Shown here: in pieces, positions 1 to 64,000 of the stretch
How positions within the stretch are numbered: the first letter of the stretch is position 1
How the letters are laid out: each line of letters starts with the position of its first letter
DNA from: Propionivibrio dicarboxylicus
GTDB taxonomy: Bacteria > Pseudomonadota > Gammaproteobacteria > Burkholderiales > Rhodocyclaceae
Assembly: GCF_900099695.1 (NCBI RefSeq)
Contig: NZ_FNCY01000001.1
Span: 372,001-436,000 of the forward strand
DNA length: 64,000 nucleotides
Direction of reading: 5' to 3'
Position numbers and translations under genes: made by a program
The notes under the pieces: generated by a model
The model's input: the letters and a program-made list of their open reading frames with translations, nothing else
The model's database searches: none
Told to the model about the DNA's origin: nothing

Positions 1-441
1 GAAATAGCGATAGAAAACACGATCCTGCATGCGCAGCTGCCGGATGAAATCGTCGCGCGACGAATTCACGCCGAAGCCGTCGCGGTCGACCAGGAAAATC
101 GACTTGACCTGTGGCAAACCGGCACTGCGCACCTTGAGCAGCAAGCTGACCGGCAGGCTGTTGAGCGACAGGCGCTGGCCGTAGACGTCGTCCATCCGAT
201 CGCGCACGCCGCGCATCATCAGGACGATGCCATCGAAAGCGCGCGTCGTCTGCTCGGACAGCAGTCGCGTCAGGCCGAGCGACTGCTGCTGCGCATGTAC
301 CAGTTCCTTGTGGCGCAGGTCGAAGAGGATCATGGCGGCCGAAATTGCCAGCACAGCGATCATGCCCGACGACAGCAGAACGACCGCGCGTACCGAGGAA
401 ATGCGTCGCCAAGCCGGCGTCTGACGATGGATGGATATCAC
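1..441 (-). CDS. N-terminal part of a membrane-bound sensor protein (cut by window edge)
   Basis: The first 147 codons of a gene that runs off the left end. The GTG start at 441 is chosen because an in-frame TGA lies three codons upstream and a GAGGGG Shine-Dalgarno-like stretch sits just before it. The protein opens with a short basic cytoplasmic stretch (ISIHRQTPAWRR), then one transmembrane segment at about residues 17-38 (VVLLSSGMIAVLAISAAMIL). A periplasmic region follows (HAQQQSLGLTRLLSEQTTRAFDG..., then VKSIFLVDRDGFGVNSSRDD). This helix followed by a 'FLVDRDG' strand is typical of PDC/dCache sensor modules of diguanylate cyclases, histidine kinases and chemoreceptors. The output domain is outside the window, so the class is unknown. 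It is divergent from ccmA and shares a 192-bp intergenic region with it. Confidence 0.75.
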   Translation of the reverse strand, partial: MISIHRQTPAWRRISSVRAVVLLSSGMIAVLAISAAMILFDLRHKELVHAQQQSLGLTRLLSEQTTRAFDGIVLMMRGVRDRMDDVYGQRLSLNSLPVSLLLKVRSAGLPQVKSIFLVDRDGFGVNSSRDDFIRQLRMQDRVFYRYF

Positions 442-562
442 GGCCCCTCATCGGAGAATCGATTTCAAGACATCCCTGACGAACGGCGCTTCGGCCAGAT
501 CAGGATCACTTGTGTTGCGTCATTACAGCAGAATCCGCCGCGCTTATAAAATTCAGTAGAAT

Positions 563-604
563 TTGACTCTTGTCAAACCCCGGCTAAACTCGCTGCCCGA
601 CAAT
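563..604 (+). promoter_or_regulatory. Putative FNR/FixK-type promoter of the ccm operon
   Basis: TTGAC-TCTT-GTCAA at 563-576 is a perfect inverted repeat fitting the core FNR/FixK pattern TTGA-N6-TCAA. Its centre (569.5) lies 41.5 bp before about 611, and a TATAAT-like GACAAT at 599-604 sits where a -10 for that start would be, which is class II activator geometry. An alternative sigma-70 reading is TTGACT (563-568), 16 bp, TAAACT (585-590); in that case the palindrome would overlap the -35. Oxygen control of cytochrome c maturation is established in several proteobacteria; its application here is inference. Confidence 0.5.
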
Positions 605-616
605 ACCTGTTTAGCC
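582..616 (+). other. Inverted repeat in the ccmA leader
   Basis: GGCTAAAC (582-589) and GTTTAGCC (609-616) are perfect 8-bp inverted arms 19 bp apart, ending 17 bp before the ccmA ATG. They could form a leader hairpin or be a second operator. No clear Shine-Dalgarno sequence is visible before ccmA, so a structured leader could matter for translation. Confidence 0.35.
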
Positions 617-633
617 GTATCGCTTCCATCACA

Positions 634-1254
634 ATGCTCGTCGCCTCCCATCTCGAGTGCGTTCGCGGAGAACGCAGTCTGTTCCGGAATCTCGCCTTTC
701 GCCTCGACGAAGGCGAGCTGCTCTATTTGCAAGGCAGGAATGGTTCCGGCAAGACCAGCCTGCTGCGCATGCTGTGCGGACTCCTGCCGCCGGCTGCCGG
801 CGAGATTCGCTGGAAAGGCGAGACGATCGGGCGACTCGGTGAGGATTACCGCCGCGAACTGTGCTTCCTCGGCCACCTCAACGCCATCAAGGAAGAATTG
901 ACGCCGCTCGAAAACCTGCGCGCCTCGGCAAAACTCGCCGACACGCCACTCGACGAGGATCTCGCCCTCGAAGCGCTGGAAACCCTGGGCCTCGCCGGAC
1001 GCGCCGATCTGGCCTGCCGCTATCTGTCGCAAGGCCAGAAACGGCGGGTTGCGCTGGCGCGGCTGGTGCATGAACGCAAGTCGCTTTGGCTGCTCGACGA
1101 GCCCTTCGTCGCGCTCGACACCGCCGCTGTCGAGCTCGTCGCCGGCCTCATCGGTGCCCATCTGCAACGCGGCGGCCTGGCCGTGCTGACCACCCACCAG
1201 CCGGTCAACATTCCGGCCGGAACCGTCCGTCAACTGGTGCTTGGATCATGCTGA
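634..1254 (+). CDS. ccmA: Cytochrome c biogenesis ABC transporter ATP-binding protein CcmA
   Basis: 206-residue ABC ATPase. The Walker A motif GRNGSGKTS is near residue 35, the signature LSQGQKRRVALARL near 130, and the Walker B LWLLDEP near 150. With CcmB (and CcmC/D) it forms the CcmABCD complex, whose ATP hydrolysis releases holo-CcmE carrying heme in the periplasm. First gene of a nine-gene System I operon. Its TGA (1252-1254) overlaps the ccmB start. Length is normal for CcmA. The ATG at 634 is the only sensible start, though no strong ribosome-binding site precedes it. The operon order ABCDEFGHI fixes the assignment. Confidence 0.97.
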   Translation: MLVASHLECVRGERSLFRNLAFRLDEGELLYLQGRNGSGKTSLLRMLCGLLPPAAGEIRWKGETIGRLGEDYRRELCFLGHLNAIKEELTPLENLRASAKLADTPLDEDLALEALETLGLAGRADLACRYLSQGQKRRVALARLVHERKSLWLLDEPFVALDTAAVELVAGLIGAHLQRGGLAVLTTHQPVNIPAGTVRQLVLGSC

Positions 1255-1916
1255 ACGCCGTCTTCTCGCTGATCGCCCGCGACCTGCGGCTCGGCATGCG
1301 CCGGCAGGCCGACATCGCTTCGGTGCTGTTTTTCTTCATCATCGTCGTCAGTCTGTTCCCGCTCGGCATCGGACCGGAGCCCGACCAGTTGCGGCGGCTG
1401 GCGCCCGGTATCCTCTGGGTCGCGGCCCTGCTCGCCACGATGCTGTCGTTGCCGCGCCTGTTCGCCGACGATCACCGCGACGGCACGCTCGAACAGCTGG
1501 CGCTTTCGCCGCAACCGCTCGGCCTCATCGTGCTTGGCAAGGTCGCCGCACACTGGCTCGTTTCCGGGCTGCCGCTGACGCTGCTGGCGCCGGTACTCGG
1601 CCTGCAGTTCGACCTGTCGAGCGAGGCCTTGCAGGCGCTCACCCTGTCGCTGCTGATCGGTACGCCGGCGCTGTCCGGCATCGGCGCCATCGGCGCGGCG
1701 CTGACGCTCGGCGTGCGCGGCGGCGGCGTCCTGCTCTCGCTGCTGATTCTGCCGCTATATATTCCGGTGCTAATATTCGGGGCCGGCGCCGTCGAGGCCA
1801 CCGTCACCGGGGTCGGCGCCCAGGCGCATCTGTCGCTGCTCGGCGCGCTGACGCTGGCCGGCGTCTTTTTCGCCCCCTGGCCCACCGCAGCCGCGCTGCG
1901 CATCGCTTTGGAGTAA
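1248..1916 (+). CDS. ccmB: Heme exporter protein CcmB
   Basis: 222-residue integral membrane protein with about six hydrophobic segments, the membrane partner of the CcmA ATPase. The start is the ATG at 1248 (MLNAVFSLIARDLRLG), overlapping the last codons of ccmA. The reading frame is open further upstream inside ccmA, but that extension has no family counterpart. The N-terminal amphipathic 'ARDLRLGMRR' and the 'DGTLEQLALSP' loop are typical of CcmB. Translation is probably coupled to ccmA. It acts in the inner membrane during release of heme-loaded CcmE. Confidence 0.95.
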   Translation: MLNAVFSLIARDLRLGMRRQADIASVLFFFIIVVSLFPLGIGPEPDQLRRLAPGILWVAALLATMLSLPRLFADDHRDGTLEQLALSPQPLGLIVLGKVAAHWLVSGLPLTLLAPVLGLQFDLSSEALQALTLSLLIGTPALSGIGAIGAALTLGVRGGGVLLSLLILPLYIPVLIFGAGAVEATVTGVGAQAHLSLLGALTLAGVFFAPWPTAAALRIALE

Positions 1917-1924
1917 TTCAGCCC

Positions 1925-2668
1925 ATGTCAAAAGGCTTCAACTGGTACCATTTTTCGAGCCCGCAAACCTTCTATCCGCTCGCCGGCAAGATGATTCCCT
2001 GGTTCTGGGCGCTCGCCGCACTGTTCGGCATCGCCGGCCTGATCGTCGGCTTCCTTATCGCACCGACCGACGCGCAGCAGGGTGAGGGGTATCGCATCAT
2101 CTTCCTGCACGTGCCGGCTTCGTGGATGTCGATGTTCATCTACCTGGTCATGGCCTTCTGGGCAGCGCTCGGACTCGCGTTCAACTTCCGCCTGTCGGCG
2201 ATGATGGCGCAGGCGCTGGCCCCGACCGGCGCACTGTTCGCCTTTCTTTCGCTGTGGACCGGCGCGCTCTGGGGCAAACCGATGTGGGGCGCCTGGTGGG
2301 TGTGGGATGCGCGACTCACCTCGGAGCTGATCCTGCTCTTCCTCTATGTCGGCTTCATCGCCTTGCAGGCATCGATCGACGATCCGCGCCGCGCCGACAA
2401 GGCCGGGGCGATCCTGGCGCTGGTCGGCGTCGTCAACGTGCCGATCATCTATTTCTCGGTCAAGTGGTGGAACACGCTGCATCAGGGCTCGACCGTCAAT
2501 ATTGCCAAGTCGTCGATGGCCAAGGTCATGCTCGTCGGCATGCTGCTCTGCGCACTGGCTTGCTGGATGTATGCCATCGCCGTGGCGCTGATGCGCGTGC
2601 GCAAGATCGTGCTTGAACGCGAACGCCATACCGAGTGGGTCAAGGCCGAACTCGCCCAGGAGAAGTGA
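1925..2668 (+). CDS. ccmC: Heme handling protein CcmC
   Basis: 247-residue polytopic membrane protein of the heme handling protein family. It contains the tryptophan-rich WWD segment (GAWWVWDARLTSELIL) preceded by WGKPMWG, and a histidine in each flanking loop (FLHVPASWMS and WWNTLHQGS) as expected for heme axial ligands. CcmC loads heme on to the histidine of CcmE. The start is the ATG at 1925 (MSKGFNWYHFSSP), eight bases after the ccmB stop; the frame is open upstream only as a shadow of ccmB. Confidence 0.96.
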   Translation: MSKGFNWYHFSSPQTFYPLAGKMIPWFWALAALFGIAGLIVGFLIAPTDAQQGEGYRIIFLHVPASWMSMFIYLVMAFWAALGLAFNFRLSAMMAQALAPTGALFAFLSLWTGALWGKPMWGAWWVWDARLTSELILLFLYVGFIALQASIDDPRRADKAGAILALVGVVNVPIIYFSVKWWNTLHQGSTVNIAKSSMAKVMLVGMLLCALACWMYAIAVALMRVRKIVLERERHTEWVKAELAQEK

Positions 2669-2670
2669 GC

Positions 2671-2874
2671 ATGTACTGGAACAGCCTTTCCGATTTTCTT
2701 GCCATGGGAACCCATGGTCTCTACGTCTGGGGATCGTTCATCGTCATGGCGCTCGTCATGATTCTGGAACCGGTCCTGCTCGTCCGCGGTCGCAAGCAAC
2801 TGATCGACCGTCTGCGCCGGCAACTGCGCGCAGAAAAACTCGACCCCGCCGCTTCACGTGAGGAAAGCCATTGA
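2671..2874 (+). CDS. ccmD: Heme exporter subunit CcmD
   Basis: 67-residue small membrane protein. One N-terminal transmembrane helix ([22 protein letters not shown]) is followed by a basic cytoplasmic tail ([18 protein letters not shown]), the standard CcmD plan. The ATG at 2671 follows a good AGGAG site (AGGAGAAGTGAGC). CcmD stabilises the CcmABC-CcmE complex. The stop codon overlaps the TTG start of ccmE. Confidence 0.93.
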
Positions 2875-3338
2875 AAACCCGCCATAAACGTCTGCTGCTC
2901 ATCGCTGTCGGACTCGTCATCCTCGGACTCGTCGCCGCCCTGGTGCTGAACGCCTTCCGCAGTAACCTCGTCTTCTTTTTCTCGCCGACTCAGGTCGCCA
3001 CCGGCGAAGCGCCGAAAGGCAAGGCTTTCCGCATCGGCGGACTGGTCAAGGAAGGATCGCTGCACCGCGAGGCCGACGGCGTCACCATCGCCTTTGTCAT
3101 GACCGACACGGCCCATGACATGCCGGTGCGCTACAAGGGCATCCTGCCCGACCTCTTCAAGGAGGGCAAAGGCGCCGTCGCCCAGGGCAAGCTCGGCGAC
3201 GACGGCCTGTTCACTGCCTCCGAGGTGCTGGCCAAGCACGACGAAAACTACATGCCGCCGGAAGCCGCCAAGGCCGTCGGCGACGCCCAGGCCAACAAGG
3301 CCATGATCGAGGCCACGGCCAAAACGGTGAAGCAATGA
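2871..3338 (+). CDS. ccmE: Periplasmic heme chaperone CcmE
   Basis: 155 residues. A signal anchor at about 8-29 ([19 protein letters not shown]) is followed by an OB-fold domain. The motif [13 protein letters not shown] near residue 125 contains the histidine that binds heme covalently and the Tyr four residues later that supports it. CcmE accepts heme from CcmC and delivers it to CcmF/H. The start is TTG at 2871, within TTGA overlapping the ccmD stop. A TTG start is unusual but is the only one consistent with a full-length anchor. Confidence 0.95.
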
Positions 3339-5293
3339 TTCCTGAACTCGGACACTACGCCCTGATCCTGGCGCTGTGCGTCGCCCTGGCCCAGGGCATC
3401 CTGCCGCTGGTCGGCGCGCATCGCGGCCTGGCGGCCTGGACTGCCTTCGCCCGCCCGGCCGCCTGGACGCAGGCGCTGCTGCTCGCCGCGGCATTCGTTT
3501 GCCTGACCACGGCCTTCATCCAGAACGATTTCACCGTCGCCTACGTCGCCCAGCATTCCAATACCCAGTTGCCACTGCAATACCGCATCGCCGGCGTCTG
3601 GGGCGGGCACGAAGGTTCGCTGCTGCTGTGGATCTTCATGCTCGGGCTGTGGGCGCTCGCCGTTGCAGTGTTTTCGCGCCGCCTGCCCGAGCCAATGATT
3701 GCACGTGTAATCGGTGTGCTCGGCCTCGTCACCGCCGGCCTGCTGCTCTTCGTGCTGCTCACCTCGAACCCGTTCGAGCGCCTGCTGCCCGGCGCTCCCG
3801 AAGGCCGCGACCTCAACCCGCTGCTGCAGGACCCCGGTCTCGTCATCCATCCGCCGATGCTGTACATGGGCTATGTCGGCTTCTCGGTCGCCTATGCCTT
3901 CGCCGTCACGGCGCTGCTCTCGGGCCAACTCGACGCCGCCTGGGCGCGCTGGTCGCGCCCCTGGACGATCGCCGCCTGGATTTTCCTCACGCTCGGCATC
4001 GCCCTCGGTTCCTGGTGGGCGTATTACGAACTCGGCTGGGGCGGCTGGTGGTTCTGGGACCCGGTCGAAAATGCATCCTTCATGCCCTGGCTGGTCGGCA
4101 CGGCGCTGGTGCACTCGCTTGCCGTCACCGAAAAGCGCGGCAGCTTCAAGAACTGGACCGTGCTGCTGGCGATCGCCGCCTTCTCGCTCTCGCTGCTCGG
4201 CACCTTCCTCGTCCGTTCCGGCGTCCTGACCTCCGTCCACGCCTTCGCCACCGATCCGCGTCGCGGCATCTTCATCCTCGCGCTGCTCGTCATCGTCATC
4301 GGCACCTCGCTGGCGCTGTTCGCCTGGCGTGCACCGAAAGTAGGCCTCGGCGGACGCTTCGGACTCTTTTCGCGCGAGTCCTTGCTGCTCACCAACAATG
4401 TGCTGCTCGCCGTCGCTTGCGGCTCGGTCCTGCTCGGCACGCTCTATCCGCTGCTGATCGACGCACTCGGTATGGGCAAGCTGTCAGTCGGCCCACCCTA
4501 TTTCGACTCGGTCTTCGCACCGCTGATGATCCCGGCCCTCTTCCTGATCGGCGTCGCTCCCTTCGCCCGCTGGAAACAGGCAAGCCCGGCCGAACTCGCC
4601 CGCCTGCTGCGCTGGGCCTTCGGCGCCGCCGCACTGGTCGGACTGCTGGCGCCGCTGCTCGGCGGCGAGTGGAAACCGCTGGTCGCGCTGAGCCTGGTGC
4701 TCGCCGTCTGGATCATCGTCACCGCCGCGCTCAACATCGCCCAGCGCATGCGCGCCACCGGCAAGTCGCTGTTCGCCCAACCGGCCAGCTTCCTCGGCAT
4801 GCACCTCGCCCACGTCGGAGTCGCCGCCTTCGTCATCGGCGTCGCGGCGGTGAACGGCTACCAGGCCGAGAAGGACGTCAAGATGGCACCCGGCGACACG
4901 GTGACGCTCTCCGGCTACACCTTCCGCTTCAACGGCATCCGTGAAGAAAAGGGACCGAACTATCAGGCGCTCGTCGGCGACGTCGATCTGCAGAAGGACG
5001 GCAAGACGCTGCGCAAGCTGTCGCCGGAAAAACGCATTTACCCGACCTTCGGCATGCCGATGACCGAAGCCGCGATCGACGCGGGATTCCTGCGTGACGT
5101 CTACGTCTCGCTCGGCGAACCGATCGATCGCGCCAAAGTCGACGGCGAGTGGGTGGTGCGGGTGTATCACAAGCCCTTCGTCGACTGGATCTGGGGCGGC
5201 TGCCTGCTGATGGCGCTCGGCGGCCTGCTCGCCATGAGCGACCGTCGCTATCGCCTGAACCGTGCCGAAGCCGCCAAGGAGTCCGCCGCATGA
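3335..5293 (+). CDS. ccmF: Heme lyase subunit CcmF
   Basis: 652-residue polytopic membrane protein, normal length for CcmF. The WWD domain ([19 protein letters not shown]) lies near residue 235, with histidines in flanking loops such as [14 protein letters not shown]. The C-terminal third has the large periplasmic loop seen in CcmF ([14 protein letters not shown]..., EKRIYP). Together with CcmH/I it ligates heme to the CXXCH motif of apocytochromes c. The start ATGA overlaps the ccmE stop, so translation is probably coupled. Confidence 0.97.
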
Positions 5294-5871
5294 ACCGTTT
5301 TCTCTGGCCGCTCGTCGGCTTCGTCGTGCTCGTCGGTTTTCTTGCCGTCGGCCTCAACCTCAATCCGCGCGAAGTACCGTCGCCGCTGATCGGCAAACCG
5401 GCACCGGCGTTCGCGCTGCCGCAGCTCGGCAGCGACAAGACCTTCTCGCCGCAGGACATGCAAGGCAAAGTGTGGCTGCTCAACGTCTGGTCGACCTGGT
5501 GCGTCTCCTGCCGCCAGGAACATCCGATGCTCGTCGAAATGTCGAAGAACAAAGCGGTCACGCTGATCGGCCTCAATTACAAGGAAATCCGCGGCGACGC
5601 CAATTACGACATCGCCAAGATCTCGCCCGAATCGGAAAAAGGCATGGCGACCGAGCGCGCCAACGCCTGGCTCCGCCGTCACGGCGATCCCTATGCCTTG
5701 TCGATCCTCGATCTCGACGGCCGTGTCGGCATCGACTACGGCGTCTATGGCGTGCCCGAAACCTATGTCATCGACAAGGCCGGCATCATCCGCTTCAAGC
5801 ACATCGGCCCGATCTCGCCCGATGTTTTCTCCGGCAAGATCCTGCCGCTGGTAGGGGAACTCAACAAATGA
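5290..5871 (+). CDS. ccmG: Thiol:disulfide interchange protein CcmG/DsbE
   Basis: 193-residue membrane-anchored periplasmic thioredoxin. An N-terminal anchor (FLWPLVGFVVLVGFLAVGL) precedes a TlpA/DsbE-like domain with the redox motif WCVSC and a cis-proline segment near GVPETYVID. It keeps the apocytochrome CXXCH cysteines or CcmH reduced. The start is the ATG at 5290, overlapping the ccmF TGA. The frame extends upstream within ccmF without family support and was trimmed. Confidence 0.95.
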   Translation: MNRFLWPLVGFVVLVGFLAVGLNLNPREVPSPLIGKPAPAFALPQLGSDKTFSPQDMQGKVWLLNVWSTWCVSCRQEHPMLVEMSKNKAVTLIGLNYKEIRGDANYDIAKISPESEKGMATERANAWLRRHGDPYALSILDLDGRVGIDYGVYGVPETYVIDKAGIIRFKHIGPISPDVFSGKILPLVGELNK

Positions 5872-6353
5872 ACCGTTTGAAATTCTGGTGCGCCGCCCTG
5901 CTGTGCGCCATGAGCCTGACACAGGCCCTGCACGCGAAAGAAGCGGCACCGGTCGCTGAAAACGAAGCCGCCGAAAAGCGGCTGGTGGCCATTTCCTCCG
6001 AGTTGCGCTGCCTCGTCTGCCAGAACGAGTCGCTGGCCGGCTCGCAGGCCGAACTCGCCAATGATCTGCGCCGCGAAATCCGCACGATGATCGAAGCCGG
6101 CAAGAGCGACGGCGAAATCATGGACTTCATGGTCAGCCGCTACGGCGATTTCGTCCGTTACCGCCCGCCGCTCAAAGGCACGACACTGCTGCTGTGGTTC
6201 GGACCCGTGCTGCTGCTGGTCGGCGGACTCGGTGGTCTGTTCGTCTTCCTCCGCCGACGGACGCGCCGCATCGACGACGCGCCGCTCAGCGCCGCCGAGC
6301 AGCGTCAGGCCGAGCAGCTGCTTAAAGATGCCGGAAACGGAAAAGCATCATGA
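5868..6353 (+). CDS. ccmH: Cytochrome c maturation thioreductase CcmH (CycL)
   Basis: 161 residues. A signal peptide (FWCAALLCAMSLTQALHA) is followed by the family motif LRCLVCQN near residue 47, a three-helix domain (ANDLRREIRTMIEAGKSDGEI, MVSRYGDFVRYRPP) and a C-terminal transmembrane helix (LLLWFGPVLLLVGGLGGLFVFL). This is the short CcmH form; the TPR part is the separate ccmI gene next door. It acts as a periplasmic thiol reductant for apocytochrome c. ATGA overlaps with ccmG and with ccmI. Confidence 0.95.
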   Translation: MNRLKFWCAALLCAMSLTQALHAKEAAPVAENEAAEKRLVAISSELRCLVCQNESLAGSQAELANDLRREIRTMIEAGKSDGEIMDFMVSRYGDFVRYRPPLKGTTLLLWFGPVLLLVGGLGGLFVFLRRRTRRIDDAPLSAAEQRQAEQLLKDAGNGKAS

Positions 6354-7591
6354 GCGCGCCTCTCCAGTTCATCCTCGCCGCGACGCTGCTGACGCTGGTC
6401 GCCCTCGCCCTCCTGCTGAGCCCGTGGTGGCGAAAGGGCCGGGACGCCCATTCGGTCGACCGTCGGCAGGCCAACCTCGACATCTTCCGCGATCAATTGC
6501 AGGAACTCGAACGCACGCGCGATGAGGGCTTGCTGACCGTCGAAGACTTCGACCAGGCCAAGCGCGAACTGCAGCGCCGCCTGCTCGAGGAAACCGACGC
6601 AGCGCCGACGCCCACCATCGCCAAGGCGCGCATGAGTGGACGCAACGCGCTCCTGCTCGGACTGACGCTCGTGCTGGCCGCCGTGTTCGGCTACTGGCAA
6701 CTCGGCAATCCGCAAGCACTCGAGCCGCCGCAGGTGCGCGCGCATGCCCAGGCGCAGGAACTCGACGCCATGCTGAACCGGCTGGTCGAACGCCTGAAGG
6801 CCAACCCCGACGACACCAAGGGCTGGATCATGCTCGCCCGCTCCTACAAGTCACTCAGCCGCTTCGCCGAGGCGGCCGACGCCTACGCACGCGGCGCCGC
6901 GGCAATTGAAGGGGACGCCTATCTGCTCGCCGACTACGCCGAAACGCTGTTACAGGCCAATGGCGGGGCCTTCAACGAGAAGACCGACGCACTGATCGCC
7001 AAAGCGCTCAAGATCGACCCGAACGGCATGCTGGCATTGTTCCTCGCCGGCCATTCGGCCAACGAACGCGGAAACTTCCGCGCCGCCGTCGATTACTGGG
7101 AACGGCTGCTGCCGCAACTCGACGCTGGAGGCGAGGACGCCGAAGCCGTCGAAGCCGCGATCGAAAAAGCCCGAGCGGCTGCGGGTATCCAGGGCAAGCC
7201 GGCCGCGAAGAAGGAGGCCACGCAAACGCCTGCCAGCGCGCCGGCCAAGGGCGCGATTGAGGGCGAGGTCGTTCTGAGCGGAAAGCTCATCGCCAAGGCA
7301 CAGCCCGAAGACACGCTCTACGTGTTCGCTCGCCCCGCCGAAGGCTCACGCATGCCGCTCGCCGTCATCCGTGCGCGTGCATCCGACCTGCCGCTGAAAT
7401 TCCGCCTGGACGACAGCAACAGTCTGCCCGGCGGCCAAAAGCTGTCGACGACGCAAAGCGTCGTCCTCGAGGCACGCGTGACCAAGGGCGGCATCGCCCA
7501 GAGCAGCCCGGGCGACCTCATCGGTACCCTCAAGAGCGTCAAGCCGGGCAGCAAGAACCAGCGTCTGGTGATCGACCAGGTACAACCCTGA
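6350..7591 (+). CDS. ccmI: Cytochrome c biogenesis protein CcmI (CycH), TPR chaperone
   Basis: 413 residues. Two N-terminal transmembrane helices (FILAATLLTLVALALLL near 7-25 and NALLLGLTLVLAAVFGYW near 103-120) enclose a cytoplasmic leucine-zipper-like loop. A periplasmic TPR domain follows (GWIMLARSYKSLSRFAEAADAYARGAAA; LALFLAGHSANERGNFRAAVDYW), then a C-terminal beta-rich domain. It recruits apocytochrome c C-termini to the CcmF/H ligase. Last gene of the operon, followed by a terminator at 7634. Confidence 0.93.
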   Translation: MSAPLQFILAATLLTLVALALLLSPWWRKGRDAHSVDRRQANLDIFRDQLQELERTRDEGLLTVEDFDQAKRELQRRLLEETDAAPTPTIAKARMSGRNALLLGLTLVLAAVFGYWQLGNPQALEPPQVRAHAQAQELDAMLNRLVERLKANPDDTKGWIMLARSYKSLSRFAEAADAYARGAAAIEGDAYLLADYAETLLQANGGAFNEKTDALIAKALKIDPNGMLALFLAGHSANERGNFRAAVDYWERLLPQLDAGGEDAEAVEAAIEKARAAAGIQGKPAAKKEATQTPASAPAKGAIEGEVVLSGKLIAKAQPEDTLYVFARPAEGSRMPLAVIRARASDLPLKFRLDDSNSLPGGQKLSTTQSVVLEARVTKGGIAQSSPGDLIGTLKSVKPGSKNQRLVIDQVQP

Positions 7592-7633
7592 GATCGCATC
7601 GACGGGACGCACCAGAACCGACCTCACAGAAAC

Positions 7634-7662
7634 GAGCCGCCATCGCGCGGCTCTTTCTTTGT
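7634..7662 (+). terminator. Rho-independent terminator of the ccm operon
   Basis: GAGCCGC (7634-7640) and GCGGCTC (7647-7653) form a 7-bp GC-rich stem with a 6-nt loop, followed by TTTCTTTGTT. It lies 42 bp after the ccmI stop. Confidence 0.85.
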
Positions 7663-7690
7663 TAGCCCGGTCGGCTCATCGGTCGGACAT

Positions 7691-7719
7691 AAAAAAGCCA
7701 CCCCAAGCTGCGGGGTGGC
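7691..7719 (-). terminator. Rho-independent terminator of the malic enzyme gene
   Basis: GCCACCCC (7697-7704) pairs with GGGGTGGC (7712-7719) around a 7-nt loop. Read on the minus strand the hairpin is followed by a run of six T (7696-7691). It lies just downstream of the malic enzyme stop. Confidence 0.85.
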
Positions 7720-7744
7720 GAATGATGGAACCGTTAAAGGCGGA

Positions 7745-9460
7745 TCAGCGGTGGCCGCCCTCGACATAGTGATACGGGCTGTACTCGGGCCGCCAGAATT
7801 TGGCGTCGATCAAAGCATCGATCTGTGCGTCGCTCAGGTCGGCGGTCAGCCCTTCAGCACGCGCCTGACGGGCAACGGCCACGGCAATATCGCGCGACAC
7901 CCGGGGCATTTCGTTGAGCGGCGGCAGCAAAGCAGCGCCAACCTGCGTCCGCGCCGGCGACAAGGCAGCCAGGGCTCGGGCCGCCGCCAGGAACATCCCG
8001 TCGCTGACACGACGTGCCTTGACGGCCAAAGTCGCCAATCCAACGCCAGGGAAAATGTAGGAGTTGTTGGTTTGCGCAAACGTGTGCGTCTTGCCCTGGA
8101 ACTCAAAAGGCGCGAAGGGACTGCCGGTACCGACAATGGCACGGCCGTCGGTCCACTCGATTACCGAGGCCGGCTGCGCCTCGACACAGGCGGTCGGGTT
8201 CGAGAGCGGGAAAATGATCGGACGAGCCACATGACGTGCCATTTCCCGGATGATCGTCTCGGTGAAAACGCCGGCTTGGCCGGATACGCCAACCAGCACC
8301 GTCGGTTTGACGTTGCGCACGACATCGAGCAAGGCAATCTGCCCGGCCTGATCAAGTTGCCAGTCGGCAACATACCGACGATCCTGGACAAAGGCCTTCT
8401 GGAACGGCTCCAGATTCTCGGTCGCGTCGGTCACCAGTCCGTGACGGCCGACAATATGGAAGCGGCGGGCGGCGTCGCTATCGCTCAGCCCCGCTTCCAC
8501 CATTGCCCGCTTGATCAGGTCGGCAATGCCAATCCCGGCCGAACCGCCGCCAAGGATGACAATGCGTTGATCGACGAGGGCCTCGCCAGTGATCTGCACG
8601 GCAGCCATCAGCGCCCCGGTCGTCACGGACGCCGTCCCCTGAATATCGTCGTTGAAGCAGCACAGAAGGTCACGATAGCGTTCGAGCAGACGGCTGGCGT
8701 TGGTCTTGTGGAAGTCTTCCCATTGCAGCAGGACATTCGGCCAGCGCTTCATGACCGCCTGGACAAACGCTTCGATGAAGTCGTCGTACGCCTGCCCGGT
8801 GGTACGCCGTTGATGCAGACCGATATACATCGGGTCCTCGAGCAGGATGGCATTGTTGGTACCGACATCCAGAGTGATGGGCAGTGTCGTCGCCGGATTG
8901 ATGCCGCCGGCCGCCGAATAGATGGCGAGCTTGCCGATCGGTATCCCCATGCCGCCGGCACCGAGATCACCGAGTCCGAGGATGCGCTCGCCGTCGGTGA
9001 CAACGATGCACTCGACGGTGTCGAAGCGGGGATTGGCGAAGATTTCGTCGAGACGATCCTTGTGCGGCAGACTCAAAAAGAGGCCGCGCGGACGTTTGTA
9101 GATACGACTGAAACGTTGACAGCCAAGGCCGACCGAAGGCGTGTAGATGATCGGCAGAAGCTCTTCGATGTTGCGCGTCAGCAAGGCGTAATACAGCGTC
9201 TCGTTCGTATCCTGCAGTTCGCGCATGAAAACGTGCCGATCAAAATCGGTCGGCAACGCACGCAACGCGTCCATCCGCCGTTTGATCTGTTCATCGATCG
9301 AAAAGACGTGCGGCGGCAACAGTCCGTTCAAACCGAAGCCGTCGCGTTCCTCCTGCGTAAAGGCCGTTCCCTCGTTGTACAGCGGGTTGTCTAGCAGGTC
9401 GTAGCCCCGCAAAGATAGCCCCAGGCTGCCGACCGTGTCGGCGGAGTGTGTCGAAACCAT
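7745..9460 (-). CDS. maeA: NAD-type malic enzyme (oxidative decarboxylation of malate to pyruvate)
   Basis: 571 residues from the preferred ATG at 9460, close to E. coli MaeA (565) and colinear with it from memory. Motifs include the N-terminal LDNPLYNEGTAF, IYTPSVGLGCQRFS, GDLGAGGMGIPIGK, FNDDIQGTASV and the NAD-binding GGGSAGIGIAD. It lacks the C-terminal phosphotransacetylase domain of MaeB-type enzymes. The ATG at 9460 has GGAG nine bases upstream; in-frame ATG 9499 and TTG 9529 are also open, so up to 23 extra residues cannot be excluded. The enzyme links C4-dicarboxylates to pyruvate. Two CTAC-N8-GTAG palindromes lie upstream, the same pattern as before frdA. Confidence 0.93.
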   Translation of the reverse strand: MVSTHSADTVGSLGLSLRGYDLLDNPLYNEGTAFTQEERDGFGLNGLLPPHVFSIDEQIKRRMDALRALPTDFDRHVFMRELQDTNETLYYALLTRNIEELLPIIYTPSVGLGCQRFSRIYKRPRGLFLSLPHKDRLDEIFANPRFDTVECIVVTDGERILGLGDLGAGGMGIPIGKLAIYSAAGGINPATTLPITLDVGTNNAILLEDPMYIGLHQRRTTGQAYDDFIEAFVQAVMKRWPNVLLQWEDFHKTNASRLLERYRDLLCCFNDDIQGTASVTTGALMAAVQITGEALVDQRIVILGGGSAGIGIADLIKRAMVEAGLSDSDAARRFHIVGRHGLVTDATENLEPFQKAFVQDRRYVADWQLDQAGQIALLDVVRNVKPTVLVGVSGQAGVFTETIIREMARHVARPIIFPLSNPTACVEAQPASVIEWTDGRAIVGTGSPFAPFEFQGKTHTFAQTNNSYIFPGVGLATLAVKARRVSDGMFLAAARALAALSPARTQVGAALLPPLNEMPRVSRDIAVAVARQARAEGLTADLSDAQIDALIDAKFWRPEYSPYHYVEGGHR

Positions 9461-9640
9461 GAATGTCTGCTCCAGCAATTCGAGTGTGGCGCACGGCATG
9501 AGCCCCTGCTGCGCCAGCGTCCTGGCCAATCCACGAGCAAAGAAGAAAAAACAGCCCCCCGGCTGATCACGAACGGCACCCGGAACGCGAGGTCTGTCTT
9601 GCTCTCAACAGAGTTGTTGCGCCTCGCCTGAGCGGACGCA

Positions 9641-9715
9641 ATCATAGAGAGGAAAGAAAACGCTGGAACTACCTACCAGAGTAGTTCCAGCCCCACGCTA
9701 CTCGGGCGAGTAGCG
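9641..9715 (-). promoter_or_regulatory. Putative activator-dependent malic enzyme promoter with two CTAC-N8-GTAG operators
   Basis: CTGGAACTAC (9663-9672), 8 bp, GTAGTTCCAG (9681-9690) is a perfect 10-bp inverted repeat. CGCTACTCG-GG-CGAGTAGCG (9696-9715) is a second palindrome with the same CTAC-N8-GTAG core; the centres are 29 bp apart. On the minus strand a TATGAT -10 (9646-9641) follows the first palindrome by 16 bp, with no good -35, as expected when an activator occupies that position. No T-run follows the palindromes, so they are not terminators. The same motif recurs at 24623-24650, and half-sites recur at 56362-56394. Confidence 0.5.
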
Positions 9716-9762
9716 GCGATGACACGCGATGAAGGCCGGTTTTCCTGCCTGCACTTCCGGAC

Positions 9763-9782
9763 GGGCCGGCATTCGCCGGCCC
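9763..9782. other. Hairpin just downstream of transaldolase
   Basis: GGGCCGGC (9763-9770), ATTC loop, GCCGGCCC (9775-9782), a perfect 8-bp stem nine bases past the tal stop. No T-run follows on the minus strand, so it may protect the 3' end or act as a weak terminator rather than a canonical one. Confidence 0.4.
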
Positions 9783-9791
9783 CTAAAAATC

Positions 9792-10778
9792 TCAAGCTTC
9801 CAGCGTCTTGAGCCGGTTGGCCAGGAGAGCTTCCAGCGTTTCAAGCGCCTGAGTGAAACCGGCGATGCCTTCTGCCAATTTCTCGTCAGCCATGCGGTCA
9901 GCGACATGCATCTTCGCGAAAATCGCCTGATCCATCGGAATGCGTTCGATTGCGACCGTCTTCGCCACCTTGGCGTCCAACTTAAGCGGCAATTCGCCCT
10001 GCGTGGCCTGCAGTTCCTTCAATAGCGACGGCCCGATCGTCAGTAGATCGCAGCCCGCCAGTTCGGTAATCTCATCGACGTTACGGAAGCTTGCGCCCAT
10101 CACTTCGGTTTGATAGCCGAACTTCTTGTAGTAGTTATAAATTTGCGTGACGGAAACGACACCGGGATCTTCATGCGGCGCATAGCTCGCGCGGCCGGAA
10201 TCCTTCTTGTACCAGTCGAGAATGCGGCCGACAAACGGCGAAATCAGCGTCACACCGGCCTCGGCACAGGCCACTGCCTGGTGCATCCCGAAGAGCAGCG
10301 TCAGATTACAGTGAATGCCTTCCTTTTCCAGCACGGCCGCCGCCTGGATGCCTTCCCAGGTCGACGCGATCTTGATCAGCACACGCTCGCGCGAAACGCC
10401 GGCGGCTTCATACTGGGCAATCAACTGGCGCCCCTTGGCAATCGTCCCGTCGACATCGAAGGACAGGCGCGCATCGACCTCGGTCGATACGCGTCCCGGG
10501 ATGATCTGAAGGATCTTGAGGCCAAAGGCGACCGCCAACCGGTCGAAGGCCAAGGACACGACCTGAGCCGCTTCTGCGACAGCACCGCAATCGCGCCGCG
10601 CCTGCATCAGTGTTTCGTCGACGATGCCCTGGTATTGCGGCATCTGTGCCGCTGCCGTGATCAGCGACGGATTGGTCGTCGCATCGCGCGGCGTGAACGC
10701 CTCGATCGCCTGGATATCGCCGGTATCGGCGACCACGACCGTCATCGTCTTAAGTTGTTCGAGCAAACTTCCAGCCAT
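9792..10778 (-). CDS. tal: Transaldolase
   Basis: 328-residue class I transaldolase (TalB-like). The Schiff-base lysine is K136 in [15 protein letters not shown]. Other family motifs are ADTGDI near 18, DATTNPSL near 32, [18 protein letters not shown], and [13 protein letters not shown]. It transfers a dihydroxyacetone unit between sedoheptulose-7-P and glyceraldehyde-3-P in the non-oxidative pentose phosphate pathway. The ATG at 10778 follows GAGGAACGTAA. Divergent from the PPi-PFK gene with transketolase beyond it, giving a carbon-rearrangement cluster. Confidence 0.96.
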
Positions 10779-10870
10779 TTACGTTCCTCGTGCCTGATGG
10801 ATAAAAGGATAAAATTCGATTTTGCGCCTCTTTTCATTCGTCCGGAACCCGGAATACCGCAAAATCATAT

Positions 10871-10904
10871 TTCATTTGTATTTTGAAATGAACAAATGTA
10901 CATT
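10871..10904 (+). promoter_or_regulatory. Putative pfp promoter with interleaved inverted repeats
   Basis: A -35 TTGTAT (10876-10881), 17-bp spacer and -10 TACATT (10899-10904) lie in an AT-rich patch unlike its surroundings. TTCATTT (10871-10877) and AAATGAA (10886-10892) are inverted arms. CATTTGT (10873-10879) and ACAAATG (10892-10898) form a second interleaved pair. Both overlap the promoter, so a repressor or regulator site is plausible. No SD stronger than GAAG precedes the pfp ATG. Confidence 0.45.
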
Positions 10905-10977
10905 AGCATGATGTTTCAGCGAAGCGCCCCCGGTTCATGATGTCTCCTGTTTTTTTCCTATCCCATCATTCGAAGCT

Positions 10978-12684
10978 ATGAACTCACCTATCGCGAAATT
11001 TCAGGGAATCGCCGCACACAACTCCATTTTCGAACAGGCCGTGCGCCAGCTTCCCCTCCCCGTCTGCAGCGTGTTCGAATCGTCGACCCAACCGACCGCC
11101 ATTCAGTTCAAGGACACCGCGCAAACTCTGGGCACCAAGGACAGTGCCAAGGTTGCCGAGTCCTTCCCGAATACCGTCAAGGCCTCCGGTAACAAGGTGC
11201 TCGAAGGTGTCGGCGCCAACCCCAAGGTCGCGCAGGGCAAGCGCGTCGCCGTGCTGTTCTCCGGCGGCCCGGCCTCCGGCGGCCATAACGTCGTCTGCGG
11301 CATCAAGCGCGTGCTCGGTAACGGCAATACGCTGTTCGGCGTGAAGCCGGGCCCGAAAGGCCTGCTCAAGGGCAACCTTTTCGAGATCACCGACGCCGAC
11401 GTCAATAACATCATCAATACCGGCGGTTTCGATTTCCTTGGCACCGACCGCACCAAGATCAAGACGCCCGAGCAATTCGCCCAGGTCAAGGAAACCTGCA
11501 TCAAGCACAATCTCGATGCCATCGTCGTCATTGGTGGCGACGACTCGAACACCAACGCCGCCGTCCTTGCCGAATACCTCTATACCGGCATCAAGCCCGA
11601 CGGCTCGGGCGTCCAGGTCATCGGCGTGCCGAAAACCATCGACGGCGATCTGCAGATCGGCGATTTGCTGCCGATCTCCTTCGGTTTCGACACGGCCACC
11701 AAGATCTACGCCGAAATGGTCGGTAACATCCTGCAGGACACGCGTTCCTCGTTGAAATACTGGCATTTCATCAAGCTGATGGGCCGCTCGGCCTCGCACG
11801 TCACGCTCGAGGTCGGTCTGCAAACGCAACCGGCGATCACGCTGATCTCCGAAGAAATCGCCGAGAAGAAGCAATCGCTGAGCTCGATCGCCAACGACAT
11901 CGCCCAGGCCGTGGTCAAGCGCGCCGCGAAGGGCATTCATCATGGCGTCGTCGTGATCCCCGAAGGCGTGGTTGAATTCATCCCCGAAATGGGCGCTCTG
12001 ATCGCCGAACTGAACGATGTGCTGGCGCAACAGGCTGCCGCCTTCGAGAAGCTCGAGAAAGCCGAGCGTCCGGCCTTCGTCGCCGAGCTTCTGTCGGCTG
12101 ACAGCGCCGCGCTCTTCACCTCGCTGCCCGGCTACATCGTCGACATGCTGCTGGCCGAGCGGGATTCGCACGGCAACCTGCAGGTGTCGCTGATCCCGAC
12201 CGAGCAACTGCTGATCGACATGACCAAGCGCGCGCTCAAGGCCATGGACGCCAAGGTGCCGTTTGCGACAATGAACCACTTCTTCGGCTACGAAGGGCGC
12301 TGCGGCGCGCCGACCCTGTTCGATGCCGCCTATACCTACAACCTCGGCCTCACCGCCGGGTCGCTGATCCTCGACGGCCGCACCGGCTACATGGCGACGA
12401 TCACCGCACTGACGAGCGGCGGCGTACCCAAGGCAATTCCGTTGCCGGGCCTGCTCAATATCGAACGCCGTCACGGCCACGACGAATTCGTCATCGAGAA
12501 AGCGTTGGTCAAGACCGGTGCACCGGCCATGCAGTATTTCGTCGCGCATCGTGCCACCTGGTCGGAAGACGACTGCTTCGCTTCTCCCGGACCGCGTCAG
12601 ATCTGGGGCCCGACCGCCCTGCAGCAACCCATCACCGTCGCACTCAATAGCGGCGCCGACTCGCTGGCCTTCAAGATCGGCTAG
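10978..12684 (+). CDS. pfp: Pyrophosphate--fructose-6-phosphate 1-phosphotransferase (PPi-PFK)
   Basis: 568 residues, the long PPi-PFK form found in plants, spirochaetes and some bacteria; ATP-PFKs are about 320. Motifs: FSGGPASGGHNVVCG near 95; GGDDSNT at 186-192, where the second Asp of GGDD is the residue associated with pyrophosphate rather than ATP use; PKTIDGD at 218-224; MGRSASHVTLE near 262. It reversibly phosphorylates fructose-6-P with PPi, so it can serve glycolysis and gluconeogenesis. The ATG at 10978 has only a weak ribosome-binding site. Divergent from tal, followed by a strong terminator, then tkt. Confidence 0.95.
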   Translation: MNSPIAKFQGIAAHNSIFEQAVRQLPLPVCSVFESSTQPTAIQFKDTAQTLGTKDSAKVAESFPNTVKASGNKVLEGVGANPKVAQGKRVAVLFSGGPASGGHNVVCGIKRVLGNGNTLFGVKPGPKGLLKGNLFEITDADVNNIINTGGFDFLGTDRTKIKTPEQFAQVKETCIKHNLDAIVVIGGDDSNTNAAVLAEYLYTGIKPDGSGVQVIGVPKTIDGDLQIGDLLPISFGFDTATKIYAEMVGNILQDTRSSLKYWHFIKLMGRSASHVTLEVGLQTQPAITLISEEIAEKKQSLSSIANDIAQAVVKRAAKGIHHGVVVIPEGVVEFIPEMGALIAELNDVLAQQAAAFEKLEKAERPAFVAELLSADSAALFTSLPGYIVDMLLAERDSHGNLQVSLIPTEQLLIDMTKRALKAMDAKVPFATMNHFFGYEGRCGAPTLFDAAYTYNLGLTAGSLILDGRTGYMATITALTSGGVPKAIPLPGLLNIERRHGHDEFVIEKALVKTGAPAMQYFVAHRATWSEDDCFASPGPRQIWGPTALQQPITVALNSGADSLAFKIG

Positions 12685-12696
12685 CAAACTCTCAAT

Positions 12697-12728
12697 CCGG
12701 CCGGGGCAGCTGCCCCGGCCGGCTTTCT
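12697..12728 (+). terminator. Rho-independent terminator after pfp
   Basis: A 26-bp perfect palindrome (CCGGCCGGGGCAG and its complement, 12697-12722) is followed by CTTTCTT. It lies 12 bp past the pfp stop and separates pfp from tkt, so tkt probably has its own start or depends on read-through. Confidence 0.8.
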
Positions 12729-12765
12729 TGTGCGCACTGCCACTCACCAATTCAGGAGCACTCTC

Positions 12766-14769
12766 ATGGCAACACCGACTTCTCTGGCCAATGCGATCCG
12801 CATTCTGGCAATGGACGGCGTCCAGGCCGCCAACTCCGGACACCCCGGCGCCCCGATGGGCATGGCCGAAATCGCCGTCGCACTGTGGAACCGCCATCTC
12901 AAGCACAACCCGACCGATCCCAAGTGGGCCAATCGCGACCGTTTCGTGCTCTCGAACGGCCACGGCTCGATGCTGATCTACTCGTTGCTGCACCTCACCG
13001 GCTACGACCTCCCGCTCGACGAGCTGAAGAAATTCCGCCAACTGCACAGCAAGACCCCGGGCCACCCCGAAGTCGGCCACACGGCGGGCGTCGAAACGAC
13101 CACCGGACCGCTCGGCCAGGGCATCGGCAACGCCGTCGGCATGGCGCTGGCGGAAAAATTGCTCGCCGCCGAGTTCAACAAGGATGGTCACGCCATCGTC
13201 GACCACTACACCTACACCTTCCTCGGCGACGGCTGCCTGATGGAAGGCATCTCGCACGAAGTCTGCTCGCTGGCGGGTGTCTGGAAGCTGTCCAAGCTGA
13301 TCGCCCTCTATGACGACAACGGCATCTCGATCGATGGCCACGTCGAAGGCTGGTTCGGCGACGACACGCCGAAGCGCTTCGAAGCCTACGGCTGGAATGT
13401 CATCCGCAATGTCGACGGCCACGACGTCGACGCCGTCGACCGCGCCATCGCCGCCGCCAAGGCGCAGAGCGACAAGCCGACGCTGATCTGCTGCAAGACC
13501 GTCATCGGCAAGGGCTCGCCGAACAAGGCCGGCACCCACGACGTGCACGGCGCCCCCCTCGGCAAGGACGAAGTCGCCGCCACCCGTGCCGCGCTCGGCA
13601 TCACTGCCGAGCCCTTCGAAATTGCCGCCGACGTGCGCGCCGCCTGGGATGCACGGTCTGCCGGCGCCCAGCTGCAATCGGCCTGGACGGCCAAATTCGC
13701 CGCCTATCGTCAGGCTTTCCCGGAACTCGCCGCCGAGTTCGAGCGCCGCATGGCCGGCGATCTCGCTGCCGATTACGCCACCAAAGCCACCGAGGCGCTC
13801 CAGGCTGTCGCCGAGAAGGGCGAAGTCATCGCCACGCGCAAATCCTCGCAGAACGCCATCCAGGCACTCGCCGCGCTGATGCCGGAATTCGTCGGCGGAT
13901 CGGCCGACCTCGCACCGTCGAACCTGACAATGTGGAAGGGCTGCCGCGAAATCAAGCCCGAAACCATCGCCCAAGGCGGCAACTACCTGCACTACGGCGT
14001 GCGTGAATTCGGCATGGCAGCGATCATGAACGGTCTCTGCCTGCACGGCGGTTTCCGCCCCTTCGGCGGCACTTTCCTGATGTTCTCGGAATACGCCCGC
14101 AACGCCATCCGTATGGCATCGCTGATGAAGATCAACCCGATCTACGTGTTCACGCACGACTCGGTCGGTGTCGGCGAAGACGGCCCGACGCACCAACCGA
14201 TCGAGCAGACGGCAACGCTGCGCATGATCCCGAACCTCGATGTCTGGCGTCCCTGCGACAGCGTCGAAGCCTTCGTCGCCTGGCAGATCGCGGTCGAACA
14301 CCGCCAGACGCCGACGGCGCTGATCCTCACCCGCCAGAATCTCGCGCATAACGCGCGCGACGCTGCCCAAGTCGCCGCCATCCGCAAGGGTGGCTACGTG
14401 CTCAAGGACTGCGCCGGCACACCGAAGGCGGTGATTATCGCCACCGGTTCGGAAGTGTCGCTGGCCGTCGCCGCACAGCAGGCGCTCGCCGACAAGGGCA
14501 TTCCGGTTCGCGTCGTCTCGATGCCGTCGAACTTCGTCTTCGACCAACAGGACGCCGCCTACCGCGACAGCGTGCTGCCGCGCGGCATTCCGCGCGTCGC
14601 CGTCGAAGCCGGCTCGACGACGGGCTGGTACCGCTATGTCGGTCTTGAAGGTGCCGTCGTCGGGATCGACCGCTTTGGCGAATGCGGCCCCGCCGCGCAG
14701 GTCTTCGAATACCTGGGCATCACTGCCGCCAAGGTGGAAGAAGCGGTCACCGGCGTCCTTCGGAAGTAA
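12766..14769 (+). CDS. tkt: Transketolase
   Basis: 667 residues, typical length. The thiamine diphosphate site [18 protein letters not shown]...LIALYDDN lies near 155-187. [21 protein letters not shown] and the pyrimidine-domain motif FGVREFGM-like [15 protein letters not shown] are present. It transfers two-carbon units in the pentose phosphate pathway. The ATG at 12766 follows CAGGAGCACTCTC; the frame is open 12 codons further upstream but without an SD. The adjacent tal and pfp form the same carbon-rearrangement set. Confidence 0.97.
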
Positions 14770-14787
14770 GACTGCCAGCCAGAAAGT

Positions 14788-14818
14788 AAAAGGCCCTCGC
14801 CGCGGCGAGGGCCTTTTT
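14788..14818. terminator. Bidirectional terminator between tkt and tctA
   Basis: AAAAGGCCCTCGCC and GGCGAGGGCCTTTTT flank a short GC centre, giving a long symmetrical stem with an A-run on one side and a T-run on the other. It can serve the convergent tkt (plus) and tctA (minus). Confidence 0.88.
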
Positions 14819-14835
14819 ATTGCAGTTGGAAATCG

Positions 14836-16335
14836 TCAGGCCACCTTGCGGAAGCGCTTCAGCACGGCACTGACCAGCGGCCAGGACAGCAGCAACACCG
14901 CCAGCACCATGATCGTCGCCACCAGCGGCGAATTGGTCCAGAAGATGCTGAGCGACCCCTTGGACATCATCATCGACTGGCGGAAGGCATCCTCCGCCTT
15001 GTCCCCCAAGACCATGGCCAGCACCATTGGCGCGATCGGATAACCGAGTTTCTTGAACACGTAACCCAACACGCCGAAGGGCAGGGCCAGCCACAGGTCG
15101 AGCCGCGAACCACTGATCGTGTAGGCGCCGATGAAACAGACGACAACGATCAGCGGACCGATGATCGAGAACGGAATGCGCAGGATCGCAGCAAACATCG
15201 GCACCGTCGCCAACACCAGGACCACGGCCATGACGTTGCCCAGATACATGCTGGCGATCGTGCCCCAGACAAAATCCGGCCGTTCGATAAACAGCATCGG
15301 TCCGGGCGTCAGGCCCCAGATCATCAACCCCCCCATCATTACCGCTGCCGTTGCCGACCCCGGTACGCCCAGCGCCAACATCGGCAGGATCGCGCAGGTT
15401 CCGGCCGAGTGATCGGCAGTCTCCGGCGCCACCACCCCAGCGGGCTCGCCCTTGCCGAAATTGTCCTTGTTGCGCGAGAAACGCTTGGCCAGACCGTAGC
15501 TCATGAACGATGCGGCCGTCGGCCCGCCCGGCGTGATGCCCATCCAGCAACCGATGACGGCGCTCCGCAACAGCGTCAGCCAGTGTCCCGGCATCGAAGC
15601 AACCGCCTTGAACACATCGCGAATGCGGATGCGCGCATGGATACCGTCGAAACGCAGTCCCTCTTCCATCGTCTGCATGAGCTCGCCCAGACCGAAGAGG
15701 CCGATGACCGCCACCAGGAAACTGATGCCCTTGACGAGTTCCGAGAAGCCGAATGTCAGACGCATGTTGCCGGAAATGCCATCCATGCCGACCGTCGCGC
15801 AAGCGAAGCCGAGCATCATCGAGACGACTGCCTTCCAGGCCGAACCGCTGCCCATGCCGATGAAGCTGGCAAAAGTCAGCAGGAAGACGGCAAAGTACTC
15901 GGGCGAACTGAACTGCAACGCAAACTCGGTGACCCATCCCGACAAGAGCGTGATGACCACAACGCCGAACATCGCACCGGACCCCGCCGACATGAAGGCC
16001 AGCGTCAGGGCGTGCGTCGCATGTCCCTGCTGCGCCATCGGATAGCCGTCGAAGGTCGTCGCCACCGAAGAAGGCTCGCCCGGAATATTGAACAGGATCG
16101 AGGTCGTCGACCCGCCGAACAGGGCGCCCCAGTACATACTGGTAAGCAGAATGATGGCCGACACCGGGTCCATCGTGAAGGTCAGCGGCAACAGCAAGGA
16201 CACGCCGTTCGGCGCCCCGAGCCCGGGCAACACCCCGACCAGAATACCCAGCAAGACGCCGACGGCCATCAGCGCCAGGTGGAAGAGCGAAAACGCAATC
16301 GAAAAGCCGTCGAGCAAGTTACTGAAATTGTCCAA
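14836..16335 (-). CDS. tctA: Tripartite tricarboxylate transporter large membrane subunit TctA
   Basis: 499 residues with about 11-12 hydrophobic segments. Family motifs are GVLPGLGAPNGVSLLLPLTF near residue 38, MYWGALFGGSTTSILFNIPGEPSSVATTFDGYPMA near 66-103, and a matching second half (GTCAILPMLALGVPGSATAAVMMGGLMIWGLTPGP). The start is TTG at 16335, supported by GGGGAG eight bases upstream; no ATG lies in a sensible place. With TctB and the periplasmic TctC it forms a secondary transporter for carboxylates. Last gene of the pdxA2-tctCBA unit. Confidence 0.94.
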   Translation of the reverse strand: MDNFSNLLDGFSIAFSLFHLALMAVGVLLGILVGVLPGLGAPNGVSLLLPLTFTMDPVSAIILLTSMYWGALFGGSTTSILFNIPGEPSSVATTFDGYPMAQQGHATHALTLAFMSAGSGAMFGVVVITLLSGWVTEFALQFSSPEYFAVFLLTFASFIGMGSGSAWKAVVSMMLGFACATVGMDGISGNMRLTFGFSELVKGISFLVAVIGLFGLGELMQTMEEGLRFDGIHARIRIRDVFKAVASMPGHWLTLLRSAVIGCWMGITPGGPTAASFMSYGLAKRFSRNKDNFGKGEPAGVVAPETADHSAGTCAILPMLALGVPGSATAAVMMGGLMIWGLTPGPMLFIERPDFVWGTIASMYLGNVMAVVLVLATVPMFAAILRIPFSIIGPLIVVVCFIGAYTISGSRLDLWLALPFGVLGYVFKKLGYPIAPMVLAMVLGDKAEDAFRQSMMMSKGSLSIFWTNSPLVATIMVLAVLLLSWPLVSAVLKRFRKVA

Positions 16336-16392
16336 CGCAAACTCCCCAGAATGATTTATTGCGGTGTGCGCTTTGTTCCCGGATCAATGCAC

Positions 16393-16893
16393 TCAGTGAA
16401 TGCCGAGCATCGCTTCGAGCGGCCCCTTGAGCAAGGGAACCTGGAACCACACTTCGAAGAGGAAATAGTTGGCGACGGCAGCGGACAAAGCCACAGCAAG
16501 CGCCTTATGGACCGGATAGTGCCCCTGGAACACCATCACGCAGAACAAGTACAGGATCATGCCGACATAGACCCCGAGGAACGAGGACACCAACACAAAC
16601 AAGAACATGGGACCGAAGAAGGCGGTGACACGATGCGCCTGTTCGGTCGTCAGGAAGGCTTCCAGCCGCTCGCGGTGATGAACAAGCGCCATCGCCAGAT
16701 TGACGCCGCTGGCGAAGATCAGGATCAAGCCGACGTAAAACGGGAAATAACCCGGCTGGGGACCGGCATCGCCCCATCCGGTGCCGAACTCCAGCGATCC
16801 GAAACAGACGACGGCGCCGATTGACGCGGTCACCAGCGCGGTCGCGATTTCCATGGCGAAACGGGATAGCAGCACCCCGGACGTGGTTCGCAT
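16393..16893 (-). CDS. tctB: Tripartite tricarboxylate transporter small membrane subunit TctB
   Basis: 166 residues with four predicted transmembrane segments (IATALVTASIGAVVCFGSLEF; GYFPFYVGLILIFASGVNLAMAL; VTAFFGPMFLFVLVSSFLGVYVGMILYLFCVMVF; ALAVALSAAVANYFLFEVWF) and the family signature GPQPGYFPFYVG. The ATG at 16893 is preceded by AGGAG at nine bases; an in-frame TTG eight codons upstream lacks this. It completes the membrane part of the TTT transporter. Confidence 0.9.
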   Translation of the reverse strand: MRTTSGVLLSRFAMEIATALVTASIGAVVCFGSLEFGTGWGDAGPQPGYFPFYVGLILIFASGVNLAMALVHHRERLEAFLTTEQAHRVTAFFGPMFLFVLVSSFLGVYVGMILYLFCVMVFQGHYPVHKALAVALSAAVANYFLFEVWFQVPLLKGPLEAMLGIH

Positions 16894-16919
16894 AGTCCAA
16901 CTCCTTGAGTGTTTCAATT

Positions 16920-16942
16920 GGAGCGGCGCCCCGCGCCGCTCC
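16920..16942 (-). other. Intercistronic hairpin between tctC and tctB
   Basis: GGAGCGGCG (16920-16928), CCCCG loop, CGCCGCTCC (16934-16942): a perfect 9-bp GC-rich stem with no T-run after it on the minus strand. It sits directly after the binding-protein gene and could stabilise its mRNA or attenuate transcription of the membrane subunits. A similar element follows the TRAP binding protein at 55042-55071. Confidence 0.55.
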
Positions 16943-16959
16943 CCGGCGATCCCGAATGA

Positions 16960-17949
16960 TTACTTCGCCAGCCAGCCTTCGCGCTTGAAGACGCCGTACG
17001 CCCGGGCCGTGTCCTGCGTGATGTACTTGCGCAGATCCTCACCCGCCATGAAGGTTTCGGTCTGGGAAGTCTTCTCGATGTACGCTTTCCATTCCGACGT
17101 CTGACGCACCTTGTCCATCACGCTGGAATAGAACGCGACCACGTCCGGCGAAACACCGGCCGCCAGCCAGATCGTGCGCGGCATCTGGTAGGTCTCGACC
17201 GGAATCCCGCTTTCCTTGCAGGTCGGGATGTCGGACCAACTCATCTCCTTGGTCACCTTCGGACCCGCCATCATGCGCTTCGGGCTGAAGACGCAGAGCG
17301 GACGGATCATGTTGGCCTTCCACTGGCCGATATTTTCGTTCGGGTTATTCACATTCGAATCAATGTGGCCACCCGCCAGTTGAATCGCCGCCTCGCCGCC
17401 GCTCTTGAAGGGGATGTAGTTGAACTTGGCGCCGGTCGCATCGCTGACGATGCTGACCAGCGTCTGATCGGTATCCTTCGACTGCGAACCGCCCATGCGC
17501 AGGCCGTCACCCTTCTTGGCTGCCTCGATGAAGCCCTTGGCGTCCTTGTACGGCGACTTGGCATTGACCCAGATCAGGAATTCATCGAGCGCCATCGCCG
17601 CGACCGGCGTGAAGCTTTCGGTCGCGTAACCCATCTTGGCGACCAGTGGCAGCAGATATTCGTTGTTGGTGCCGAAAGTCACGCGGTACGGGTTACTCTG
17701 TTCGCTCGCGCCATAGACGTAGCCTTCGCTGCCAGCACCGCCTCCCTTGTTGACGACGACGATCGGCGCATCCATCAACTTGTTTTTGACGATGATCGAC
17801 TGAATCGTCCGGGTGAAAATATCGGTGCCACCACCGGCGCCGCTGGTCACGACAAACTCTACGGGCTTGTCGGGCGTCCATGCGGCGTGTGCGCCAGCGG
17901 CACAGAATGCGGTAGCCAGCAAGGTGGCGATCATTCCTGTCTTGAACAT
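16960..17949 (-). CDS. tctC: Tripartite tricarboxylate transporter substrate-binding protein (TctC/Bug family)
   Basis: 329 residues. A signal peptide (MFKTGMIATLLATAFCAAGAHA) is followed by the Bug fold: PVEFVVTSGAGGGTDIFTRTI near 30, VVVNKGGGAGSEGYVYG near 62, and a late SDIPTCKESGIPVE segment. The ATG at 17949 has GAGGAG eight bases upstream, better than an in-frame ATG 14 codons earlier. It delivers a carboxylate to TctAB. Substrate unknown; the neighbouring PdxA2-family gene hints at a sugar acid or an aromatic dicarboxylate. Confidence 0.9.
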   Translation of the reverse strand: MFKTGMIATLLATAFCAAGAHAAWTPDKPVEFVVTSGAGGGTDIFTRTIQSIIVKNKLMDAPIVVVNKGGGAGSEGYVYGASEQSNPYRVTFGTNNEYLLPLVAKMGYATESFTPVAAMALDEFLIWVNAKSPYKDAKGFIEAAKKGDGLRMGGSQSKDTDQTLVSIVSDATGAKFNYIPFKSGGEAAIQLAGGHIDSNVNNPNENIGQWKANMIRPLCVFSPKRMMAGPKVTKEMSWSDIPTCKESGIPVETYQMPRTIWLAAGVSPDVVAFYSSVMDKVRQTSEWKAYIEKTSQTETFMAGEDLRKYITQDTARAYGVFKREGWLAK

Positions 17950-18025
17950 TGTTTGACTCCTCGTGTGCGAATTGAAACGTGATGAAAACAACGTTTATGC
18001 AACCCCTGATGCAACTCTGTTCTTG

Positions 18026-19042
18026 TTATGTATTCTTTGCAGCCCGATTTCTCGCCGCCATGCGCGCCGCCAACAACAATGCAGCCTTGCTGGCGCCGAG
18101 ATTGGCGATACCGCGCCCGGCGATGTCGTAAGCAGTGCCATGGGCCGGCGTGCAAATCGGGAAGGGAAACCCGCCCATCATCGTGACGCCGCGATCGAAG
18201 CCCATCAGCTTCATGGCGATCTGGCCTTGATCGTGATACATGGTCAGGACGCCGTCGAACTCGCCATTCCGCGCCCGCACATAGACCGTGTCCGCCGGGT
18301 ACGGTCCCGAAGCATTGTAGCCCTTGCTCACCGCCAGTTTCACTGCCGGTTCAATGATATCGATCTCCTCGCGACCAAAGTTGCCACCATCACCGGCGTG
18401 CGGGTTCAATCCGGCAACGGCAATGCGCGGGTTCGCCAGCCCAGACTCACGCATGCACCGGTCGGCAAGATCCAACTCCGCGACGATGCCCTCGGCCGTC
18501 AAGGACGAGGCCACCTGGGAGAGCGGGATATGTGAAGTAACGCGGCAATTCCACAACGAGTCCAGCACGTTGAACTCGCGCGCGGGCCCGGTAAATCCGG
18601 TGATCTCGGCTGCATAGCGGATTTCGTCGTCGTACTTGGGATAGACGTAGCGCATGGCCTTCTTGTTGAAAGGTGTGAAGCACACCGCATCGGCCTTGCC
18701 TTCCTTTGCCATGAGCAGCGCACGGCGGAAATTCTCGAGTGCGAAGGCGCCCCCTTCCGGCGTCGCTTCACCGCGTTTGACCGTCTCGAGCGCCAGATGG
18801 CCGAGATCGATCAGCACCGGACGCGGCGACGCGTCATAGGCCACCTCGGGCGAAACCACGGCAATATCCAGCGTGACGCCGGCGATGCGTGCGCCCTCGG
18901 CCAGGATGCGCCGATCGCCGAAAACAACGATCTGGGCTGCCGCCCTGACCTCGTCGTTCGCCAGCAACTTGGCGGTCAGTTCCGGACTGATGCCGGCGGG
19001 ATCGCCCATGGCCAGGGCGATAGTGGGAAGTGAAAGATTCAC
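18026..19042 (-). CDS. PdxA2-family dehydrogenase (4-phospho-sugar-acid or dihydrodiol dehydrogenase type)
   Basis: 338 residues of the PdxA superfamily. The start is GTG at 19042 with a near-perfect AAGGAGG site nine bases upstream. Motifs: MGDPAGISPEL at the N-terminus, TPFNKKAM near 124, NPHAGDGGNFGREEID near 212, MYHDQGQIAMK near 269 and PAHGTAYDIAGRG near 300. The metal-binding histidines (SHIPLS, YHDQG, AHGTAYD) are present. The '(A)HGTAYDIAG' form is typical of PdxA2 proteins rather than vitamin B6 PdxA. Relatives oxidise 4-phospho-D-threonate or 4-phospho-D-erythronate, or the cis-dihydrodiol of terephthalate (TphB). It heads an operon with tctCBA; no DUF1537 kinase or ring-hydroxylating oxygenase is in view. 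Confidence 0.85.
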   Translation of the reverse strand: MNLSLPTIALAMGDPAGISPELTAKLLANDEVRAAAQIVVFGDRRILAEGARIAGVTLDIAVVSPEVAYDASPRPVLIDLGHLALETVKRGEATPEGGAFALENFRRALLMAKEGKADAVCFTPFNKKAMRYVYPKYDDEIRYAAEITGFTGPAREFNVLDSLWNCRVTSHIPLSQVASSLTAEGIVAELDLADRCMRESGLANPRIAVAGLNPHAGDGGNFGREEIDIIEPAVKLAVSKGYNASGPYPADTVYVRARNGEFDGVLTMYHDQGQIAMKLMGFDRGVTMMGGFPFPICTPAHGTAYDIAGRGIANLGASKAALLLAARMAARNRAAKNT

Positions 19043-19111
19043 GGTAGAGCCTCCTTGGGGTGAACTCGGGTCGATCCACATCCAAACGCTTTGATGTTTG
19101 ATCCATTATCA

Positions 19112-19133
19112 TGTATTCTGAATTCAGAATGCA
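19112..19133. promoter_or_regulatory. Candidate operator of the FCD/GntR regulator
   Basis: ATTCTGAATTCAGAAT (19115-19130) is a perfect 16-bp palindrome, extended to 22 bp with a single mismatched pair. It lies in the divergent region between the pdxA2-like gene and the GntR gene. FCD-type regulators usually bind short AT-rich palindromes in such positions. Confidence 0.5.
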
Positions 19134-19214
19134 ACACGTTCAAAGAAAAATTTTTTGACGTCCGTGGTATCGTTCGCTCCTATCGAAGCGCACCAACCCT
19201 CGCAGGAAATTCGC

Positions 19215-19916
19215 ATGAACACTCAAGACGCCGCCATTCCAAGCCTCGATTCCGACCTGGCCGACGGTGCCATCACCCCGATCGATCGGCCGACCTTGCA
19301 TAGCGTTGTTGTCTCCCGGCTACGCGACATGATCATTGAGGGCGTACTGCTACCCGGCACCCGCATCAATGAAGGGCAACTCGGTCAGCAACTCGGCGTT
19401 TCCCGCACGCCGCTACGCGAAGCGCTCAAGGTGCTGGCCATGGAAGGGCTGGTCGAACTTGTGCCGGGACGCGGCGCAATGGTCTGTGTGCTGACGGCGA
19501 AGGATGTTCGTGACATGCTTGAGGTGCTCAGTTCACTGGAACATTTGGCGGGCACCCTGACCTGCCAGAACGCCAGCGATGCGCAGATCGGTGCCGTCCG
19601 GACGCTGCATGACGAAATGCTGGCTTTCTACCGCTCCGGCGACCGTCTGCAGTACTTCAAGAAAAACCAGCAGATTCACTCGGCACTGATCGTGCTGGCG
19701 GGCAATGCCTCGCTGGCGATGGTGCATGACATCCTGCAATCGAAAATGCGACGTATCCGCTATCTCGGCGACCAAAACGACGACACCTGGTCGGGCGCCG
19801 TCGCCGATCACGAAGAAATGATTGCCGCGCTTGAGGCCCGCGACGGCCCGAGACTGTCAGCGGCGCTCGTCGATCATTTGACACGGACCTGGGACCGTGT
19901 CAAGGACGCCATCTGA
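19215..19916 (+). CDS. GntR-family transcriptional regulator, FCD (FadR C-terminal domain) type
   Basis: 233 residues. The winged helix-turn-helix at about 30-95 includes LRDMIIEGVLLPGTRINEGQLGQQLGVSRTPLREALKVLAMEGLV, the GntR signature. The C-terminal helical FCD ligand domain has the usual histidines (KNQQIHSALI, VADHEEMIAALEARDG, LVDHL). The ATG at 19215 follows AGGAAATTCGC; the frame is open 20 codons upstream without a ribosome-binding site. Divergent from the pdxA2-tctCBA operon, which it probably controls through the palindrome between them, with the transported carboxylate or a catabolite as effector (inference). Confidence 0.9.
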   Translation: MNTQDAAIPSLDSDLADGAITPIDRPTLHSVVVSRLRDMIIEGVLLPGTRINEGQLGQQLGVSRTPLREALKVLAMEGLVELVPGRGAMVCVLTAKDVRDMLEVLSSLEHLAGTLTCQNASDAQIGAVRTLHDEMLAFYRSGDRLQYFKKNQQIHSALIVLAGNASLAMVHDILQSKMRRIRYLGDQNDDTWSGAVADHEEMIAALEARDGPRLSAALVDHLTRTWDRVKDAI

Positions 19917-19972
19917 AACTCGGTTAGCTTCAGGCTCGAAATACCGGGCGGCCAAGCGAGAAGAGTGTTCGC

Positions 19973-20944
19973 TTACTTCCGCTGCGCGACCAGCCGTTGG
20001 GCAACCGCCTCGTCGGTGACCAGGCAGTTGACATACCCGGCCGTCAGGATCGCCTGGATGATGTTCGCCTTGTAAACCCCGCCGGAAATCAGGATGCTGT
20101 GCGGAATCGATTTGAGATCCTGAGGCGGCAGCGCAATCACGCACTGGTTGAGCATGTGATCGACCGGCCGACCGTCGGCATCGAGGAAGGTACCGAGAAT
20201 TTCGCCGATGGCGCCCATTCGCTTCAACTCGGGTAGACGATCGCGCACACTGCCGATCGAACTCAGCGAGGTCATCTTCGTTCCCGGCGTCAGATCGCCG
20301 CAGGAAACGATCGCCAAATTCGACTTACGGGCGCGCGCCATGACTTCATTGACGCCGCTATGGGTCAACAAAATCTCGCGGCTCTCGATGCTCGGACAGT
20401 ACACCGGCGCCGTCACAAAATAGCACTCGGAGCCCAAAGTTCTGGCAAGTTCAGTCGACACGTCAAAGGAGTTCGTTTCGGAAGCGCGCATCAGCCCGCC
20501 CATCAGCGAGACGACTGCGCTGCCCTTGAGCGATCGCGAACGCAAACGTTTGATGCTCGCGCTCAGCGTCCGCCCCCAGCCAACGGCAAAGCACTGATCA
20601 TCCTCAATCAGCGTATCCAGCATCACGCCGGCCGCGTCGCCGATCATCCGACGCTGCTGTTCATCGTCATCGACCGAAGGCACGACAGACACGCACTTGA
20701 GCCCGTACAGATCGCGCAACTGCTCTTCGAGCTGGACACACCCCGCCAGCGGCAAGCGGATATCGACAACCACCGAGCCGTCCTCGCGCAATTGTCCGGC
20801 GATCTTGTTCACCCGTGCGCGAGCAATCCCGAGACGATCGGAAATCTCCTGCTGAGTCAGGCCGGCCACGTAGTAATACCAGGCTATGCGCGCACGCAGT
20901 TGCTCCCCGCCTTGAATGACGGGTTCATCACGGTTCTTCGGCAT
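19973..20944 (-). CDS. SorC/DeoR-type sugar-binding transcriptional regulator
   Basis: 323 residues from the ATG at 20944; an in-frame TTG at 20977 would add 11. N-terminal HTH at about 19-50 (RIAWYYYVAGLTQQEISDRLGIARARVNK). The large C-terminal effector domain of the SorC family follows (CFAVGWGRTLSASIKRL, SLMGGLMRASETNSFDVSTELARTLG, GDLTPGTKMTSLSSIG, and the terminal ISGGVYKANIIQAILTAGYVNCLVTDEAVAQRLV). Such regulators bind phosphorylated sugars or sugar acids. Its target is not obvious. It is convergent with the GntR gene and close to the pdxA2-tctCBA operon, which may mean two layers of control. Confidence 0.9.
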   Translation of the reverse strand: MPKNRDEPVIQGGEQLRARIAWYYYVAGLTQQEISDRLGIARARVNKIAGQLREDGSVVVDIRLPLAGCVQLEEQLRDLYGLKCVSVVPSVDDDEQQRRMIGDAAGVMLDTLIEDDQCFAVGWGRTLSASIKRLRSRSLKGSAVVSLMGGLMRASETNSFDVSTELARTLGSECYFVTAPVYCPSIESREILLTHSGVNEVMARARKSNLAIVSCGDLTPGTKMTSLSSIGSVRDRLPELKRMGAIGEILGTFLDADGRPVDHMLNQCVIALPPQDLKSIPHSILISGGVYKANIIQAILTAGYVNCLVTDEAVAQRLVAQRK

Positions 20945-21023
20945 TTCTCTTGGCGTCAACGAAATCGAATCAGACAATGATCAACACGGCAGGCGATGAG
21001 GCCAACCGAATCCAAAACGCTAT

Positions 21024-21054
21024 TCTATACAAATGTTGTTTTTGACGTACAAAA
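21024..21054 (-). promoter_or_regulatory. Putative promoter and operator of the SorC-type regulator
   Basis: On the minus strand, TTGTAC (21052-21047), a 17-bp spacer and TATAGA (21029-21024) make a good sigma-70 promoter for the gene starting at 20944. TTTTG-ACGTA-CAAAA (21040-21054) is an inverted repeat over the -35, a candidate autoregulatory site. Confidence 0.5.
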
Positions 21055-21069
21055 GTATTTTTGCCGCCT

Positions 21070-21099
21070 AAAAAGAAAACGGGCGCTCACGCGCCCGTT
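21070..21099 (-). terminator. Rho-independent terminator of the frd operon
   Basis: AACGGGCGC (21078-21086), TCAC loop, GCGCCCGTT (21091-21099). Read on the minus strand it is followed by TTTCTTTT. It lies 25 bp beyond the frdD stop. Confidence 0.88.
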
Positions 21100-21124
21100 G
21101 GCTGATTCGAGGAATATCCTCAGA

Positions 21125-21490
21125 TCAGAACCCAACTCCCAGCAACACGACGGCCGAAATCACCGTCCCGACAAAGGCCGAGCCATAGCACAGGAGCTTG
21201 GCGCCCATACCGGCGTGGATGCCGAATTCATGCAGCGAATGGTAGATCCGGTGCACGGCATGCCACATGAACAGGGCGATCACGGCGAAGATGAAGCCTT
21301 TGCCGATGAAGTTCTGGGCGAAGGCAAGCATCTTCGGATAGCTCATCGTCCCTTGCGGCAACAGCAGGCCCAGCGGCACAGCCAGACCGGTGATGAACAC
21401 CAGGGCCGGCCCGAACAACGCCGACAGCATGCCGCCAGCCCCAAAGAGGCCCCAGAAAATCGGGGCATTCGAACGCTTACGAGTTTTCAT
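21125..21490 (-). CDS. frdD: Fumarate reductase membrane anchor FrdD
   Basis: 121 residues with three transmembrane helices (FWGLFGAGGMLSALFGPALVFITGL; LAFAQNFIGKGFIFAVIALFMWHAVHRIYHSLHEFG; LLCYGSAFVGTVISAVVLLGVGF). The AVHRIYHSLHEFGIH segment matches the FrdD quinol-site region. The start overlaps the frdC stop (ATGA). Length matches E. coli FrdD (119). With FrdC it anchors FrdAB and oxidises menaquinol; no heme-binding pair typical of SdhCD is apparent. Confidence 0.93.
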   Translation of the reverse strand: MKTRKRSNAPIFWGLFGAGGMLSALFGPALVFITGLAVPLGLLLPQGTMSYPKMLAFAQNFIGKGFIFAVIALFMWHAVHRIYHSLHEFGIHAGMGAKLLCYGSAFVGTVISAVVLLGVGF

Positions 21491-21885
21491 GCGGCAATCC
21501 TCCAAACCAGAACGATGAGTCCGAGACTCGCGACCGCGGCGGCAACCAGACCGCCGGTGATGATCGCGCAGGGCGACAGTTTCTCGCCGCCAACCCGGAT
21601 CGGCGGCAGGGTGATCGGCATGATCTTGAACCACGTATAAGCGTGGTAAGCGATCGCCACCAGCAGCGCCAGGTGGAAGACCAAGGCGCCCGGACTTTGC
21701 AGTGCGGCCAGCCAGCCATTCCAAGCCGCCTCACCCTGACCGAGACGGATCAGCCCGACCAGCAGCGTCACCGCATACGCCAGCACGAACAGCGCAGTGC
21801 TCTCATGGATCACATATTCGACAAAGAACGGGTTTTTCTTCCACCACCCATCCATCGACCGGACATAAGGTTTACGCTTGCTCAC
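21487..21885 (-). CDS. frdC: Fumarate reductase membrane anchor FrdC
   Basis: 132 residues (E. coli FrdC 131). The N-terminus [32 protein letters not shown] matches the FrdC pattern in which the E in the first helix takes part in quinol binding. Three transmembrane helices follow. The start is GTG at 21885, overlapping the frdB stop as GTGA, with an AAGGGGG site upstream. This residue pattern supports Frd rather than Sdh. Confidence 0.93.
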
Positions 21886-22634
21886 TTGGCACCCCCTTTC
21901 GGCGACAGGAAGCGCAGGAAGTAATCCTTCGCTGCATTGGTCTTGTTGATATTGACGGCGTTGGCCGGATCGACGTGCTTCGGACAGACTTCGGAGCAGT
22001 AACCGACTGCGCTGCAATTGAAGACGCCTTCTTCCGACGCCACCAGTTCCATCCGCTGCTCGGCGCCGCCGTCACGCGAGTCCATGTTGTAGCGATGCAG
22101 CAACGCCATCGCGCCCGGACCGATGAAGTCGGGATTCAGACCGAATTGCGGACATGCGGCATAGCACAGCGTGCAGTTGATGCACGAAGTGAACTGCATG
22201 TAGTCCTGGACCTGCGCCGGCGTCTGGATGTATTCACCTTGATCGAGCGAACGCTTCTCGGCCGGAATGATGTACGGCTGGACGCTTTCGAGCTTCTCGA
22301 TGAAACCGGAAAGATCGACCACCAGATCCTTCTCGATCGGGAAATGCGCAAGCGCCTCGATCGTGATGCGGTTCGGGTAGTAATCGCGGATGAAGGTCTC
22401 GCAGGAAAGCTTCGGCACACCATTGATCATCATGCCGCAGCTACCGCAGATGGCCATCCGGCACGACCAGCGATAGGTCAGCGAACCGTCGAAGTTGTCC
22501 TTAATGTACTGGGCGCCCTGCAACACCGACATATCGTCGGTGAAGGGCACCTTATAGACCTCCGAATGCGGCGCTTCATCGCTCTCCGGCTTGTAGCGCA
22601 ACACTTCGATTTCAATGAATTTCTGTTCAGACAT
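21882..22634 (-). CDS. frdB: Fumarate reductase iron-sulfur subunit FrdB
   Basis: 250 residues (E. coli FrdB 244). [2Fe-2S] ligands lie in [22 protein letters not shown]. The [4Fe-4S] and [3Fe-4S] ligands lie in [12 protein letters not shown] and [17 protein letters not shown]. The ATG at 22634 overlaps the end of frdA by 8 bp; an in-frame start 15 codons earlier lies inside frdA and is less likely. It passes electrons from the quinol site to the flavin of FrdA. Confidence 0.96.
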
Positions 22635-24417
22635 GGGAGGCTTTCCTTTCCGCGTCGGCTTTTTCACCCGCCGCACCATAGACGCGAGCGGCCGGTTGGG
22701 ACTTGGTGATCTTCACATCGGCGTACTGGATGCGGGGCAGAGCACCCTGCACATAGAACGCGTCGGAGTGCTTGAGGAAGTTCACGTCGTCACGCTGCTC
22801 GTACCCGTCGAGACGTTGATGCGCGCCACGGGATTCCTTGCGGTTGATTGCCGAATACGCGATAGCCTGAGCCACGTCGAGCTGATAATCGAGCTCGATG
22901 GCCGTCAGCCAATCGGTGTTCCACACGCTCGACTTGTCGTCGAGTTCGACGTTCTTGAAGCGCTCACGCAGTTCGGCCAGCTTGTCGCAGGTCGTCTGCA
23001 TGGTGTCATGGACGCGATAAATGCCGCAGCCGTCTTCCATGGTCTGCACCATTTCCTTGCGGATAGTGGCGACCCGCTCCTTGCCGCCGGTCTGCGCCTT
23101 GAATGCGGTAACACGCTTCTCGATCGCTTCGGCCTGCTTGTGCAGGCTGTCGGTGTTGCCGAAGCCAACCGACTTGGCCGTCTTGGCGGCTTCGTCGCCG
23201 GCCAGCTTGCCGAACACGACGAGTTCGGTCAGCGAGTTCGAGCCCAAACGGTTCGCGCCGTGCAGACCGACGTTCGAGCATTCGCCGATCGCGTAGAGGC
23301 CGCGCAGCGTCGTTTCGCACTTGTTGTCGGTGGCGATACCGCCCATCGTGTAGTGCACCGCCGGACGCACCGGGATCGGTTGCGTCGCCGGATCGATACC
23401 GAGGAAGGTTTCGGCCATTTCGCAGATCAGCGGCAGACGCTCGTGCAGACGCTCCTTGCCGAGATGGCGCAGATCGAGATGGACGTGCTTGCCGAGCACC
23501 GGATCTTCGAAGACGCGGCCCTTCTGCATTTCGAAGTAGAACGACTGGCTCAGGCGGTCGCGCGGGCCGAGTTCCATGTACTTGTTCTTCGGCTTGTCGC
23601 CGATCGGTCCGAGACCGTAGTCCTGCAGATAACGGTAACCGTCCTTGTTGACCAGGTAGCCGCCTTCACCGCGGCACGCTTCGGTAAACAGCAGACCGGT
23701 GATCGGCATGCAGGTCGGGTGATACTGCACGAACTCCATGTCGCGCAGGGCCACGCCATGGCGGAACACCGCGCCTTGCGTGTCGCCGGTAACGATACCG
23801 CCCAGCGTGCTCTCGCGGAAGATACGGCCGGCACCGCCGGTAGCGACGATCACCGACTTACCTTGAATCATCGTGAATTCACCGGTGGCCATTTCCACGG
23901 CGACGATGCCCTGGCAACGACCATCTTCTTCCAGAATGTCGACGCAGAAATGCTCGTCGAAACGCTTGATCGAGGGAAACTGGATCGATGTCTGGAACAA
24001 GGTGTGGAGAATGTGGAATCCGGACTTGTCCGCAGCGAACCACGTCCGCTCGATCTTCATGCCGCCGAAGGGACGGACATTGACCTTGCCTTCGGGGGTG
24101 CGGCTCCACGGGCATCCCCAATGCTCGAGCTGGGTCAGCTCGATCGGGGCCTGCTGAACGAAATACTCGACGACATCCTGCTCGCACAGCCAGTCGCCAC
24201 CGCCAACGGTGTCGTGGAAATGAAGATCATAATTGTCGTCATCACGCTTGACGCCGGCCGCGCCGCCTTCCGCCGAAACGGTATGGCTGCGCATCGGATA
24301 GACCTTCGATACCAGTGCGATCTTCAGTGAAGGATCAGACTGCGCCACGGCGATTGCTGCGCGCAAACCAGACCCCCCTCCCCCTACGATAACAACGTCT
24401 GCCTTATAAATATTCAC
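22627..24417 (-). CDS. frdA: Fumarate reductase flavoprotein subunit FrdA
   Basis: 596 residues (E. coli FrdA 602), colinear with it. FAD-binding [15 protein letters not shown] is at the N-terminus. His45 in [11 protein letters not shown] is the covalent FAD site. Active-site blocks are [62 protein letters not shown] and [13 protein letters not shown]. The start is GTG at 24417 behind AGAAAGGA. It reduces fumarate to succinate anaerobically, or works in reverse. No other succinate dehydrogenase is in the window. A promoter and a CTAC-N8-GTAG palindrome lie upstream. Confidence 0.96.
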
Positions 24418-24511
24418 GCTTAATCCTTTCTCGCGAAACGCGAATTTTGCTACGACCAGCGCCTACTGACCGTCCCGAAAACGGGCGGCCGTTTATGTAA
24501 AACCACTTGAA

Positions 24512-24540
24512 ATTATGGCGCTTAATTGTACCGCCGACAA
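24512..24540 (-). promoter_or_regulatory. Putative sigma-70 promoter of frdABCD
   Basis: On the minus strand TTGTCG (24540-24535), 17-bp spacer, CATAAT (24517-24512), followed by about 95 nt of leader before the frdA GTG. No FNR box (TTGA-N6-TCAA) is visible nearby, which is unexpected for a fumarate reductase. Confidence 0.45.
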
Positions 24541-24622
24541 CAGCCCCCCTCCGTCAAATCGCGCGAACCCGGCCTCCGACGCGAGCCCGTGCTTAAAAAC
24601 CCTTTCCCGTTCAATGCCATAG

Positions 24623-24650
24623 GGACGACTACTCAACCATGTAGTCGTCC
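24623..24650. promoter_or_regulatory. CTAC-N8-GTAG palindrome upstream of frdA
   Basis: GGACGACTAC (24623-24632), 8 bp, GTAGTCGTCC (24641-24650): a perfect 10-bp inverted repeat with the same spacing as the two sites before the malic enzyme gene. No T-run follows on the minus strand, so it is not a tatD terminator. It lies about 206-233 bp before the frdA start. Confidence 0.5.
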
Positions 24651-24694
24651 GCGAATGCGCTCAAAACGCCTCTCGCCCAACCGTCACCGACCAA

Positions 24695-25486
24695 TCACTC
24701 TGTCATATACAGGCAACGGCACGCATTTCGGGCGGTCGCTTCGATGATATCCGCGACCGGCATCTCCCGTAACTCGGCCAGCACCGCGGCAATGCGCAGA
24801 AGCTGATCCGGCGTATTGCGCGCACGGCCGCTATCCCCACCAAGCCAGGCGGGAGCGATATCCGGCGCGTCAGTCTCCAGGACTATCGATTCGATCGGCA
24901 AGGTCGCCGCCAACCGGCGAATGCGGGTTGATCCGGAATAGGTCATGGCACCGCCAAACCCCAGGCAGAATCCGAGTTTGATGAAGTGCTCCGCCTGCTC
25001 GCGGCTGCCATTGAATGCGTGTGCAATCCCGCCGCGCACCGGTATCGCACGCAGTTGCCCGAGCACGGCTTCCACAGCGCGGCGGACATGCAGAACGACC
25101 GGCAGGTCGAAATCGGCGGCGATACGCAGTTGCTCGCGCATAAAATGCGCCTGCCGATCGACATTGCCCGCCGCCTCAAAAAAATCCAGTCCGATTTCCC
25201 CGATCGCCACCGGCGAGAGCACGCCATCGATTTCAGCCTGTAAATACCGGCGTAACGCCCGGAGATCAGCCTCGTCAGAAGATCCAACGTAGAGTGGATG
25301 GATGCCATAGGCCGGGCGGCAACCCGCATAGCGCTCGCAACAGCTGCGGACCGCCGCGAAATTGGCGATGGCAACGGCAGGAACCAGCATCCGGTCAACG
25401 CCCGCGTCGCGCGCCGCGGCCACCACTGCAGGACGATCCCGATCAAACTCGGGCGCATCCAGATGACAGTGAGTATCGAAAAGCAT
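24695..25486 (-). CDS. TatD-family metal-dependent hydrolase
   Basis: 263 residues, TIM-barrel TatD family. Metal ligands: FDTHCHLD at the N-terminus, the Glu in IGEIGLDF near residue 97, the histidines in VVLHVRRA and GIAHAFNGS, and the Asp in VLETDAPDIAP. The family includes DNases and 3'-5' exonucleases (YcfH, YjjV, TatD); this one looks closest to the YjjV/YcfH type. The ATG at 25486 is clear. It lies downstream of spoT on the same strand, with a 123-bp gap that holds nothing recognisable. Confidence 0.88.
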   Translation of the reverse strand: MLFDTHCHLDAPEFDRDRPAVVAAARDAGVDRMLVPAVAIANFAAVRSCCERYAGCRPAYGIHPLYVGSSDEADLRALRRYLQAEIDGVLSPVAIGEIGLDFFEAAGNVDRQAHFMREQLRIAADFDLPVVLHVRRAVEAVLGQLRAIPVRGGIAHAFNGSREQAEHFIKLGFCLGFGGAMTYSGSTRIRRLAATLPIESIVLETDAPDIAPAWLGGDSGRARNTPDQLLRIAAVLAELREMPVADIIEATARNACRCLYMTE

Positions 25487-25609
25487 GGCTTAGTGCAAGG
25501 TCGTAGTAACGAGACACCCTACGGTGCCGACGGTGCTGCCGGCAACCCCCGCTCGCCGAAAACCGACCGCACCCCTTGCGCTGGCGTCGGCGGTCGCGGC
25601 AATCACGCG

Positions 25610-27808
25610 CTACTCCTGTTCCCTGATGATCCGGATGACATCCGGGACGCGACGCAAATGGCGCATCAGCTTGGCAAGATGCGGTCGATCCGAAACCTGG
25701 ATGAGGAAATGCAGGTCCGACGTCAGCCCGGGATTCTCTCCGGACATGGTGACTTGGCGGATATTCGAGCCAGACTGGGAAATTCCCGTGGCGACACGCC
25801 CCAGCGCGCCACGCGTGTTGCGGATCATTACCTTGATTCGCACGTCGAACATCAGCCCCGGATCGGGCGCCCAATCGACATGAATCCAGCTGTTGGGCTC
25901 GATGCTGCGCGACCGGCGCACCGAACGGCAGGCATGCGTATGAATCCGCAGCCCCTGGCCTTCCTTGAGCAAACCGATGATCGGGTCGCCCGGAATCGGG
26001 CAGCAACAGGTGGCCAACTGAATGGCGACGCCTTCCGTTCCGCGAATTACCAGAGGAATCGCCTCCCGCTCGCTGCCTTGCTGCACCTCCTCGTGCTCGA
26101 CCAGGCGTCTGGCGTAGACGACGGCGAGGCTGCGCCCTTGGCCGATGTCGGCAAAAATATCGCGCCGGGATTTCTTGCCGGCGTCGCGAACCACATGATC
26201 CCAAACCGCCGCCGGAATCTCAGAGGGGACGACACCCAAGGCCCGCAACTCCTGCTCGAGCATGTTTTCACCAAGGGCGCTGGCGCTTTCCTGTTGTTGC
26301 AGCTTCAAGAACTGGCGAATCTTGCTGCGGGCCCGGCTCGTCTTGACATAACCGAGCCAAGCCGGATTGGGATTGGCATGCGGCGCCGTGATGATCTCGA
26401 CCTGATTACCGTTGGCGAGCTCGGCCGACAGCGGAATGAGCTCGTGATCGATATGCGCGGCGACGCAGCGATGACCGACATCGGTGTGAACGGCATAAGC
26501 GAAATCGACCACGGTCGCGCCACGCGGCAACGCCAGAATCTTGCCTTTGGGCGTGAACACATACACTTCGTCGGGAAAGAGATCGACCTTGACGTGCTCG
26601 AGGAACTCGGAGGAATCGCCCGACGAACTCTGCAATTCGAGCAGCGACTGCAGCCACTTGTGCGTCTTGACCTGCAGTTCGGCGCCGCTTTCCTCGCTAT
26701 CCTTGTAGAGCCAGTGCGACGCGATGCCGTCTTCCGCGACATGATGCATGCTCTGCGTGCGGATCTGGATCTCCACCGGCGTGCCATAGGGACCGATCAA
26801 CGTCGTATGCAGCGACTGATAGCCGTTCCCTTTGGGAATCGCGATGTAATCCTTGAATTTTCCCGGAACCGGCTTGTACAGGCTGTGCAGCGCACCCAGC
26901 GCTAGGTAACAGGTAGGGATGTCACGGACGATAATCCGGAACCCGTAGATATCGAGCACCTGCGAGAAGCTCAGATGCTTCTCGACCATCTTGTGATAGA
27001 TCGAATAGAGGCTCTTTTCACGCCCGAAGACGCCCGCCTCGATATGCGCTTCCTGCAACTTGCCGCGTATGCCGTCGAGGATTTTCGACAGCAACTCGCG
27101 CCGATTGCCGCGCACGGCCTTGACCGCCTTGGTCAGTACGTTGAAGCGCGTCGGGTGAATCTGCTTGAACGACAGATCCTGCAACTGCCGCGAGATGTTG
27201 TTGAGACCGAGCCGGGTCGCAATCGGCGCGTAAATCTCCAGCGTTTCATGGGCAATCCGGCGGCGCTTTTCCGGCCGCAAGGGCGCCATTGTCTGCAGGT
27301 TATGCAAGCGATCCGCGAGCTTGATCAGCACGATGCGCAAATCGCGCGCCATGGCCATCAGCATCTTGCGGAAATTTTCGGCCTGGGCGTCCTGATACGA
27401 CTGGAATTCGATTTTTTCCAGTTTTGACAGCCCATCGACCAGATCGGCTACCTGTTTGCCGAAATGCGCGGCGATCTCGGCTTTCGAGACCGCCGTATCC
27501 TCCATCACGTCATGAAGCAGGGCGGCGATGATCGCCTGGACATCCATCCGCCATTCGGCCAGCGCACCGGCAACAGCGAGCGGATGCGTCACATAGGGCT
27601 CACCCGAAAGACGGGTCTGGCCTCGATGTGCTTCCTCGCTGAACAGGTAGGCGTCCACAACTTGCCGGATTTCATCCGGCTCAAGATACGCCAGCGAATC
27701 GAGAAAAACCCGGAACGCCGGATCGTCTATTTGATGCCCGGGGAGCGGCGGCCTGGCAGGGGGAACGGCATGATCGTCAGAATCACTTCCGGTCACATCG
27801 GCACACAT
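25610..27808 (-). CDS. spoT: Bifunctional (p)ppGpp synthetase/hydrolase SpoT
   Basis: 732 residues. The HD hydrolase domain has an intact HDVMEDT (H99, D100, E103, D104), so hydrolase activity is expected. The synthetase domain is also intact: YGFRIIVRD, DYIAIPKGNGYQSLHTTLIG, PVEIQIRTQSMHHVAEDGIASHW. A TGS domain (VYVFTPKGKILALPRGATVVDFAYAVH) and a C-terminal ACT domain (IRNTRGALGRVATGISQSGSNIRQVTM) follow. The gmk-rpoZ-spoT order is conserved in beta/gammaproteobacteria and supports SpoT over RelA. It sets the stringent response to nutrient stress. Confidence 0.95.
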   Translation of the reverse strand: MCADVTGSDSDDHAVPPARPPLPGHQIDDPAFRVFLDSLAYLEPDEIRQVVDAYLFSEEAHRGQTRLSGEPYVTHPLAVAGALAEWRMDVQAIIAALLHDVMEDTAVSKAEIAAHFGKQVADLVDGLSKLEKIEFQSYQDAQAENFRKMLMAMARDLRIVLIKLADRLHNLQTMAPLRPEKRRRIAHETLEIYAPIATRLGLNNISRQLQDLSFKQIHPTRFNVLTKAVKAVRGNRRELLSKILDGIRGKLQEAHIEAGVFGREKSLYSIYHKMVEKHLSFSQVLDIYGFRIIVRDIPTCYLALGALHSLYKPVPGKFKDYIAIPKGNGYQSLHTTLIGPYGTPVEIQIRTQSMHHVAEDGIASHWLYKDSEESGAELQVKTHKWLQSLLELQSSSGDSSEFLEHVKVDLFPDEVYVFTPKGKILALPRGATVVDFAYAVHTDVGHRCVAAHIDHELIPLSAELANGNQVEIITAPHANPNPAWLGYVKTSRARSKIRQFLKLQQQESASALGENMLEQELRALGVVPSEIPAAVWDHVVRDAGKKSRRDIFADIGQGRSLAVVYARRLVEHEEVQQGSEREAIPLVIRGTEGVAIQLATCCCPIPGDPIIGLLKEGQGLRIHTHACRSVRRSRSIEPNSWIHVDWAPDPGLMFDVRIKVMIRNTRGALGRVATGISQSGSNIRQVTMSGENPGLTSDLHFLIQVSDRPHLAKLMRHLRRVPDVIRIIREQE

Positions 27809-27836
27809 ACGGATTCACCACGCCGCCCGGCGATAA

Positions 27837-28043
27837 TCAGGCCTGTCCGCGATTGAGCACTTCCAGCCCATACAACCCCTGGGCCAGCTCGCGCAGTGCG
27901 ATCACCGTCGGTTTGTCGCGATCGACATCGACCATCGGCGACGCGCCCGACGTGATCTGACGGGCACGGTAGGTCGCTGCCAATGTCATCTGGAAACGGT
28001 TCGGGATGCTGTGAATACAATCGTCAACGGTAATTCTGGCCAT
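27837..28043 (-). CDS. rpoZ: RNA polymerase omega subunit
   Basis: 68 residues, matching the omega family: [29 protein letters not shown], then [14 protein letters not shown] near the C-terminus. It binds the beta-prime subunit and, with it, forms a (p)ppGpp site, which fits its position between gmk and spoT. The ATG at 28043 has CAGGA about 11 bases upstream. Confidence 0.95.
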
Positions 28044-28058
28044 GATGAATCCTGGTGG

Positions 28059-28670
28059 TTATCGGAGAAGTGCGGCAAATAGCGCCGAATGTCGCTGCCG
28101 CTGGCTTTCGTACTGCAGACGGGAGGCGAAAATCACCGACTGGAGATTCGCCAGCGCCTGGTGCAGGTCGTCGTTGATGATAACATAGTCGAACTCATCC
28201 ACATGCCTCATCTCGTCGCGCGCGGCCGCCATCCGGCGAGCGATGGTCTCCGCCGAATCGGTTCCCCGTCCTGACAAACGCTCCTGCAAAGTCACCAGCG
28301 AGGGCGGCAGAATGAACACCCCGATCGCAGCCGGAAAGGCTTTGCGCACCTGTTGCGCGCCTTGCCAGTCGATTTCGAGCAGAACATCGCGCCCCGCCTC
28401 CATCTGTTCGGCAATCCACTGCTTCGACGTACCGTAATAATTTCCGTGCACCTCGGCCCATTCGAGGAACGCCCCTTCGCCGATATGCTCCAGGAAAATC
28501 GGCACGTCGACAAAATGGTATTCCCGCCCGTCCTGCTCCCCCGGCCGGGGCAGCCGGGTCGTCGTCGACACGGACAGGCAGATATCGGGATCGTTTTCCA
28601 GTAGCAGTCGAACCAACGTGGTTTTCCCGGCCCCGGATGGCGCGGCGACGATATAAAGATGACCTGTCAT
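28059..28670 (-). CDS. gmk: Guanylate kinase
   Basis: 203 residues. P-loop APSGAGKTTL near residue 9. The GMP-binding segment includes STTTRLPRPGEQDGREYHFV, GAFLEWAEVHGNYYGT and LLEIDWQGAQQV, followed by the lid SGRGTDSAETIARRM. It phosphorylates GMP to GDP. First gene of the gmk-rpoZ-spoT-tatD block. The yicC gene often found upstream is absent; instead the strand switches to the envelope locus. Confidence 0.96.
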   Translation of the reverse strand: MTGHLYIVAAPSGAGKTTLVRLLLENDPDICLSVSTTTRLPRPGEQDGREYHFVDVPIFLEHIGEGAFLEWAEVHGNYYGTSKQWIAEQMEAGRDVLLEIDWQGAQQVRKAFPAAIGVFILPPSLVTLQERLSGRGTDSAETIARRMAAARDEMRHVDEFDYVIINDDLHQALANLQSVIFASRLQYESQRQRHSALFAALLR

Positions 28671-28873
28671 AAACAGCGATCCTTGATTTCAGTTTCCCTA
28701 CCGATTCAAACCGTATTGTACCCGCGAACGCATCACGGACAGGCGTGCCCGGAGGACGTGCACAGTTGACGTGCATTTGGCATCAATTGCCATGCGACGC
28801 AGACTAAAATGTAGGAGAATGATTACAAATACATTCCGTTTGCGTAACACGGAAAACGCGAGGGGATCAGGAC

Positions 28874-30337
28874 ATGGGCACGAGGGGATTCGGGCTGTTC
28901 GTCGTCGCAGGGACCGTTCTTCTGGGCGGCTGTGCGGGAAATCCGATGCGCCAGTACGACAGCGAGCTGCGGGAAACGGTGCAACTCGTGCAAGGCGGCT
29001 CGGTCAAGAAGGCCTTCGACCTGCTTGAGAAAAACAATGAACCCGGCGTCCTCGTCAAGGACAAGGATCTCCTCTATTACCTCGAAAAGGGGGAGTTGCT
29101 CGCGCTCGACAGCAGCTATCCCGCCAGCAAGGACTCCTGGCTCAAAGCCGATGAATTCATCCGCGACTGGGAGGATGCGGTCAAGTCCGACGCCAACAAG
29201 GTGCTCGGCGACATCGGCAGTTACCTGATCAACGACAAGACCCGGCGTTATGACGGCCAGGACTTTGAAAAAGTAATGCTGTCGACGAAGCTGATGCTCA
29301 GCCACATCATGCAAGGCAGTTACGATCTCGCGCGCATCGAGATGAAAAAAACGGTCGAGCGCGAAAAGCTGATCGAAAGCTTCCGGGAGAAGGAATACGA
29401 CAAACTGCAGGAAGACGCCAAACAGCAGGACGTCGGCATCACGGTCAAGGACATGAAGGGTTATCCCATGGCTGAACTTGATGCACCCGAAGTCACGGGA
29501 CTCAAGAACGGCTACCAGAACGCGCTCTCGCATTACCTCGCCGGCTATTTCTTTGAAGTCACCGGCGAACCGTCAATGGCCGAACCCGGCTATCGCAACG
29601 CCCTGCAACTGGCGCCGAATTTGCGCATCACCCAGGCCGGACTGCGCGAGATAGGACGCCGCAAGCCCGGCCCGAAAGAATCGGACGTGCTGTTCATCAT
29701 CGAATCGGGCTTCGCCCCGGCCTGGAAATCGATCACCGTGCCGATTCCGATCCCGACCGGCAAGAAAGGGCTGATTGCCACGCCACTGTCATTCCCGCTG
29801 GTCAAATCCGAATACAAAGGTTTTGTCCCGAATGCGATCAATGCCGGAAAGCGACAGATCCCGGTGGAAACACTGGCTAATCTGGATGTCATGGCCAGAC
29901 GCCAGCTCAAGGATCAAATGCCCGGCATTGTGCTGCGTACGGTCATTCGCGCCGTTCTGAAATCCGTCGCCCAGGAGCAGGCCAACAAGGCCGGCGCCGT
30001 CACCGGACTGCTGACCACGGCCGTCAGTGTGGTCAGCGAACAAGCCGACGATCGCAGCTGGCGAATGCTCCCCGAGCGGATCTCAGTCGCTCGCGCCACC
30101 TTGCCCGTCGGTACTCAATCGATCGAATTTCAAACCGGAAGCGGCACTTTCCGTAAGGACGTCGACATCGGCAACCGCTTCACGATTATCCCGATCCGCC
30201 TGACCGGTGGAACCGTCTACGTTGGACAACCGAACACCCCCGGCGCCATTGCCATCGCCGAAGAACCAGAACCCCCTGCCAAAGCCCCGGCCGCCAAACG
30301 TCCGGCACCGCGACGCCCGGCCAAGAAGGCCGAATAG
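28874..30337 (+). CDS. COG3014-type lipoprotein, first gene of the envelope locus
   Basis: 487-residue predicted lipoprotein. The lipobox VLLGGC places the lipidated cysteine at residue 20. The body is helical and TPR-like at the start (SELRETVQLVQGGSVKKAFDLLEKN), then a mixed domain (YPMAELDAPEVTGLKNGYQNALSHYLAGYFFEVTGEPSMAEPGYRNALQLAP), ending in a Pro/Ala/Lys-rich tail. It resembles the uncharacterised COG3014 proteins usually encoded beside YcfL-like and LpoB-like genes, exactly as here. It probably resides in the periplasm or outer membrane. Function unknown; a part in peptidoglycan or outer-membrane assembly is inferred from neighbours. The 203-bp upstream region holds a TAAAAT -10-like element. 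Confidence 0.75.
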   Translation: MGTRGFGLFVVAGTVLLGGCAGNPMRQYDSELRETVQLVQGGSVKKAFDLLEKNNEPGVLVKDKDLLYYLEKGELLALDSSYPASKDSWLKADEFIRDWEDAVKSDANKVLGDIGSYLINDKTRRYDGQDFEKVMLSTKLMLSHIMQGSYDLARIEMKKTVEREKLIESFREKEYDKLQEDAKQQDVGITVKDMKGYPMAELDAPEVTGLKNGYQNALSHYLAGYFFEVTGEPSMAEPGYRNALQLAPNLRITQAGLREIGRRKPGPKESDVLFIIESGFAPAWKSITVPIPIPTGKKGLIATPLSFPLVKSEYKGFVPNAINAGKRQIPVETLANLDVMARRQLKDQMPGIVLRTVIRAVLKSVAQEQANKAGAVTGLLTTAVSVVSEQADDRSWRMLPERISVARATLPVGTQSIEFQTGSGTFRKDVDIGNRFTIIPIRLTGGTVYVGQPNTPGAIAIAEEPEPPAKAPAAKRPAPRRPAKKAE

Positions 30338-30360
30338 GGCAAGCCCATCAGGAGACGCTC

Positions 30361-31743
30361 ATGAAACGCATACTCATCATTCTTTGCTGCTTGCTGGGTC
30401 TTTCCGGACAACTTCTCGCTGCCGAACGGCGGGTGGCGCTCGTTATCGGCAATAACGCCTATCAAAACCTGCCCAAACTCGAGAAGGCGACCAACGATGC
30501 CAACGCCATCGCCGCCGAACTCAAGAAGGTCGGCTTCGAAGTCGACGCCTTCAACAACATTGGCCAGAAGAAAATGAACCAAGCCATCAACGAGTTCGTG
30601 CAAAAGGTTTCCGGCGGCGGCGTCGGCGTTTTCTTCTATGCCGGACACGGCGTTCAAATCGACAATCAGAACTACCTGATCCCGGTAGACATGGATCCAC
30701 CGAAGGATCCGGCCGACGTCGCCGACCAGGCGGTCAGCATTCCGCGACTGCAGGACAAACTCGCCGATGCCAAGGCCAAGTACACGCTGCTCGTGCTTGA
30801 CGCGTGTCGCAACAACCCGCTTCCGCGCAAAGCCGGACGCTCGATCGGCGCAACCCGCGGCCTGGCGATGACGAGTTCGCCCAGCGGCCAGACGGTGCTC
30901 TATTCGGCCGGCGCCAATCAGGAAGCGCTCGACGCCCTCGACGACAAGGATCGCAACCCGAACGGACTGTTCACCCGCGAATTCCTGCCGTTGATTTCAA
31001 AACCCGGCATCAGCGCAGTCGAGGCCATCCGACAAACACGGTCGATCGTCAAACAGAAGGCGAGGAGCGTCAGCCACGACCAGGACCCGGCCTATTACGA
31101 TCAATCCGACGGCGACTTCTATTTCGTTTCGGCACCGACGCAGATGGCAATGGCTTCCGGCGGTGCAGCGCCTGCCGTCATGCAGACGGTCGATCCGCGC
31201 GCCCTCGAACTGTCCTTCTGGGACAGCATCAAGGACAGCAAGAATCCGGACGATTTCAAGGACTACCTCGGCAAATACCCGAGCGGACAATTCGCTGGTC
31301 TCGCCAACCGCCGGATCACCGCGCTCAGCCAGGCACCCGCCGCACAGCAAGCCGTGACACGCAGCAGCGAAGCGACCGCCGCCCCGGCCTATGCACCGCA
31401 ACAGGTCGCCATGGCCGCACCGAGCGCTGCACCGACCATCGCTAGTAAGATCGAGGAGCAGGGCAGAATGACCTACCTCAAGGTCACCGACCTGCGCGCC
31501 GTCAAACGCGACAACCTGCTGCGCATCCAGGCCGAAATCTCCAACACAAGCGACAGCAACCAGCAACTCTACTATCGCTTCAAATGGCTCGATCAGGACG
31601 GTTTCGCCGTGTGGGACGAAGAACCCTGGAAGCCGCTGATCGTTTATGGCGCTCAAAAGCAAACCATAAACGTCGTGTCGCCCACGTTCAAGGCCACCGA
31701 CTTCCGCCTGATCCTGCAAAGCCCGAACAATCGAGGCCAGTAG
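30361..31743 (+). CDS. Exported caspase-domain (C14) protein fused to a YcfL-like domain
   Basis: 460 residues. Signal peptide (LIILCCLLGLSGQLLAA). The caspase/metacaspase p20-like domain spans about 24-260: VALVIGNNAYQN, then His96 in FFYAGHGVQ and Cys149 in LVLDACRNNP, an intact catalytic dyad. A linker follows (FWDSIKDSKNPDDFKDYLGKYPSGQFAGLA, common in such proteins), then an Ala/Pro-rich stretch. The C-terminal 110 residues (YLKVTDLRAVKRDNLLRIQ..., YYRFKWLDQDGFAVWDEEPWKPL) match YcfL/DUF1425. YcfL is normally a separate lipoprotein gene between COG3014 and LpoB; here it appears fused to the protease. The ATG at 30361 follows CAGGAGACGCTC. Confidence 0.82.
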   Translation: MKRILIILCCLLGLSGQLLAAERRVALVIGNNAYQNLPKLEKATNDANAIAAELKKVGFEVDAFNNIGQKKMNQAINEFVQKVSGGGVGVFFYAGHGVQIDNQNYLIPVDMDPPKDPADVADQAVSIPRLQDKLADAKAKYTLLVLDACRNNPLPRKAGRSIGATRGLAMTSSPSGQTVLYSAGANQEALDALDDKDRNPNGLFTREFLPLISKPGISAVEAIRQTRSIVKQKARSVSHDQDPAYYDQSDGDFYFVSAPTQMAMASGGAAPAVMQTVDPRALELSFWDSIKDSKNPDDFKDYLGKYPSGQFAGLANRRITALSQAPAAQQAVTRSSEATAAPAYAPQQVAMAAPSAAPTIASKIEEQGRMTYLKVTDLRAVKRDNLLRIQAEISNTSDSNQQLYYRFKWLDQDGFAVWDEEPWKPLIVYGAQKQTINVVSPTFKATDFRLILQSPNNRGQ

Positions 31744-31833
31744 CATAACGACGACTCGCTATACTGACAGGAGTACAGGGAGAGAACTGCTTGGTCCGGC
31801 ATCATCACCATCATCAACAAAGGAGACTTGTTC

Positions 31834-32451
31834 ATGAACGCAACGCTTCGTTCGAGCCGCGGCATCCCATTGCTAACCGGACTACTCATGCTCGCCCTGG
31901 CAGGATGCCAGACGACATCGCCGACAACGGGATCGAGCGGTGTCAGCTACGGTGACTCCAAGGCTGTCGAGACGGTCACAACCGATCTCGGCTCCACCGA
32001 CATCCAGATGATTTCGGAAAAAATGACACAGTCACTGATCCAGCACCCTGTCATTCAGGATCTGATCAAGAAGCGCGGCCTGATGATGGCTTCGCCGGTG
32101 CAGAATAAGACCAGCGAATACTTCGACACGAAGCTGATTACCGACACTGTTCTGACGCAACTGCAAAAGAACGGCGTCCGCTATGTCATCGAAGCCGACA
32201 ACATGCAGAACCAGGTCGACGAACTTCGCCGGCAGTCGCAGTCGGGCCTTTATGACAAATCGAAGTCGGTGCGCGTCGGGCGCATGCAGGGCGCAAAATT
32301 TCGCCTGGATGGCAGCATTTCCTCGATCGTCAAACGCGGCAGCGACATCAAGGACGTGTACTACAAGATGAACCTGCGCCTGATCGAAATTGAATCAGGG
32401 ATTGTCGAGTGGTCTGACGAAAAGGATATCCGCAAGACCGCGCGGCGCTGA
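31834..32451 (+). CDS. lpoB: LpoB-like penicillin-binding protein activator lipoprotein
   Basis: 205 residues. The lipobox LALAGC places the lipidated cysteine at residue 25. The domain resembles LpoB (STDIQMISEKMTQSLIQHP, ASPVQNKTSEYFDTKLITDTVLTQLQKNGVRYVIE, GAKFRLDGSISSIVKRGSDIKDVYYKMNLRLIEIESGIVEWSDEKDIRKT). In E. coli LpoB reaches from the outer membrane to activate PBP1b. The start is the ATG at 31834 with AGGAG at eight bases; a TTG two codons earlier is ignored. It may activate peptidoglycan synthesis, or have been recruited to this locus. Confidence 0.82.
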   Translation: MNATLRSSRGIPLLTGLLMLALAGCQTTSPTTGSSGVSYGDSKAVETVTTDLGSTDIQMISEKMTQSLIQHPVIQDLIKKRGLMMASPVQNKTSEYFDTKLITDTVLTQLQKNGVRYVIEADNMQNQVDELRRQSQSGLYDKSKSVRVGRMQGAKFRLDGSISSIVKRGSDIKDVYYKMNLRLIEIESGIVEWSDEKDIRKTARR

Positions 32452-32481
32452 TCGTCATTCCATTTGCAAGAAGGACAGCTC

Positions 32482-33324
32482 ATGCAAATCACTCGCCGAC
32501 TTACTCGCCTTTTCGCGCTCGGCGCGCTCTGCGCGATGATCAACGGCGGCGCCCTGGCGGCACCGCCGCCCAAGGTCGCTGTCACCGATCTCGCCTATGA
32601 GGAGCGCGTCAGCGAATACTTCAAGACCGTCTCGGCCTCCGAGCGCTCTTCGCTGCGCGCCTCCGGCAGGGAAAGCGAACGCGAATCCGACGCCGGCTAT
32701 TCGCGCCGCAGCAGCGGTTCGCTCAACGCCCAGTCGGAGAGCAGCTATTACTCGAACGAAGGCACCTACAGCTACATCGAAATCGGCGAACTGCGCAAAT
32801 TCACCGCCGACATCAAAGGCGGCATCCTGCGCACCGGGCGCTTCGAACTCGTCCAGGGCAAGCCCTTTACGGCGCGCAACAACGAGAAGCTTTATGACAT
32901 CGTCGGGCGCATCAAGCAAGGCATGTTCCCCGGTGCCGACTATGTACTCTTCGGTACCGTCAGCAGTATCGAGTTTCGTCAGGAAGCCAATCCCATCGAC
33001 AACACCAACACCGTCTCGCACACCCTGAGCCTTGAACTCGTCGGCGAATTCAGCCTGATCAGCACCAAGACCTTCAAGGTTAGCTCTTCCTTCAGCGCGA
33101 TGGGAACCGGGCAGGATGTCAAATTGCTGTCCAGTCGGGGAGGGCGCGTCGTCCTGAGCCGAGGCAAGGTGATCTCGGAAGTATCGAAGAGCCTGGGCGA
33201 AGACGTCAGCCGCCAAATGGAAGAACAACTCAGCGGAATTTATGCCGATACCGGCGATCGCGACGGTGGCATGCCACCGCGTGAGAGCGGCGGTCGCCGT
33301 GAAGAGGTGATCATCTTCAAGTAG
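32482..33324 (+). CDS. Exported CsgG/LpoB-fold protein
   Basis: 280 residues. Signal peptide (LFALGALCAMINGGALAA) with no lipobox cysteine. The start APPPKVAVTDLAYEERVSEYFKT resembles the N-terminal strand of CsgG/LpoB-fold proteins. A Ser/Arg/Glu-rich low-complexity segment follows (about 45-90), then GELRKFTADIKGGILRTGRFELVQGKPF, GADYVLFGTVSSIEFRQEANPIDNTNTVSHTLSLELVGEFSLI and a C-terminal helical region. Family membership is by pattern only. The ATG at 32482 has AAGGA nine bases upstream. Last gene of the plus-strand COG3014-caspase-LpoB unit, followed by a terminator. Confidence 0.65.
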   Translation: MQITRRLTRLFALGALCAMINGGALAAPPPKVAVTDLAYEERVSEYFKTVSASERSSLRASGRESERESDAGYSRRSSGSLNAQSESSYYSNEGTYSYIEIGELRKFTADIKGGILRTGRFELVQGKPFTARNNEKLYDIVGRIKQGMFPGADYVLFGTVSSIEFRQEANPIDNTNTVSHTLSLELVGEFSLISTKTFKVSSSFSAMGTGQDVKLLSSRGGRVVLSRGKVISEVSKSLGEDVSRQMEEQLSGIYADTGDRDGGMPPRESGGRREEVIIFK

Positions 33325-33346
33325 ACCAATGGCATCCGATCCATCA

Positions 33347-33376
33347 GGCCGCCCGTCGATGACGGCGGCCTTTTTT
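33347..33376 (+). terminator. Rho-independent terminator of the COG3014-caspase-LpoB-CsgG-like unit
   Basis: GGCCGCC (33347-33353) and GGCGGCC (33364-33370) flank CGTCGATGAC, which adds further pairs, followed by TTTTTT. Confidence 0.88.
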
Positions 33377-33404
33377 CATCGGACGGCCGCCCGACGCTGC
33401 CTGC

Positions 33405-33731
33405 TTATTTACCGATCGCGCCAACCTCGTTACGCGCTGCGTTACCCAATCCCTGTGCGCTCGTATTCATGTTCCTGGCATTGGCCTTGACGCTGGTATT
33501 GCCCTGAATCTGAACGGCGCTACTGCCGACCTGTTGCGAAGCAGCCGCATCCTTTTCATCGGCGAAGGAAGCCACGCCGGCCTTGCCGCCCAATTCGCCG
33601 CCGGTTGCTGCGCCAGCATCGCGGATCTGCAACCCCGTCGGACTGCTCGAGCGCTGCACGACTTCGTTCGCCGGCTGAGCCTGCACCGCCAGGGCCACCA
33701 AGACTAATGAACACGCGAGATAAGTTTTCAT
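33405..33731 (-). CDS. Small exported protein with one 30-residue Asn/Gly repeat
   Basis: 108 residues. Signal peptide (MKTYLACSLVLVALAVQAQ). A variable middle is followed by one copy (77-106) of a 30-residue unit that starts GNTSVKANARNMNTSAQ, continues GLGNAARNEVGAI and ends with the terminal GK. It matches the two repeats in the protein encoded at 33838-34170 and the one at 35252-35560. No known family recognised; alternating residues with regularly spaced G-N suggest stacked short beta-strands, as in curlins. The ATG at 33731 follows TGGAGGGCGC. It stands after the terminator of the upstream minus-strand genes, so it may be transcribed separately. Confidence 0.7.
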   Translation of the reverse strand: MKTYLACSLVLVALAVQAQPANEVVQRSSSPTGLQIRDAGAATGGELGGKAGVASFADEKDAAASQQVGSSAVQIQGNTSVKANARNMNTSAQGLGNAARNEVGAIGK

Positions 33732-33784
33732 GCGCCCTCCAGAGGATCGCGTCGCGGTCGTGCGTCGGTTGACGCACTCAGACG

Positions 33785-33824
33785 AAAAAGCCCAAAGGGC
33801 CTGAACACCCTCTGGGCTTTTCCG
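33785..33824 (-). terminator. Rho-independent terminator downstream of the two-repeat protein gene
   Basis: On the minus strand GCCCAGAGGG and CCCTTTGGGC form an imperfect stem around a 9-nt loop, followed by TTTTTC. It lies 14 bp after the stop of the gene at 33838. Confidence 0.75.
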
Positions 33825-33837
33825 CTAAATGGGACGC

Positions 33838-34170
33838 TTACTTGCCGCCGATCACGCCGACATCGTTGGTGGCCGTGTTGCCCTTGCCGACGGCAACGGC
33901 GTTCACATTCTTGGCACTGGCATTGATGTTGGTGTTGCCCTTGATGTTGGTGCCGCCCTTGATCGCGCCGACCGCATTCTTGGCCGTGTTGCCCTGGCCG
34001 ACCGCGACCGCATTCACGTTCTCGGCACTCGCCTTGATATTGGTATTGCCCTGAATATTCACGCCTCCGGAAGTCGCCTGAACACTTCCCGGCGTAGCCT
34101 GGACACCTGCCTGGGCGAAAGCCAGCGTTGAAGCAGCCATCGTAGCGATAATGAAAAGTGATTTACGCAT
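33838..34170 (-). CDS. Small exported protein with two curlin-like 30-residue repeats
   Basis: 110 residues. Signal peptide (MRKSLFIIATMAASTLAFAQ). The mature protein is essentially two repeats, residues 41-70 and 78-107, identical at 24 of 30 positions. Consensus: GNTNI-x-ASA-x-NVNAVAVG, then x-GNTA-x-N-x-VG-x-I. The G-x-GN-x-A element recalls CsgA/CsgB repeats, and the even spacing of polar and small residues suits a beta-solenoid or amyloid stack. There is no cysteine. It ends IGGK. The ATG at 34170 lies behind AAGGGG. It probably belongs to the minus-strand unit that starts at 35560. The best candidate for a fibre subunit in this locus. Confidence 0.75.
   Translation of the reverse strand: MRKSLFIIATMAASTLAFAQAGVQATPGSVQATSGGVNIQGNTNIKASAENVNAVAVGQGNTAKNAVGAIKGGTNIKGNTNINASAKNVNAVAVGKGNTATNDVGVIGGK
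33850..34050 (-). repeat. Two in-frame repeats of a 30-codon unit
   Basis: Unit 1 is 34050-33961 and unit 2 is 33939-33850, with a start-to-start period of 37 codons. The DNA is also similar, for example GGCAACAC...AACGTGAA in both. Related single units lie at 33405-33731 and 35252-35560. Confidence 0.85.
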
Positions 34171-34247
34171 GATAGAGACCCCTTATAAAGAAGGTGAACA
34201 ATTACCCCGCGCGAACCCTCGCTTCGGGGGTGCTGCCAAAACACCGC

Positions 34248-34931
34248 TTAACCGATAATGCGGAACTGCACTCTCCGGTTCTTCGGATTCGATGCATCCA
34301 ACCCTTCCAGCGGCTCGCTGAATCCTTTGCCAACCGGCATAAGACGAGTTGGATCGATGCGATAGTGATCAATCAGATAATTGACCACCGAATACGCCCG
34401 CTCACGCGACAGCGAATTGTTTCGTGCCGAACTGCCCGAACTGTCGGTATGCCCCTCAACCATCAAGCGAACGCCCGGATCTTTCTGCATCAAACCGGCG
34501 ATCGACTCAAGGAACGGGATCGATTCCGGCATGATGTCTGAACTGTTCACACGAAAGTTGATCGGGAAGGCAATCGCATTCGTACCAACCTGAACGGACT
34601 GCTGCTGCGGCTGCGGACGGGCGGCCTGCGCCTGCCCTTGCGACTGTGTCTGTTGTGGCCGCGGCGCTTGGGCTTGCGGCGCTGGCGCCGGTGCGGGCGC
34701 AGCTTGCGGCGGCGCAGCTTCTTGCGGCGCTGGTGCCGCATCGCCGAAAACGATGGCACGTGTCCTCGGCTTTGACCGAGGCGCCCCTTCGTCGCTACCC
34801 GTCAATTGCCGTTGCAATTCCTCGACACTGGGCGCCTTGTCATACACCTTGACGTCGGCGGCGACAGCGCTGCCGGTCGCTAAACCGAAGGCAAGCAACA
34901 ACGCGGCCGTGATCAGTTTATTTGCATACAT
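34248..34931 (-). CDS. OmpA-family protein with Pro/Ala/Gln-rich linker
   Basis: 227 residues. Signal peptide (LITAALLLAFGLATGSAVAA). A short N-terminal segment is followed by a long Pro/Ala/Gln linker (about 65-115) and a C-terminal OmpA-like peptidoglycan-binding domain (INFRVNSSDIMPESIPFL, VRLMVEGHTDSSGSSARNNSLSRERAYSVVNYLI, LMPVGKGFSEPL, NRRVQFRI). No OmpA beta-barrel and no lipobox. It probably ties the locus to the cell wall. The ATG at 34931 has GAAGGAG upstream and overlaps the end of the preceding gene by 14 bp, so the two are co-translated. Confidence 0.88.
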   Translation of the reverse strand: MYANKLITAALLLAFGLATGSAVAADVKVYDKAPSVEELQRQLTGSDEGAPRSKPRTRAIVFGDAAPAPQEAAPPQAAPAPAPAPQAQAPRPQQTQSQGQAQAARPQPQQQSVQVGTNAIAFPINFRVNSSDIMPESIPFLESIAGLMQKDPGVRLMVEGHTDSSGSSARNNSLSRERAYSVVNYLIDHYRIDPTRLMPVGKGFSEPLEGLDASNPKNRRVQFRIIG

Positions 34932-35238
34932 TGATGATCTCCTTCGAAGTCACGATGACATCCTTCGAGTTTTTGTCTCCGGGCTGGGTCGATCCAATAT
35001 TCATATTACAGGTACCGGCTTTCTTGCTGCCAATATTCACCTGGCTCTGCTGCTGCATGCGCGAATATCCATCGGTATTACCACTTTGCATATAGCCGCG
35101 GGCAAGCGCCTTATTGACCTTGCTTTGTCCCGATGTCTGAAGATGCGTGCCTTTATTGATATCGGCAGAAGCCTGCGTGACAAAGCCCGCCAGGGAAAAA
35201 ACGGAGAGTATCAACACGGTTCGCATAAAAAATTTCAT
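34918..35238 (-). CDS. Small exported Gln/Ser/Asn-rich protein with C-terminal Cys...Cys-Lys tail
   Basis: 106 residues. Signal peptide (MRTVLILSVFSLAGFVTQASA). The mature part is rich in Q, S, N and G (KVNKALARGYMQSGNTDGYS, MQQQSQVNIGSKKAG) and ends TCNMNIGSTQPGD...EIINVCK. Two cysteines frame the last 32 residues. The same kind of tail ends the proteins at 35252-35560 and 37332-37817. The ATG at 35238 has GGGAGGA about ten bases upstream. Not recognised as a known family; a secreted minor subunit or adaptor is possible. Confidence 0.65.
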   Translation of the reverse strand: MKFFMRTVLILSVFSLAGFVTQASADINKGTHLQTSGQSKVNKALARGYMQSGNTDGYSRMQQQSQVNIGSKKAGTCNMNIGSTQPGDKNSKDVIVTSKEIINVCK

Positions 35239-35251
35239 CGCCAGTTCCTCC

Positions 35252-35560
35252 CTATTTGCATTCGGGATCAGCGCCTTTTACGCCGATATTGATGCACCCC
35301 TTGCGACCATGACCGGTGACGACATTCGATACGTTCTTGACATCGACCGACACGTTGCCGCCGCCCTTCGCCCCGCTCTTGACGCTGCCGATGCTGGTGC
35401 GCGCAACGTTGTTGCTGCCCGCTGCGATCGTATTGATGTTTTCGGCGTTGACGTTGATGTTGGTATTGCCGCGCACGGCCCCGCCTTGCGTTTGCGCAGA
35501 GGCACTCGCTGCGATGAAGACGCCCAAAGCAGCCGCAACACATAAATTACTTATTATCAT
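35252..35560 (-). CDS. Small exported repeat protein with C-terminal Cys-Lys tail
   Basis: 102 residues from the ATG at 35560, preceded by GGGGGAGG; the frame is open 25 codons upstream without SD support. Signal peptide (NLCVAAALGVFIAASASA). Residues 31-60 are one 30-residue unit (GNTNINVNAENINTIAAG, then SNNVARTSIGSV). A degenerate second unit follows (GNVSVDVKNVSNVVTGHG), then the tail GCINIGVKGADPECK. It combines the repeat of the 33838-34170 protein with the cysteine tail of its downstream neighbour. First gene of the minus-strand unit, divergent from the CsgG-domain lipoprotein. Confidence 0.7.
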   Translation of the reverse strand: MIISNLCVAAALGVFIAASASAQTQGGAVRGNTNINVNAENINTIAAGSNNVARTSIGSVKSGAKGGGNVSVDVKNVSNVVTGHGRKGCINIGVKGADPECK

Positions 35561-35673
35561 GGCCTCCCCCGTGTCGAGTCCGACTTTAGCGCCAGAAGCG
35601 CCGTCAAGTATAGACGCCGCGTTCCCACTCAACAAGCAATCATGTCACTTTAACGCGCCTTGATTTCGCCGGT

Positions 35674-35685
35674 TGACATGTGTCA
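35674..35685. promoter_or_regulatory. Palindrome in the divergent promoter region of the secretion locus
   Basis: TGACA-TG-TGTCA is perfect and overlaps a TTGACA that could be a -35 for the plus-strand genes; the matching -10 (GGCAAT at 17 bp) is poor. A TATGAT at about 35727 is an alternative -10. The site is a candidate operator controlling both arms, but evidence is limited to position and symmetry. Confidence 0.3.
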
Positions 35686-35781
35686 GGATAGTCCCGGCAA
35701 TGCATGGTTTCCAGAAATTCCGACTATGATGTATTAAATGGTCCAACAAAAACGCAGCGTACTTTTTCCAAGGAATTCATT

Positions 35782-37305
35782 ATGGTCCGCGCATATGAAA
35801 AATCCCGTCTCGTCATCGCTGCGTTAAGCCTCACCAGTGCGTTGGCCGCGTGCGTGGCCGACCCGCCAAAGCCGGAAACGGCAACCGTTGCGACAGCAGT
35901 CAAGACCCCGGTAGCAAAGACGGTCACGAATTTCACCCCGGCGCTGCGCTGCATGGACGATCTGATGCTGGCGTACGGCAAGCGGGATATTGTCATCACC
36001 ACGGCCGGCATCCCGGACTCCACCGGAAAAGTCATGGCGGGAACGAAGGAAATGTTGATCAGCGCGGCATCGCGCATGTCGGTCAAGAGCAAGGCGCTTT
36101 CCTTCATCGACTATGACACCGAACGCAACGACCTGCTGGCGCTATTCCAGGACATGCAGGCAGCAGGCGCCTTCCAGCACAAACTGCCGAACTACTACAT
36201 CCGCGGCGCCATCACCCAGCTCGATGAAAACGCCATCGACTCGCAACGCGGTGGCGGCATCGCCCTTCCCTGGCTCGACCTTGGTCTGAGCAAGGACCAG
36301 GTGTCATCGGTCGTTTCGATGGACATGAACATCGGCGAAACCACGACCCGCATGATCATGCCGGGCATGAACGCTAGTAACTCACTGGTCATTACGCGCG
36401 CCGGCAATTCCAAGGAAGCGGGCGGCAAGATCGGGCAAGTCGGATTCTCATTCAACATGTCGCTCAACAAAGCCGAAGGACTCGGTTCCGGCGTACGCGC
36501 GCTGGTCGAACTCGGCATGATCGAGGTCGTCGGCAAGCTGACCGGCGTTCCGTATTGGAAGTGCCTCGAAATCGACAAGACCAATCCGGTGATGCTCCAG
36601 CAGGCGCGCGACTGGTATGACGCAATGACACCGACAGACCGCGTCAAGCTCGTGCAACGCAAGCTCGGTGGCATGAATTACTACAATGGCCCGATCAACG
36701 GAGCCACTTCACGCGAGTTGTCGAGCGCCATCGGACGTTACCAGGCCGAGAACCAGCTTGTCGCCGACGGACGGATCAACTTCGATCTGTATTACGCGCT
36801 GCTCGATGCCGACCAACCGATCGTTGAAGATCCTACCGCCAAGCCCACCACAATCGCCGCCACACCGCGGCCGGATAGCCAGCAAGGACCGCTGACCGTG
36901 AAGCTCGACAGCGATCGCGGCAATCGCCCAACCTACCGTGTGCGTGAGTTGTTGAAGGCACGGGTTCAGATGAGCGGCGATGGTGTGCTGTACTGCTATT
37001 ACCGCGATATCTCCGGAACGATCGCCCGCATCCACCCGAATCGTTTCAGTCCCGATCCGTTCATGAAGAGCAATGTGGCGATCTCGCTGCCGCCGGAAAA
37101 TTCGCCCTTCCAGATCAAGTTCGACAGACCGGGGAAGGAGCAGATCGTCTGTTACGGCAGCAATCGCGACCTGGCCTTGCCGGCGGCCCTCAAGGCAGCG
37201 GACCTGACGCCGCTGAAGGTCGGTTCGATGGATGAAATCGGTAAAGCTTTCCGTGCATCGAATCCTTCGGTCGCGGAAGCCAAGCTCGACATCACCATTC
37301 AGTAG
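35782..37305 (+). CDS. CsgG-domain lipoprotein with peptidoglycan-binding and DUF4384 modules
   Basis: 507 residues. The lipobox ALAAC places the lipidated cysteine at residue 24. Residues about 70-290 follow the CsgG/HfaB plan: VITTAGIPDSTGKVMAGTKE-type start, MLISAASRMSV, FIDYDTERNDLLALFQD, NYYIRGAITQLDENAIDSQ, then pairs of long strands with GGGIALPWLDLGLSKDQ, DMNIGETTTRMIM and SLVITRAGNSKEAGGKIG, and the terminal helix region RALVELGMIEVVGKLTG. Next comes a PG_binding_1-like domain (300-365: KLVQRKLGGMNYYNGPINGA, SAIGRYQAENQLVADGRIN). The end is DUF4384-like (YRVRELLKARVQMSGDGVLYCYY... RIHPNRF). Predicted outer-membrane secretion pore anchored to the wall. The ATG at 35782 follows AAGGAATTCATT. 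First gene of a five-gene operon. Confidence 0.82.
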   Translation: MVRAYEKSRLVIAALSLTSALAACVADPPKPETATVATAVKTPVAKTVTNFTPALRCMDDLMLAYGKRDIVITTAGIPDSTGKVMAGTKEMLISAASRMSVKSKALSFIDYDTERNDLLALFQDMQAAGAFQHKLPNYYIRGAITQLDENAIDSQRGGGIALPWLDLGLSKDQVSSVVSMDMNIGETTTRMIMPGMNASNSLVITRAGNSKEAGGKIGQVGFSFNMSLNKAEGLGSGVRALVELGMIEVVGKLTGVPYWKCLEIDKTNPVMLQQARDWYDAMTPTDRVKLVQRKLGGMNYYNGPINGATSRELSSAIGRYQAENQLVADGRINFDLYYALLDADQPIVEDPTAKPTTIAATPRPDSQQGPLTVKLDSDRGNRPTYRVRELLKARVQMSGDGVLYCYYRDISGTIARIHPNRFSPDPFMKSNVAISLPPENSPFQIKFDRPGKEQIVCYGSNRDLALPAALKAADLTPLKVGSMDEIGKAFRASNPSVAEAKLDITIQ

Positions 37306-37331
37306 TCGTCGGAGAATGACAGGAGGCTGCC

Positions 37332-37817
37332 GTGACCCTTCGGACAGTAGCCATTTCGGCAGCGCTCCTGATGTCGCTTGCGCAGGCTGGCGAGATCATC
37401 ATTCAGCCATCCGGAACGCAGACCCGGACGGAAAAGGAGGCCAGCCGTTCGGCGGCTTCCGCACGTAACCGAGTCGACGGCAAGAAGGCTCCGGTAGTTA
37501 TCGAAGACGGTTTCGTCGACAGCGGCAGCCAGGCGCAACGGCTCGGTCAGGATGCACAGGAATATCTGCGCTCGGGCGGTGCGCCGCCCAGCGATGAAAA
37601 AACCACCATCATCTTGCGCAACGCCCCGCAAAGCGACGCCGACAAATCCCGGCAACGCGCCGCGGCGTATGTGCCGGGCAACAACGCGGCAAACAACCGC
37701 GCCTGCGGCGACGTCTCGATCACGGTAGGTGCCATCGGCGACAAGACCGTGGTTGATCGCAACACATCGGTCAACGAACGGGGTAACTCCGCCGTTAACG
37801 TGAACTGCAAGAAGTGA
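37332..37817 (+). CDS. Exported protein with C-terminal Cys...Cys-Lys beta segment
   Basis: 161 residues. The start is GTG at 37332 behind a strong AGGAGG. Signal peptide (TVAISAALLMSLAQAG). A charged middle (about 30-115) leads to CGDVSITVGAIGD, DRNTSVNERGNSAVNVNCKK, with cysteines at about 125 and 159. The VGAIG, NTSVN and GNSAVN pieces echo the 30-residue repeats of the minus-strand proteins, in a shifted order. Follows the CsgG-domain lipoprotein by 26 bp and overlaps the next gene region. Unknown family; probable secreted partner of the same system. Confidence 0.68.
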   Translation: MTLRTVAISAALLMSLAQAGEIIIQPSGTQTRTEKEASRSAASARNRVDGKKAPVVIEDGFVDSGSQAQRLGQDAQEYLRSGGAPPSDEKTTIILRNAPQSDADKSRQRAAAYVPGNNAANNRACGDVSITVGAIGDKTVVDRNTSVNERGNSAVNVNCKK

Positions 37818-37837
37818 GTTCACTGCGAGGTCGTGCC

Positions 37838-38206
37838 ATGAAAAGATCCCCGAAACGCTGGATCATCCCCCTGGGCAGCCTGTTCTGTACAAGCTTGGCG
37901 TTCGCACAAGTCAGCGTCAGTACGCCAGGACAAGGCGTCGTCATCCAGCGCGACGGGCAGGTCAGCGTACAAGCCGGTGCCTTCGCGGGAGGGCGCGGCA
38001 AGAACGAAGCCAGCGTCGTCGTCGGCCACATCGCCGATGACGCCAACATCGAAGGCGTGACGGTCATCAACGGACGCGTCACGATCGACGGCAAGGACGT
38101 TCCCGCCAACGCGACCCGATATACCTCGCCCCGTACCGGCAAGGTGTATTCGATTCAGCGCAACGGCGGCTCGGTCAGCGTGAACGAGATAGGAGGCGGA
38201 AAATGA
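37838..38206 (+). CDS. Small exported beta-rich protein
   Basis: 122 residues from the ATG at 37838 (GCGAGG upstream); a GTG at 37814 overlapping the preceding stop would add eight residues. Signal peptide (WIIPLGSLFCTSLAFAQ). The mature protein is almost all short strands: VSVSTPGQGVVIQRDGQVSV, GKNEASVVVGHIADDANIEG, VTVINGRVTIDGKDVPANA, VYSIQRNGGSVSVNEIGGGK. There is no cysteine, and it ends in lysine like its relatives. Not recognised. The V-x-V and G-x-I spacing suggests a beta-solenoid-like secreted protein. Its stop overlaps the next start (ATGA). Confidence 0.68.
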   Translation: MKRSPKRWIIPLGSLFCTSLAFAQVSVSTPGQGVVIQRDGQVSVQAGAFAGGRGKNEASVVVGHIADDANIEGVTVINGRVTIDGKDVPANATRYTSPRTGKVYSIQRNGGSVSVNEIGGGK

Positions 38207-38805
38207 ACCGCAAACATTTCCTTCGTCGCGCCCCACAAATGACGCGCCTCGCGGCGCTGACCGGCTTGCTGCTTCTCGGTGCGCCGGCAGGCGCTGAAAT
38301 CATCCTGCTCGCCAATGGGACAGCAACCTCCGCCGACGCCGAGTTCATGTACGCGCATCCGCGCATGCGCTCCGTCGTCTTCGCGACCGCCTATGCACGC
38401 GACCAGGCCATCCTCCCGCCATCGCCGTATTTCGTCATGCCGGCGCCTTTACTGATGCGCCCCGGCGGCCCCTACATCGCCTATCCCCCGGTCGCCTACC
38501 GGCCCGGCGTCAACGTGCCCGCGCACCCCAGTAATCGCGACAACGCCACCTACGCCCTGACACGCGCGCACGCGTTCGGCCAGGAACTTTACACCACCGG
38601 CACCTACGCCAATCCCGGCACGACGCCGACCCTGTACGCCTCGCCGTATGGCTATGGTTATGGCTACGGACTGATGCCCGCCTACCCTCCTGTCAATACG
38701 CGCCCCGGCTTCAACCAGCCCTCGCACCCGAGCAATCGCGACAACACCACCTACAACCTGGAACGGGCACACCGCTTCAGCATGGACGCTTACCGTAGGC
38801 CATGA
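38203..38805 (+). CDS. Exported protein with duplicated HPSNRDN motif
   Basis: 200 residues. Signal peptide (LAALTGLLLLGAPAGA). Two copies of a motif of about 30 residues lie near 102-131 and 164-193: PGVNVPAHPSNRDNATYALT + RAHAFGQELY and PGFNQPSHPSNRDNTTYNLE + RAHRFSMDAY. Between and around them are Pro/Tyr/Gly-rich stretches (ASPYGYGYGYGLMPAYPP). Unknown family. Located between two translationally coupled genes (ATGA at both ends), so its product is probably needed in fixed ratio with them. It may be a wall- or fibre-binding accessory protein. Confidence 0.62.
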   Translation: MNRKHFLRRAPQMTRLAALTGLLLLGAPAGAEIILLANGTATSADAEFMYAHPRMRSVVFATAYARDQAILPPSPYFVMPAPLLMRPGGPYIAYPPVAYRPGVNVPAHPSNRDNATYALTRAHAFGQELYTTGTYANPGTTPTLYASPYGYGYGYGLMPAYPPVNTRPGFNQPSHPSNRDNTTYNLERAHRFSMDAYRRP

Positions 38806-39701
38806 CCCAGCACTTTGCCCGCGGCCTTGCCCAACTATGCCTCGTCGCAGCGCTGTTGCTGTCGCCGGTCGTTCATGCGCAGGACGCTAGTCCTTACGCG
38901 TTGCCATCGAGCCAGGCAGCCGATTACGCCGCCATTCTCAACCAACGTGCCGATCAGGTGACGCTCTTCGATTACGGTCCACGCGCGCTGATCCGCATCA
39001 TCGATTTCCCAAACTTGCAGGAGCAGGGGCGGATGTTCAACCGTGTCGTCGCGCTGGTCGAACGCATCGGCGCACCGCGGTCGCGCGTGCTCAACAACGA
39101 CGAGCTTGCACAATTCATTCGCTCGGTCGGCAAGAGCGACGCAACCTTCGCCTACGGCAACGATTTTCTCGTGTCCGAACTCGTCGTCTTCTTCAATCTC
39201 GCCGACATGGGCGGCATCCGACTGAACGCCGAAGAGATCGCCTTGCGGAAAATGCTCATCGAATCGCGCTGGATGGTGGAGCGCAATGGCTTCTTCCAGG
39301 CGCTCAAACCGCAGGCGGTCATTCTCTCGATCCCGCAAGCCAGTGATCGCACCAGTCCGCCGGTATCCGTACAGGCGCGGACGACGATCCTCATGCACGA
39401 GATCAGTCACGCCGAGTACTACACCAATCCGCTCTACGCCAACTATTGCCGCCACTTCTGGCGCAACGTGTTGAACGACGGCCAGCGCAACGCTTTCCGG
39501 AAATTCCTGTCGGGCAGCAGCTACAACCCCGACAACGAAGAAATGATGATCAACGAGACCCAGGCCTACCTGCTCTACACCCCCGACCCGCGCGCCTTCA
39601 ACGCCCGCCTTGTCGGCATGAAGGACAAGGACATCGAATCCCTGCGCGCCCGTTTCTTCGCCGGTTTTCCCGACGCGCCGCTGGCGGAAATGCGGCGCTG
39701 A
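38802..39701 (+). CDS. Exported zinc metallopeptidase-like protein (HExxH)
   Basis: 299 residues. Signal peptide (LAQLCLVAALLLSPVVHAQ). HEISH at 199-203 (TTILMHEISHAEYYTNP) is a canonical HExxH zinc site, and E252 in MMINETQAYLLY, 49 residues downstream, is a good third ligand, which would make it a gluzincin. The N-terminal half (LFDYGPRALIRIIDFP, YGNDFLVSELVVFFNLADMGG, QALKPQAVILSIPQA) matches no family I can name. Last gene of the CsgG-lipoprotein operon, coupled by ATGA to the preceding gene. It may process or shed the secreted subunits. Confidence 0.72.
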   Translation: MTQHFARGLAQLCLVAALLLSPVVHAQDASPYALPSSQAADYAAILNQRADQVTLFDYGPRALIRIIDFPNLQEQGRMFNRVVALVERIGAPRSRVLNNDELAQFIRSVGKSDATFAYGNDFLVSELVVFFNLADMGGIRLNAEEIALRKMLIESRWMVERNGFFQALKPQAVILSIPQASDRTSPPVSVQARTTILMHEISHAEYYTNPLYANYCRHFWRNVLNDGQRNAFRKFLSGSSYNPDNEEMMINETQAYLLYTPDPRAFNARLVGMKDKDIESLRARFFAGFPDAPLAEMRR

Positions 39702-39748
39702 GCCAACGCCGCGACAGTCTCGGTATCTCTATCGACGGGGTGCGACGC

Positions 39749-40300
39749 TCACACGCCCTTGAGTCGTAGCGGCAGACCGGCCGCCACCAGCGAAACCGAA
39801 TCGCACACCGCAGCGACGCGCTGGTTGAGGCGGCCCTGTTCGTCGGCAAACAAGCGCGATACAGCATTCATCGGCACGATGCCGCAACCCACCTCGTTCG
39901 ACACCATGATGACCCGCCCCGGCAGGCGCGGCAACACCGCGATCAGGGCATCGGTTTCAGCGGCGAAGAGCGGACAGGTCGGCGCCTCGCCCGCCTCGGC
40001 CTGACGCGCGGCCTCACCGGCGAACAGGGTGTTGGTCAGCCAAAGCGTCAGACAATCGACAAGCAGACAGGTGTCCGGACGGGCGTGCTGCTCGAGCGTC
40101 TCCGCCAGTTTCAGTGGCGATTCTACGAGGCCCCAATCGGCCGGCCGGCGCGCGCGATGCACGGCAACCCGACGTTCCATCTCGCCGTCGAGCACCTGCG
40201 CCGTCGCCACATAGACGACATGCAGGCCGCTATCGACGGCCCGTTGTTCTGCATAGGCGCTTTTTCCGGAACGCGCCCCTCCCAGGATCAGTTCTTTCAT
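39749..40300 (-). CDS. cobU: Adenosylcobinamide kinase / guanylyltransferase CobU (CobP)
   Basis: 183 residues. P-loop LGGARSGKSAYAE at the N-terminus. The guanylylated-His region VATAQVLDGEMERRVAVHRARRP lies near 31-53. DTCLLVDCLTLWLTNTLF and RVIMVSNEVGCGIVP follow, as in CobU. It phosphorylates adenosylcobinamide and transfers GMP to it, the step before CobS joins the lower ligand. Divergent from cobS-cobC, so a small nucleotide-loop-assembly cluster. No cobalamin riboswitch was seen in the 142-bp intergenic region. Confidence 0.95.
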   Translation of the reverse strand: MKELILGGARSGKSAYAEQRAVDSGLHVVYVATAQVLDGEMERRVAVHRARRPADWGLVESPLKLAETLEQHARPDTCLLVDCLTLWLTNTLFAGEAARQAEAGEAPTCPLFAAETDALIAVLPRLPGRVIMVSNEVGCGIVPMNAVSRLFADEQGRLNQRVAAVCDSVSLVAAGLPLRLKGV

Positions 40301-40308
40301 CCGCCAAG

Positions 40309-40336
40309 CTTAGCATGAGATTCCTCGGTCTATAAT
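40309..40336 (+). promoter_or_regulatory. Putative cobS promoter
   Basis: A consensus -10 TATAAT (40331-40336) with a weak -35 (CTTAGC, 40309-40314) at 16 bp. It implies transcription from about 40343 and rules against an in-frame ATG at 40335 as the cobS start, since that would lie within the -10. Confidence 0.5.
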
Positions 40337-40442
40337 GGCGCGCAGAATTGCGATTCGCGTCATGCCGGACGACTTTTCCGCGTCTTCCCGGCGACGCCCG
40401 AAGCCGCTTCGCCCATCCTCGACCCCACGCTTTCCGCCCCTC

Positions 40443-41198
40443 ATGTCATTCCGTTCCGAACTCGAAACCCTGGCCGGCGCCCTCCGCTTTTTCACGCGAC
40501 TTCCCTTGCCCGGTGCGCTCGGCCACAGCGGCTTCGCGCTGCAAAAATCGATCCGCTATTTCCCGCTCGCCGGCGCCGTCGTCGGCGCCCTCGGCGCCGC
40601 AGTCTTCGCCTTCTGCATGCTGTTCTGGCCGAAAACCCTGGCCGTGCTCGCCGCCATCGCCGCCATCGTCTATTTCACCGGCGCCATTCACGAAGACGGT
40701 TGGGGCGACATGGTCGATGGCTTCGGCGGCGGCTGGGACAAGCAACGTATCCTCGACATCATGAAGGATTCGCGCGTCGGCAGCTTCGGCGTCGTCGCCG
40801 TCACGCTGATGCTGCTGATGCGCTTTATCGCGCTGGTCGAAATCGACACGGCACTGATCCCGATCACGCTGATCGCCGGCCATGCCTTCTCGCGGCTTTG
40901 CGCAACGCTGATCCTGGCGACGATGGACTACGTGCGCGATCAGGGCAAGGCCAAGCCCTTCGACAACCGCCTCGGTGCTTTTGGCATATTCTGCGCCGGC
41001 TTCGCCGCGCTGGTGCCGCTCGGCGGACTGCCGCCGACCCAAGCGTTCACCGCCGTCATCGCCGCGCTGCTCGCCACCGCTTGGCTGGCGCGCCTGTTCA
41101 AGACCCGCATCGGCGGCTATACCGGCGATTGCCTCGGCGCGACGCAGCAACTGGCCGAAATCGCCTTCTACGGGGGCCTGTTGTGCAGGTTTTCCTGA
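40443..41198 (+). CDS. cobS: Adenosylcobinamide-GDP ribazoletransferase (cobalamin synthase)
   Basis: 251 residues from the ATG at 40443 (E. coli CobS 247). The start RSELETLAGALRFFTRLPLP is typical. The catalytic aspartate-rich segment is HEDGWGDMVDGFGGGWDKQRILDIMKDSRVGSFGV near 82-116. Multiple membrane helices follow, then GGYTGDCLGATQQLAEIAFY at the end. It joins adenosylcobinamide-GDP with alpha-ribazole (phosphate) in the inner membrane. No clear SD before the ATG. Overlaps cobC by 16 bp. Confidence 0.93.
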   Translation: MSFRSELETLAGALRFFTRLPLPGALGHSGFALQKSIRYFPLAGAVVGALGAAVFAFCMLFWPKTLAVLAAIAAIVYFTGAIHEDGWGDMVDGFGGGWDKQRILDIMKDSRVGSFGVVAVTLMLLMRFIALVEIDTALIPITLIAGHAFSRLCATLILATMDYVRDQGKAKPFDNRLGAFGIFCAGFAALVPLGGLPPTQAFTAVIAALLATAWLARLFKTRIGGYTGDCLGATQQLAEIAFYGGLLCRFS

Positions 41199-41698
41199 TC
41201 CGCCATCCGCGTCCGACGATCCCCGCCGGCATCTGCTACGGCCAGCTGGACGTCGAATGCGACGATCCGGTGCCGATCGCCGAGCGGCTTCGCCCGGCGC
41301 TGCCGCCCGGCACGCCCGTCATCAGCAGTCCGCTACGCCGTGCCCGCGGTCTGGCCGAGGCGCTCGACCCGAACGTCCGGATCGACGCGCGTCTCTGTGA
41401 AATCCATTTCGGCGACTGGGAAGGGCAGGGCTGGGATGCGATCGACCGATCGGCCCTCGACGCCTGGGCGGCCGATGTCCTGAACTACATGCCCCCCAAC
41501 GGCGAGTCGGTCGCCGATCTGCAGCGACGTGTCCTCGACTTTGCCGATTGGCTCGAACAGCAGACCTTGCCAAACATCGCTATCGTCGCTCACGCCGGTG
41601 TCCTGCGCGTTCTGGTCGGGCACTGGCGACAGCTGCCGGCTGAAGTCTGGACACAACTCCCGTTCGAATTCGGCAGCCTGACCGAGGTCACACTATGA
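41183..41698 (+). CDS. cobC: Alpha-ribazole phosphatase-like histidine phosphatase
   Basis: 171 residues from GTG at 41183. Histidine-phosphatase fold: FLIRHPRPTIPAGICYGQLD at the N-terminus, with RHP in place of the usual RHG, SSPLRRARGLAEAL, the acid residue in CEIHFGDWEGQGWDAID, and the second histidine in IAIVAHAGVLRVL. It removes phosphate from alpha-ribazole-5-P or adenosylcobalamin-5-P. The RHP variant is common in CobC relatives. Overlaps cobS and is coupled to the next gene by ATGA. Confidence 0.88.
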   Translation: MQVFLIRHPRPTIPAGICYGQLDVECDDPVPIAERLRPALPPGTPVISSPLRRARGLAEALDPNVRIDARLCEIHFGDWEGQGWDAIDRSALDAWAADVLNYMPPNGESVADLQRRVLDFADWLEQQTLPNIAIVAHAGVLRVLVGHWRQLPAEVWTQLPFEFGSLTEVTL

Positions 41699-42873
41699 TC
41701 GGCAGCGATCGCGGCCCGGCGCTGCCGGCACCCTCCGCCGATGCGCTCGCCTTCAGCGATGCGCTCGTCCGCCAGATCGCCGATGAGATCGCCGCCGCTG
41801 GCGGATGGATCGGCTTCGACCGTTTCATGGCGCGCGCGCTTTACGCGCCTGGCATGGGTTACTACTCCGGCGGTGCGCATAAATTCGGCGCCGCCGGCGA
41901 CTTCATCACCGCCCCTGAAATCTCGCCGGCATTCGGTGAGACGCTGGCCAATCAGGCGGCCCAGGTCATGGCATTGAGCGCGGCGATGATCCTCGAGGTC
42001 GGGGCCGGTTCCGGCCGGCTCGCCGCCGATCTGTTACGCGCACTTGAACGCAAGGGTACACTCCCCGAGCGTTACGCGATTCTCGACCTGTCCGGCGAAC
42101 TCCGTGCCCGGCAACGCGACACGCTGACGCGCGAACTACCGCATCTCGTCGAACGCGTCGTCTGGCTCGACCGCCTGCCTGAGTGCTTCGACGGACTGGT
42201 GCTGGCCAACGAACTGCTCGACGCACTCCCGGTACAGCTCGTGCGCTGGGAAGAGTCTGAGATCCTCGAACGCGGCGTCGCCTGGGAGCAGGATCGCTTC
42301 GTCTGGTGCGACCGTCCGGCGACCGGCCGCCTGGCTGACGCGGCCCGACATCTCGCCGCCGAAACCGCTATTCCGCCCGGTTATGTCAGCGAAATCGGAC
42401 TGGCTGCCGCCGACTGGACCCACGGCTGGGGCGACATTCTCGGTCGTGGCGCTCTTGTTCTGATCGACTACGGTTTCCCGCGCCACGAGTACTATCACCC
42501 GCAGCGCAGCGCCGGCACACTGATGTGCCACTATCGCCACCGCGCCCACGACGATCCGTTCTTCCTTCCGGGTCTGCAGGACATCACCGCGCACGTCGAT
42601 TTCACCGCCATCGTCGAAGCAGGTTTCAACGCCGGCCTCGATTTCCTCGGCTACACCCTGCAGGAAAACTTTCTCGTTAACTGCGGCATCGGCGAGTGGT
42701 TCGAACGGGCCGGCGAGAGCACACCGCGCGAGCGCGTGGCGCGCTCGCAAGCCCTGCAGAAGCTGCTGTCGCCGGCGGAAATGGGCGAACTCTTCAAGGT
42801 CGTCGCGCTCGGCAAGGGCATCGACGAGCTCCTCATCGGTTTCGCCGTCGGCGACCGCAGCGAAACGCTCTGA
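41695..42873 (+). CDS. SAM-dependent methyltransferase of the MidA/NDUFAF7 family
   Basis: 392 residues, COG1565. Motifs: GFDRFMARALYAPGMGYYSGGAHKFGAAGDFITAPEISPAFGETLA near 40-85; the SAM-binding ILEVGAGSGRLAADLL near 100; the 'LANELLDALPVQLV' motif near 168-181; GALVLIDYGFPRHEYYHPQR near 250; and HVDFT. The mitochondrial homologue NDUFAF7 dimethylates an arginine of complex I; the bacterial role is unproven. ATGA coupling to cobC is probably incidental operon packing. Confidence 0.87.
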   Translation: MIGSDRGPALPAPSADALAFSDALVRQIADEIAAAGGWIGFDRFMARALYAPGMGYYSGGAHKFGAAGDFITAPEISPAFGETLANQAAQVMALSAAMILEVGAGSGRLAADLLRALERKGTLPERYAILDLSGELRARQRDTLTRELPHLVERVVWLDRLPECFDGLVLANELLDALPVQLVRWEESEILERGVAWEQDRFVWCDRPATGRLADAARHLAAETAIPPGYVSEIGLAAADWTHGWGDILGRGALVLIDYGFPRHEYYHPQRSAGTLMCHYRHRAHDDPFFLPGLQDITAHVDFTAIVEAGFNAGLDFLGYTLQENFLVNCGIGEWFERAGESTPRERVARSQALQKLLSPAEMGELFKVVALGKGIDELLIGFAVGDRSETL

Positions 42874-42879
42874 CGGGCA

Positions 42880-44097
42880 TCAGGATCGCCCGGTCGCCTC
42901 ACTGACCGCAGCGACACGCGCCGCGTTAACACGTTCGGGAATCTTGCCGGGACTGTCGCAGGCGCGGGCGATGGCGCCGGCATCGACGCTACGGACGGCC
43001 GCCAGTGCCTGGCGGAAGAAATCCGGCTCCTCGACCGGCTTGTCTTCCCAGCCGAGACGGCCATGGAAATCGCAATCGCAGGCCTGCAGAAGCTGTTCGA
43101 AACGCTGGGGCCGCCGCAAGGCGTCGCTGCGTTCGAGCAAACGCACCACGGTCGCCGCCCGCAATTCGCGACCGCGACGGATGTCGCCGTGATAACGCGT
43201 GACCAGACGCGCCAGGTCACGGCACTCGGTCGGCACGCGCAGACGCGCGCAGACGGCCTCGACGAGTTCGACCCCACGCGTTTCATGACCGGGATGACGT
43301 GGCAGATCGGCCGCCGGCGTCGTGCCCTTGCCAAGGTCGTGCATCAACACGGCAAAGCGCACCGGTAACTCGCGCTCCTCGGCGGCAGCACAGTCGAGCG
43401 CCATCATCACATGCACGCCGGTATCGATTTCCGGATGGTAGTCAGCGCGTTGCGGCACACCGAACAGCCGATCGAGTTCGGGCAGCAGGCGGGCGAGGGC
43501 GCCGCACTGCCGCAGCACCTCGATCATCCGCGACGGCTTCTTCTCCATCAGACCGCGCGCCAGTTCCTGCCAGACACGTTCGGCGACGAGGTGATCGACC
43601 TCGCCGGCATCGACCATCTGGCGCATCAGCGCCGCCGTCTCCGGCGCAATCCGGAAATCGACGAAGCGGGCGGCAAAGCGCGCCAGACGCAGGATGCGCA
43701 CAGGATCCTCGACGAAGGCCGGCCCAACATGGCGCAGCACCCGGGCCTCGATATCGGCGATGCCGCCAAAAGGATCGACGAGCGTGCCATCGTCGGCCTC
43801 GGCGATCGCATTGATCGTCAGGTCCCGGCGCGCCAGATCCTCTTCGAGCGTGACATCGGGCGCCGCATGGAAGACGAAGCCGGCATAGCCGTGCCCGCTC
43901 TTCCGCTCGGTGCGTGCCAGCGCGTATTCCTCGTGCGTCTGCGGATGCAGGAAGACGGGAAAATCACGGCCGACCGGTTTAAAACCCTGCGCCCGCATCG
44001 CCTCCGGCGTCGCACCGACGACGACATAATCGCGATCCTGCACAGGCAGGCCGAGCAGCGCGTCGCGGACCGCGCCGCCGACCTTGTAGATGCGCAT
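42880..44097 (-). CDS. cca: CCA-adding tRNA nucleotidyltransferase (bacterial type, with HD domain)
   Basis: 405 residues from the ATG at 44097 (MRIYKVGGAVRDALLG). The class II nucleotidyltransferase site is GGAVRDALLGLPVQDRDYVVVG. RRDLTINAIAEADDGTLVDPFGG and EDPVRILRLARFAARF carry the nucleotide-selection motif region. The C-terminal HD phosphohydrolase domain (DTGVHVMMALD, LMHDLGKGTTP, HPGHETRG) marks the E. coli-like form with phosphatase activity. Adds CCA to tRNA 3' ends. Weak SD. Followed downstream, head to tail, by nothing on the minus strand; convergent with the MidA-like gene six bp away. Confidence 0.95.
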   Translation of the reverse strand: MRIYKVGGAVRDALLGLPVQDRDYVVVGATPEAMRAQGFKPVGRDFPVFLHPQTHEEYALARTERKSGHGYAGFVFHAAPDVTLEEDLARRDLTINAIAEADDGTLVDPFGGIADIEARVLRHVGPAFVEDPVRILRLARFAARFVDFRIAPETAALMRQMVDAGEVDHLVAERVWQELARGLMEKKPSRMIEVLRQCGALARLLPELDRLFGVPQRADYHPEIDTGVHVMMALDCAAAEERELPVRFAVLMHDLGKGTTPAADLPRHPGHETRGVELVEAVCARLRVPTECRDLARLVTRYHGDIRRGRELRAATVVRLLERSDALRRPQRFEQLLQACDCDFHGRLGWEDKPVEEPDFFRQALAAVRSVDAGAIARACDSPGKIPERVNAARVAAVSEATGRS

Positions 44098-44113
44098 TAC
44101 CGACGACAAATCG

Positions 44114-44734
44114 TCATTCCGCCGCTTCGGCGATGGCGCCGGCACGCCAGGCCTGCATCGCCGGCAAAGCCGCCATCATATCGACCCAGGCACGCGCCTC
44201 GGGCGGCAGCGAAACGGCATAGGTCAGGAAGCGCCACGCCACGGGTGCAAACATCGCGTCGGCAACAGAAAACTCGCCGAACAGGAACGGCCCGCCCTGT
44301 CCAAAGCGTTTGCGGCAGCTTTGCCAGATCGAGACGATGCGGGCGATGTCGGCTTCTGCAGTGGCGGTACGGCCGTCATGCGGCTTGTAGGCGTGCACCT
44401 CCATCGGCATGTCGTGACGCAAGGCCATGAAGCCCGAATGCATTTCGGCGCTGATCGCGCGCGCCTCGGCACGCGCCTTGGCGTCCGCCGGCCACAGGGA
44501 CGGCTTCTTCTCGGCCAGGTATTCGCAAATCGCCAGCGAATCCCAGACAACGATTTCACCATCGATCAGACACGGCACTTTGCCCGATGGCGAGTATTTC
44601 AGGATTTCCGCCTTGGTCCCCGCTTCGCGCAGACGGATCGGAATTTCCTCGAAAGACAGCCCCATCTGCTTGAGTACCAGCCACGGGCGCAAGCTCCATG
44701 ACGAATAATTGCGATCGCCGATCACCAGCTTCAT
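44114..44734 (-). CDS. Glutathione S-transferase family protein
   Basis: 206 residues from the ATG at 44734 (GGGGGA upstream). N-terminal thioredoxin-fold domain: LVIGDRNYSSWSLRPWLVLKQMGLSFEEI, where Ser residues of 'NYSSWS' are likely catalytic, then SGKVPCLIDG and DSLAICEYLAEK (the G-site SNAIL-like motif). The C-terminal helical domain contains FLFGEFSVADAMFAPVAWRF. This NYSSWSLR form is a widespread bacterial subgroup (zeta/YfcF-like). Specific substrate unknown. Head to tail with cca. Confidence 0.88.
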   Translation of the reverse strand: MKLVIGDRNYSSWSLRPWLVLKQMGLSFEEIPIRLREAGTKAEILKYSPSGKVPCLIDGEIVVWDSLAICEYLAEKKPSLWPADAKARAEARAISAEMHSGFMALRHDMPMEVHAYKPHDGRTATAEADIARIVSIWQSCRKRFGQGGPFLFGEFSVADAMFAPVAWRFLTYAVSLPPEARAWVDMMAALPAMQAWRAGAIAEAAE

Positions 44735-44783
44735 CGTTTCCCCCATTAAATTTGAACGATCACTCGAAACACGCTTCGGTCCT

Positions 44784-45680
44784 TCACGACAGATAAGCGG
44801 GGACGACCGCCTCAAGCGCGGCCGGTCGCCAATCCGGATAATCATGCCGACCATCGCAGACGTTGTCGAGCGTCATCGAGCGCAGATTGTCGATGGTCAT
44901 CGGCGGTTGTGGCAAGCATCCCAGCAACGCCGCCTGCAAATAGGCGACCGGCATCGGCAAGGGCACGATCAAACGACGCACACCGCGACAGGCCGCGACA
45001 TACTCGACCAGCGCGCCCAGCGTATAGACGCCCGGGCCGCCAAGTTCATAAACCTGCCCGACCGTTTCCGGCCGATCGAGCGCATCGACAAGCACGCGCG
45101 CCACGTCGCCGACAAAGACCGGCTGAAAGCGCGCCGACGCGCCAGCCAGCGGCAACACCGGAAAAACCCGCAACAACTGGGCAAACAGATTGAGGAAGGC
45201 ATCCCCAGCACCGAAAATGACCGATGGCCTGAAAACCGTCACATCGATGCCTTCGGCGGCGCGCAGCACGGCCTCACCGGCTGCTTTCGAGCGCAGATAC
45301 GCCGACGGCGCAGCGTCCATCGCGCGTAGCGCACTGACATGAATCAGGCGGCGTACACCGGCCACGCGCATCGCCGCGGCAATCGCGCGCGGCAGATCGA
45401 CATGGGCGGCACGAAAGCGGCGGCCGAAGGGCGCGCTGCCGTCACGATCATGGAGAATGCCGACAAGATTGATGACCGCATCGACCCCGGGCATCAGCGA
45501 CGCCAGTACCCCGTCGGCATTGACGTCCGTCTCGATCCAGTCGAGCGTCGGCGCCGCCTGCCGCGGTGGCTTACGGCGCGTCGGTGCGACGACGCGAACC
45601 CCGCGCTGCGCCAGGCACTCGATCACGCTGGCACCGACGAAACCACTCCCGCCGATCAGCAATACCGTTTTCTGTCCCAT
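44784..45680 (-). CDS. NAD(P)-binding epimerase-like protein (complex I NDUFA9-like)
   Basis: 298 residues, atypical short-chain dehydrogenase. Rossmann motif VLLIGGSGFVGASVIECLA at the N-terminus; AVINLVGILHDRDGS near 78; HVSALRAM then YLRSK (an active-site-like YxxxK); VFRPSVIFGAGDAFLNLFAQLL near 165; FQPVFVGDVARVLVDAL; YELGGPGVYTLGALVEYV. It resembles the NDUFA9/YwnB-type proteins of unknown substrate linked to ubiquinone or complex I. The ATG at 45680 has GGGAG about ten bases upstream. Probably co-transcribed with slt (48-bp gap). Confidence 0.8.
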   Translation of the reverse strand: MGQKTVLLIGGSGFVGASVIECLAQRGVRVVAPTRRKPPRQAAPTLDWIETDVNADGVLASLMPGVDAVINLVGILHDRDGSAPFGRRFRAAHVDLPRAIAAAMRVAGVRRLIHVSALRAMDAAPSAYLRSKAAGEAVLRAAEGIDVTVFRPSVIFGAGDAFLNLFAQLLRVFPVLPLAGASARFQPVFVGDVARVLVDALDRPETVGQVYELGGPGVYTLGALVEYVAACRGVRRLIVPLPMPVAYLQAALLGCLPQPPMTIDNLRSMTLDNVCDGRHDYPDWRPAALEAVVPAYLS

Positions 45681-45728
45681 CGTTTCACTCCCGTCCCGAA
45701 CACGCGCATCGACGAGACGGTTAGACAT

Positions 45729-47672
45729 CTACGGCAGGTCGGGATTCCTCAGTTCGGCGCTCACACGCGGCGCAACGGTGCCGAGCCGGCTCTTGATCGA
45801 TTGCGGCCGATTCTCGAACAGCGCCGAGTAATACACGGCGTTGCTCATGACCTTCTTGACGTAGTCGCGCGTCTCGTTGAACGGAATCGTCTCGGCATAC
45901 ACCGCGCCTTCGAGCGGTCGGTCGGCACGCCACTTGCGCGCCCGGCCCGGCCCGGCGTTATAGGCGGCCGAGGCCAGCACCGGATGATTGTCGAGATCCT
46001 CCATGACGAGCCGCATATAGCTGGTGCCAAGCAGGACATTGGTCTCGGTGTCATTGACCTTGCCGTGGTGATAGTCGGCCAATCCGATCTTCTTGGCGAC
46101 CCAACGGGCCGTCGCCGGCATCAGCTGCATCAAGCCCGACGCACCCACCGTCGACCGGGCATTGGTGACGAAGCGGCTCTCCTGGCGCATCAGCCCATAC
46201 ACCCAGGCGTCGTCGAGCGACTGGTTGCGCGCCGCCGGCCGCACCTGTTCGCTGAACGGCGAGAGATAGCGGAGCGAATAATCGTGCTCGTTCTTCGTAC
46301 GGTCGGCCGCCGCAATGGCACGGTCATAGACATCGGCACGCCGCGCGATTTCCGCCGCCGCCAGCAATTCCCGGTCATTGAGTCCGCGCAGCCCCCAACT
46401 CCATTCGCGTACGCCTTCCACGCGCATGTTGAGGCGCAGGAGGGCAAGCCCCCGGCGAATCCCGGAAAGTTCGCCGACACGGGCCATTTCGTCGCGCGTC
46501 GGCGGACTCGCCTTGGGCGGCACCGTAATCGCCCGGCCGAGTTCGTCGTCGGCCAGGTTGCCGTAAAAATTGGGTTGCCCGGAAATCTTCGCAAACAGCG
46601 CGTTGGCATCCTCGACGCGGCCGCCGGCGCGATACGCGCGCCCGAGCCAATAGACCCAGGCCGGCTGGCCGGCGAGGGCAGGGGGCATCGCCTCGATCGC
46701 AGCACGCACCGTTCCCCAGTCCTGGGCGCGCAAGGCGGCGCGCACTTTCCACTGGCTGACTTCCTCGGACAGCGGCACATCGCCGGCCTTGCGGAACCAG
46801 CCCAGCGCTTCGTCCATATGCCGTTGTGCCGCCTGCCAGCCGATTTGCCCCCAGGCCCAGCCGCGCTCACTCGCGTGCAGATGTTTTTCGAACCGCTCGA
46901 GTTGCTCGGCTGCCATGCGCGGATCGTTACGCGCAATGCGACTGATCGCCAGCGCCGCCAGTTCCCGATTCATGCGCTGATTCAAGGCCGATGTCGACAA
47001 GCGCGCCAGCCATGGCATCGGTGCGTCGCTGACGGCGACGGCCAGCTTGGCGTCGGGCGTCTGGCTCGGCGGCAGATAGTTCATGCTGTAACGCGCAGCA
47101 GCCAGACGGTTCGCTTCGAACTGCCGCCGGACACGCGCCCAGACATCATCGGCCAGCACCCGTTTCTCGAGGATCAGCGCCTCCAACACCGGATAACAGC
47201 CTTCCGGCGGCTCGATCAGGCTCAGCCACAGCGGCTGCGCCTCGTCGAGCATGCTTGCGTCACCGCGCAGTCGCCGGCTTTGTAACGCGTAACAGAGCAG
47301 TTCCTGGTCGGGCTGCGCCAAGGCCGGATATTCGGCGTCGAAGTCGGCCCACTGCTGCCGCTTGCCAAGCTGGCGCAACCAGTCGCCGCGCAGTTTGTCG
47401 GCGATATAACTCTTGTCGTTGCGCTGCAGAAAAGCCCGGATGGCGTCCGGATCGGCGTTGCCAAGATCGGTCACCAGCCGCCAGTAATCGACGTAGGCTT
47501 CGAGTTCGTAGCCCTGGAGTTCGGGGGCGATCCGTTCCAGTTTCGCCTTGTCGCCGGCCTTGACGGCATCACGCGCGGCAAGGAAACGGTCGTCGGGGGC
47601 GGCGTCGACACGAACGGCAAGGACGGAGGACAACAACAGACAGGCAAGGGAAAGCGCGGTGCGGAACTTCAT
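45729..47672 (-). CDS. slt: Soluble lytic murein transglycosylase
   Basis: 647 residues. Signal peptide (LSLACLLLSSVLAVRVDAA). A long superhelical U-domain (about 30-470) precedes the goose-lysozyme-like catalytic domain: GLMRQESRFVTNARSTVGASGLMQLMPATARWVAKKIG near 495-530, with the Glu of QESRF as catalytic acid, then LASAAYNAGPGRARKWR and IPFNETRDYVKKVM. It cleaves peptidoglycan to 1,6-anhydromuropeptides in the periplasm. Start ATG at 47672; the frame is open further upstream without family support. Divergent from the next gene by 43 bp. Confidence 0.94.
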   Translation of the reverse strand: MKFRTALSLACLLLSSVLAVRVDAAPDDRFLAARDAVKAGDKAKLERIAPELQGYELEAYVDYWRLVTDLGNADPDAIRAFLQRNDKSYIADKLRGDWLRQLGKRQQWADFDAEYPALAQPDQELLCYALQSRRLRGDASMLDEAQPLWLSLIEPPEGCYPVLEALILEKRVLADDVWARVRRQFEANRLAAARYSMNYLPPSQTPDAKLAVAVSDAPMPWLARLSTSALNQRMNRELAALAISRIARNDPRMAAEQLERFEKHLHASERGWAWGQIGWQAAQRHMDEALGWFRKAGDVPLSEEVSQWKVRAALRAQDWGTVRAAIEAMPPALAGQPAWVYWLGRAYRAGGRVEDANALFAKISGQPNFYGNLADDELGRAITVPPKASPPTRDEMARVGELSGIRRGLALLRLNMRVEGVREWSWGLRGLNDRELLAAAEIARRADVYDRAIAAADRTKNEHDYSLRYLSPFSEQVRPAARNQSLDDAWVYGLMRQESRFVTNARSTVGASGLMQLMPATARWVAKKIGLADYHHGKVNDTETNVLLGTSYMRLVMEDLDNHPVLASAAYNAGPGRARKWRADRPLEGAVYAETIPFNETRDYVKKVMSNAVYYSALFENRPQSIKSRLGTVAPRVSAELRNPDLP

Positions 47673-47715
47673 GATAAGCTGGACAACCCGTAAACACGGT
47701 CTTCGAGCATACCAC

Positions 47716-48345
47716 ATGCAGGGACAGACCCGACTGGAAATCTCCCCGGAAAATGACGTCGGCGACACCCGGATCGCCCGGCGCACCCTGCGCGCACAGG
47801 TCTTGTCAGCACGCGAAGCGCTGGCGCCAGAACAACACGAGGCACGCTCGGCAGCGGTATGCGCAGGCCTCGAACAGGCCTACCCCGAGCTGGTTTCGCA
47901 ACGCGTCGCCTTTTGCTGGCCGATTCGCAACGAGCCCGACCTGCGTCCGCTGATCGCGCGCTGGACGGCCGCGGCGCAACCCGGCTTCATGGCACTGCTG
48001 CCCGTCGTCGAAGCGCCGGACCGGCCACTCGCCTTTCGCCGCTGGCAACCGGGCGAAGCGCTGCAACCCGACCGTTACGGCATCCCAACGCCGGTGGCTG
48101 GCGAGATGGCAAAGCCCCAAGTGCTACTTATCCCGATCAATGCCTTCGACCGCGAAGGATTCCGGCTCGGTTACGGCGGCGGCTTTTTCGACCGCACGCT
48201 GGCGCTGTTGCATCCCCGCCCGCTTGCCATCGGCATTGGTTTCGACCTCGCCCGCGTCGACACGATCTTCCCGGCAGCGCACGACATGCGGCTCGATGCC
48301 GTGGTCACCGAAACCGGCGTCTTTTCTTTCCCCCCGGTACGATAA
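47716..48345 (+). CDS. 5-formyltetrahydrofolate cyclo-ligase
   Basis: 209 residues from the ATG at 47716. The start IARRTLRAQVLSAREALAPEQHEARSAAVC contains the ATP-binding arginine/lysine helix. VAFCWPIRNEPDLRPLI, YGIPTPV and the C-terminal signature LLIPINAFDREGFRLGYGGGFFDRTLA fit the YgfA/MTHFS family. It converts 5-formyl-THF to 5,10-methenyl-THF. Weak ribosome-binding site, so the start is less certain than the gene. Convergent with the histidine kinase gene. Confidence 0.92.
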   Translation: MQGQTRLEISPENDVGDTRIARRTLRAQVLSAREALAPEQHEARSAAVCAGLEQAYPELVSQRVAFCWPIRNEPDLRPLIARWTAAAQPGFMALLPVVEAPDRPLAFRRWQPGEALQPDRYGIPTPVAGEMAKPQVLLIPINAFDREGFRLGYGGGFFDRTLALLHPRPLAIGIGFDLARVDTIFPAAHDMRLDAVVTETGVFSFPPVR

Positions 48346-48352
48346 GCGGCGC

Positions 48353-51300
48353 TTAGTCCACCACGGGCAATACCGCGCGCGCCAATTGCTGCAGCAGTTT
48401 CTCGTATGCCGTCGCAAAGTGCAGGACTTCGTCGGCTGGCGTTTCTCCGGCGCGCAGCGCGCGCTGCAAATCGACGCATTGCGCCTGGAGCAGATCGGCA
48501 CCGAGCGCGCCGAGCAGGGACTTGGCCTCATGCACCAATGCCGTCGTCGTCTCGATCTCGCCGCGCGCCCAGGCCCGAAGGATTTCGGCCGGCCGATCGC
48601 CGCGCTCAACCGCCATACGGCTCACCAGCCGGACATAGAGATCCTGGCGACCCATCATCCGGCTGACCGCCTGAGTGACATTGAGTCCCGAAATCCCGGC
48701 GATCGCGGCGATTCTTTCTCCTTCCGCTGTCGGCGCCAGCGCAGCCGGCGACCCTCCTGCCGCCGCACGATGCTCGACCGACGCATCCGGCAGCCCTCCG
48801 ACATTCAGCAGGTGCCGGATCAAGGTCGGGAACATTTGCTCCGGATCGATCGGTTTGGCGATGTAATCGTTCATGCCAGCGGCCAGACAGCGTTCGCGAT
48901 CGCCTTCGAGCGCGTTGGCCGTCAGCGCGACGATCGGCAGAGCAGCGAAACGTGCACGCCGGCGAATCGCCGCGGTCGCCTCGAAGCCGTCCATGACAGG
49001 CAGATGGACATCCATCAGGACCAGATCGAAGGGCTGATGTTCCAGAAATTCGATTGCCTCGAGCCCGTTGTTAGCGATGGTGACGCGCACGCCGACCATT
49101 TCCAGCAGGCCCTGGACGACTTCCTGGTTGATCGGATTATCCTCGACGAGCAGTACGGCGCGACCCGCCAGACACTCCCAATCGCTGTACGCCGCCGCGG
49201 CTTCAACCTGACGGGCGCGCTCGGGATCGAATAGCCGCAAGACCGTGTCCAGCAATTCCGACGGCATGACCGGCTTGCTCAGCGAGGCATCGACGCCCTC
49301 GCGATCGAGCTCAGCCGACGACTCTTGCACACCCGGCGTCATCAGCACGATACGCGGCCGCGGCGCATCACGCCCGGACAAAGTCACGAGCAGACGCGCG
49401 CTGTCGGTAGCGACCGACCGTCCATCGACAAACACCGCGTCATAGCCATCGGCTGCGTCTTCCGCTGCTTTCAACACCGCCAAGGCCTCGTCACACGTCG
49501 GCGCGAAGTCGGCGCGCAAACCCAAGGCTTGAAGCAACCCCAGCAGATGACGCCCGGCGGCGACATTGTCATCAACCACCAACAAGCGATGGGGCGCCAA
49601 CGTCGGCAGGGGCGCAACATCCGGAGCCACCGGATCGGCGACGCTCAGCGCCAGCTGGAGCGAAAACACGCTGCCTCGGCCGGGTACCGAACGCACACCG
49701 ACCATGCCGCCCATCAGTTCGGCGAGATTCCGGCTGATCGCGAGCCCCAGCCCGGTACCTTCGAATCGCCGCGACATCGACCCATCGACCTGCTGGAACG
49801 GCGAGAAGAGCAAGGACAGCTTGTCGGCCGCTATTCCAATGCCGGTGTCCTCAACTTCGAAGCGCACGCGCACTTTCCCGTTGTCATCGCCGGTCGCACG
49901 CACGCGCAGCACGATTTCTCCGGCATCGGTGAACTTGACCGCGTTATTGGCGAAGTTGATGAGAATCTGGCTGATGCGGATCGAATCGCCGACCAGACGC
50001 TTGGGCAGATCCGGTGCGATGTCGATGATCAGTTCCAGGCCTTTGGCATCGGCGCGTTCGAACACGAGCCCGGCGACGTGGCCGAGCATGTTCTCGAGGA
50101 TGAACTCGCTGACGTCGATCATGAGTTTTCCGGCCTCGATTTTCGACAGATCGAGAATGTCATTGACGACGGCCAGCAGGTGCCGGCTCGACGACTGGAT
50201 GCGACCGATGTAATGCGCGACGCGCGGCGCCGTGTTGATGTGTGCGGCCAAATGGCTCATGCCGATGATGGCATTGAGCGGCGTCCGGATTTCATGGCTC
50301 ATGTTGGCGAGGAACTCGGCCTTGGCACGGCTTGCGGCCTCGGCAAGGTCACGCGCTGCGGCAAGCTGGACGGTACGCTTGGCGACCTTGTCCTCAAGCG
50401 TACGCGTCAATTCCTCGAGTTCGCGCTGGGTGCGGATCTGCTCGGTGATGTTGAGACCGACGGTACCGACCGCAACGACAGCGTCATCAACACCGAGCAC
50501 CGGGAAACGAACGATGCTGTAGGTCGCTTCGCCGCCATCGTCGAGCTTCTTGGTATGGATGTGATGTACCGGCTGGCCGGTGCGCACGACTTCGTCATGC
50601 TCCGTCTCGCGCTCACGCGCCTCTCCCGGCGGGTAGAGTTCCGCATCGGTTTTGCCAAGAACATAACCGGGCTCCTGCCGGAACGACGCTTCGTAGACCG
50701 GATTCGCCATCAAGTAGCGCCCCGCCGCGCTCTTCATGTGCAATTCCGCCGGAATATGATCGCGGAACGCCGCCATCTGCTGCTCGCTGCGCGCGAGCGA
50801 GAAACGCGAACGCAAGTCGATGGTGGTCAAGGCGACGATCAGCAGGACGCCGAGTCCGATCAGCGCGATCAGCGCATTGCGCGCGAAGCGATACGACCGG
50901 AATGCTTCGTCCATATCGACTTCGATGACGATGCCCATCGCCGTATTGGGCAACCAGCGTCCGGCACCGACAACCTGACGCCCAAGGTAATCGGTGTAAT
51001 TTTCGACCAGGCCGGTATGCAGCGAATCATGCCGCAACAAACGCTCGACCACCTCGGTCAGCGGCAGGGCAGGGGCCTCGTCGCTCGGCAATATCGGCCC
51101 CCGTGCCCGAGCCGAAAGACGGAACAGGCTCCAGCCCGTCTCGGCATTCAAGGGCGTCGGCAAACGGCGCTCGAAGCGGATCGGCGACAGGATCTGACCG
51201 CTCGCGTCGATCGCATACGCCTCACCGGTCTGCCCGGGACGCCCGGCGCGAAGCAATTGATAAAGACGCAAAAGCGGATTTTCGCTCAGACAGAGAAAGC

Positions 51301-51871
51301 CTAGCAGATGCAACCCGCGGTCGATGCGCACGCAAGACAGCTGGAATGCCATGACATTCGGATTCTCGATGTCGACACCTGCGGCCGGGAAACGACCGGC
51401 GGTCGGCGGCGTCATCGCGGCGCCCAAGAGTTCGGCGCGGCGCAGCGTATCCTGCGTGGACACGAGGGGCTCCCTGCCGACCAACTCGGGCGTTCCGGCG
51501 GCAATGATGCGTTTGCCATCGGCCGAAATCAGCGCGTAATCCTCAAAGCCACGACTCCTGTAGAGCGGCGTGATCCATTCACGGAAACGCAGCTGCAGCG
51601 CCTGATCGTGGGGACGCGCGATCAGGCCGGTCGCCAACACGCGATGACGCGGCTCGTCGATGATCAGCTTGACGCGATGCGCCGAGTCCTGCTCGAGCAA
51701 GCCGAGCACGCGATCCATCGTTTCGAGATTGCTGAGGATGTGATTGCCGAAATTCTGGCGGTATTCGTTGCCGATGACGCGCAGCACCGCCACGCCCGCC
51801 GCGACGAGCAGAGCCACGGCGACGACGGCCAGCAGCATGCGACGACGGAAATCCTTGCGCGATACGTTCAT
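48353..51871 (-). CDS. Hybrid sensor histidine kinase (dCache-PAS-HisKA-HATPase-REC-REC-Hpt)
   Basis: 1172 residues. TM1 at 11-32; a periplasmic dCache-like region 40-325; TM2 at 331-350; PAS at about 365-485; coiled coil 480-515; HisKA with His526 in [15 protein letters not shown]; HATPase_c with [11 protein letters not shown] (N box), EDTGIGI and [12 protein letters not shown]1 at 762-882 (Asp816, with DD, T and K conserved), REC2 at 905-1022 (Asp954 in LMDVHLP) and Hpt with His1114 in [14 protein letters not shown]. All phosphorelay residues appear intact. No response regulator adjoins it. The gene lies just downstream of the TRAP unit, separated by a terminator, and the nearest regulator is the FixJ-type gene at 56419. 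Confidence 0.93.
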
Positions 51872-51972
51872 GACGAAAAGGCGTGAAACGGAACCCGGTG
51901 AGAGAGGAATGGAATCGCTATCGTACTATGTCGACGCCATGATATTCACGGCGAAACGCCGGCGATGCACGT

Positions 51973-52012
51973 GAAAAACGGCAGCCGACCCGAAGGGGCG
52001 CCGGCTGCCGTT
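51973..52012 (-). terminator. Rho-independent terminator of the TRAP operon
   Basis: AACGGCAGCCG (51977-51987) pairs perfectly with CGGCTGCCGTT (52002-52012). On the minus strand the stem runs into TTTTTCAC. It lies 20 bp after the stop of the last binding-protein gene, ahead of the kinase gene. Confidence 0.9.
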
Positions 52013-52032
52013 CGATCCGGGCTTTTGGCGTC

Positions 52033-53031
52033 TTACTTCTTGCCGAGCATCGTGTTGATCTTCTTCAGCCAGGCGTCGCCATTCTTCTCGACGAATTGCT
52101 GCTCGATGATCGGACGGGCCTTCTCGCGGAACGGCTTGGTGTCGACGTCGTTGACGATGACGCCCTTCTGTTTCATGTCCTCAAGGAACTTGGCGGCGTT
52201 GTCGTTCGAGAACTTACGCATCGCCACGGCACCGGCATACGACGCCTTCATCAGGATCGTCTGCGTCTTCTTCGGCATGGACTTGAACTTCTCCAGATTC
52301 ATGATCTGGATCAGCGGGCCGTACATGTGATTGGTCAGCGACAGGTACTTCTGCACTTCGTAGAACTTGCCGGCGTAGATCGGCGCGATCGGGTGTTCCT
52401 GTCCGTCGAGTTCGCCGCTCTTCAACTTGCCGTAGATTTCGCCGAAGGGCAGCGGCGTCGGCTCGGTGCCGAGGTGCTTCCACAAGGTCACATGCACCGC
52501 GTTCGCCGGCATCACGCGCATCTTGAGACCGACGAGATCTTCCGGCTTGGTGATCGGACGGACGTTGTTGGTGACGACGCGGATGCCGTTCTCCCAGAAC
52601 GACATGCCCTTGAGCCCGTGCGGCTCGAGCGTCGCCAGCATTTCGCGACCGAACTTGCTGTCGAGGACCTTGTACGCCTGATTGACGGAATCAAACAGAT
52701 AGGGAATGTCAAAGACATTGAAACGGCCTTCCATCGACGAGAACATGCCGGCGCCGCCCTGGAAGACATCGAGTTCGCCCTTCTTGACCATCTCGATCAT
52801 CTGCGGACCGGTGCCAAGCTTCTGCTCCGGATAGAGCTCGATGTTGATCTTGCCTTTCGACATCTCGCTGGCGACGCGCGCCATTTCCTTGGCGCCAACG
52901 CCCTGCGGGCTGTCGAGCGACACTTCGAAGCCGAGGCGCAGGGTCATCGCTTCCTCTTTCGCCTGCACGGGTGCGGCAACGCACACAGCCAACGATACTG
53001 CCGATACCAATCCTGCCAATTTCATTTTCAT
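52033..53031 (-). CDS. TRAP transporter substrate-binding protein, DctP type (second copy)
   Basis: 332 residues. Signal peptide (MKMKLAGLVSAVSLAVCVAAPVQA). DctP-family features: LRLGFEVSLDSPQGVGAKEMARVASEMSKGKI, IEMVKKGELDVFQGGAGMFSS, GMSFWENGIRVVTNNVRPITKPEDLVGLKMRVMPA with the conserved Arg that salts the carboxylate of the ligand, and PFGEIYGKLKSGELDGQEHPI. The ATG at 53031 has GGAG at ten bases. Located downstream of dctM as the last gene of the operon, and only distantly similar to the DctP at 55088. It probably widens the substrate range of the same DctQM pair. Confidence 0.9.
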   Translation of the reverse strand: MKMKLAGLVSAVSLAVCVAAPVQAKEEAMTLRLGFEVSLDSPQGVGAKEMARVASEMSKGKINIELYPEQKLGTGPQMIEMVKKGELDVFQGGAGMFSSMEGRFNVFDIPYLFDSVNQAYKVLDSKFGREMLATLEPHGLKGMSFWENGIRVVTNNVRPITKPEDLVGLKMRVMPANAVHVTLWKHLGTEPTPLPFGEIYGKLKSGELDGQEHPIAPIYAGKFYEVQKYLSLTNHMYGPLIQIMNLEKFKSMPKKTQTILMKASYAGAVAMRKFSNDNAAKFLEDMKQKGVIVNDVDTKPFREKARPIIEQQFVEKNGDAWLKKINTMLGKK

Positions 53032-53078
53032 GAGTTTCTCCAGGTGGATAAGACAAGCAACTAACAAAACCTTCGCTA

Positions 53079-54356
53079 CTACAGGAACCAGCGCATCGGC
53101 ACCAGCACCAGGGACGGGAACAGCGTCAGCAGCGTCAGCACGATCAGTTCGGCAATCATGAAGGGCATGACGCCGACGATGACGTCGTCCATCTTGACCT
53201 TGCCGACACCGCAGATGACATTGAGCGTCGTACCGACCGGCGGCGTGATCAGACCAATGGCGTTGTTCATGATGAAAATGACGCCGAAATAGATCGGGTC
53301 GATCCCTGCCTGCTTGATCACCGGCATCAGCACTGGCGTCAGGATCAGGATCGTCGGGGTCAGGTCCATCGCCGTACCGACGACGACGACCAGCAACATG
53401 ACGATGACCATCAGCATGATCTTGTTGCCCATGAACGGCTCAAGCATCGCGGCGAGCTGGCCGGGCAGGTCGGCGACCGTAATCAGCCATGACGACACCA
53501 TCGCCGCGCCGACAAGCAGCATGACGACCGCGGTGATCTTGCCGGCATTGAGGAGCAGCTGATAAAGCTGCGAGAACTTGATTTCCTTGTAGATGAACAT
53601 GCCGACGAAGAGCGCGTAGAACGCAGCCACGACACCTGCCTCGGTCGGCGTGAACACGCCGGTCTTGAGACCGCCAAGGATGATCGCCGGCATGATCAGC
53701 GCCCAGATGCCGTCGATCACGGCCTTCCAGACTTCGGCAGCGCTCTTGCGCGGCGCCGGTTCGAGCTTGTCCTTGCGGATCACCCACAGCCAGGCGAGAC
53801 CGATGCTGATGCCCATCATCAGGCCCGGCACGATACCGGCCATGAACAGCTTGGTGATCGACAACTGCGCGACGACGCCGAACATGACGAATGGAATACT
53901 CGGCGGAATCATCGGTGCGATGATGCCGCTCGACGCGATGAGGCCGGCCGAACGCGGCACGTTGTAACCGGCGTCACGCATCATCGGCAGGAGCAGGGCG
54001 CCGACGGCAGCGGTATCGGCCGCGGCGGAACCCGACAAGCTGGCCATGATGATCGCCGCAACGATGGCGACATAACCGAGGCCGCCACGAATATGACCGA
54101 CGAGTGCCAGCGCCAGATTGACGATGCGCCGCGACAAACCGCCGGCGGTCATGAACTCGCCGGCCAACATGAAGAAGGGGACCGCCATCAGCACGAAATT
54201 GTCGGCGCCGTCGATGGTGTTCTGGGCGATCAGTTGCGCGTCGAACATGTCCATGTGCAGCATCAACGCGAGGCCGCAGGTCATCAGGGCGAAGGCGATC
54301 GGCATACCGAGCGCCATGGCGCCGAGCAGCGAGATCAGGAATACGGTGACTACCAT
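53079..54356 (-). CDS. dctM: TRAP transporter large membrane subunit DctM
   Basis: 425 residues, 11-12 hydrophobic segments. Family blocks: GMPIAFALMTCGLALML, VPFFMLAGEFMTAGGLSRRIVNLA, ASLSGSAAADTAAVGALLLPMM, GIIAPMIPPSIPFVMFGVV, GVFTPTEAGVVAAFYALFVG, and the terminal NNAIGLITPPVGTTLNVICGV. It is the ion-coupled transport subunit, moving substrate delivered by DctP. The ATG at 54356 is behind CCGGAG. Between dctQ and the second binding-protein gene. Confidence 0.95.
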   Translation of the reverse strand: MVVTVFLISLLGAMALGMPIAFALMTCGLALMLHMDMFDAQLIAQNTIDGADNFVLMAVPFFMLAGEFMTAGGLSRRIVNLALALVGHIRGGLGYVAIVAAIIMASLSGSAAADTAAVGALLLPMMRDAGYNVPRSAGLIASSGIIAPMIPPSIPFVMFGVVAQLSITKLFMAGIVPGLMMGISIGLAWLWVIRKDKLEPAPRKSAAEVWKAVIDGIWALIMPAIILGGLKTGVFTPTEAGVVAAFYALFVGMFIYKEIKFSQLYQLLLNAGKITAVVMLLVGAAMVSSWLITVADLPGQLAAMLEPFMGNKIMLMVIVMLLVVVVGTAMDLTPTILILTPVLMPVIKQAGIDPIYFGVIFIMNNAIGLITPPVGTTLNVICGVGKVKMDDVIVGVMPFMIAELIVLTLLTLFPSLVLVPMRWFL

Positions 54357-54403
54357 GTGAATTACTCCGGTTCAGTTCTTATCAGCCGTCGATGCGGCGC
54401 GAT

Positions 54404-54961
54404 TCATTTGCCTTTCGGCGCGGACGTATCCGCATCGCAATGGGCTTCCTCGACGGAATCCTCGGATTCCTTGACCTGGATCAGATCGGCATCCGACGCC
54501 TTGCCGGTGATCACCCGCCAGGTGTTGCCGAGAACGATGATGCCGACGCCGACGCTCATCACCAGGCCGGTGCCGTAGTGGAATGACATGGGAATTCCAG
54601 AGGCGGGCATCTTGGTCCCCATGCCGACGACGGTCTGGACCCAGCTGCCGACGAAGAACAGGTAGCACAGCCACAGGATGATGGCATTGCTGGCGACAGC
54701 GCAGAAGATCTTGCCGGCGCGCGGCAGGCGGGAGACCAGCGAATCGACGCCGAGGTGGGCGCCTTCCTTCATGGCCACGACCGAACCGATGAAGATCAGC
54801 CACAGGAAGACAAAGCGTGCCAATTCTTCCGTCATGGTGAAACCGGAATTGAACACGAAACGCAGGATCACGTTGCTGAAGACCATGATGGCCATCAGCG
54901 CCAGACACACCACGATAATCGTGTTCATGGTGTGCATCACGACTTTCTCGATTGCTTTCAT
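54404..54961 (-). CDS. dctQ: TRAP transporter small membrane subunit DctQ
   Basis: 185 residues from the ATG at 54961 (MKAIEKVVMHTMNTIIVVCL). Four transmembrane segments; the motif VFSNVILRFVFNSGFTMTEELARFVFLWLIFIGSVVAMKEGAHLGVD is characteristic of DctQ. The C-terminal tail is acidic and cysteine-containing (DSVEEAHCDADTSAPKGK). It pairs with DctM. The frame is open 25 codons upstream without a good SD. It follows an intercistronic hairpin after dctP. Confidence 0.92.
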   Translation of the reverse strand: MKAIEKVVMHTMNTIIVVCLALMAIMVFSNVILRFVFNSGFTMTEELARFVFLWLIFIGSVVAMKEGAHLGVDSLVSRLPRAGKIFCAVASNAIILWLCYLFFVGSWVQTVVGMGTKMPASGIPMSFHYGTGLVMSVGVGIIVLGNTWRVITGKASDADLIQVKESEDSVEEAHCDADTSAPKGK

Positions 54962-55041
54962 CGCTATGCTCGGGAAATTTTCTTGCAGGAAACAGCCGGC
55001 CGCTGGAATGTGCGCATGACGCTGCGAAGCCGGCATTGCGG

Positions 55042-55071
55042 GGCGGTTCCGGGCACGAAGCCGGAACCGCC
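55042..55071 (-). other. Intercistronic hairpin between dctP and dctQ
   Basis: GGCGGTTCCGG (55042-55052), 8-nt loop, CCGGAACCGCC (55061-55071): a perfect 11-bp stem 16 bp beyond the dctP stop, without a T-run. Similar in position to the hairpin after tctC. It probably protects the dctP message or partly terminates, giving more binding protein than membrane subunits. Confidence 0.6.
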
Positions 55072-55087
55072 AACCCCGTGACGGGGA

Positions 55088-56116
55088 TTACTTCAGGTTC
55101 TTGACCTTGTCGAGTTCGGCGTAGAAGGCCTTGACCAGCGCCGGATCAAGCTGGGCGGCATACTTCTCGGTCACCGGCTTGACGACTTCCTTCATGCGGG
55201 CGATTTCTGCCGGCGCGATTTCGTTGAGCTGCATGCCATGCTCGATCAGCACCTTGCGCGACTTCTCGGTCATCGCACGGGCGGCCTTGCGCTGCACGTC
55301 ACGCGCTTCGACCAGCGCCTCTTCGAAGATCTTCTTCTCGTCGGCCGACAGGCTGTCCCAGAACTTCTTGCTGACCATCAGCATCTGCGGGTTGTAGATG
55401 TGGCGGTCGGCGCTGAAGTACTTCTGGACTTCGTAGAGCTTGCTTGCATCGACCGAAGTCTCGGGGTTTTCCTGACCGTCGATGGTCTTCGTTTCAAGCG
55501 CCGTATAGACCTCGGGGAAAGGCATCGGCACGGCATTGGCGCCAAGCGCATTGAGCATGTCGACGTAGAGCGGGTTCAGGATCGTGCGCAGCTTGAGGCC
55601 CTTGATATCCTCGAGCTTGTTGATCGGCCGCTTGCTGTTGCTGATGCTGCGATAGCCTTGCTCCATGAAGCCGAGACCGACCCAGCCCTTGGCCGGCATG
55701 AGGTCCATCAGCTTCTTGCCGAACGGGCCGTCGAGCACGGCGTCGGCTTGCTTTTCGTTGGCGAAAACGAAGGGGAAATCGAGCACGACGAATTCCTTGA
55801 TCGTGCCGACGAGCTGTGCCGGCGACATCATCGAGATTTCGACCGTACCGCCCTGCATCGCCGCCGCGACCTGCTGCTCGCCGCCGAGCGCGCCGCTGGC
55901 GTGGATCTTGATCTTGATCTTGCCGCCGCTCTTCTTCTCGACGACTTCGACGAACTTCTGCGCGCCGAGGCCTTGCGGGTGGTCGATCGGATTGACGATC
56001 GGGAACTTGGCGGTGCGCTCCTTGATGTCGGCAGCATTGGCCGAGCCGAAGGCGCAGGCGAGCGCCGTCGCGAGAGCGAGGGAGAGGAAGGTCCGTTTGG
56101 AGACTCGTGCTTGCAT
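55088..56116 (-). CDS. dctP: TRAP transporter C4-dicarboxylate-type binding protein DctP (first copy)
   Basis: 342 residues. Signal peptide (RTFLSLALATALACAFGSANAA). DctP blocks: FPIVNPIDHPQGLGAQKFVEVVEKKSGGKI, LGGEQQVAAAMQGGTVEISMMSPAQLVG, FMEQGYRSISNSKRPINKLEDIKGLKLRTILNP with the ligand arginine, MPFPEVYTALETKTIDGQENP. The ATG at 56116 lies behind AAAGGACGAACG. First gene of the operon dctP-dctQ-dctM-dctP2. Preceded by ACTAC direct repeats and by the FixJ-type regulator gene. C4-dicarboxylate specificity is inferred from the family and context. Confidence 0.92.
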   Translation of the reverse strand: MQARVSKRTFLSLALATALACAFGSANAADIKERTAKFPIVNPIDHPQGLGAQKFVEVVEKKSGGKIKIKIHASGALGGEQQVAAAMQGGTVEISMMSPAQLVGTIKEFVVLDFPFVFANEKQADAVLDGPFGKKLMDLMPAKGWVGLGFMEQGYRSISNSKRPINKLEDIKGLKLRTILNPLYVDMLNALGANAVPMPFPEVYTALETKTIDGQENPETSVDASKLYEVQKYFSADRHIYNPQMLMVSKKFWDSLSADEKKIFEEALVEARDVQRKAARAMTEKSRKVLIEHGMQLNEIAPAEIARMKEVVKPVTEKYAAQLDPALVKAFYAELDKVKNLK

Positions 56117-56230
56117 CGTTCGTCCTTTCAGAGGGAGTAATGGTTCGAAAACCCGGCCGCCGGACAATCCGGCAACCTGCTAAAACGACGCGAAAGGAGA
56201 ACGAAAAATGCATCCGGCTGATAACGACCG

Positions 56231-56266
56231 TCGTCGCCGACGTTTCGTCGCCGACGTTTCGTCGCG
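56231..56266. repeat. 14-bp tandem repeat in the dctP leader
   Basis: TCGTCGCCGACGTT occurs twice head to tail (56231-56244 and 56245-56258), with a partial third copy (TCGTCGCG). Each unit contains the small inverted repeat CGTCG/CGACG. It lies within the likely dctP leader, about 115-145 bp before the start codon. Confidence 0.8.
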
Positions 56267-56315
56267 GCTCATGACGATCGGAATGACTGTTTTCCCGCCC
56301 TGTTTCTTTCGCTGC

Positions 56316-56394
56316 TTTATGGCCCGGGATTGTTCTCCTGGACAAGGGGATGCGGGAGAGTGGAACTACTCAGACGGGAAGGGGGAAACTACCC
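56316..56394 (-). promoter_or_regulatory. Putative dctP promoter with ACTAC direct repeats
   Basis: On the plus strand GGAACTACTC (56362-56371) and GGAAACTACCC (56384-56394) are direct repeats with ACTAC cores 23 bp apart. On the minus strand they read GAGTAGTTCC and GGGTAGTTTCC. The 11-mer GAGTAGTTCCA is shared with the malic enzyme operator. A CATAAA -10-like element (56321-56316) lies downstream for dctP, with a weak -35 (TGTCCA). This is consistent with activation by an upstream-bound LuxR/FixJ-type regulator. Confidence 0.45.
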
Positions 56395-56418
56395 ACGCCG
56401 GGCGCGACAGGCGTCGCG

Positions 56419-57018
56419 TCAGAGAAACAGTTTGACGAGTTCGATCGTCGATTCGACGTGCAACTTTTCCATCAGCCGGGCGCGGTGGTTCTCGACCGTG
56501 CGCACGCTGATGTCGAGCGCCTCGGCGATTTTCGGGCTCGATTTCCCGTCGACGACGAGTTCGGCGATCTGGCGTTCCTTCGGCGTCAGCAAGGCCAGGC
56601 GGGCCTCGCGCGTCTGCCGCACCAGCTTTTCGGCATGCATCTGGCGGCAACGCGCCAGCGCGCTCTGCACCTTCTCGACGAGCAAGCCACCGTTGACCGG
56701 CTTCTCGAGAAAATCGAAGGCGCCTTTCTTGATTGCCTCGACCGCCGAATGCACTTCGGGATAGCCCGAGACCAGGATGATCGGCAGGTGACTGCCGCTT
56801 TCGAGCAACAGGCGTTGCACCTCCAACCCGCCCATTTCCGGCATGCGCAGGTCGCAGACGAGGCATTCATGGGGGCCGGGACGATAAGCATCGAGAAACT
56901 GACGCGCCGACGAAAAGGTACGGATCTCCGCGCCGATGCCCTGCAGGAATTCCTGGAACATCCAGAGAATAATGTCGTCGTCGTCGATGATATAAACGAT
57001 CGGGCAAGCCATCTGCAT
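56419..57018 (-). CDS. FixJ/DctR-type two-component response regulator
   Basis: 199 residues. REC domain at 6-120 with IVYIIDDDD, the phosphoacceptor Asp56 in CLVCDLRMPEMGG, ILVSGYPE and the Lys of FDFLEKPVNGG. LuxR-type HTH at 140-195: LLTPKERQIAELVVDGKSSPKIAEALDISVRTVENHRARLMEKL. The start ATG at 57018 follows AAGGGA. FixJ-type regulators such as DctR of Rhodobacter control TRAP dct genes with a DctS kinase; here dctPQM lies immediately downstream. No kinase adjoins it. The hybrid kinase at 48353 is the nearest candidate partner. Confidence 0.9.
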   Translation of the reverse strand: MQMACPIVYIIDDDDIILWMFQEFLQGIGAEIRTFSSARQFLDAYRPGPHECLVCDLRMPEMGGLEVQRLLLESGSHLPIILVSGYPEVHSAVEAIKKGAFDFLEKPVNGGLLVEKVQSALARCRQMHAEKLVRQTREARLALLTPKERQIAELVVDGKSSPKIAEALDISVRTVENHRARLMEKLHVESTIELVKLFL

Positions 57019-57177
57019 TGCTGCGTCCCTTATCTGACCCTCTGTGACTCACTGTAATACGGCTACGTTCCGACAAGCCATCGCCTGGTACTGCATTCCG
57101 GTCCGGTAGCACGGCGGCATCGACGCCGCATGGTACGATGAGTATAGCATTGACCCAAAATCGCCCCGACCATCACC

Positions 57178-58143
57178 ATGAAAATCCTGCTCACTACTAC
57201 CAGCTTCCAGGACACGCCCGGCGCCCACCACGCGCTGCTCGACCGCAGCGGTTTCGACGTCGTCCGCGCGCGCGGACCGCTCAACGAAGGGCAGATGCTT
57301 GCGCTGCTCGCCGAACACGGCCCCTTCGACGGACTCCTCAACGGCGACGACCGCATCACCCGCGCCGTCATTGACGCCGCCGGCGATTCGCTCAAGGTCA
57401 TCGCCAAATATGGCATTGGTCTGGACTCGATCGATGTCGCCCATGCCACCACGCGCAGAATTCCCGTGCTCTACACCCCCGGCGTCAACCACACCACCGT
57501 CGCCGAACATGCCATCGGTCTGATGATCGCACTCGCCAAGGATTTCGTCGGCCATGCCAATGCCGTCAAGAATGGACGCTGGACACGCAAGACCGGACAC
57601 GAACTGGCCGGCAAGACGCTCGGCATTCTCGGCCTCGGTCGTATCGGGCAGGAAGTCGTCAAGCGTGCCCGCGCTTTCGACATGCGCTGCGTCGCCTATA
57701 GCCCGCACTGGCCGGAAGAGTTCGCCCGTCAATATGACATCGTCCGCGCCGACAGCGCCGATGCCGTGCTGCCCGTCGCCGATACCGTCTCGCTGCACAT
57801 GGGGCTTTCCGACGCGACGCGCGGCTTCATCAACGCGCGCACCCTGGCGACGATGAAACCGGGCGCAACGCTGATCAACACGGCGCGCGGTGGACTCGTC
57901 GTCGAAACCGACATCGTCGCAGCCTGCCGCAGCGGCCAGCTCGCCGGCTATGCCACCGACGTACTCGACGAAGAGCCGATCGCCACCGATCATCCGTTCC
58001 TGTCGGTCGATTCGATCCTGATCACGCCACACATCGGCAGCCGCACGGCCGAAAGCGTCGAGCGCCAGGCGGTACGCGCCGTCACCAACCTCGTCGACTA
58101 CCTGACCGGCGGCAAGGACTACATCCAGGCCAACCGCTTCTGA
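57178..58143 (+). CDS. D-isomer-specific 2-hydroxyacid dehydrogenase (phosphoglycerate-dehydrogenase-like)
   Basis: 321 residues. NAD-binding GILGLGRIGQEVVKRARAF near 140-160. Catalytic Arg in LINTARGGLVV, Glu in ATDVLDEEP and His in LITPHIGSRT. KYGIGLDSIDV and PGVNHTTVAEHAIGLMI are as in SerA-like enzymes. There is no C-terminal ACT domain. Substrate unresolved (3-phosphoglycerate, glycerate/hydroxypyruvate or another 2-keto acid). Divergent from the response regulator gene. Confidence 0.9.
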   Translation: MKILLTTTSFQDTPGAHHALLDRSGFDVVRARGPLNEGQMLALLAEHGPFDGLLNGDDRITRAVIDAAGDSLKVIAKYGIGLDSIDVAHATTRRIPVLYTPGVNHTTVAEHAIGLMIALAKDFVGHANAVKNGRWTRKTGHELAGKTLGILGLGRIGQEVVKRARAFDMRCVAYSPHWPEEFARQYDIVRADSADAVLPVADTVSLHMGLSDATRGFINARTLATMKPGATLINTARGGLVVETDIVAACRSGQLAGYATDVLDEEPIATDHPFLSVDSILITPHIGSRTAESVERQAVRAVTNLVDYLTGGKDYIQANRF

Positions 58144-58159
58144 CGCGGATCGGGCGTCG

Positions 58160-60925
58160 CTAGAGCAGCACGCCCTGCCGACCGGCGACACTGCGCGTCT
58201 GATGCGAGCGCAGGAAATCCTCCATTTCGCGCGCCGGCATCGGCCTGGCCAGCCAGTAGCCCTGGATCTCGTCGCAGTGGAAAACGCGCAGGAGACTCGC
58301 CAGCTCCTCGGTTTCGACGCCCTCGGCGATGGTCCGCAAGCGCAGGCTGTGCGCCATCTGAATGATCGCCCGAACGATCGCCGCGTCTTCCGGATCGCGT
58401 GCCAGGTCGCGCACGAAGGACTGGTCGATTTTCAGCTTGTCGACCGAAAAACGCTTGAGATAGGTAAGGCTGGAATAGCCGGTGCCGAAATCGTCGACCG
58501 ACAGCTTTATGCCGAGTGACTTGAGCCGGCGAATCGCCTCGAGCGTCGCCTCGGCATCCTGGATCAGGATCGATTCGGTCAGTTCGAGTTCCAGCCACTG
58601 CGAATCGAGATCGGACAGCACCAAGGCATTGATGACGCTGTTGATCAGGTCATGATGACGGAATTGCACCGCCGACAGGTTGACTGCCATGACAAAGGGA
58701 TCGATGCCGGCGACTTGCCATTCGCGCGCCTGGCGGCAGGCCTCGCGCAACACCCAGGCGCCGATCGGCACGATCAACCCCGACTCCTCGGCCACCGGAA
58801 TGAAACGGGCCGGCGACACCAGTCCATGCTCGCGGCTGTTCCAGCGAATCAAGGCCTCGACACCGACGATCGTGCCCTCGCCGAGATCCATCTGTGGCTG
58901 GTAATGCAGCACGAACTCGTTGTTCTCCAGCGCCCGGCGCAGCTGCGTCTCCATCGTCAGGTGCTCGACGACGCGGCGATTCATCTGTTCGGTGAAGAAC
59001 CGGTGGCCGTTGCGACCGGCCTCCTTGGCGTGATACATCGCCGTGTCGGCCTTCTTGAGCAGGGTATCGAAGTCCTGTCCGTCATCGGGAAAGATCGAAA
59101 CGCCGATCGAGAACGAGGTACTGAGCCGGTGTCCTTCGATATCGACGGGTTCACGCATCTGCTGCTGGATCTGTTCGGCGACGCGTGAGACGGCATCGCC
59201 GTCGCGCACGTCGTTGAGCACGATCATGAATTCGTCGCCGCCCTGGCGACTGATCGTGTCTGACTCGCGCACACAGCGTTTGAGCCGATTGACCGCTTCC
59301 TTGAGCAACTCGTCGCCGACCGGATGACCGAGCGAATCGTTGATCGTCTTGAAACGATCGAGATCGAGAAACATCAGCGCAACGCGGCTCTGCAAGCGGT
59401 TCGCCTGGGCCATCGCCTGCTCGACGCGGTCGCGCAGGAGCACGCGATTGGGCAGACCGGTCAGGGGATCGTGATGCGCCAACATTTCGATACGCTGTTG
59501 CGCCTCGACCCGCTCGGTCATGTCCGAATAAATGTAGACGTAATTGCCGGGCGGTCCGTCGTTGTCGCGGACGCCGGAAACATTGAGCCATTCCGGATAG
59601 GCTTCGCCGTTCTTGCGCTGATTCCAGATTTCGCCCTGCCAGGCCCCGGTCTCCTCGATGCGCGCCTGCATCTCACGATAGAAATCGGCATCGTTGCGGC
59701 CCGAGGCGAGGAATGCCGGCGTCTTGCCAAGCACCTCGTCGGCGGCGTAGCCGGTCTTGACTTCGAACGCCGGGTTGACCGACAGGATGATGTGGCGCGC
59801 ATCGGTCATCAGGATGCCTTCGCCGCTCTGGCGGATCGCCTCGAACGCCAGACGCAACTGCGCTTCGGTCTTGCGCCGTTCCGTAATGTCGGTGAAAGTC
59901 GCGACCAGTCCCGGCGCGCCGTCCGCTTCCATCCGCAACAGCGAGGAATTGAATTCGAGCCAGCGCACATCGCCCTGTGCGTCGCGCAGACCGAACACCA
60001 AGCCACGCAGCTCGCACTGGTCGCGCAGGGATCGCGTCAACGGATAGTCCTCCGGCGCATACAGCGTACCGTCCTCACGCAAGCGATCAATGCGGACTTC
60101 GGCGGCACGCACGTCGACAAGCCCACCGGGCGGACACGCCAGGAACGCTTCGGCCGCCGGATTGGCGAAGAGAATGCGCCCGTCGGCACCAATGACGACC
60201 AATCCCTCGACCATCGCAGCCGTCGCCGCGCGGAAACGACCTTCGCTTTCCTGCAAGCGCGACATCACCGATCGAAGTTCGGAAATATCCTCCTTGATCG
60301 CGACGAAATGGGTGATGTGTCCGTCACGATCCTTGAGCGGCGAAAAAAGCACGCGCTCCCAAAACAGCGTCCCATCGCTTCGCCGCGTCTGCGCCTCGCC
60401 TTTCCAGACTTCGCCACGACGCGCTGCGGCCCACATGGCGGCATAAGGTGCCGATGCATCGTCTGACGGCGACAGCAAGGCCATCGTCTGCCCCAGCACT
60501 TTTTCCCGGACATACCCGGTCGTCTGCGAAAAGCTGTCGTTGACGTACTCGAAACGTCCCTCGGCATCTGTAATGAAAATCGTCGCGGGATTCTGGTCGA
60601 GCGCCTGGAACAGCTTGCTGGCCCAGTCCTCGATACGGCGATGTCTTTCGAGGTCCTCGCGGATGGTCAGCGCCTTGGCATCGGCATTATTCAAGCGCAG
60701 GCGGCGCAGATAAAAAGCCAGGGCACTCGCCAGCAACAGCGCGGCGATCGCCCCCCAGGGCGGATTCAAGGCCATCGGCATCGATGCGATCCGGACATCC
60801 CATTCCGCCGAGAAAAGATCGAGCGCCGACGCCACCCAGGTCCCGCCGACCAGCCCCAAGCCCACCACCAGCACTGCAGTCCGGCGCCAAATCGTCGAAA
60901 CCGAGCGCCGCTCCACCTGCTTCAC
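58160..60925 (-). CDS. Membrane-bound PAS-GGDEF-EAL protein (cyclic di-GMP turnover)
   Basis: 921 residues from GTG at 60925, whose GTGA overlaps the stop of the upstream patB-like gene; the frame continues upstream only as a shadow of that gene. Two N-terminal transmembrane helices (TAVLVVGLGLVGGTWVASAL and AIAALLLASALAFYL). Three PAS domains follow with PAC-like ends (THFVAIKEDISEL, LVATFTDITERRK, YVYIYSDMTERVEAQ). The GGDEF domain has an intact RQGGDEFMIVL near 567. The EAL domain has an intact VGVEALIRW, DDFGTGYSSLTYLKRF and AEGVETEE. Both cyclase and phosphodiesterase activity are possible. Translational coupling to a C-S lyase gene is odd. Confidence 0.93.
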   Translation of the reverse strand: MKQVERRSVSTIWRRTAVLVVGLGLVGGTWVASALDLFSAEWDVRIASMPMALNPPWGAIAALLLASALAFYLRRLRLNNADAKALTIREDLERHRRIEDWASKLFQALDQNPATIFITDAEGRFEYVNDSFSQTTGYVREKVLGQTMALLSPSDDASAPYAAMWAAARRGEVWKGEAQTRRSDGTLFWERVLFSPLKDRDGHITHFVAIKEDISELRSVMSRLQESEGRFRAATAAMVEGLVVIGADGRILFANPAAEAFLACPPGGLVDVRAAEVRIDRLREDGTLYAPEDYPLTRSLRDQCELRGLVFGLRDAQGDVRWLEFNSSLLRMEADGAPGLVATFTDITERRKTEAQLRLAFEAIRQSGEGILMTDARHIILSVNPAFEVKTGYAADEVLGKTPAFLASGRNDADFYREMQARIEETGAWQGEIWNQRKNGEAYPEWLNVSGVRDNDGPPGNYVYIYSDMTERVEAQQRIEMLAHHDPLTGLPNRVLLRDRVEQAMAQANRLQSRVALMFLDLDRFKTINDSLGHPVGDELLKEAVNRLKRCVRESDTISRQGGDEFMIVLNDVRDGDAVSRVAEQIQQQMREPVDIEGHRLSTSFSIGVSIFPDDGQDFDTLLKKADTAMYHAKEAGRNGHRFFTEQMNRRVVEHLTMETQLRRALENNEFVLHYQPQMDLGEGTIVGVEALIRWNSREHGLVSPARFIPVAEESGLIVPIGAWVLREACRQAREWQVAGIDPFVMAVNLSAVQFRHHDLINSVINALVLSDLDSQWLELELTESILIQDAEATLEAIRRLKSLGIKLSVDDFGTGYSSLTYLKRFSVDKLKIDQSFVRDLARDPEDAAIVRAIIQMAHSLRLRTIAEGVETEELASLLRVFHCDEIQGYWLARPMPAREMEDFLRSHQTRSVAGRQGVLL

Positions 60926-62061
60926 GCCGAACAGGCGCAGGCGCCACGCATTCGTTCGAGCGCCAGATCGAGCGTCGAGGCGGGACAGGCGAAATTCAAG
61001 CGAACCCAGCCGGGATTGCCGAAATCGACACCGCTCGACAGACCGACACCGGCCTGCTCGAAATGCAGCGCCGGGTCGGCAAGCCCCAGCCCGCGCGCAT
61101 CGATCCAGGCAAGATACGTCGCTTCGACCGGCGTCATCGACAAGCCCGGCATCGCGTCCACGGCAGCTTGCACGCGGTCGCGATTGCGGCGCAGGACGGC
61201 GAGCACTTCCCGGCGCCACGGCTCGCCATGACGGAAGGCGGCTTCAGCTCCAGCGAGGCCGAGCACATTGACGTCAGGAACGATACCGCGCATGGCGTCG
61301 GTAAAACGGCGACGCAAGGCGGGATCGGCGATGACGGCGAAAGCGCAGGCGAGGCCGGGAATGTTGTAGGTCTTCGACGGCGCCATCAACGTGATGCAGC
61401 GCGCCGCCAATCCCGGTTGAGCCAATGCCAGCGGCTGATGGCGGTAGTCCTCATCGAGGATCAGATCACAATGGATCTCGTCGGAACAGACGAAGAGATC
61501 GTGGCGCTCGCAGAACTCGGCGAGCGCGGCAAGCTCGGCAACATCCCAGACGCGGCCGACCGGATTGTGCGGGTGGCAGAGCAGCAAGAGCCGCGAGGAC
61601 GGCGTCAAGGCCGCCTCCATCGCGGCAAAATCCCAGCCCCAGCGACCATTCGCCAATTGCAGCGGCACCGTCACCAGCGGGCGTCCCGACGCACCGGGTA
61701 CGGACAGGAACGGCGGATAGACCGGCGTGGCCGTCAGCACGTCCCCCTCGACGGCGCGACAGGCCAGACTCAAGCCCGTCACCACCCCCGGCAGCCAGAC
61801 GATCCAGGCAGGATCGACCGACCAGGCGTAATGACCGGCCAGATGTTCCAGTGCCGCCTCGACGAGACCGTGTCCCGGCTTCGCGTAGCCGAGCACGCCA
61901 TGCGCCACGCGTTGCTGCAGCGCCTCAAGCACCGGCGGCGGCGCGGCAAAATCCATGTCGGCCACCCACAAGGGCAGGACATCCCGATCGCCGTAGCGAT
62001 TCCATTTGAGCGAGTCGCCGTGGCGACGATCAATCACGCGGTCAAAATCAAACACAGTCAT
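60922..62061 (-). CDS. patB: PatB/MalY-type PLP-dependent C-S lyase
   Basis: 379 residues, class I/II aminotransferase fold. Start DFDRVIDRRHGDSLKWNRYG, then LPLWVADMDFAAPPPVLEAL, the PLP lysine in LMAPSKTYNIPGLACAFAVI near 226, SDEIHCDLIL, and the carboxylate-binding arginine in NPGWVRLNFACP near 357. It cleaves cystathionine or cysteine conjugates to thiol, pyruvate and ammonia. With cysK next upstream it fits sulfur amino-acid metabolism. The ATG at 62061 lacks a clear SD. Confidence 0.9.
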   Translation of the reverse strand: MTVFDFDRVIDRRHGDSLKWNRYGDRDVLPLWVADMDFAAPPPVLEALQQRVAHGVLGYAKPGHGLVEAALEHLAGHYAWSVDPAWIVWLPGVVTGLSLACRAVEGDVLTATPVYPPFLSVPGASGRPLVTVPLQLANGRWGWDFAAMEAALTPSSRLLLLCHPHNPVGRVWDVAELAALAEFCERHDLFVCSDEIHCDLILDEDYRHQPLALAQPGLAARCITLMAPSKTYNIPGLACAFAVIADPALRRRFTDAMRGIVPDVNVLGLAGAEAAFRHGEPWRREVLAVLRRNRDRVQAAVDAMPGLSMTPVEATYLAWIDARGLGLADPALHFEQAGVGLSSGVDFGNPGWVRLNFACPASTLDLALERMRGACACSA

Positions 62062-62145
62062 CCATCAACGACAAAAAAAGCAAAAGCGCGATATAAGCAT
62101 GAAACCGGCGCTGAAGACAAAAGGAACGCGTGCACCGCCGGGCGC

Positions 62146-63084
62146 TCACACCTGCAAATTGGCAAACAAGGCCGTCGACAGATAGCGTTCGCCGAACGAC
62201 GGAATCATCACCACCGTCAATTTGCCGGCGTTTTCGGCCCGTCCGGCGACCTGCAGCGCCGCCCAGACGGCGGCGCCCGATGAAATCCCGACGAGGATGC
62301 CTTCCTCGGTCGCCATGCGGCGCGCCGTCGCGAACGCGTCGTCGGCCTTGACCCGTACCACCTCGTCGAAAATCGACACGTTCAGCACCGCCGGCACGAA
62401 ACCGGCGCCGATACCCTGGATCGGATGCGGCCCCTTTTCGCCCCCCGACAGTACCGCCGAGGCATCCGGCTCGACGGCAACCACGCGTACCGCCGGCTTG
62501 CGCGCCTTGAGGACCTCGCCGACACCGGTCAAGGTGCCACCGGTACCGACACCGGCAACAAAAATATCCACCTGCCCGTCGGTATCGCGCCAGATTTCCT
62601 CGGCCGTCGTCGCCCGATGGATGGCCGGATTCGCAGGATTTTCAAACTGCTGCGGAATGAAATAGCGCGGATCGGCCGCTGCCATTTCGTCGGCCCGCCG
62701 GATGGCCCCGGCCATGCCCTCGGACCCCGGCGTCAGCACCAGTTCGGCGCCATAGGCCTTGAGCAGGAGACGGCGCTCGCGGCTCATCGTTTCGGGCATG
62801 ACGAAACAGCACCGGATCCCTCGCGCGGCGCAGACCATCGCCAGGCCGATGCCGGTGTTGCCGGAGGTCGGTTCGAGCACGACGGTGTCAGGGCCGATCT
62901 TTCCAGCGGCGACGGCTATATCGAGCATCGCCGCAGCGATGCGGTCCTTGACGCTGTGCGCGGGATTGAAGAATTCGAGTTTGACGGCGATCGTGCCGTC
63001 GATCCCGGCGGCGATCCGGTTCAGCCGGACCAGCGGCGTATTGCCGATCAGTTCGGTGACATTGCTGGCGATCTTCAGTGACAT
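62146..63084 (-). CDS. cysK: Cysteine synthase A (O-acetylserine sulfhydrylase)
   Basis: 312 residues. PLP lysine in [16 protein letters not shown] near 45; substrate loop [12 protein letters not shown] near 71; phosphate-binding [15 protein letters not shown] near 176; [12 protein letters not shown]; and [10 protein letters not shown]. The 'PAHSVKDR' form fits CysK rather than CysM. The ATG at 63084 follows GAGGAGCGTTCA. It makes cysteine from O-acetylserine and sulfide. Upstream of the C-S lyase gene on the same strand. Confidence 0.95.
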
Positions 63085-63160
63085 TGAACGCTCCTCATTC
63101 CATTCAATCCGACGCCGTCATGACCGTGGCGTCGGCACGATTCCGGACCTGTTTCCGGTC

Positions 63161-64000
63161 CTATTGCCCGAGAAACAGGTGGCACGCCGGATTCTCGGTT
63201 TCGTTCCAGTGCGCGTACCCAAGGTCCTTGAGGAAGGCGCGGAAAGCCTTCATGTCGCCTGGCGGCACCTGCATGCCGACCAGGACCCGCCCCGTATCGG
63301 CGCCGTGGTTGCGGTAGTGGAACAGGCTGATGTTCCAGCCGGCGCTCATCTGCGACAGGAAGTGCATCAAGGCACCCGGCCGCTCCGGGAACTCGAAGCG
63401 GTAAAGAATCTCGTTATCGACCTGCGGCGCGTGGCCGCCGACCAGATGCCGGATATGCAGCTTGGCCATTTCGTCGTCGGTAAGATCGAGTGTCGCATAC
63501 CCGTGCTTGCGCAACTGCTCGACCAGCTTGAGCGACTCGGCACGCGATGCCACCTGGATGCCGACGAAGACATGGGCCGAGTCGGGATCGTTGTAGCGGT
63601 AGTTGAACTCGGTGATGTTGCGGGCACCGATCAACGAGAGGAACTTCTTGTAGCTGCCGGGTTTTTCCGGCAAGGTCACTGCCAGCACCGCTTCGCGCTG
63701 CTCGCCGACCTCGGCACGTTCGGCGACGAAACGCAGGCGGTCGAAATTCATGTTGGCGCCGGAGGCCACCGCCACCAGCGTCTTGTCCTTCAGGCGATGC
63801 GCCGCCGCATAGGCCTTGGCGCCGGCAATGGCCAGCGCGCCCGAGGGTTCGAGAATCGAACGGGTGTCCTCGAAAACATCCTTGATCGCCGCACAAATAG
63901 CATCGGTATCGACCAGGACGACTTCATCGACGTACTGCTGGCAGAGCCGGAAAGTCTCTTCGCCGACATACTTCACCGCAGTCCCGTCGGCAAAGAGGCC
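63161..64000 (-). CDS. ilvA: Threonine ammonia-lyase, biosynthetic (3' part, cut by window edge)
   Basis: The last 279 codons; the reading frame is open to base 64000 (GLFADGTAVK...). An in-frame GTG at 63976 is internal, not a start. The end of the PLP catalytic domain is visible (DDIL-like VDTDAICAAIKDVFEDTRSILEPSGALAIAG), then two ACT-like regulatory domains (AVLAVTLPEKPGSYKKFLSLIGARNITEFNYRY and RFEFPERPGALMHFLSQMSAGWNISLFHYRNHG). This long form is the isoleucine-sensitive biosynthetic enzyme. The residues from PLP lysine to the tetraglycine loop lie outside the window. Confidence 0.94.
   Translation of the reverse strand, partial: GLFADGTAVKYVGEETFRLCQQYVDEVVLVDTDAICAAIKDVFEDTRSILEPSGALAIAGAKAYAAAHRLKDKTLVAVASGANMNFDRLRFVAERAEVGEQREAVLAVTLPEKPGSYKKFLSLIGARNITEFNYRYNDPDSAHVFVGIQVASRAESLKLVEQLRKHGYATLDLTDDEMAKLHIRHLVGGHAPQVDNEILYRFEFPERPGALMHFLSQMSAGWNISLFHYRNHGADTGRVLVGMQVPPGDMKAFRAFLKDLGYAHWNETENPACHLFLGQ

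Follow-up and report, generated by a model that had tools for sequence, protein, structure and literature searches.

Known CsgG-type export systems

Most of what is known of CsgG-type pores comes from curli and the holdfast anchor. In curli secretion (CsgA-G, type VIII secretion), the eyelet loop of CsgG is given by Tyr66/Asn70/Phe71 in the section cited here (PMC7304575), and the same protein is also used in nanopore work, as a cited extract describes (PMC13397529). For the HfaA-HfaB-HfaD anchor of Caulobacterales, the cited part of one report makes the surface localization of HfaA and HfaD dependent on HfaB and describes a broad layer of the two proteins lying over HfaB, on the outer side of the outer membrane (PMC6707917). 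MafA of Neisseria, an outer-membrane lipoprotein likened here by description only, has properties called reminiscent of CsgG in the passage cited (PMC7738311).

Here we describe a locus within the window, i.e. the whole 64,000-nucleotide stretch of Propionivibrio dicarboxylicus DNA that was analyzed. Like curli, it has short repeat proteins, potentially able to stack, together with a CsgG-type exporter; like HfaA-HfaB-HfaD, it has a lipoprotein of the CsgG superfamily whose neighboring genes encode exported, repeat-rich partners. We lean slightly towards reading genes 5-14 as a system for export across the outer membrane and assembly at the surface, of the same kind as curli and the holdfast anchor, in which an exporter of an undescribed lineage would build a wall-anchored surface layer or fiber.

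Organization of the locus

The sequence-only reading had listed 14 reading frames, all of which are present at about the coordinates and on the strands that it gave; they make up two neighboring units, genes 1-4 (28874-33324) and genes 5-14 (33405-39701) (Table 1). The starts of genes 3, 4 and 12 are most likely at 31834, 32482 and 37838, respectively, a matter of judgement from a ribosome-binding-like sequence or the ATG position rather than of prediction. By a simple hydropathy/cleavage heuristic, all 14 proteins have an N-terminal hydrophobic segment and plausible signal-peptidase sites, in keeping with the earlier impression that all of them are exported, and lipoboxes are found in gene 1 (LGGC), gene 3 (LAGC) and gene 10 (LAAC).

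Pfam assigns caspase and DUF1425 (YcfL) domains to gene 2, LpoB to gene 3, OmpA to gene 7, and PG_binding_1 and DUF4384 to gene 10; genes 1, 5, 6, 8, 9 and 11-14 have no match above threshold. Searches of the small proteins in NCBIfam and PHROGs gave nothing useful, nor did an Rfam search, the PDB sequence searches returned nothing beyond the wall-binding domain, and a promoter and terminator scan did no better than shuffles.

Table 1. Features of the two neighboring units in the window
Feature	Position	Strand	Remarks
Genes 1-4, separate unit: COG3014-like lipoprotein, caspase-YcfL fusion, LpoB, LpoB-like	28874..33324	+	
Gene 5, exported protein with one repeat copy at its end, candidate minor subunit	33405..33731	-	
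Gene 6, candidate surface subunit: beta-repeat protein, two repeats of 37 residues	33838..34170	-	
Gene 7, candidate peptidoglycan anchor: exported protein of the OmpA family	34248..34931	-	Pfam OmpA 2.2e-16
Gene 8, small exported protein with two-cysteine C-terminal tail	34918..35238	-	27/40 loci; most constant exporter neighbor
Gene 9, beta-repeat protein with two-cysteine tail at its end, candidate surface subunit	35252..35560	-	
Gene 10, exporter	35782..37305	+	Lipoprotein (LAAC); CsgG/HfaB-type domain ~40-266; PG_binding_1 286-340; DUF4384 384-462
Gene 11, GTG start, exported protein whose tail has two cysteines	37332..37817	+	4/40 loci
Gene 12, small exported protein, nameless family	37838..38206	+	6/40 loci
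Gene 13, exported protein	38203..38805	+	3/40 loci
Gene 14, exported metallopeptidase-like protein, HExxHxE and NExQAY motifs	38802..39701	+	7/40 loci

Genes 1-4 do not belong to the exporter system, since they occur as an intact unit without the exporter in relatives and, the caspase half of gene 2 apart, were not found at 40 exporter loci. Gene 1 is present in seven genomes of the same genus that have no exporter match, and genes 1-4 stand together without the exporter in the four loci examined. No match to gene 1, 3 or 4, or to the YcfL half of gene 2, turned up at the 40 homologous exporter loci; of the exporter loci covered, only the window and L007, a close relative of it, have them. A single system of 14 genes, as initially proposed, was rejected on these grounds. 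The domains named for this unit stand for genes 2 (caspase-YcfL) and 3 (LpoB) by Pfam, gene 4 has a sub-threshold LpoB match only, and the COG3014 label of gene 1 comes from the sequence-only reading, not from a database match.

Gene 10 as a member of the CsgG/HfaB superfamily

The Pfam CsgG model (PF03783) matches neither gene 10 nor any other protein of its own genome, so annotation by this model would overlook it. On profile evidence, gene 10 is nevertheless a CsgG/HfaB-superfamily lipoprotein. In profile-profile comparisons, with E-values given for single pairs, its N-terminal domain, as a profile of 29 sequences, scored 97.9% against HfaB (E 6e-13), 98.0% against two HfaB-like proteins and 95.5% against CsgG (E 1.4e-8); four unrelated control families from the same loci reached at most 0.2%, and the C-terminal half of gene 10 reached at most 0.3% against CsgG and HfaB. 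A model built without HfaB matched, at 3e-8, the place where NCBIfam calls HfaB (2.8e-123) and HfaD (1.9e-107). HfaB is the nearest known relative by profile score; as an HfaB equivalog, gene 10 scores 24.6 bits against the NCBIfam cut-off of 300.

In a tree of 52 domains, the 5 CsgG, 8 HfaB and 39 new-family members each lie on one side of a branch at 100/97 or better. The gene 10 family appears as a well-supported lineage apart from CsgG and HfaB, with the program's warning that long branches meet, so that the joins between groups may be false; since the tree is unrooted, it does not give the nearest two of the three. The CsgG-domain call made from the letters for the protein at 35782 is thus borne out by profile comparison and tree, though the Pfam model misses it.

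Gene 10 lacks the eyelet loop, and in its family this constriction is shortened, in contrast to curli. The eyelet region is 12 residues shorter than in the CsgG of L102 in 33 of 40 members, including the window protein, 9-10 residues shorter in four, and 4 residues shorter, as in HfaB, in three, so that 37 of the 40 fall below HfaB as well (the count covers proteins with letters there, the window and L007 among them; L053 and L062 have none). Of the 40 members, 31 retain the flanking DxT. Both membrane-hairpin segments are, by alignment only, at least as long as those of CsgG in all 39 members compared, L053, L062 and L007 being left out here and in the tree. Gene 10 further differs from HfaB by its added wall-binding and DUF4384 domains.

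The single-chain structural model speaks against the preferred reading: AlphaFold2 with a 5-sequence alignment gave the CsgG domain no confident fold (pLDDT below 50 over residues 65-276), and there is no CsgG among the 50 Foldseek matches listed of 1272. The matches are weak (E at least 0.001), and several are beta-sandwich domains. If gene 10 were not a pore, it could be an LpoB-like lipoprotein of the periplasm that binds the wall and serves to sense or stabilize the envelope. We consider this very improbable: the wall-binding domain, the position beside an LpoB-containing unit and the missing pore-lining loop would fit such a role, but the N-terminal domain scores 0.1% against the window's LpoB, whose profile holds only two near-identical sequences, and the length of both hairpin segments is kept throughout the 39 members.

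Conservation of the neighborhood

An initial tally of 111 of 398 genomes consisted mostly of short wall-binding-domain matches; 18 genomes besides the window's own were kept at 5e-53 or better, with G233 (a split match) and a second place in G060 left out. The family was found under 17 family labels within Pseudomonadota, the phylum being given by named relatives. The 40 loci used for neighborhood counts exclude the window and L007, its near copy. They are not independent, because several come from one genus (L048-L049, L149-L151), and the counts are lower bounds, because five of the loci are contigs shorter than 7 kb.

The gene 8 family, with its two-cysteine tail, stands near the exporter in 27 of the 40 loci, the OmpA-type gene 7 family in 25 and beta-repeat proteins in 18. 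At 13 control loci of CsgG/HfaB (curli/holdfast) type, 12 of them 8-12 kb and hence shorter than most exporter loci, the corresponding counts are zero, one (an OmpA match alone) and zero, and all three families are absent from the eight HfaB-type loci. The window's gene order is repeated in L012, L046 and L144, one of the three being named Rhodocyclaceae. Co-conservation of the small proteins and the OmpA protein with the exporter extends beyond the window. The detection of repeats at only 18 and of gene 8 at 27 of the 40 loci counts against the preferred export-and-assembly reading. Genes 11-14 are found in fewer lineages; the gene 13 family occurs in two loci of the window's family and in L012 (named Rhodocyclaceae).

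Repeat proteins and comparison with curli, holdfast and Fap

As noticed from the sequence, there are three repeat proteins: a single type of repeat is common to genes 5, 6 and 9 and has a period of 37 residues in gene 6. Their description as curli-like subunits holds as an analogy only. Homology to curlin, HfaA or HfaD was rejected, as hhalign gave at most 1.6% (1.6% for curlin, 1.4% for HfaA and 0.3% for HfaD), and the strict curlin motif occurs once in gene 6 and not at all in genes 5 and 9, versus 5-7 times in four control curlins. CsgE (PF10627) was found in none of 27 genomes, the window's own included, and CsgF (PF10614) and the curlin repeat (PF07012) are absent from its own genome and present in one of the 27 each; the E. 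coli control was found in every case. The earlier failure to recognize csgE and csgF within the cluster thus extends to the whole genome. CsgE is likewise missing from some of the published curli systems, as stated in the part cited (PMC3521004).

With a mean pLDDT of 60.1, the AlphaFold model of gene 6 is weak; FapC and CsgA fibrils head the list of its six Foldseek matches, all of which have E of at least 1. The likeness to the Fap system of Pseudomonas consists in FapC topping this non-significant list at E of 1; FapC was not among the matches of the PDB sequence search, and the Fap exporter (FapF) is apparently of a different family.

The cysteine tail reported for gene 8 is kept in 27 of 28 family members and that of gene 11 in five of five (L007 left out of both counts), and the pattern is common to genes 8, 9 and 11. 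Gene 13 carries, as read by eye, the motif NRDN-TY-L-RAH-F twice. Of nine profile matches to gene 14, the window and L007 included, eight have HExxH and seven have NExQAY; the match in L148 has neither.

A repeat protein directly follows the exporter in L015 (828 residues) and L010 (1010 residues); of three large repeat proteins, L010 alone matches the repeats well (87.5%, versus 15.1% for L015 and 6.5% for L062). In some relatives the exporter is accompanied by a single small and a single large repeat protein, an arrangement that resembles hfaA-hfaB-hfaD. This layout, together with the closer profile score to HfaB than to CsgG, the HfaB-like length of the eyelet region in three members and the broad HfaA/HfaD layer mentioned above, would suit a holdfast-type anchor instead of a fiber, with gene 10 and the small proteins forming an outer-membrane plug and a short surface coat that tethers polysaccharide, as in HfaABD. 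We regard such an anchor as possible, if rather unlikely, given that no polysaccharide genes were recognized by eye within 27000-42000, that no homology to HfaA or HfaD is detectable in the repeats, and that the family stands apart from HfaB in the tree (unrooted, with the nearest pair not given).

Caspases and proteases

With a profile restricted to the matched domain (an earlier version drifted towards WD40 repeats), a caspase match was found near 12 of the 40 exporter loci, and the other 28 have none in the stretch examined, nor do the 13 control loci show one; Pfam confirms the domain in 11 of the 12, all but L013. Caspases are more frequent near exporter loci than expected by chance: a single Pfam search of 20 genomes places them near 5 of 21 loci versus 0.39 expected. 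The corresponding figure of 0.68 for the 40 loci sets the sensitive profile against the Pfam count, which missed L011 and L052 in its 20 genomes, and both chance figures are less than independent because the genomes are related.

These counts could be explained by a channel that, on the model of Neisseria MafA, secretes caspase-like proteins or other effectors, the repeat proteins being passengers or carriers. Directly before the exporter of L008 lies a two-partner-secretion protein that has a caspase domain, two neighboring caspases have a weak DUF4384 match below the Pfam cut-off, and the CsgG-like properties ascribed to MafA point the same way. Such a channel nonetheless seems very unlikely to us in view of the 28 loci without caspase, the absence of toxin domains from the small proteins in Pfam, NCBIfam (gene 13 excepted) and PHROGs, and the nearest caspase of the window, which belongs to the separate genes 1-4; no toxin partner like that of MafA/MafB was found in the window's system. 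Of the two proteases once assigned to the system, the caspase keeps its statistical association with exporter loci while that of the window lies in the other unit, and the metallopeptidase-like protein is found at 7 of 40 loci only.

Proposed mechanism

For the preferred reading of genes 5-14 as an export and surface-assembly system, we infer pore formation, export, polymerization and anchoring as follows. Sec would take the small proteins to the periplasm, as their signals suggest. Gene 10 would be the pore, its N-terminal half being of CsgG/HfaB type with both hairpin segments and its C-terminal half carrying the peptidoglycan-binding and DUF4384 domains; with the eyelet loop missing, its channel should be wider than that of CsgG or gated otherwise. 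Through it, the products of genes 5, 6 and 9 would pass to the surface, where their beta-repeats may stack into a fiber or coat. Gene 8 is probably a pore-bound cap or nucleator, as its adjacency to the exporter and the tail pattern in common with genes 9 and 11 suggest. Gene 7 and the wall-binding domain of gene 10 itself would, judging by the domains present, hold the complex to peptidoglycan, and genes 11-14 may be accessory. From the initial idea of curli/holdfast-like export, the CsgG/HfaB-type exporter and its co-conserved partners are retained, and the 14-gene unit and the curlin-type subunits are given up.

A bolder and, in our view, doubtful version would make this a third, eyelet-free machine of the CsgG superfamily: a pore without an eyelet would let beta-repeat subunits pass already folded, gene 8 would act as both gate and nucleator, the pore would be bolted to the wall by its own tail and the OmpA protein, and in a subset of the bacteria a dedicated exported caspase would mature or trim the surface layer.

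Conclusions

The cluster of genes 5-14 may represent an undescribed way of building a protein surface layer or fiber. A separate lineage without the constriction loop, to which the window protein adds a wall-binding domain, would widen the range of what this pore family can carry. Such exporters could explain how bacteria in which no curli genes are found come to have surface layers of protein.

Reading frames and domain content

All 14 reading frames of the sequence-only reading are present in the window, and its view that every product appears exported agrees with the N-terminal export signals predicted by a simple heuristic in 14 of 14 proteins; the same heuristic gave lipoboxes in three. 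Pfam families were assigned to four genes (see table). No Pfam family above threshold was found for genes 1, 4, 5, 6, 8, 9 and 11-14, and Pfam did not recognise CsgG in gene 10, the CsgG/HfaB-type lipoprotein referred to here as the exporter.

Features of the locus and of related loci (partner counts from profile searches at 40 exporter loci, which include neither the window nor L007, a near copy of it)
Feature	Location	Pfam	Exporter loci
Genes 1-4: lipoprotein, caspase-YcfL fusion, LpoB, LpoB-like; intact in exporter-less relatives	28874-33324 (+)		
Gene 2		caspase + DUF1425	
Caspase			12/40
Gene 3		LpoB	
Repeat family (genes 5, 6, 9)			18/40
Gene 7		OmpA	25/40
Gene 8 family			27/40
Gene 10, exporter	35782-37305 (+)	PG_binding_1 + DUF4384	
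Gene 11			4/40
Gene 12			6/40
Gene 13			3/40
Gene 14			7/40
1966-residue two-partner-secretion protein, C-terminal caspase domain, directly before exporter homologue	L008:3615-9515		
Neighbouring caspases, weak DUF4384 match below Pfam cut-off	L052:3536-5365; L061:16375-17964		
Sel1 repeats joined to caspase domain beside exporter, one genus	L149:5133-6764; L150:8801-10432; L151:6581-8212		

A separate CsgG-type lineage

In a sample of 299 genomes of the same phylum the Pfam CsgG model matches 83, but it has zero matches in the window's own genome (G000). The HfaB model of NCBIfam matches gene 10 weakly (E 1.3e-5), with 24.6 bits where the cut-off is 300. The earlier CsgG-type assignment of gene 10 is supported by profile-profile comparison (E-values for single pairs), in which a profile of 29 sequences of its N-terminal half scored 97.9% with HfaB (E 6e-13), 98.0% with two HfaB-like proteins and 95.5% with CsgG (E 1.4e-8); control families from the same material (OmpA, caspase, gene 8, LpoB) gave at most 0.2%, and the C-terminal half, also a control, at most 0.3%. 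Independently of this comparison, a model built from nine relatives of gene 10 matched one genomic place at 3e-8, where NCBIfam finds HfaB (2.8e-123) and HfaD (1.9e-107). Maximum-likelihood analysis of 52 domains gave a tree in which CsgG (5), HfaB (8) and the gene 10 family (39) are each set apart by a branch whose support is at least 100/97; this tree is unrooted, and its joins may be false because long branches meet, as the program warns.

According to passages of PMC7304575, the CsgG eyelet is ~12 A wide and lined by Tyr66, Asn70 and Phe71. Relative to CsgG of locus L102, the aligned eyelet region is 12 residues shorter in 33 of the 40 members with residues in that region, including the window's protein, 9-10 residues shorter in four (L010, L015, L060, L145) and 4 residues shorter in three (L011, L064, L065), the last difference being shared by HfaB. 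The DxT before the loop is retained in 31/40 members (full DxTG in 15/40), and both hairpin segments preserve their length in 39/39. The gene 10 channel may be wider or gated differently. AlphaFold modelled the CsgG domain of gene 10 with pLDDT below 50 and its DUF4384 end confidently.

Phages may have CsgG-type proteins too, since residues 30-261 of gene 10, its CsgG part, match phrog_20175, a phage family of unknown function, at 1.1e-5. Two exporter paralogues with differing partner sets are present in each of four genomes (G030, G263, G281, G599; pairs L008/L010, L055/L064, L058/L065, L144/L145).

Conserved partners and the separate four-gene unit

Neighbourhood conservation was confirmed by the searches of exporter loci, most widely for the gene 8, gene 7 and repeat families, and the partner profiles gave one gene 7 match and nothing else at 13 CsgG/HfaB control loci. 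The complete partner set in the window's gene order recurs at L012, from a named Rhodocyclaceae genome of a separate collection, and at L046 and L144, from two genomes of the window's family. At L048, L049, L050 and L052, the reading frame of gene 8 and that of the exporter share ~13 bases. With L007 left out, a two-cysteine C-terminal tail is present in 27/28 proteins of the gene 8 family, 5/5 of gene 11 and 12/40 matched repeat-protein frames.

The proposal of one 14-gene block was not borne out. Genes 1, 3, 4 and the YcfL half of gene 2 were not detected at any of the 40 exporter loci. In the other direction, the gene 1 protein was found in 10 of 28 genomes of the genus and family searched, seven of which lack an exporter match (G006, G008, G009, G013, G018, G021, G022). 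Genes 1-4 stand together, with no exporter-family gene within the stretch examined, at 4/4 loci (G006, G018, G009, G030); the exporters of G030 sit on contigs other than that of its genes 1-4. Since genes 1-4 occur without the exporter in relatives, and genes 1, 3, 4 and the YcfL half of gene 2 were not detected at the other exporter loci, the window holds two adjoining units, of four and ten genes. The window's own genome encodes another homologue of gene 1 at a different place.

Two proteases had been attributed to the system. A caspase does accompany part of the exporter loci, but the window's own belongs to the separate unit; gene 14 is found at fewer loci. Pfam confirmed the caspase domain in 11 of the 12 caspase-profile loci (exception, L013). 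Among 20 exporter genomes with 89 Pfam caspase matches, a caspase lies near the exporter in 5/21 loci versus 0.39 expected, in a comparison whose independence is broken by the relatedness of the genomes. The association exceeds chance and is not universal. The window's genome has 14 caspase-domain matches, the highest of the 20, two of them neighbouring pieces. DUF4384, weakly matched in two neighbouring caspases, also forms the end of gene 10.

Repeat proteins and comparison with curli

A 37-residue repeat is present twice in gene 6, where self-identity at this offset is 58%; gene 5 has it once, and the relative of gene 9 at L012 three times or more. Strands in the AlphaFold model of gene 6 are regular, with modest confidence overall (mean pLDDT 60.1); its top Foldseek matches, the FapC and CsgA fibrils, are not significant because E is at least 1. 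Profile comparison of the repeats with curlin, HfaA and HfaD reached no more than 1.6%, against 0.1% or less for shuffled controls. The strict curlin motif, defined according to passages of PMC10192328, occurs once in gene 6, in neither gene 5 nor gene 9, and 5-7 times in four control curlins. Large repeat proteins immediately follow the exporter at L015 and L010; compared with the short repeats they score 15.1% and 87.5%, respectively, only that of L010 matching well.

The sequence-only reading had recognised no csgE or csgF, in agreement with family searches of the whole genome, which gave zero matches for CsgE, CsgF and curlin. Among 27 exporter-bearing genomes, CsgE was matched in none, CsgF in one and curlin in one.

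Discussion

In passages of a 2012 survey (PMC3521004), curli CsgG accounts for only 171 of 601 proteins matched by the Pfam CsgG model, so further CsgG-type systems are to be expected. Passages of two Accumulibacter papers assign curli to other genera. Among the titles, abstract openings and passages that we covered, with few subscription journals among them, no paper was recognised as describing a protein of the CsgG family that carries a DUF4384 or peptidoglycan-binding domain.

We conclude that the gene 10 family is a CsgG-superfamily lineage distinct from both HfaB and CsgG, one that has conserved partners of its own and lacks the eyelet loop in most members. The gene 10 system may act in export and may form a fibre, with putative roles for genes 8 and 11-14. 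Genes 1-4 may merit study of their own.
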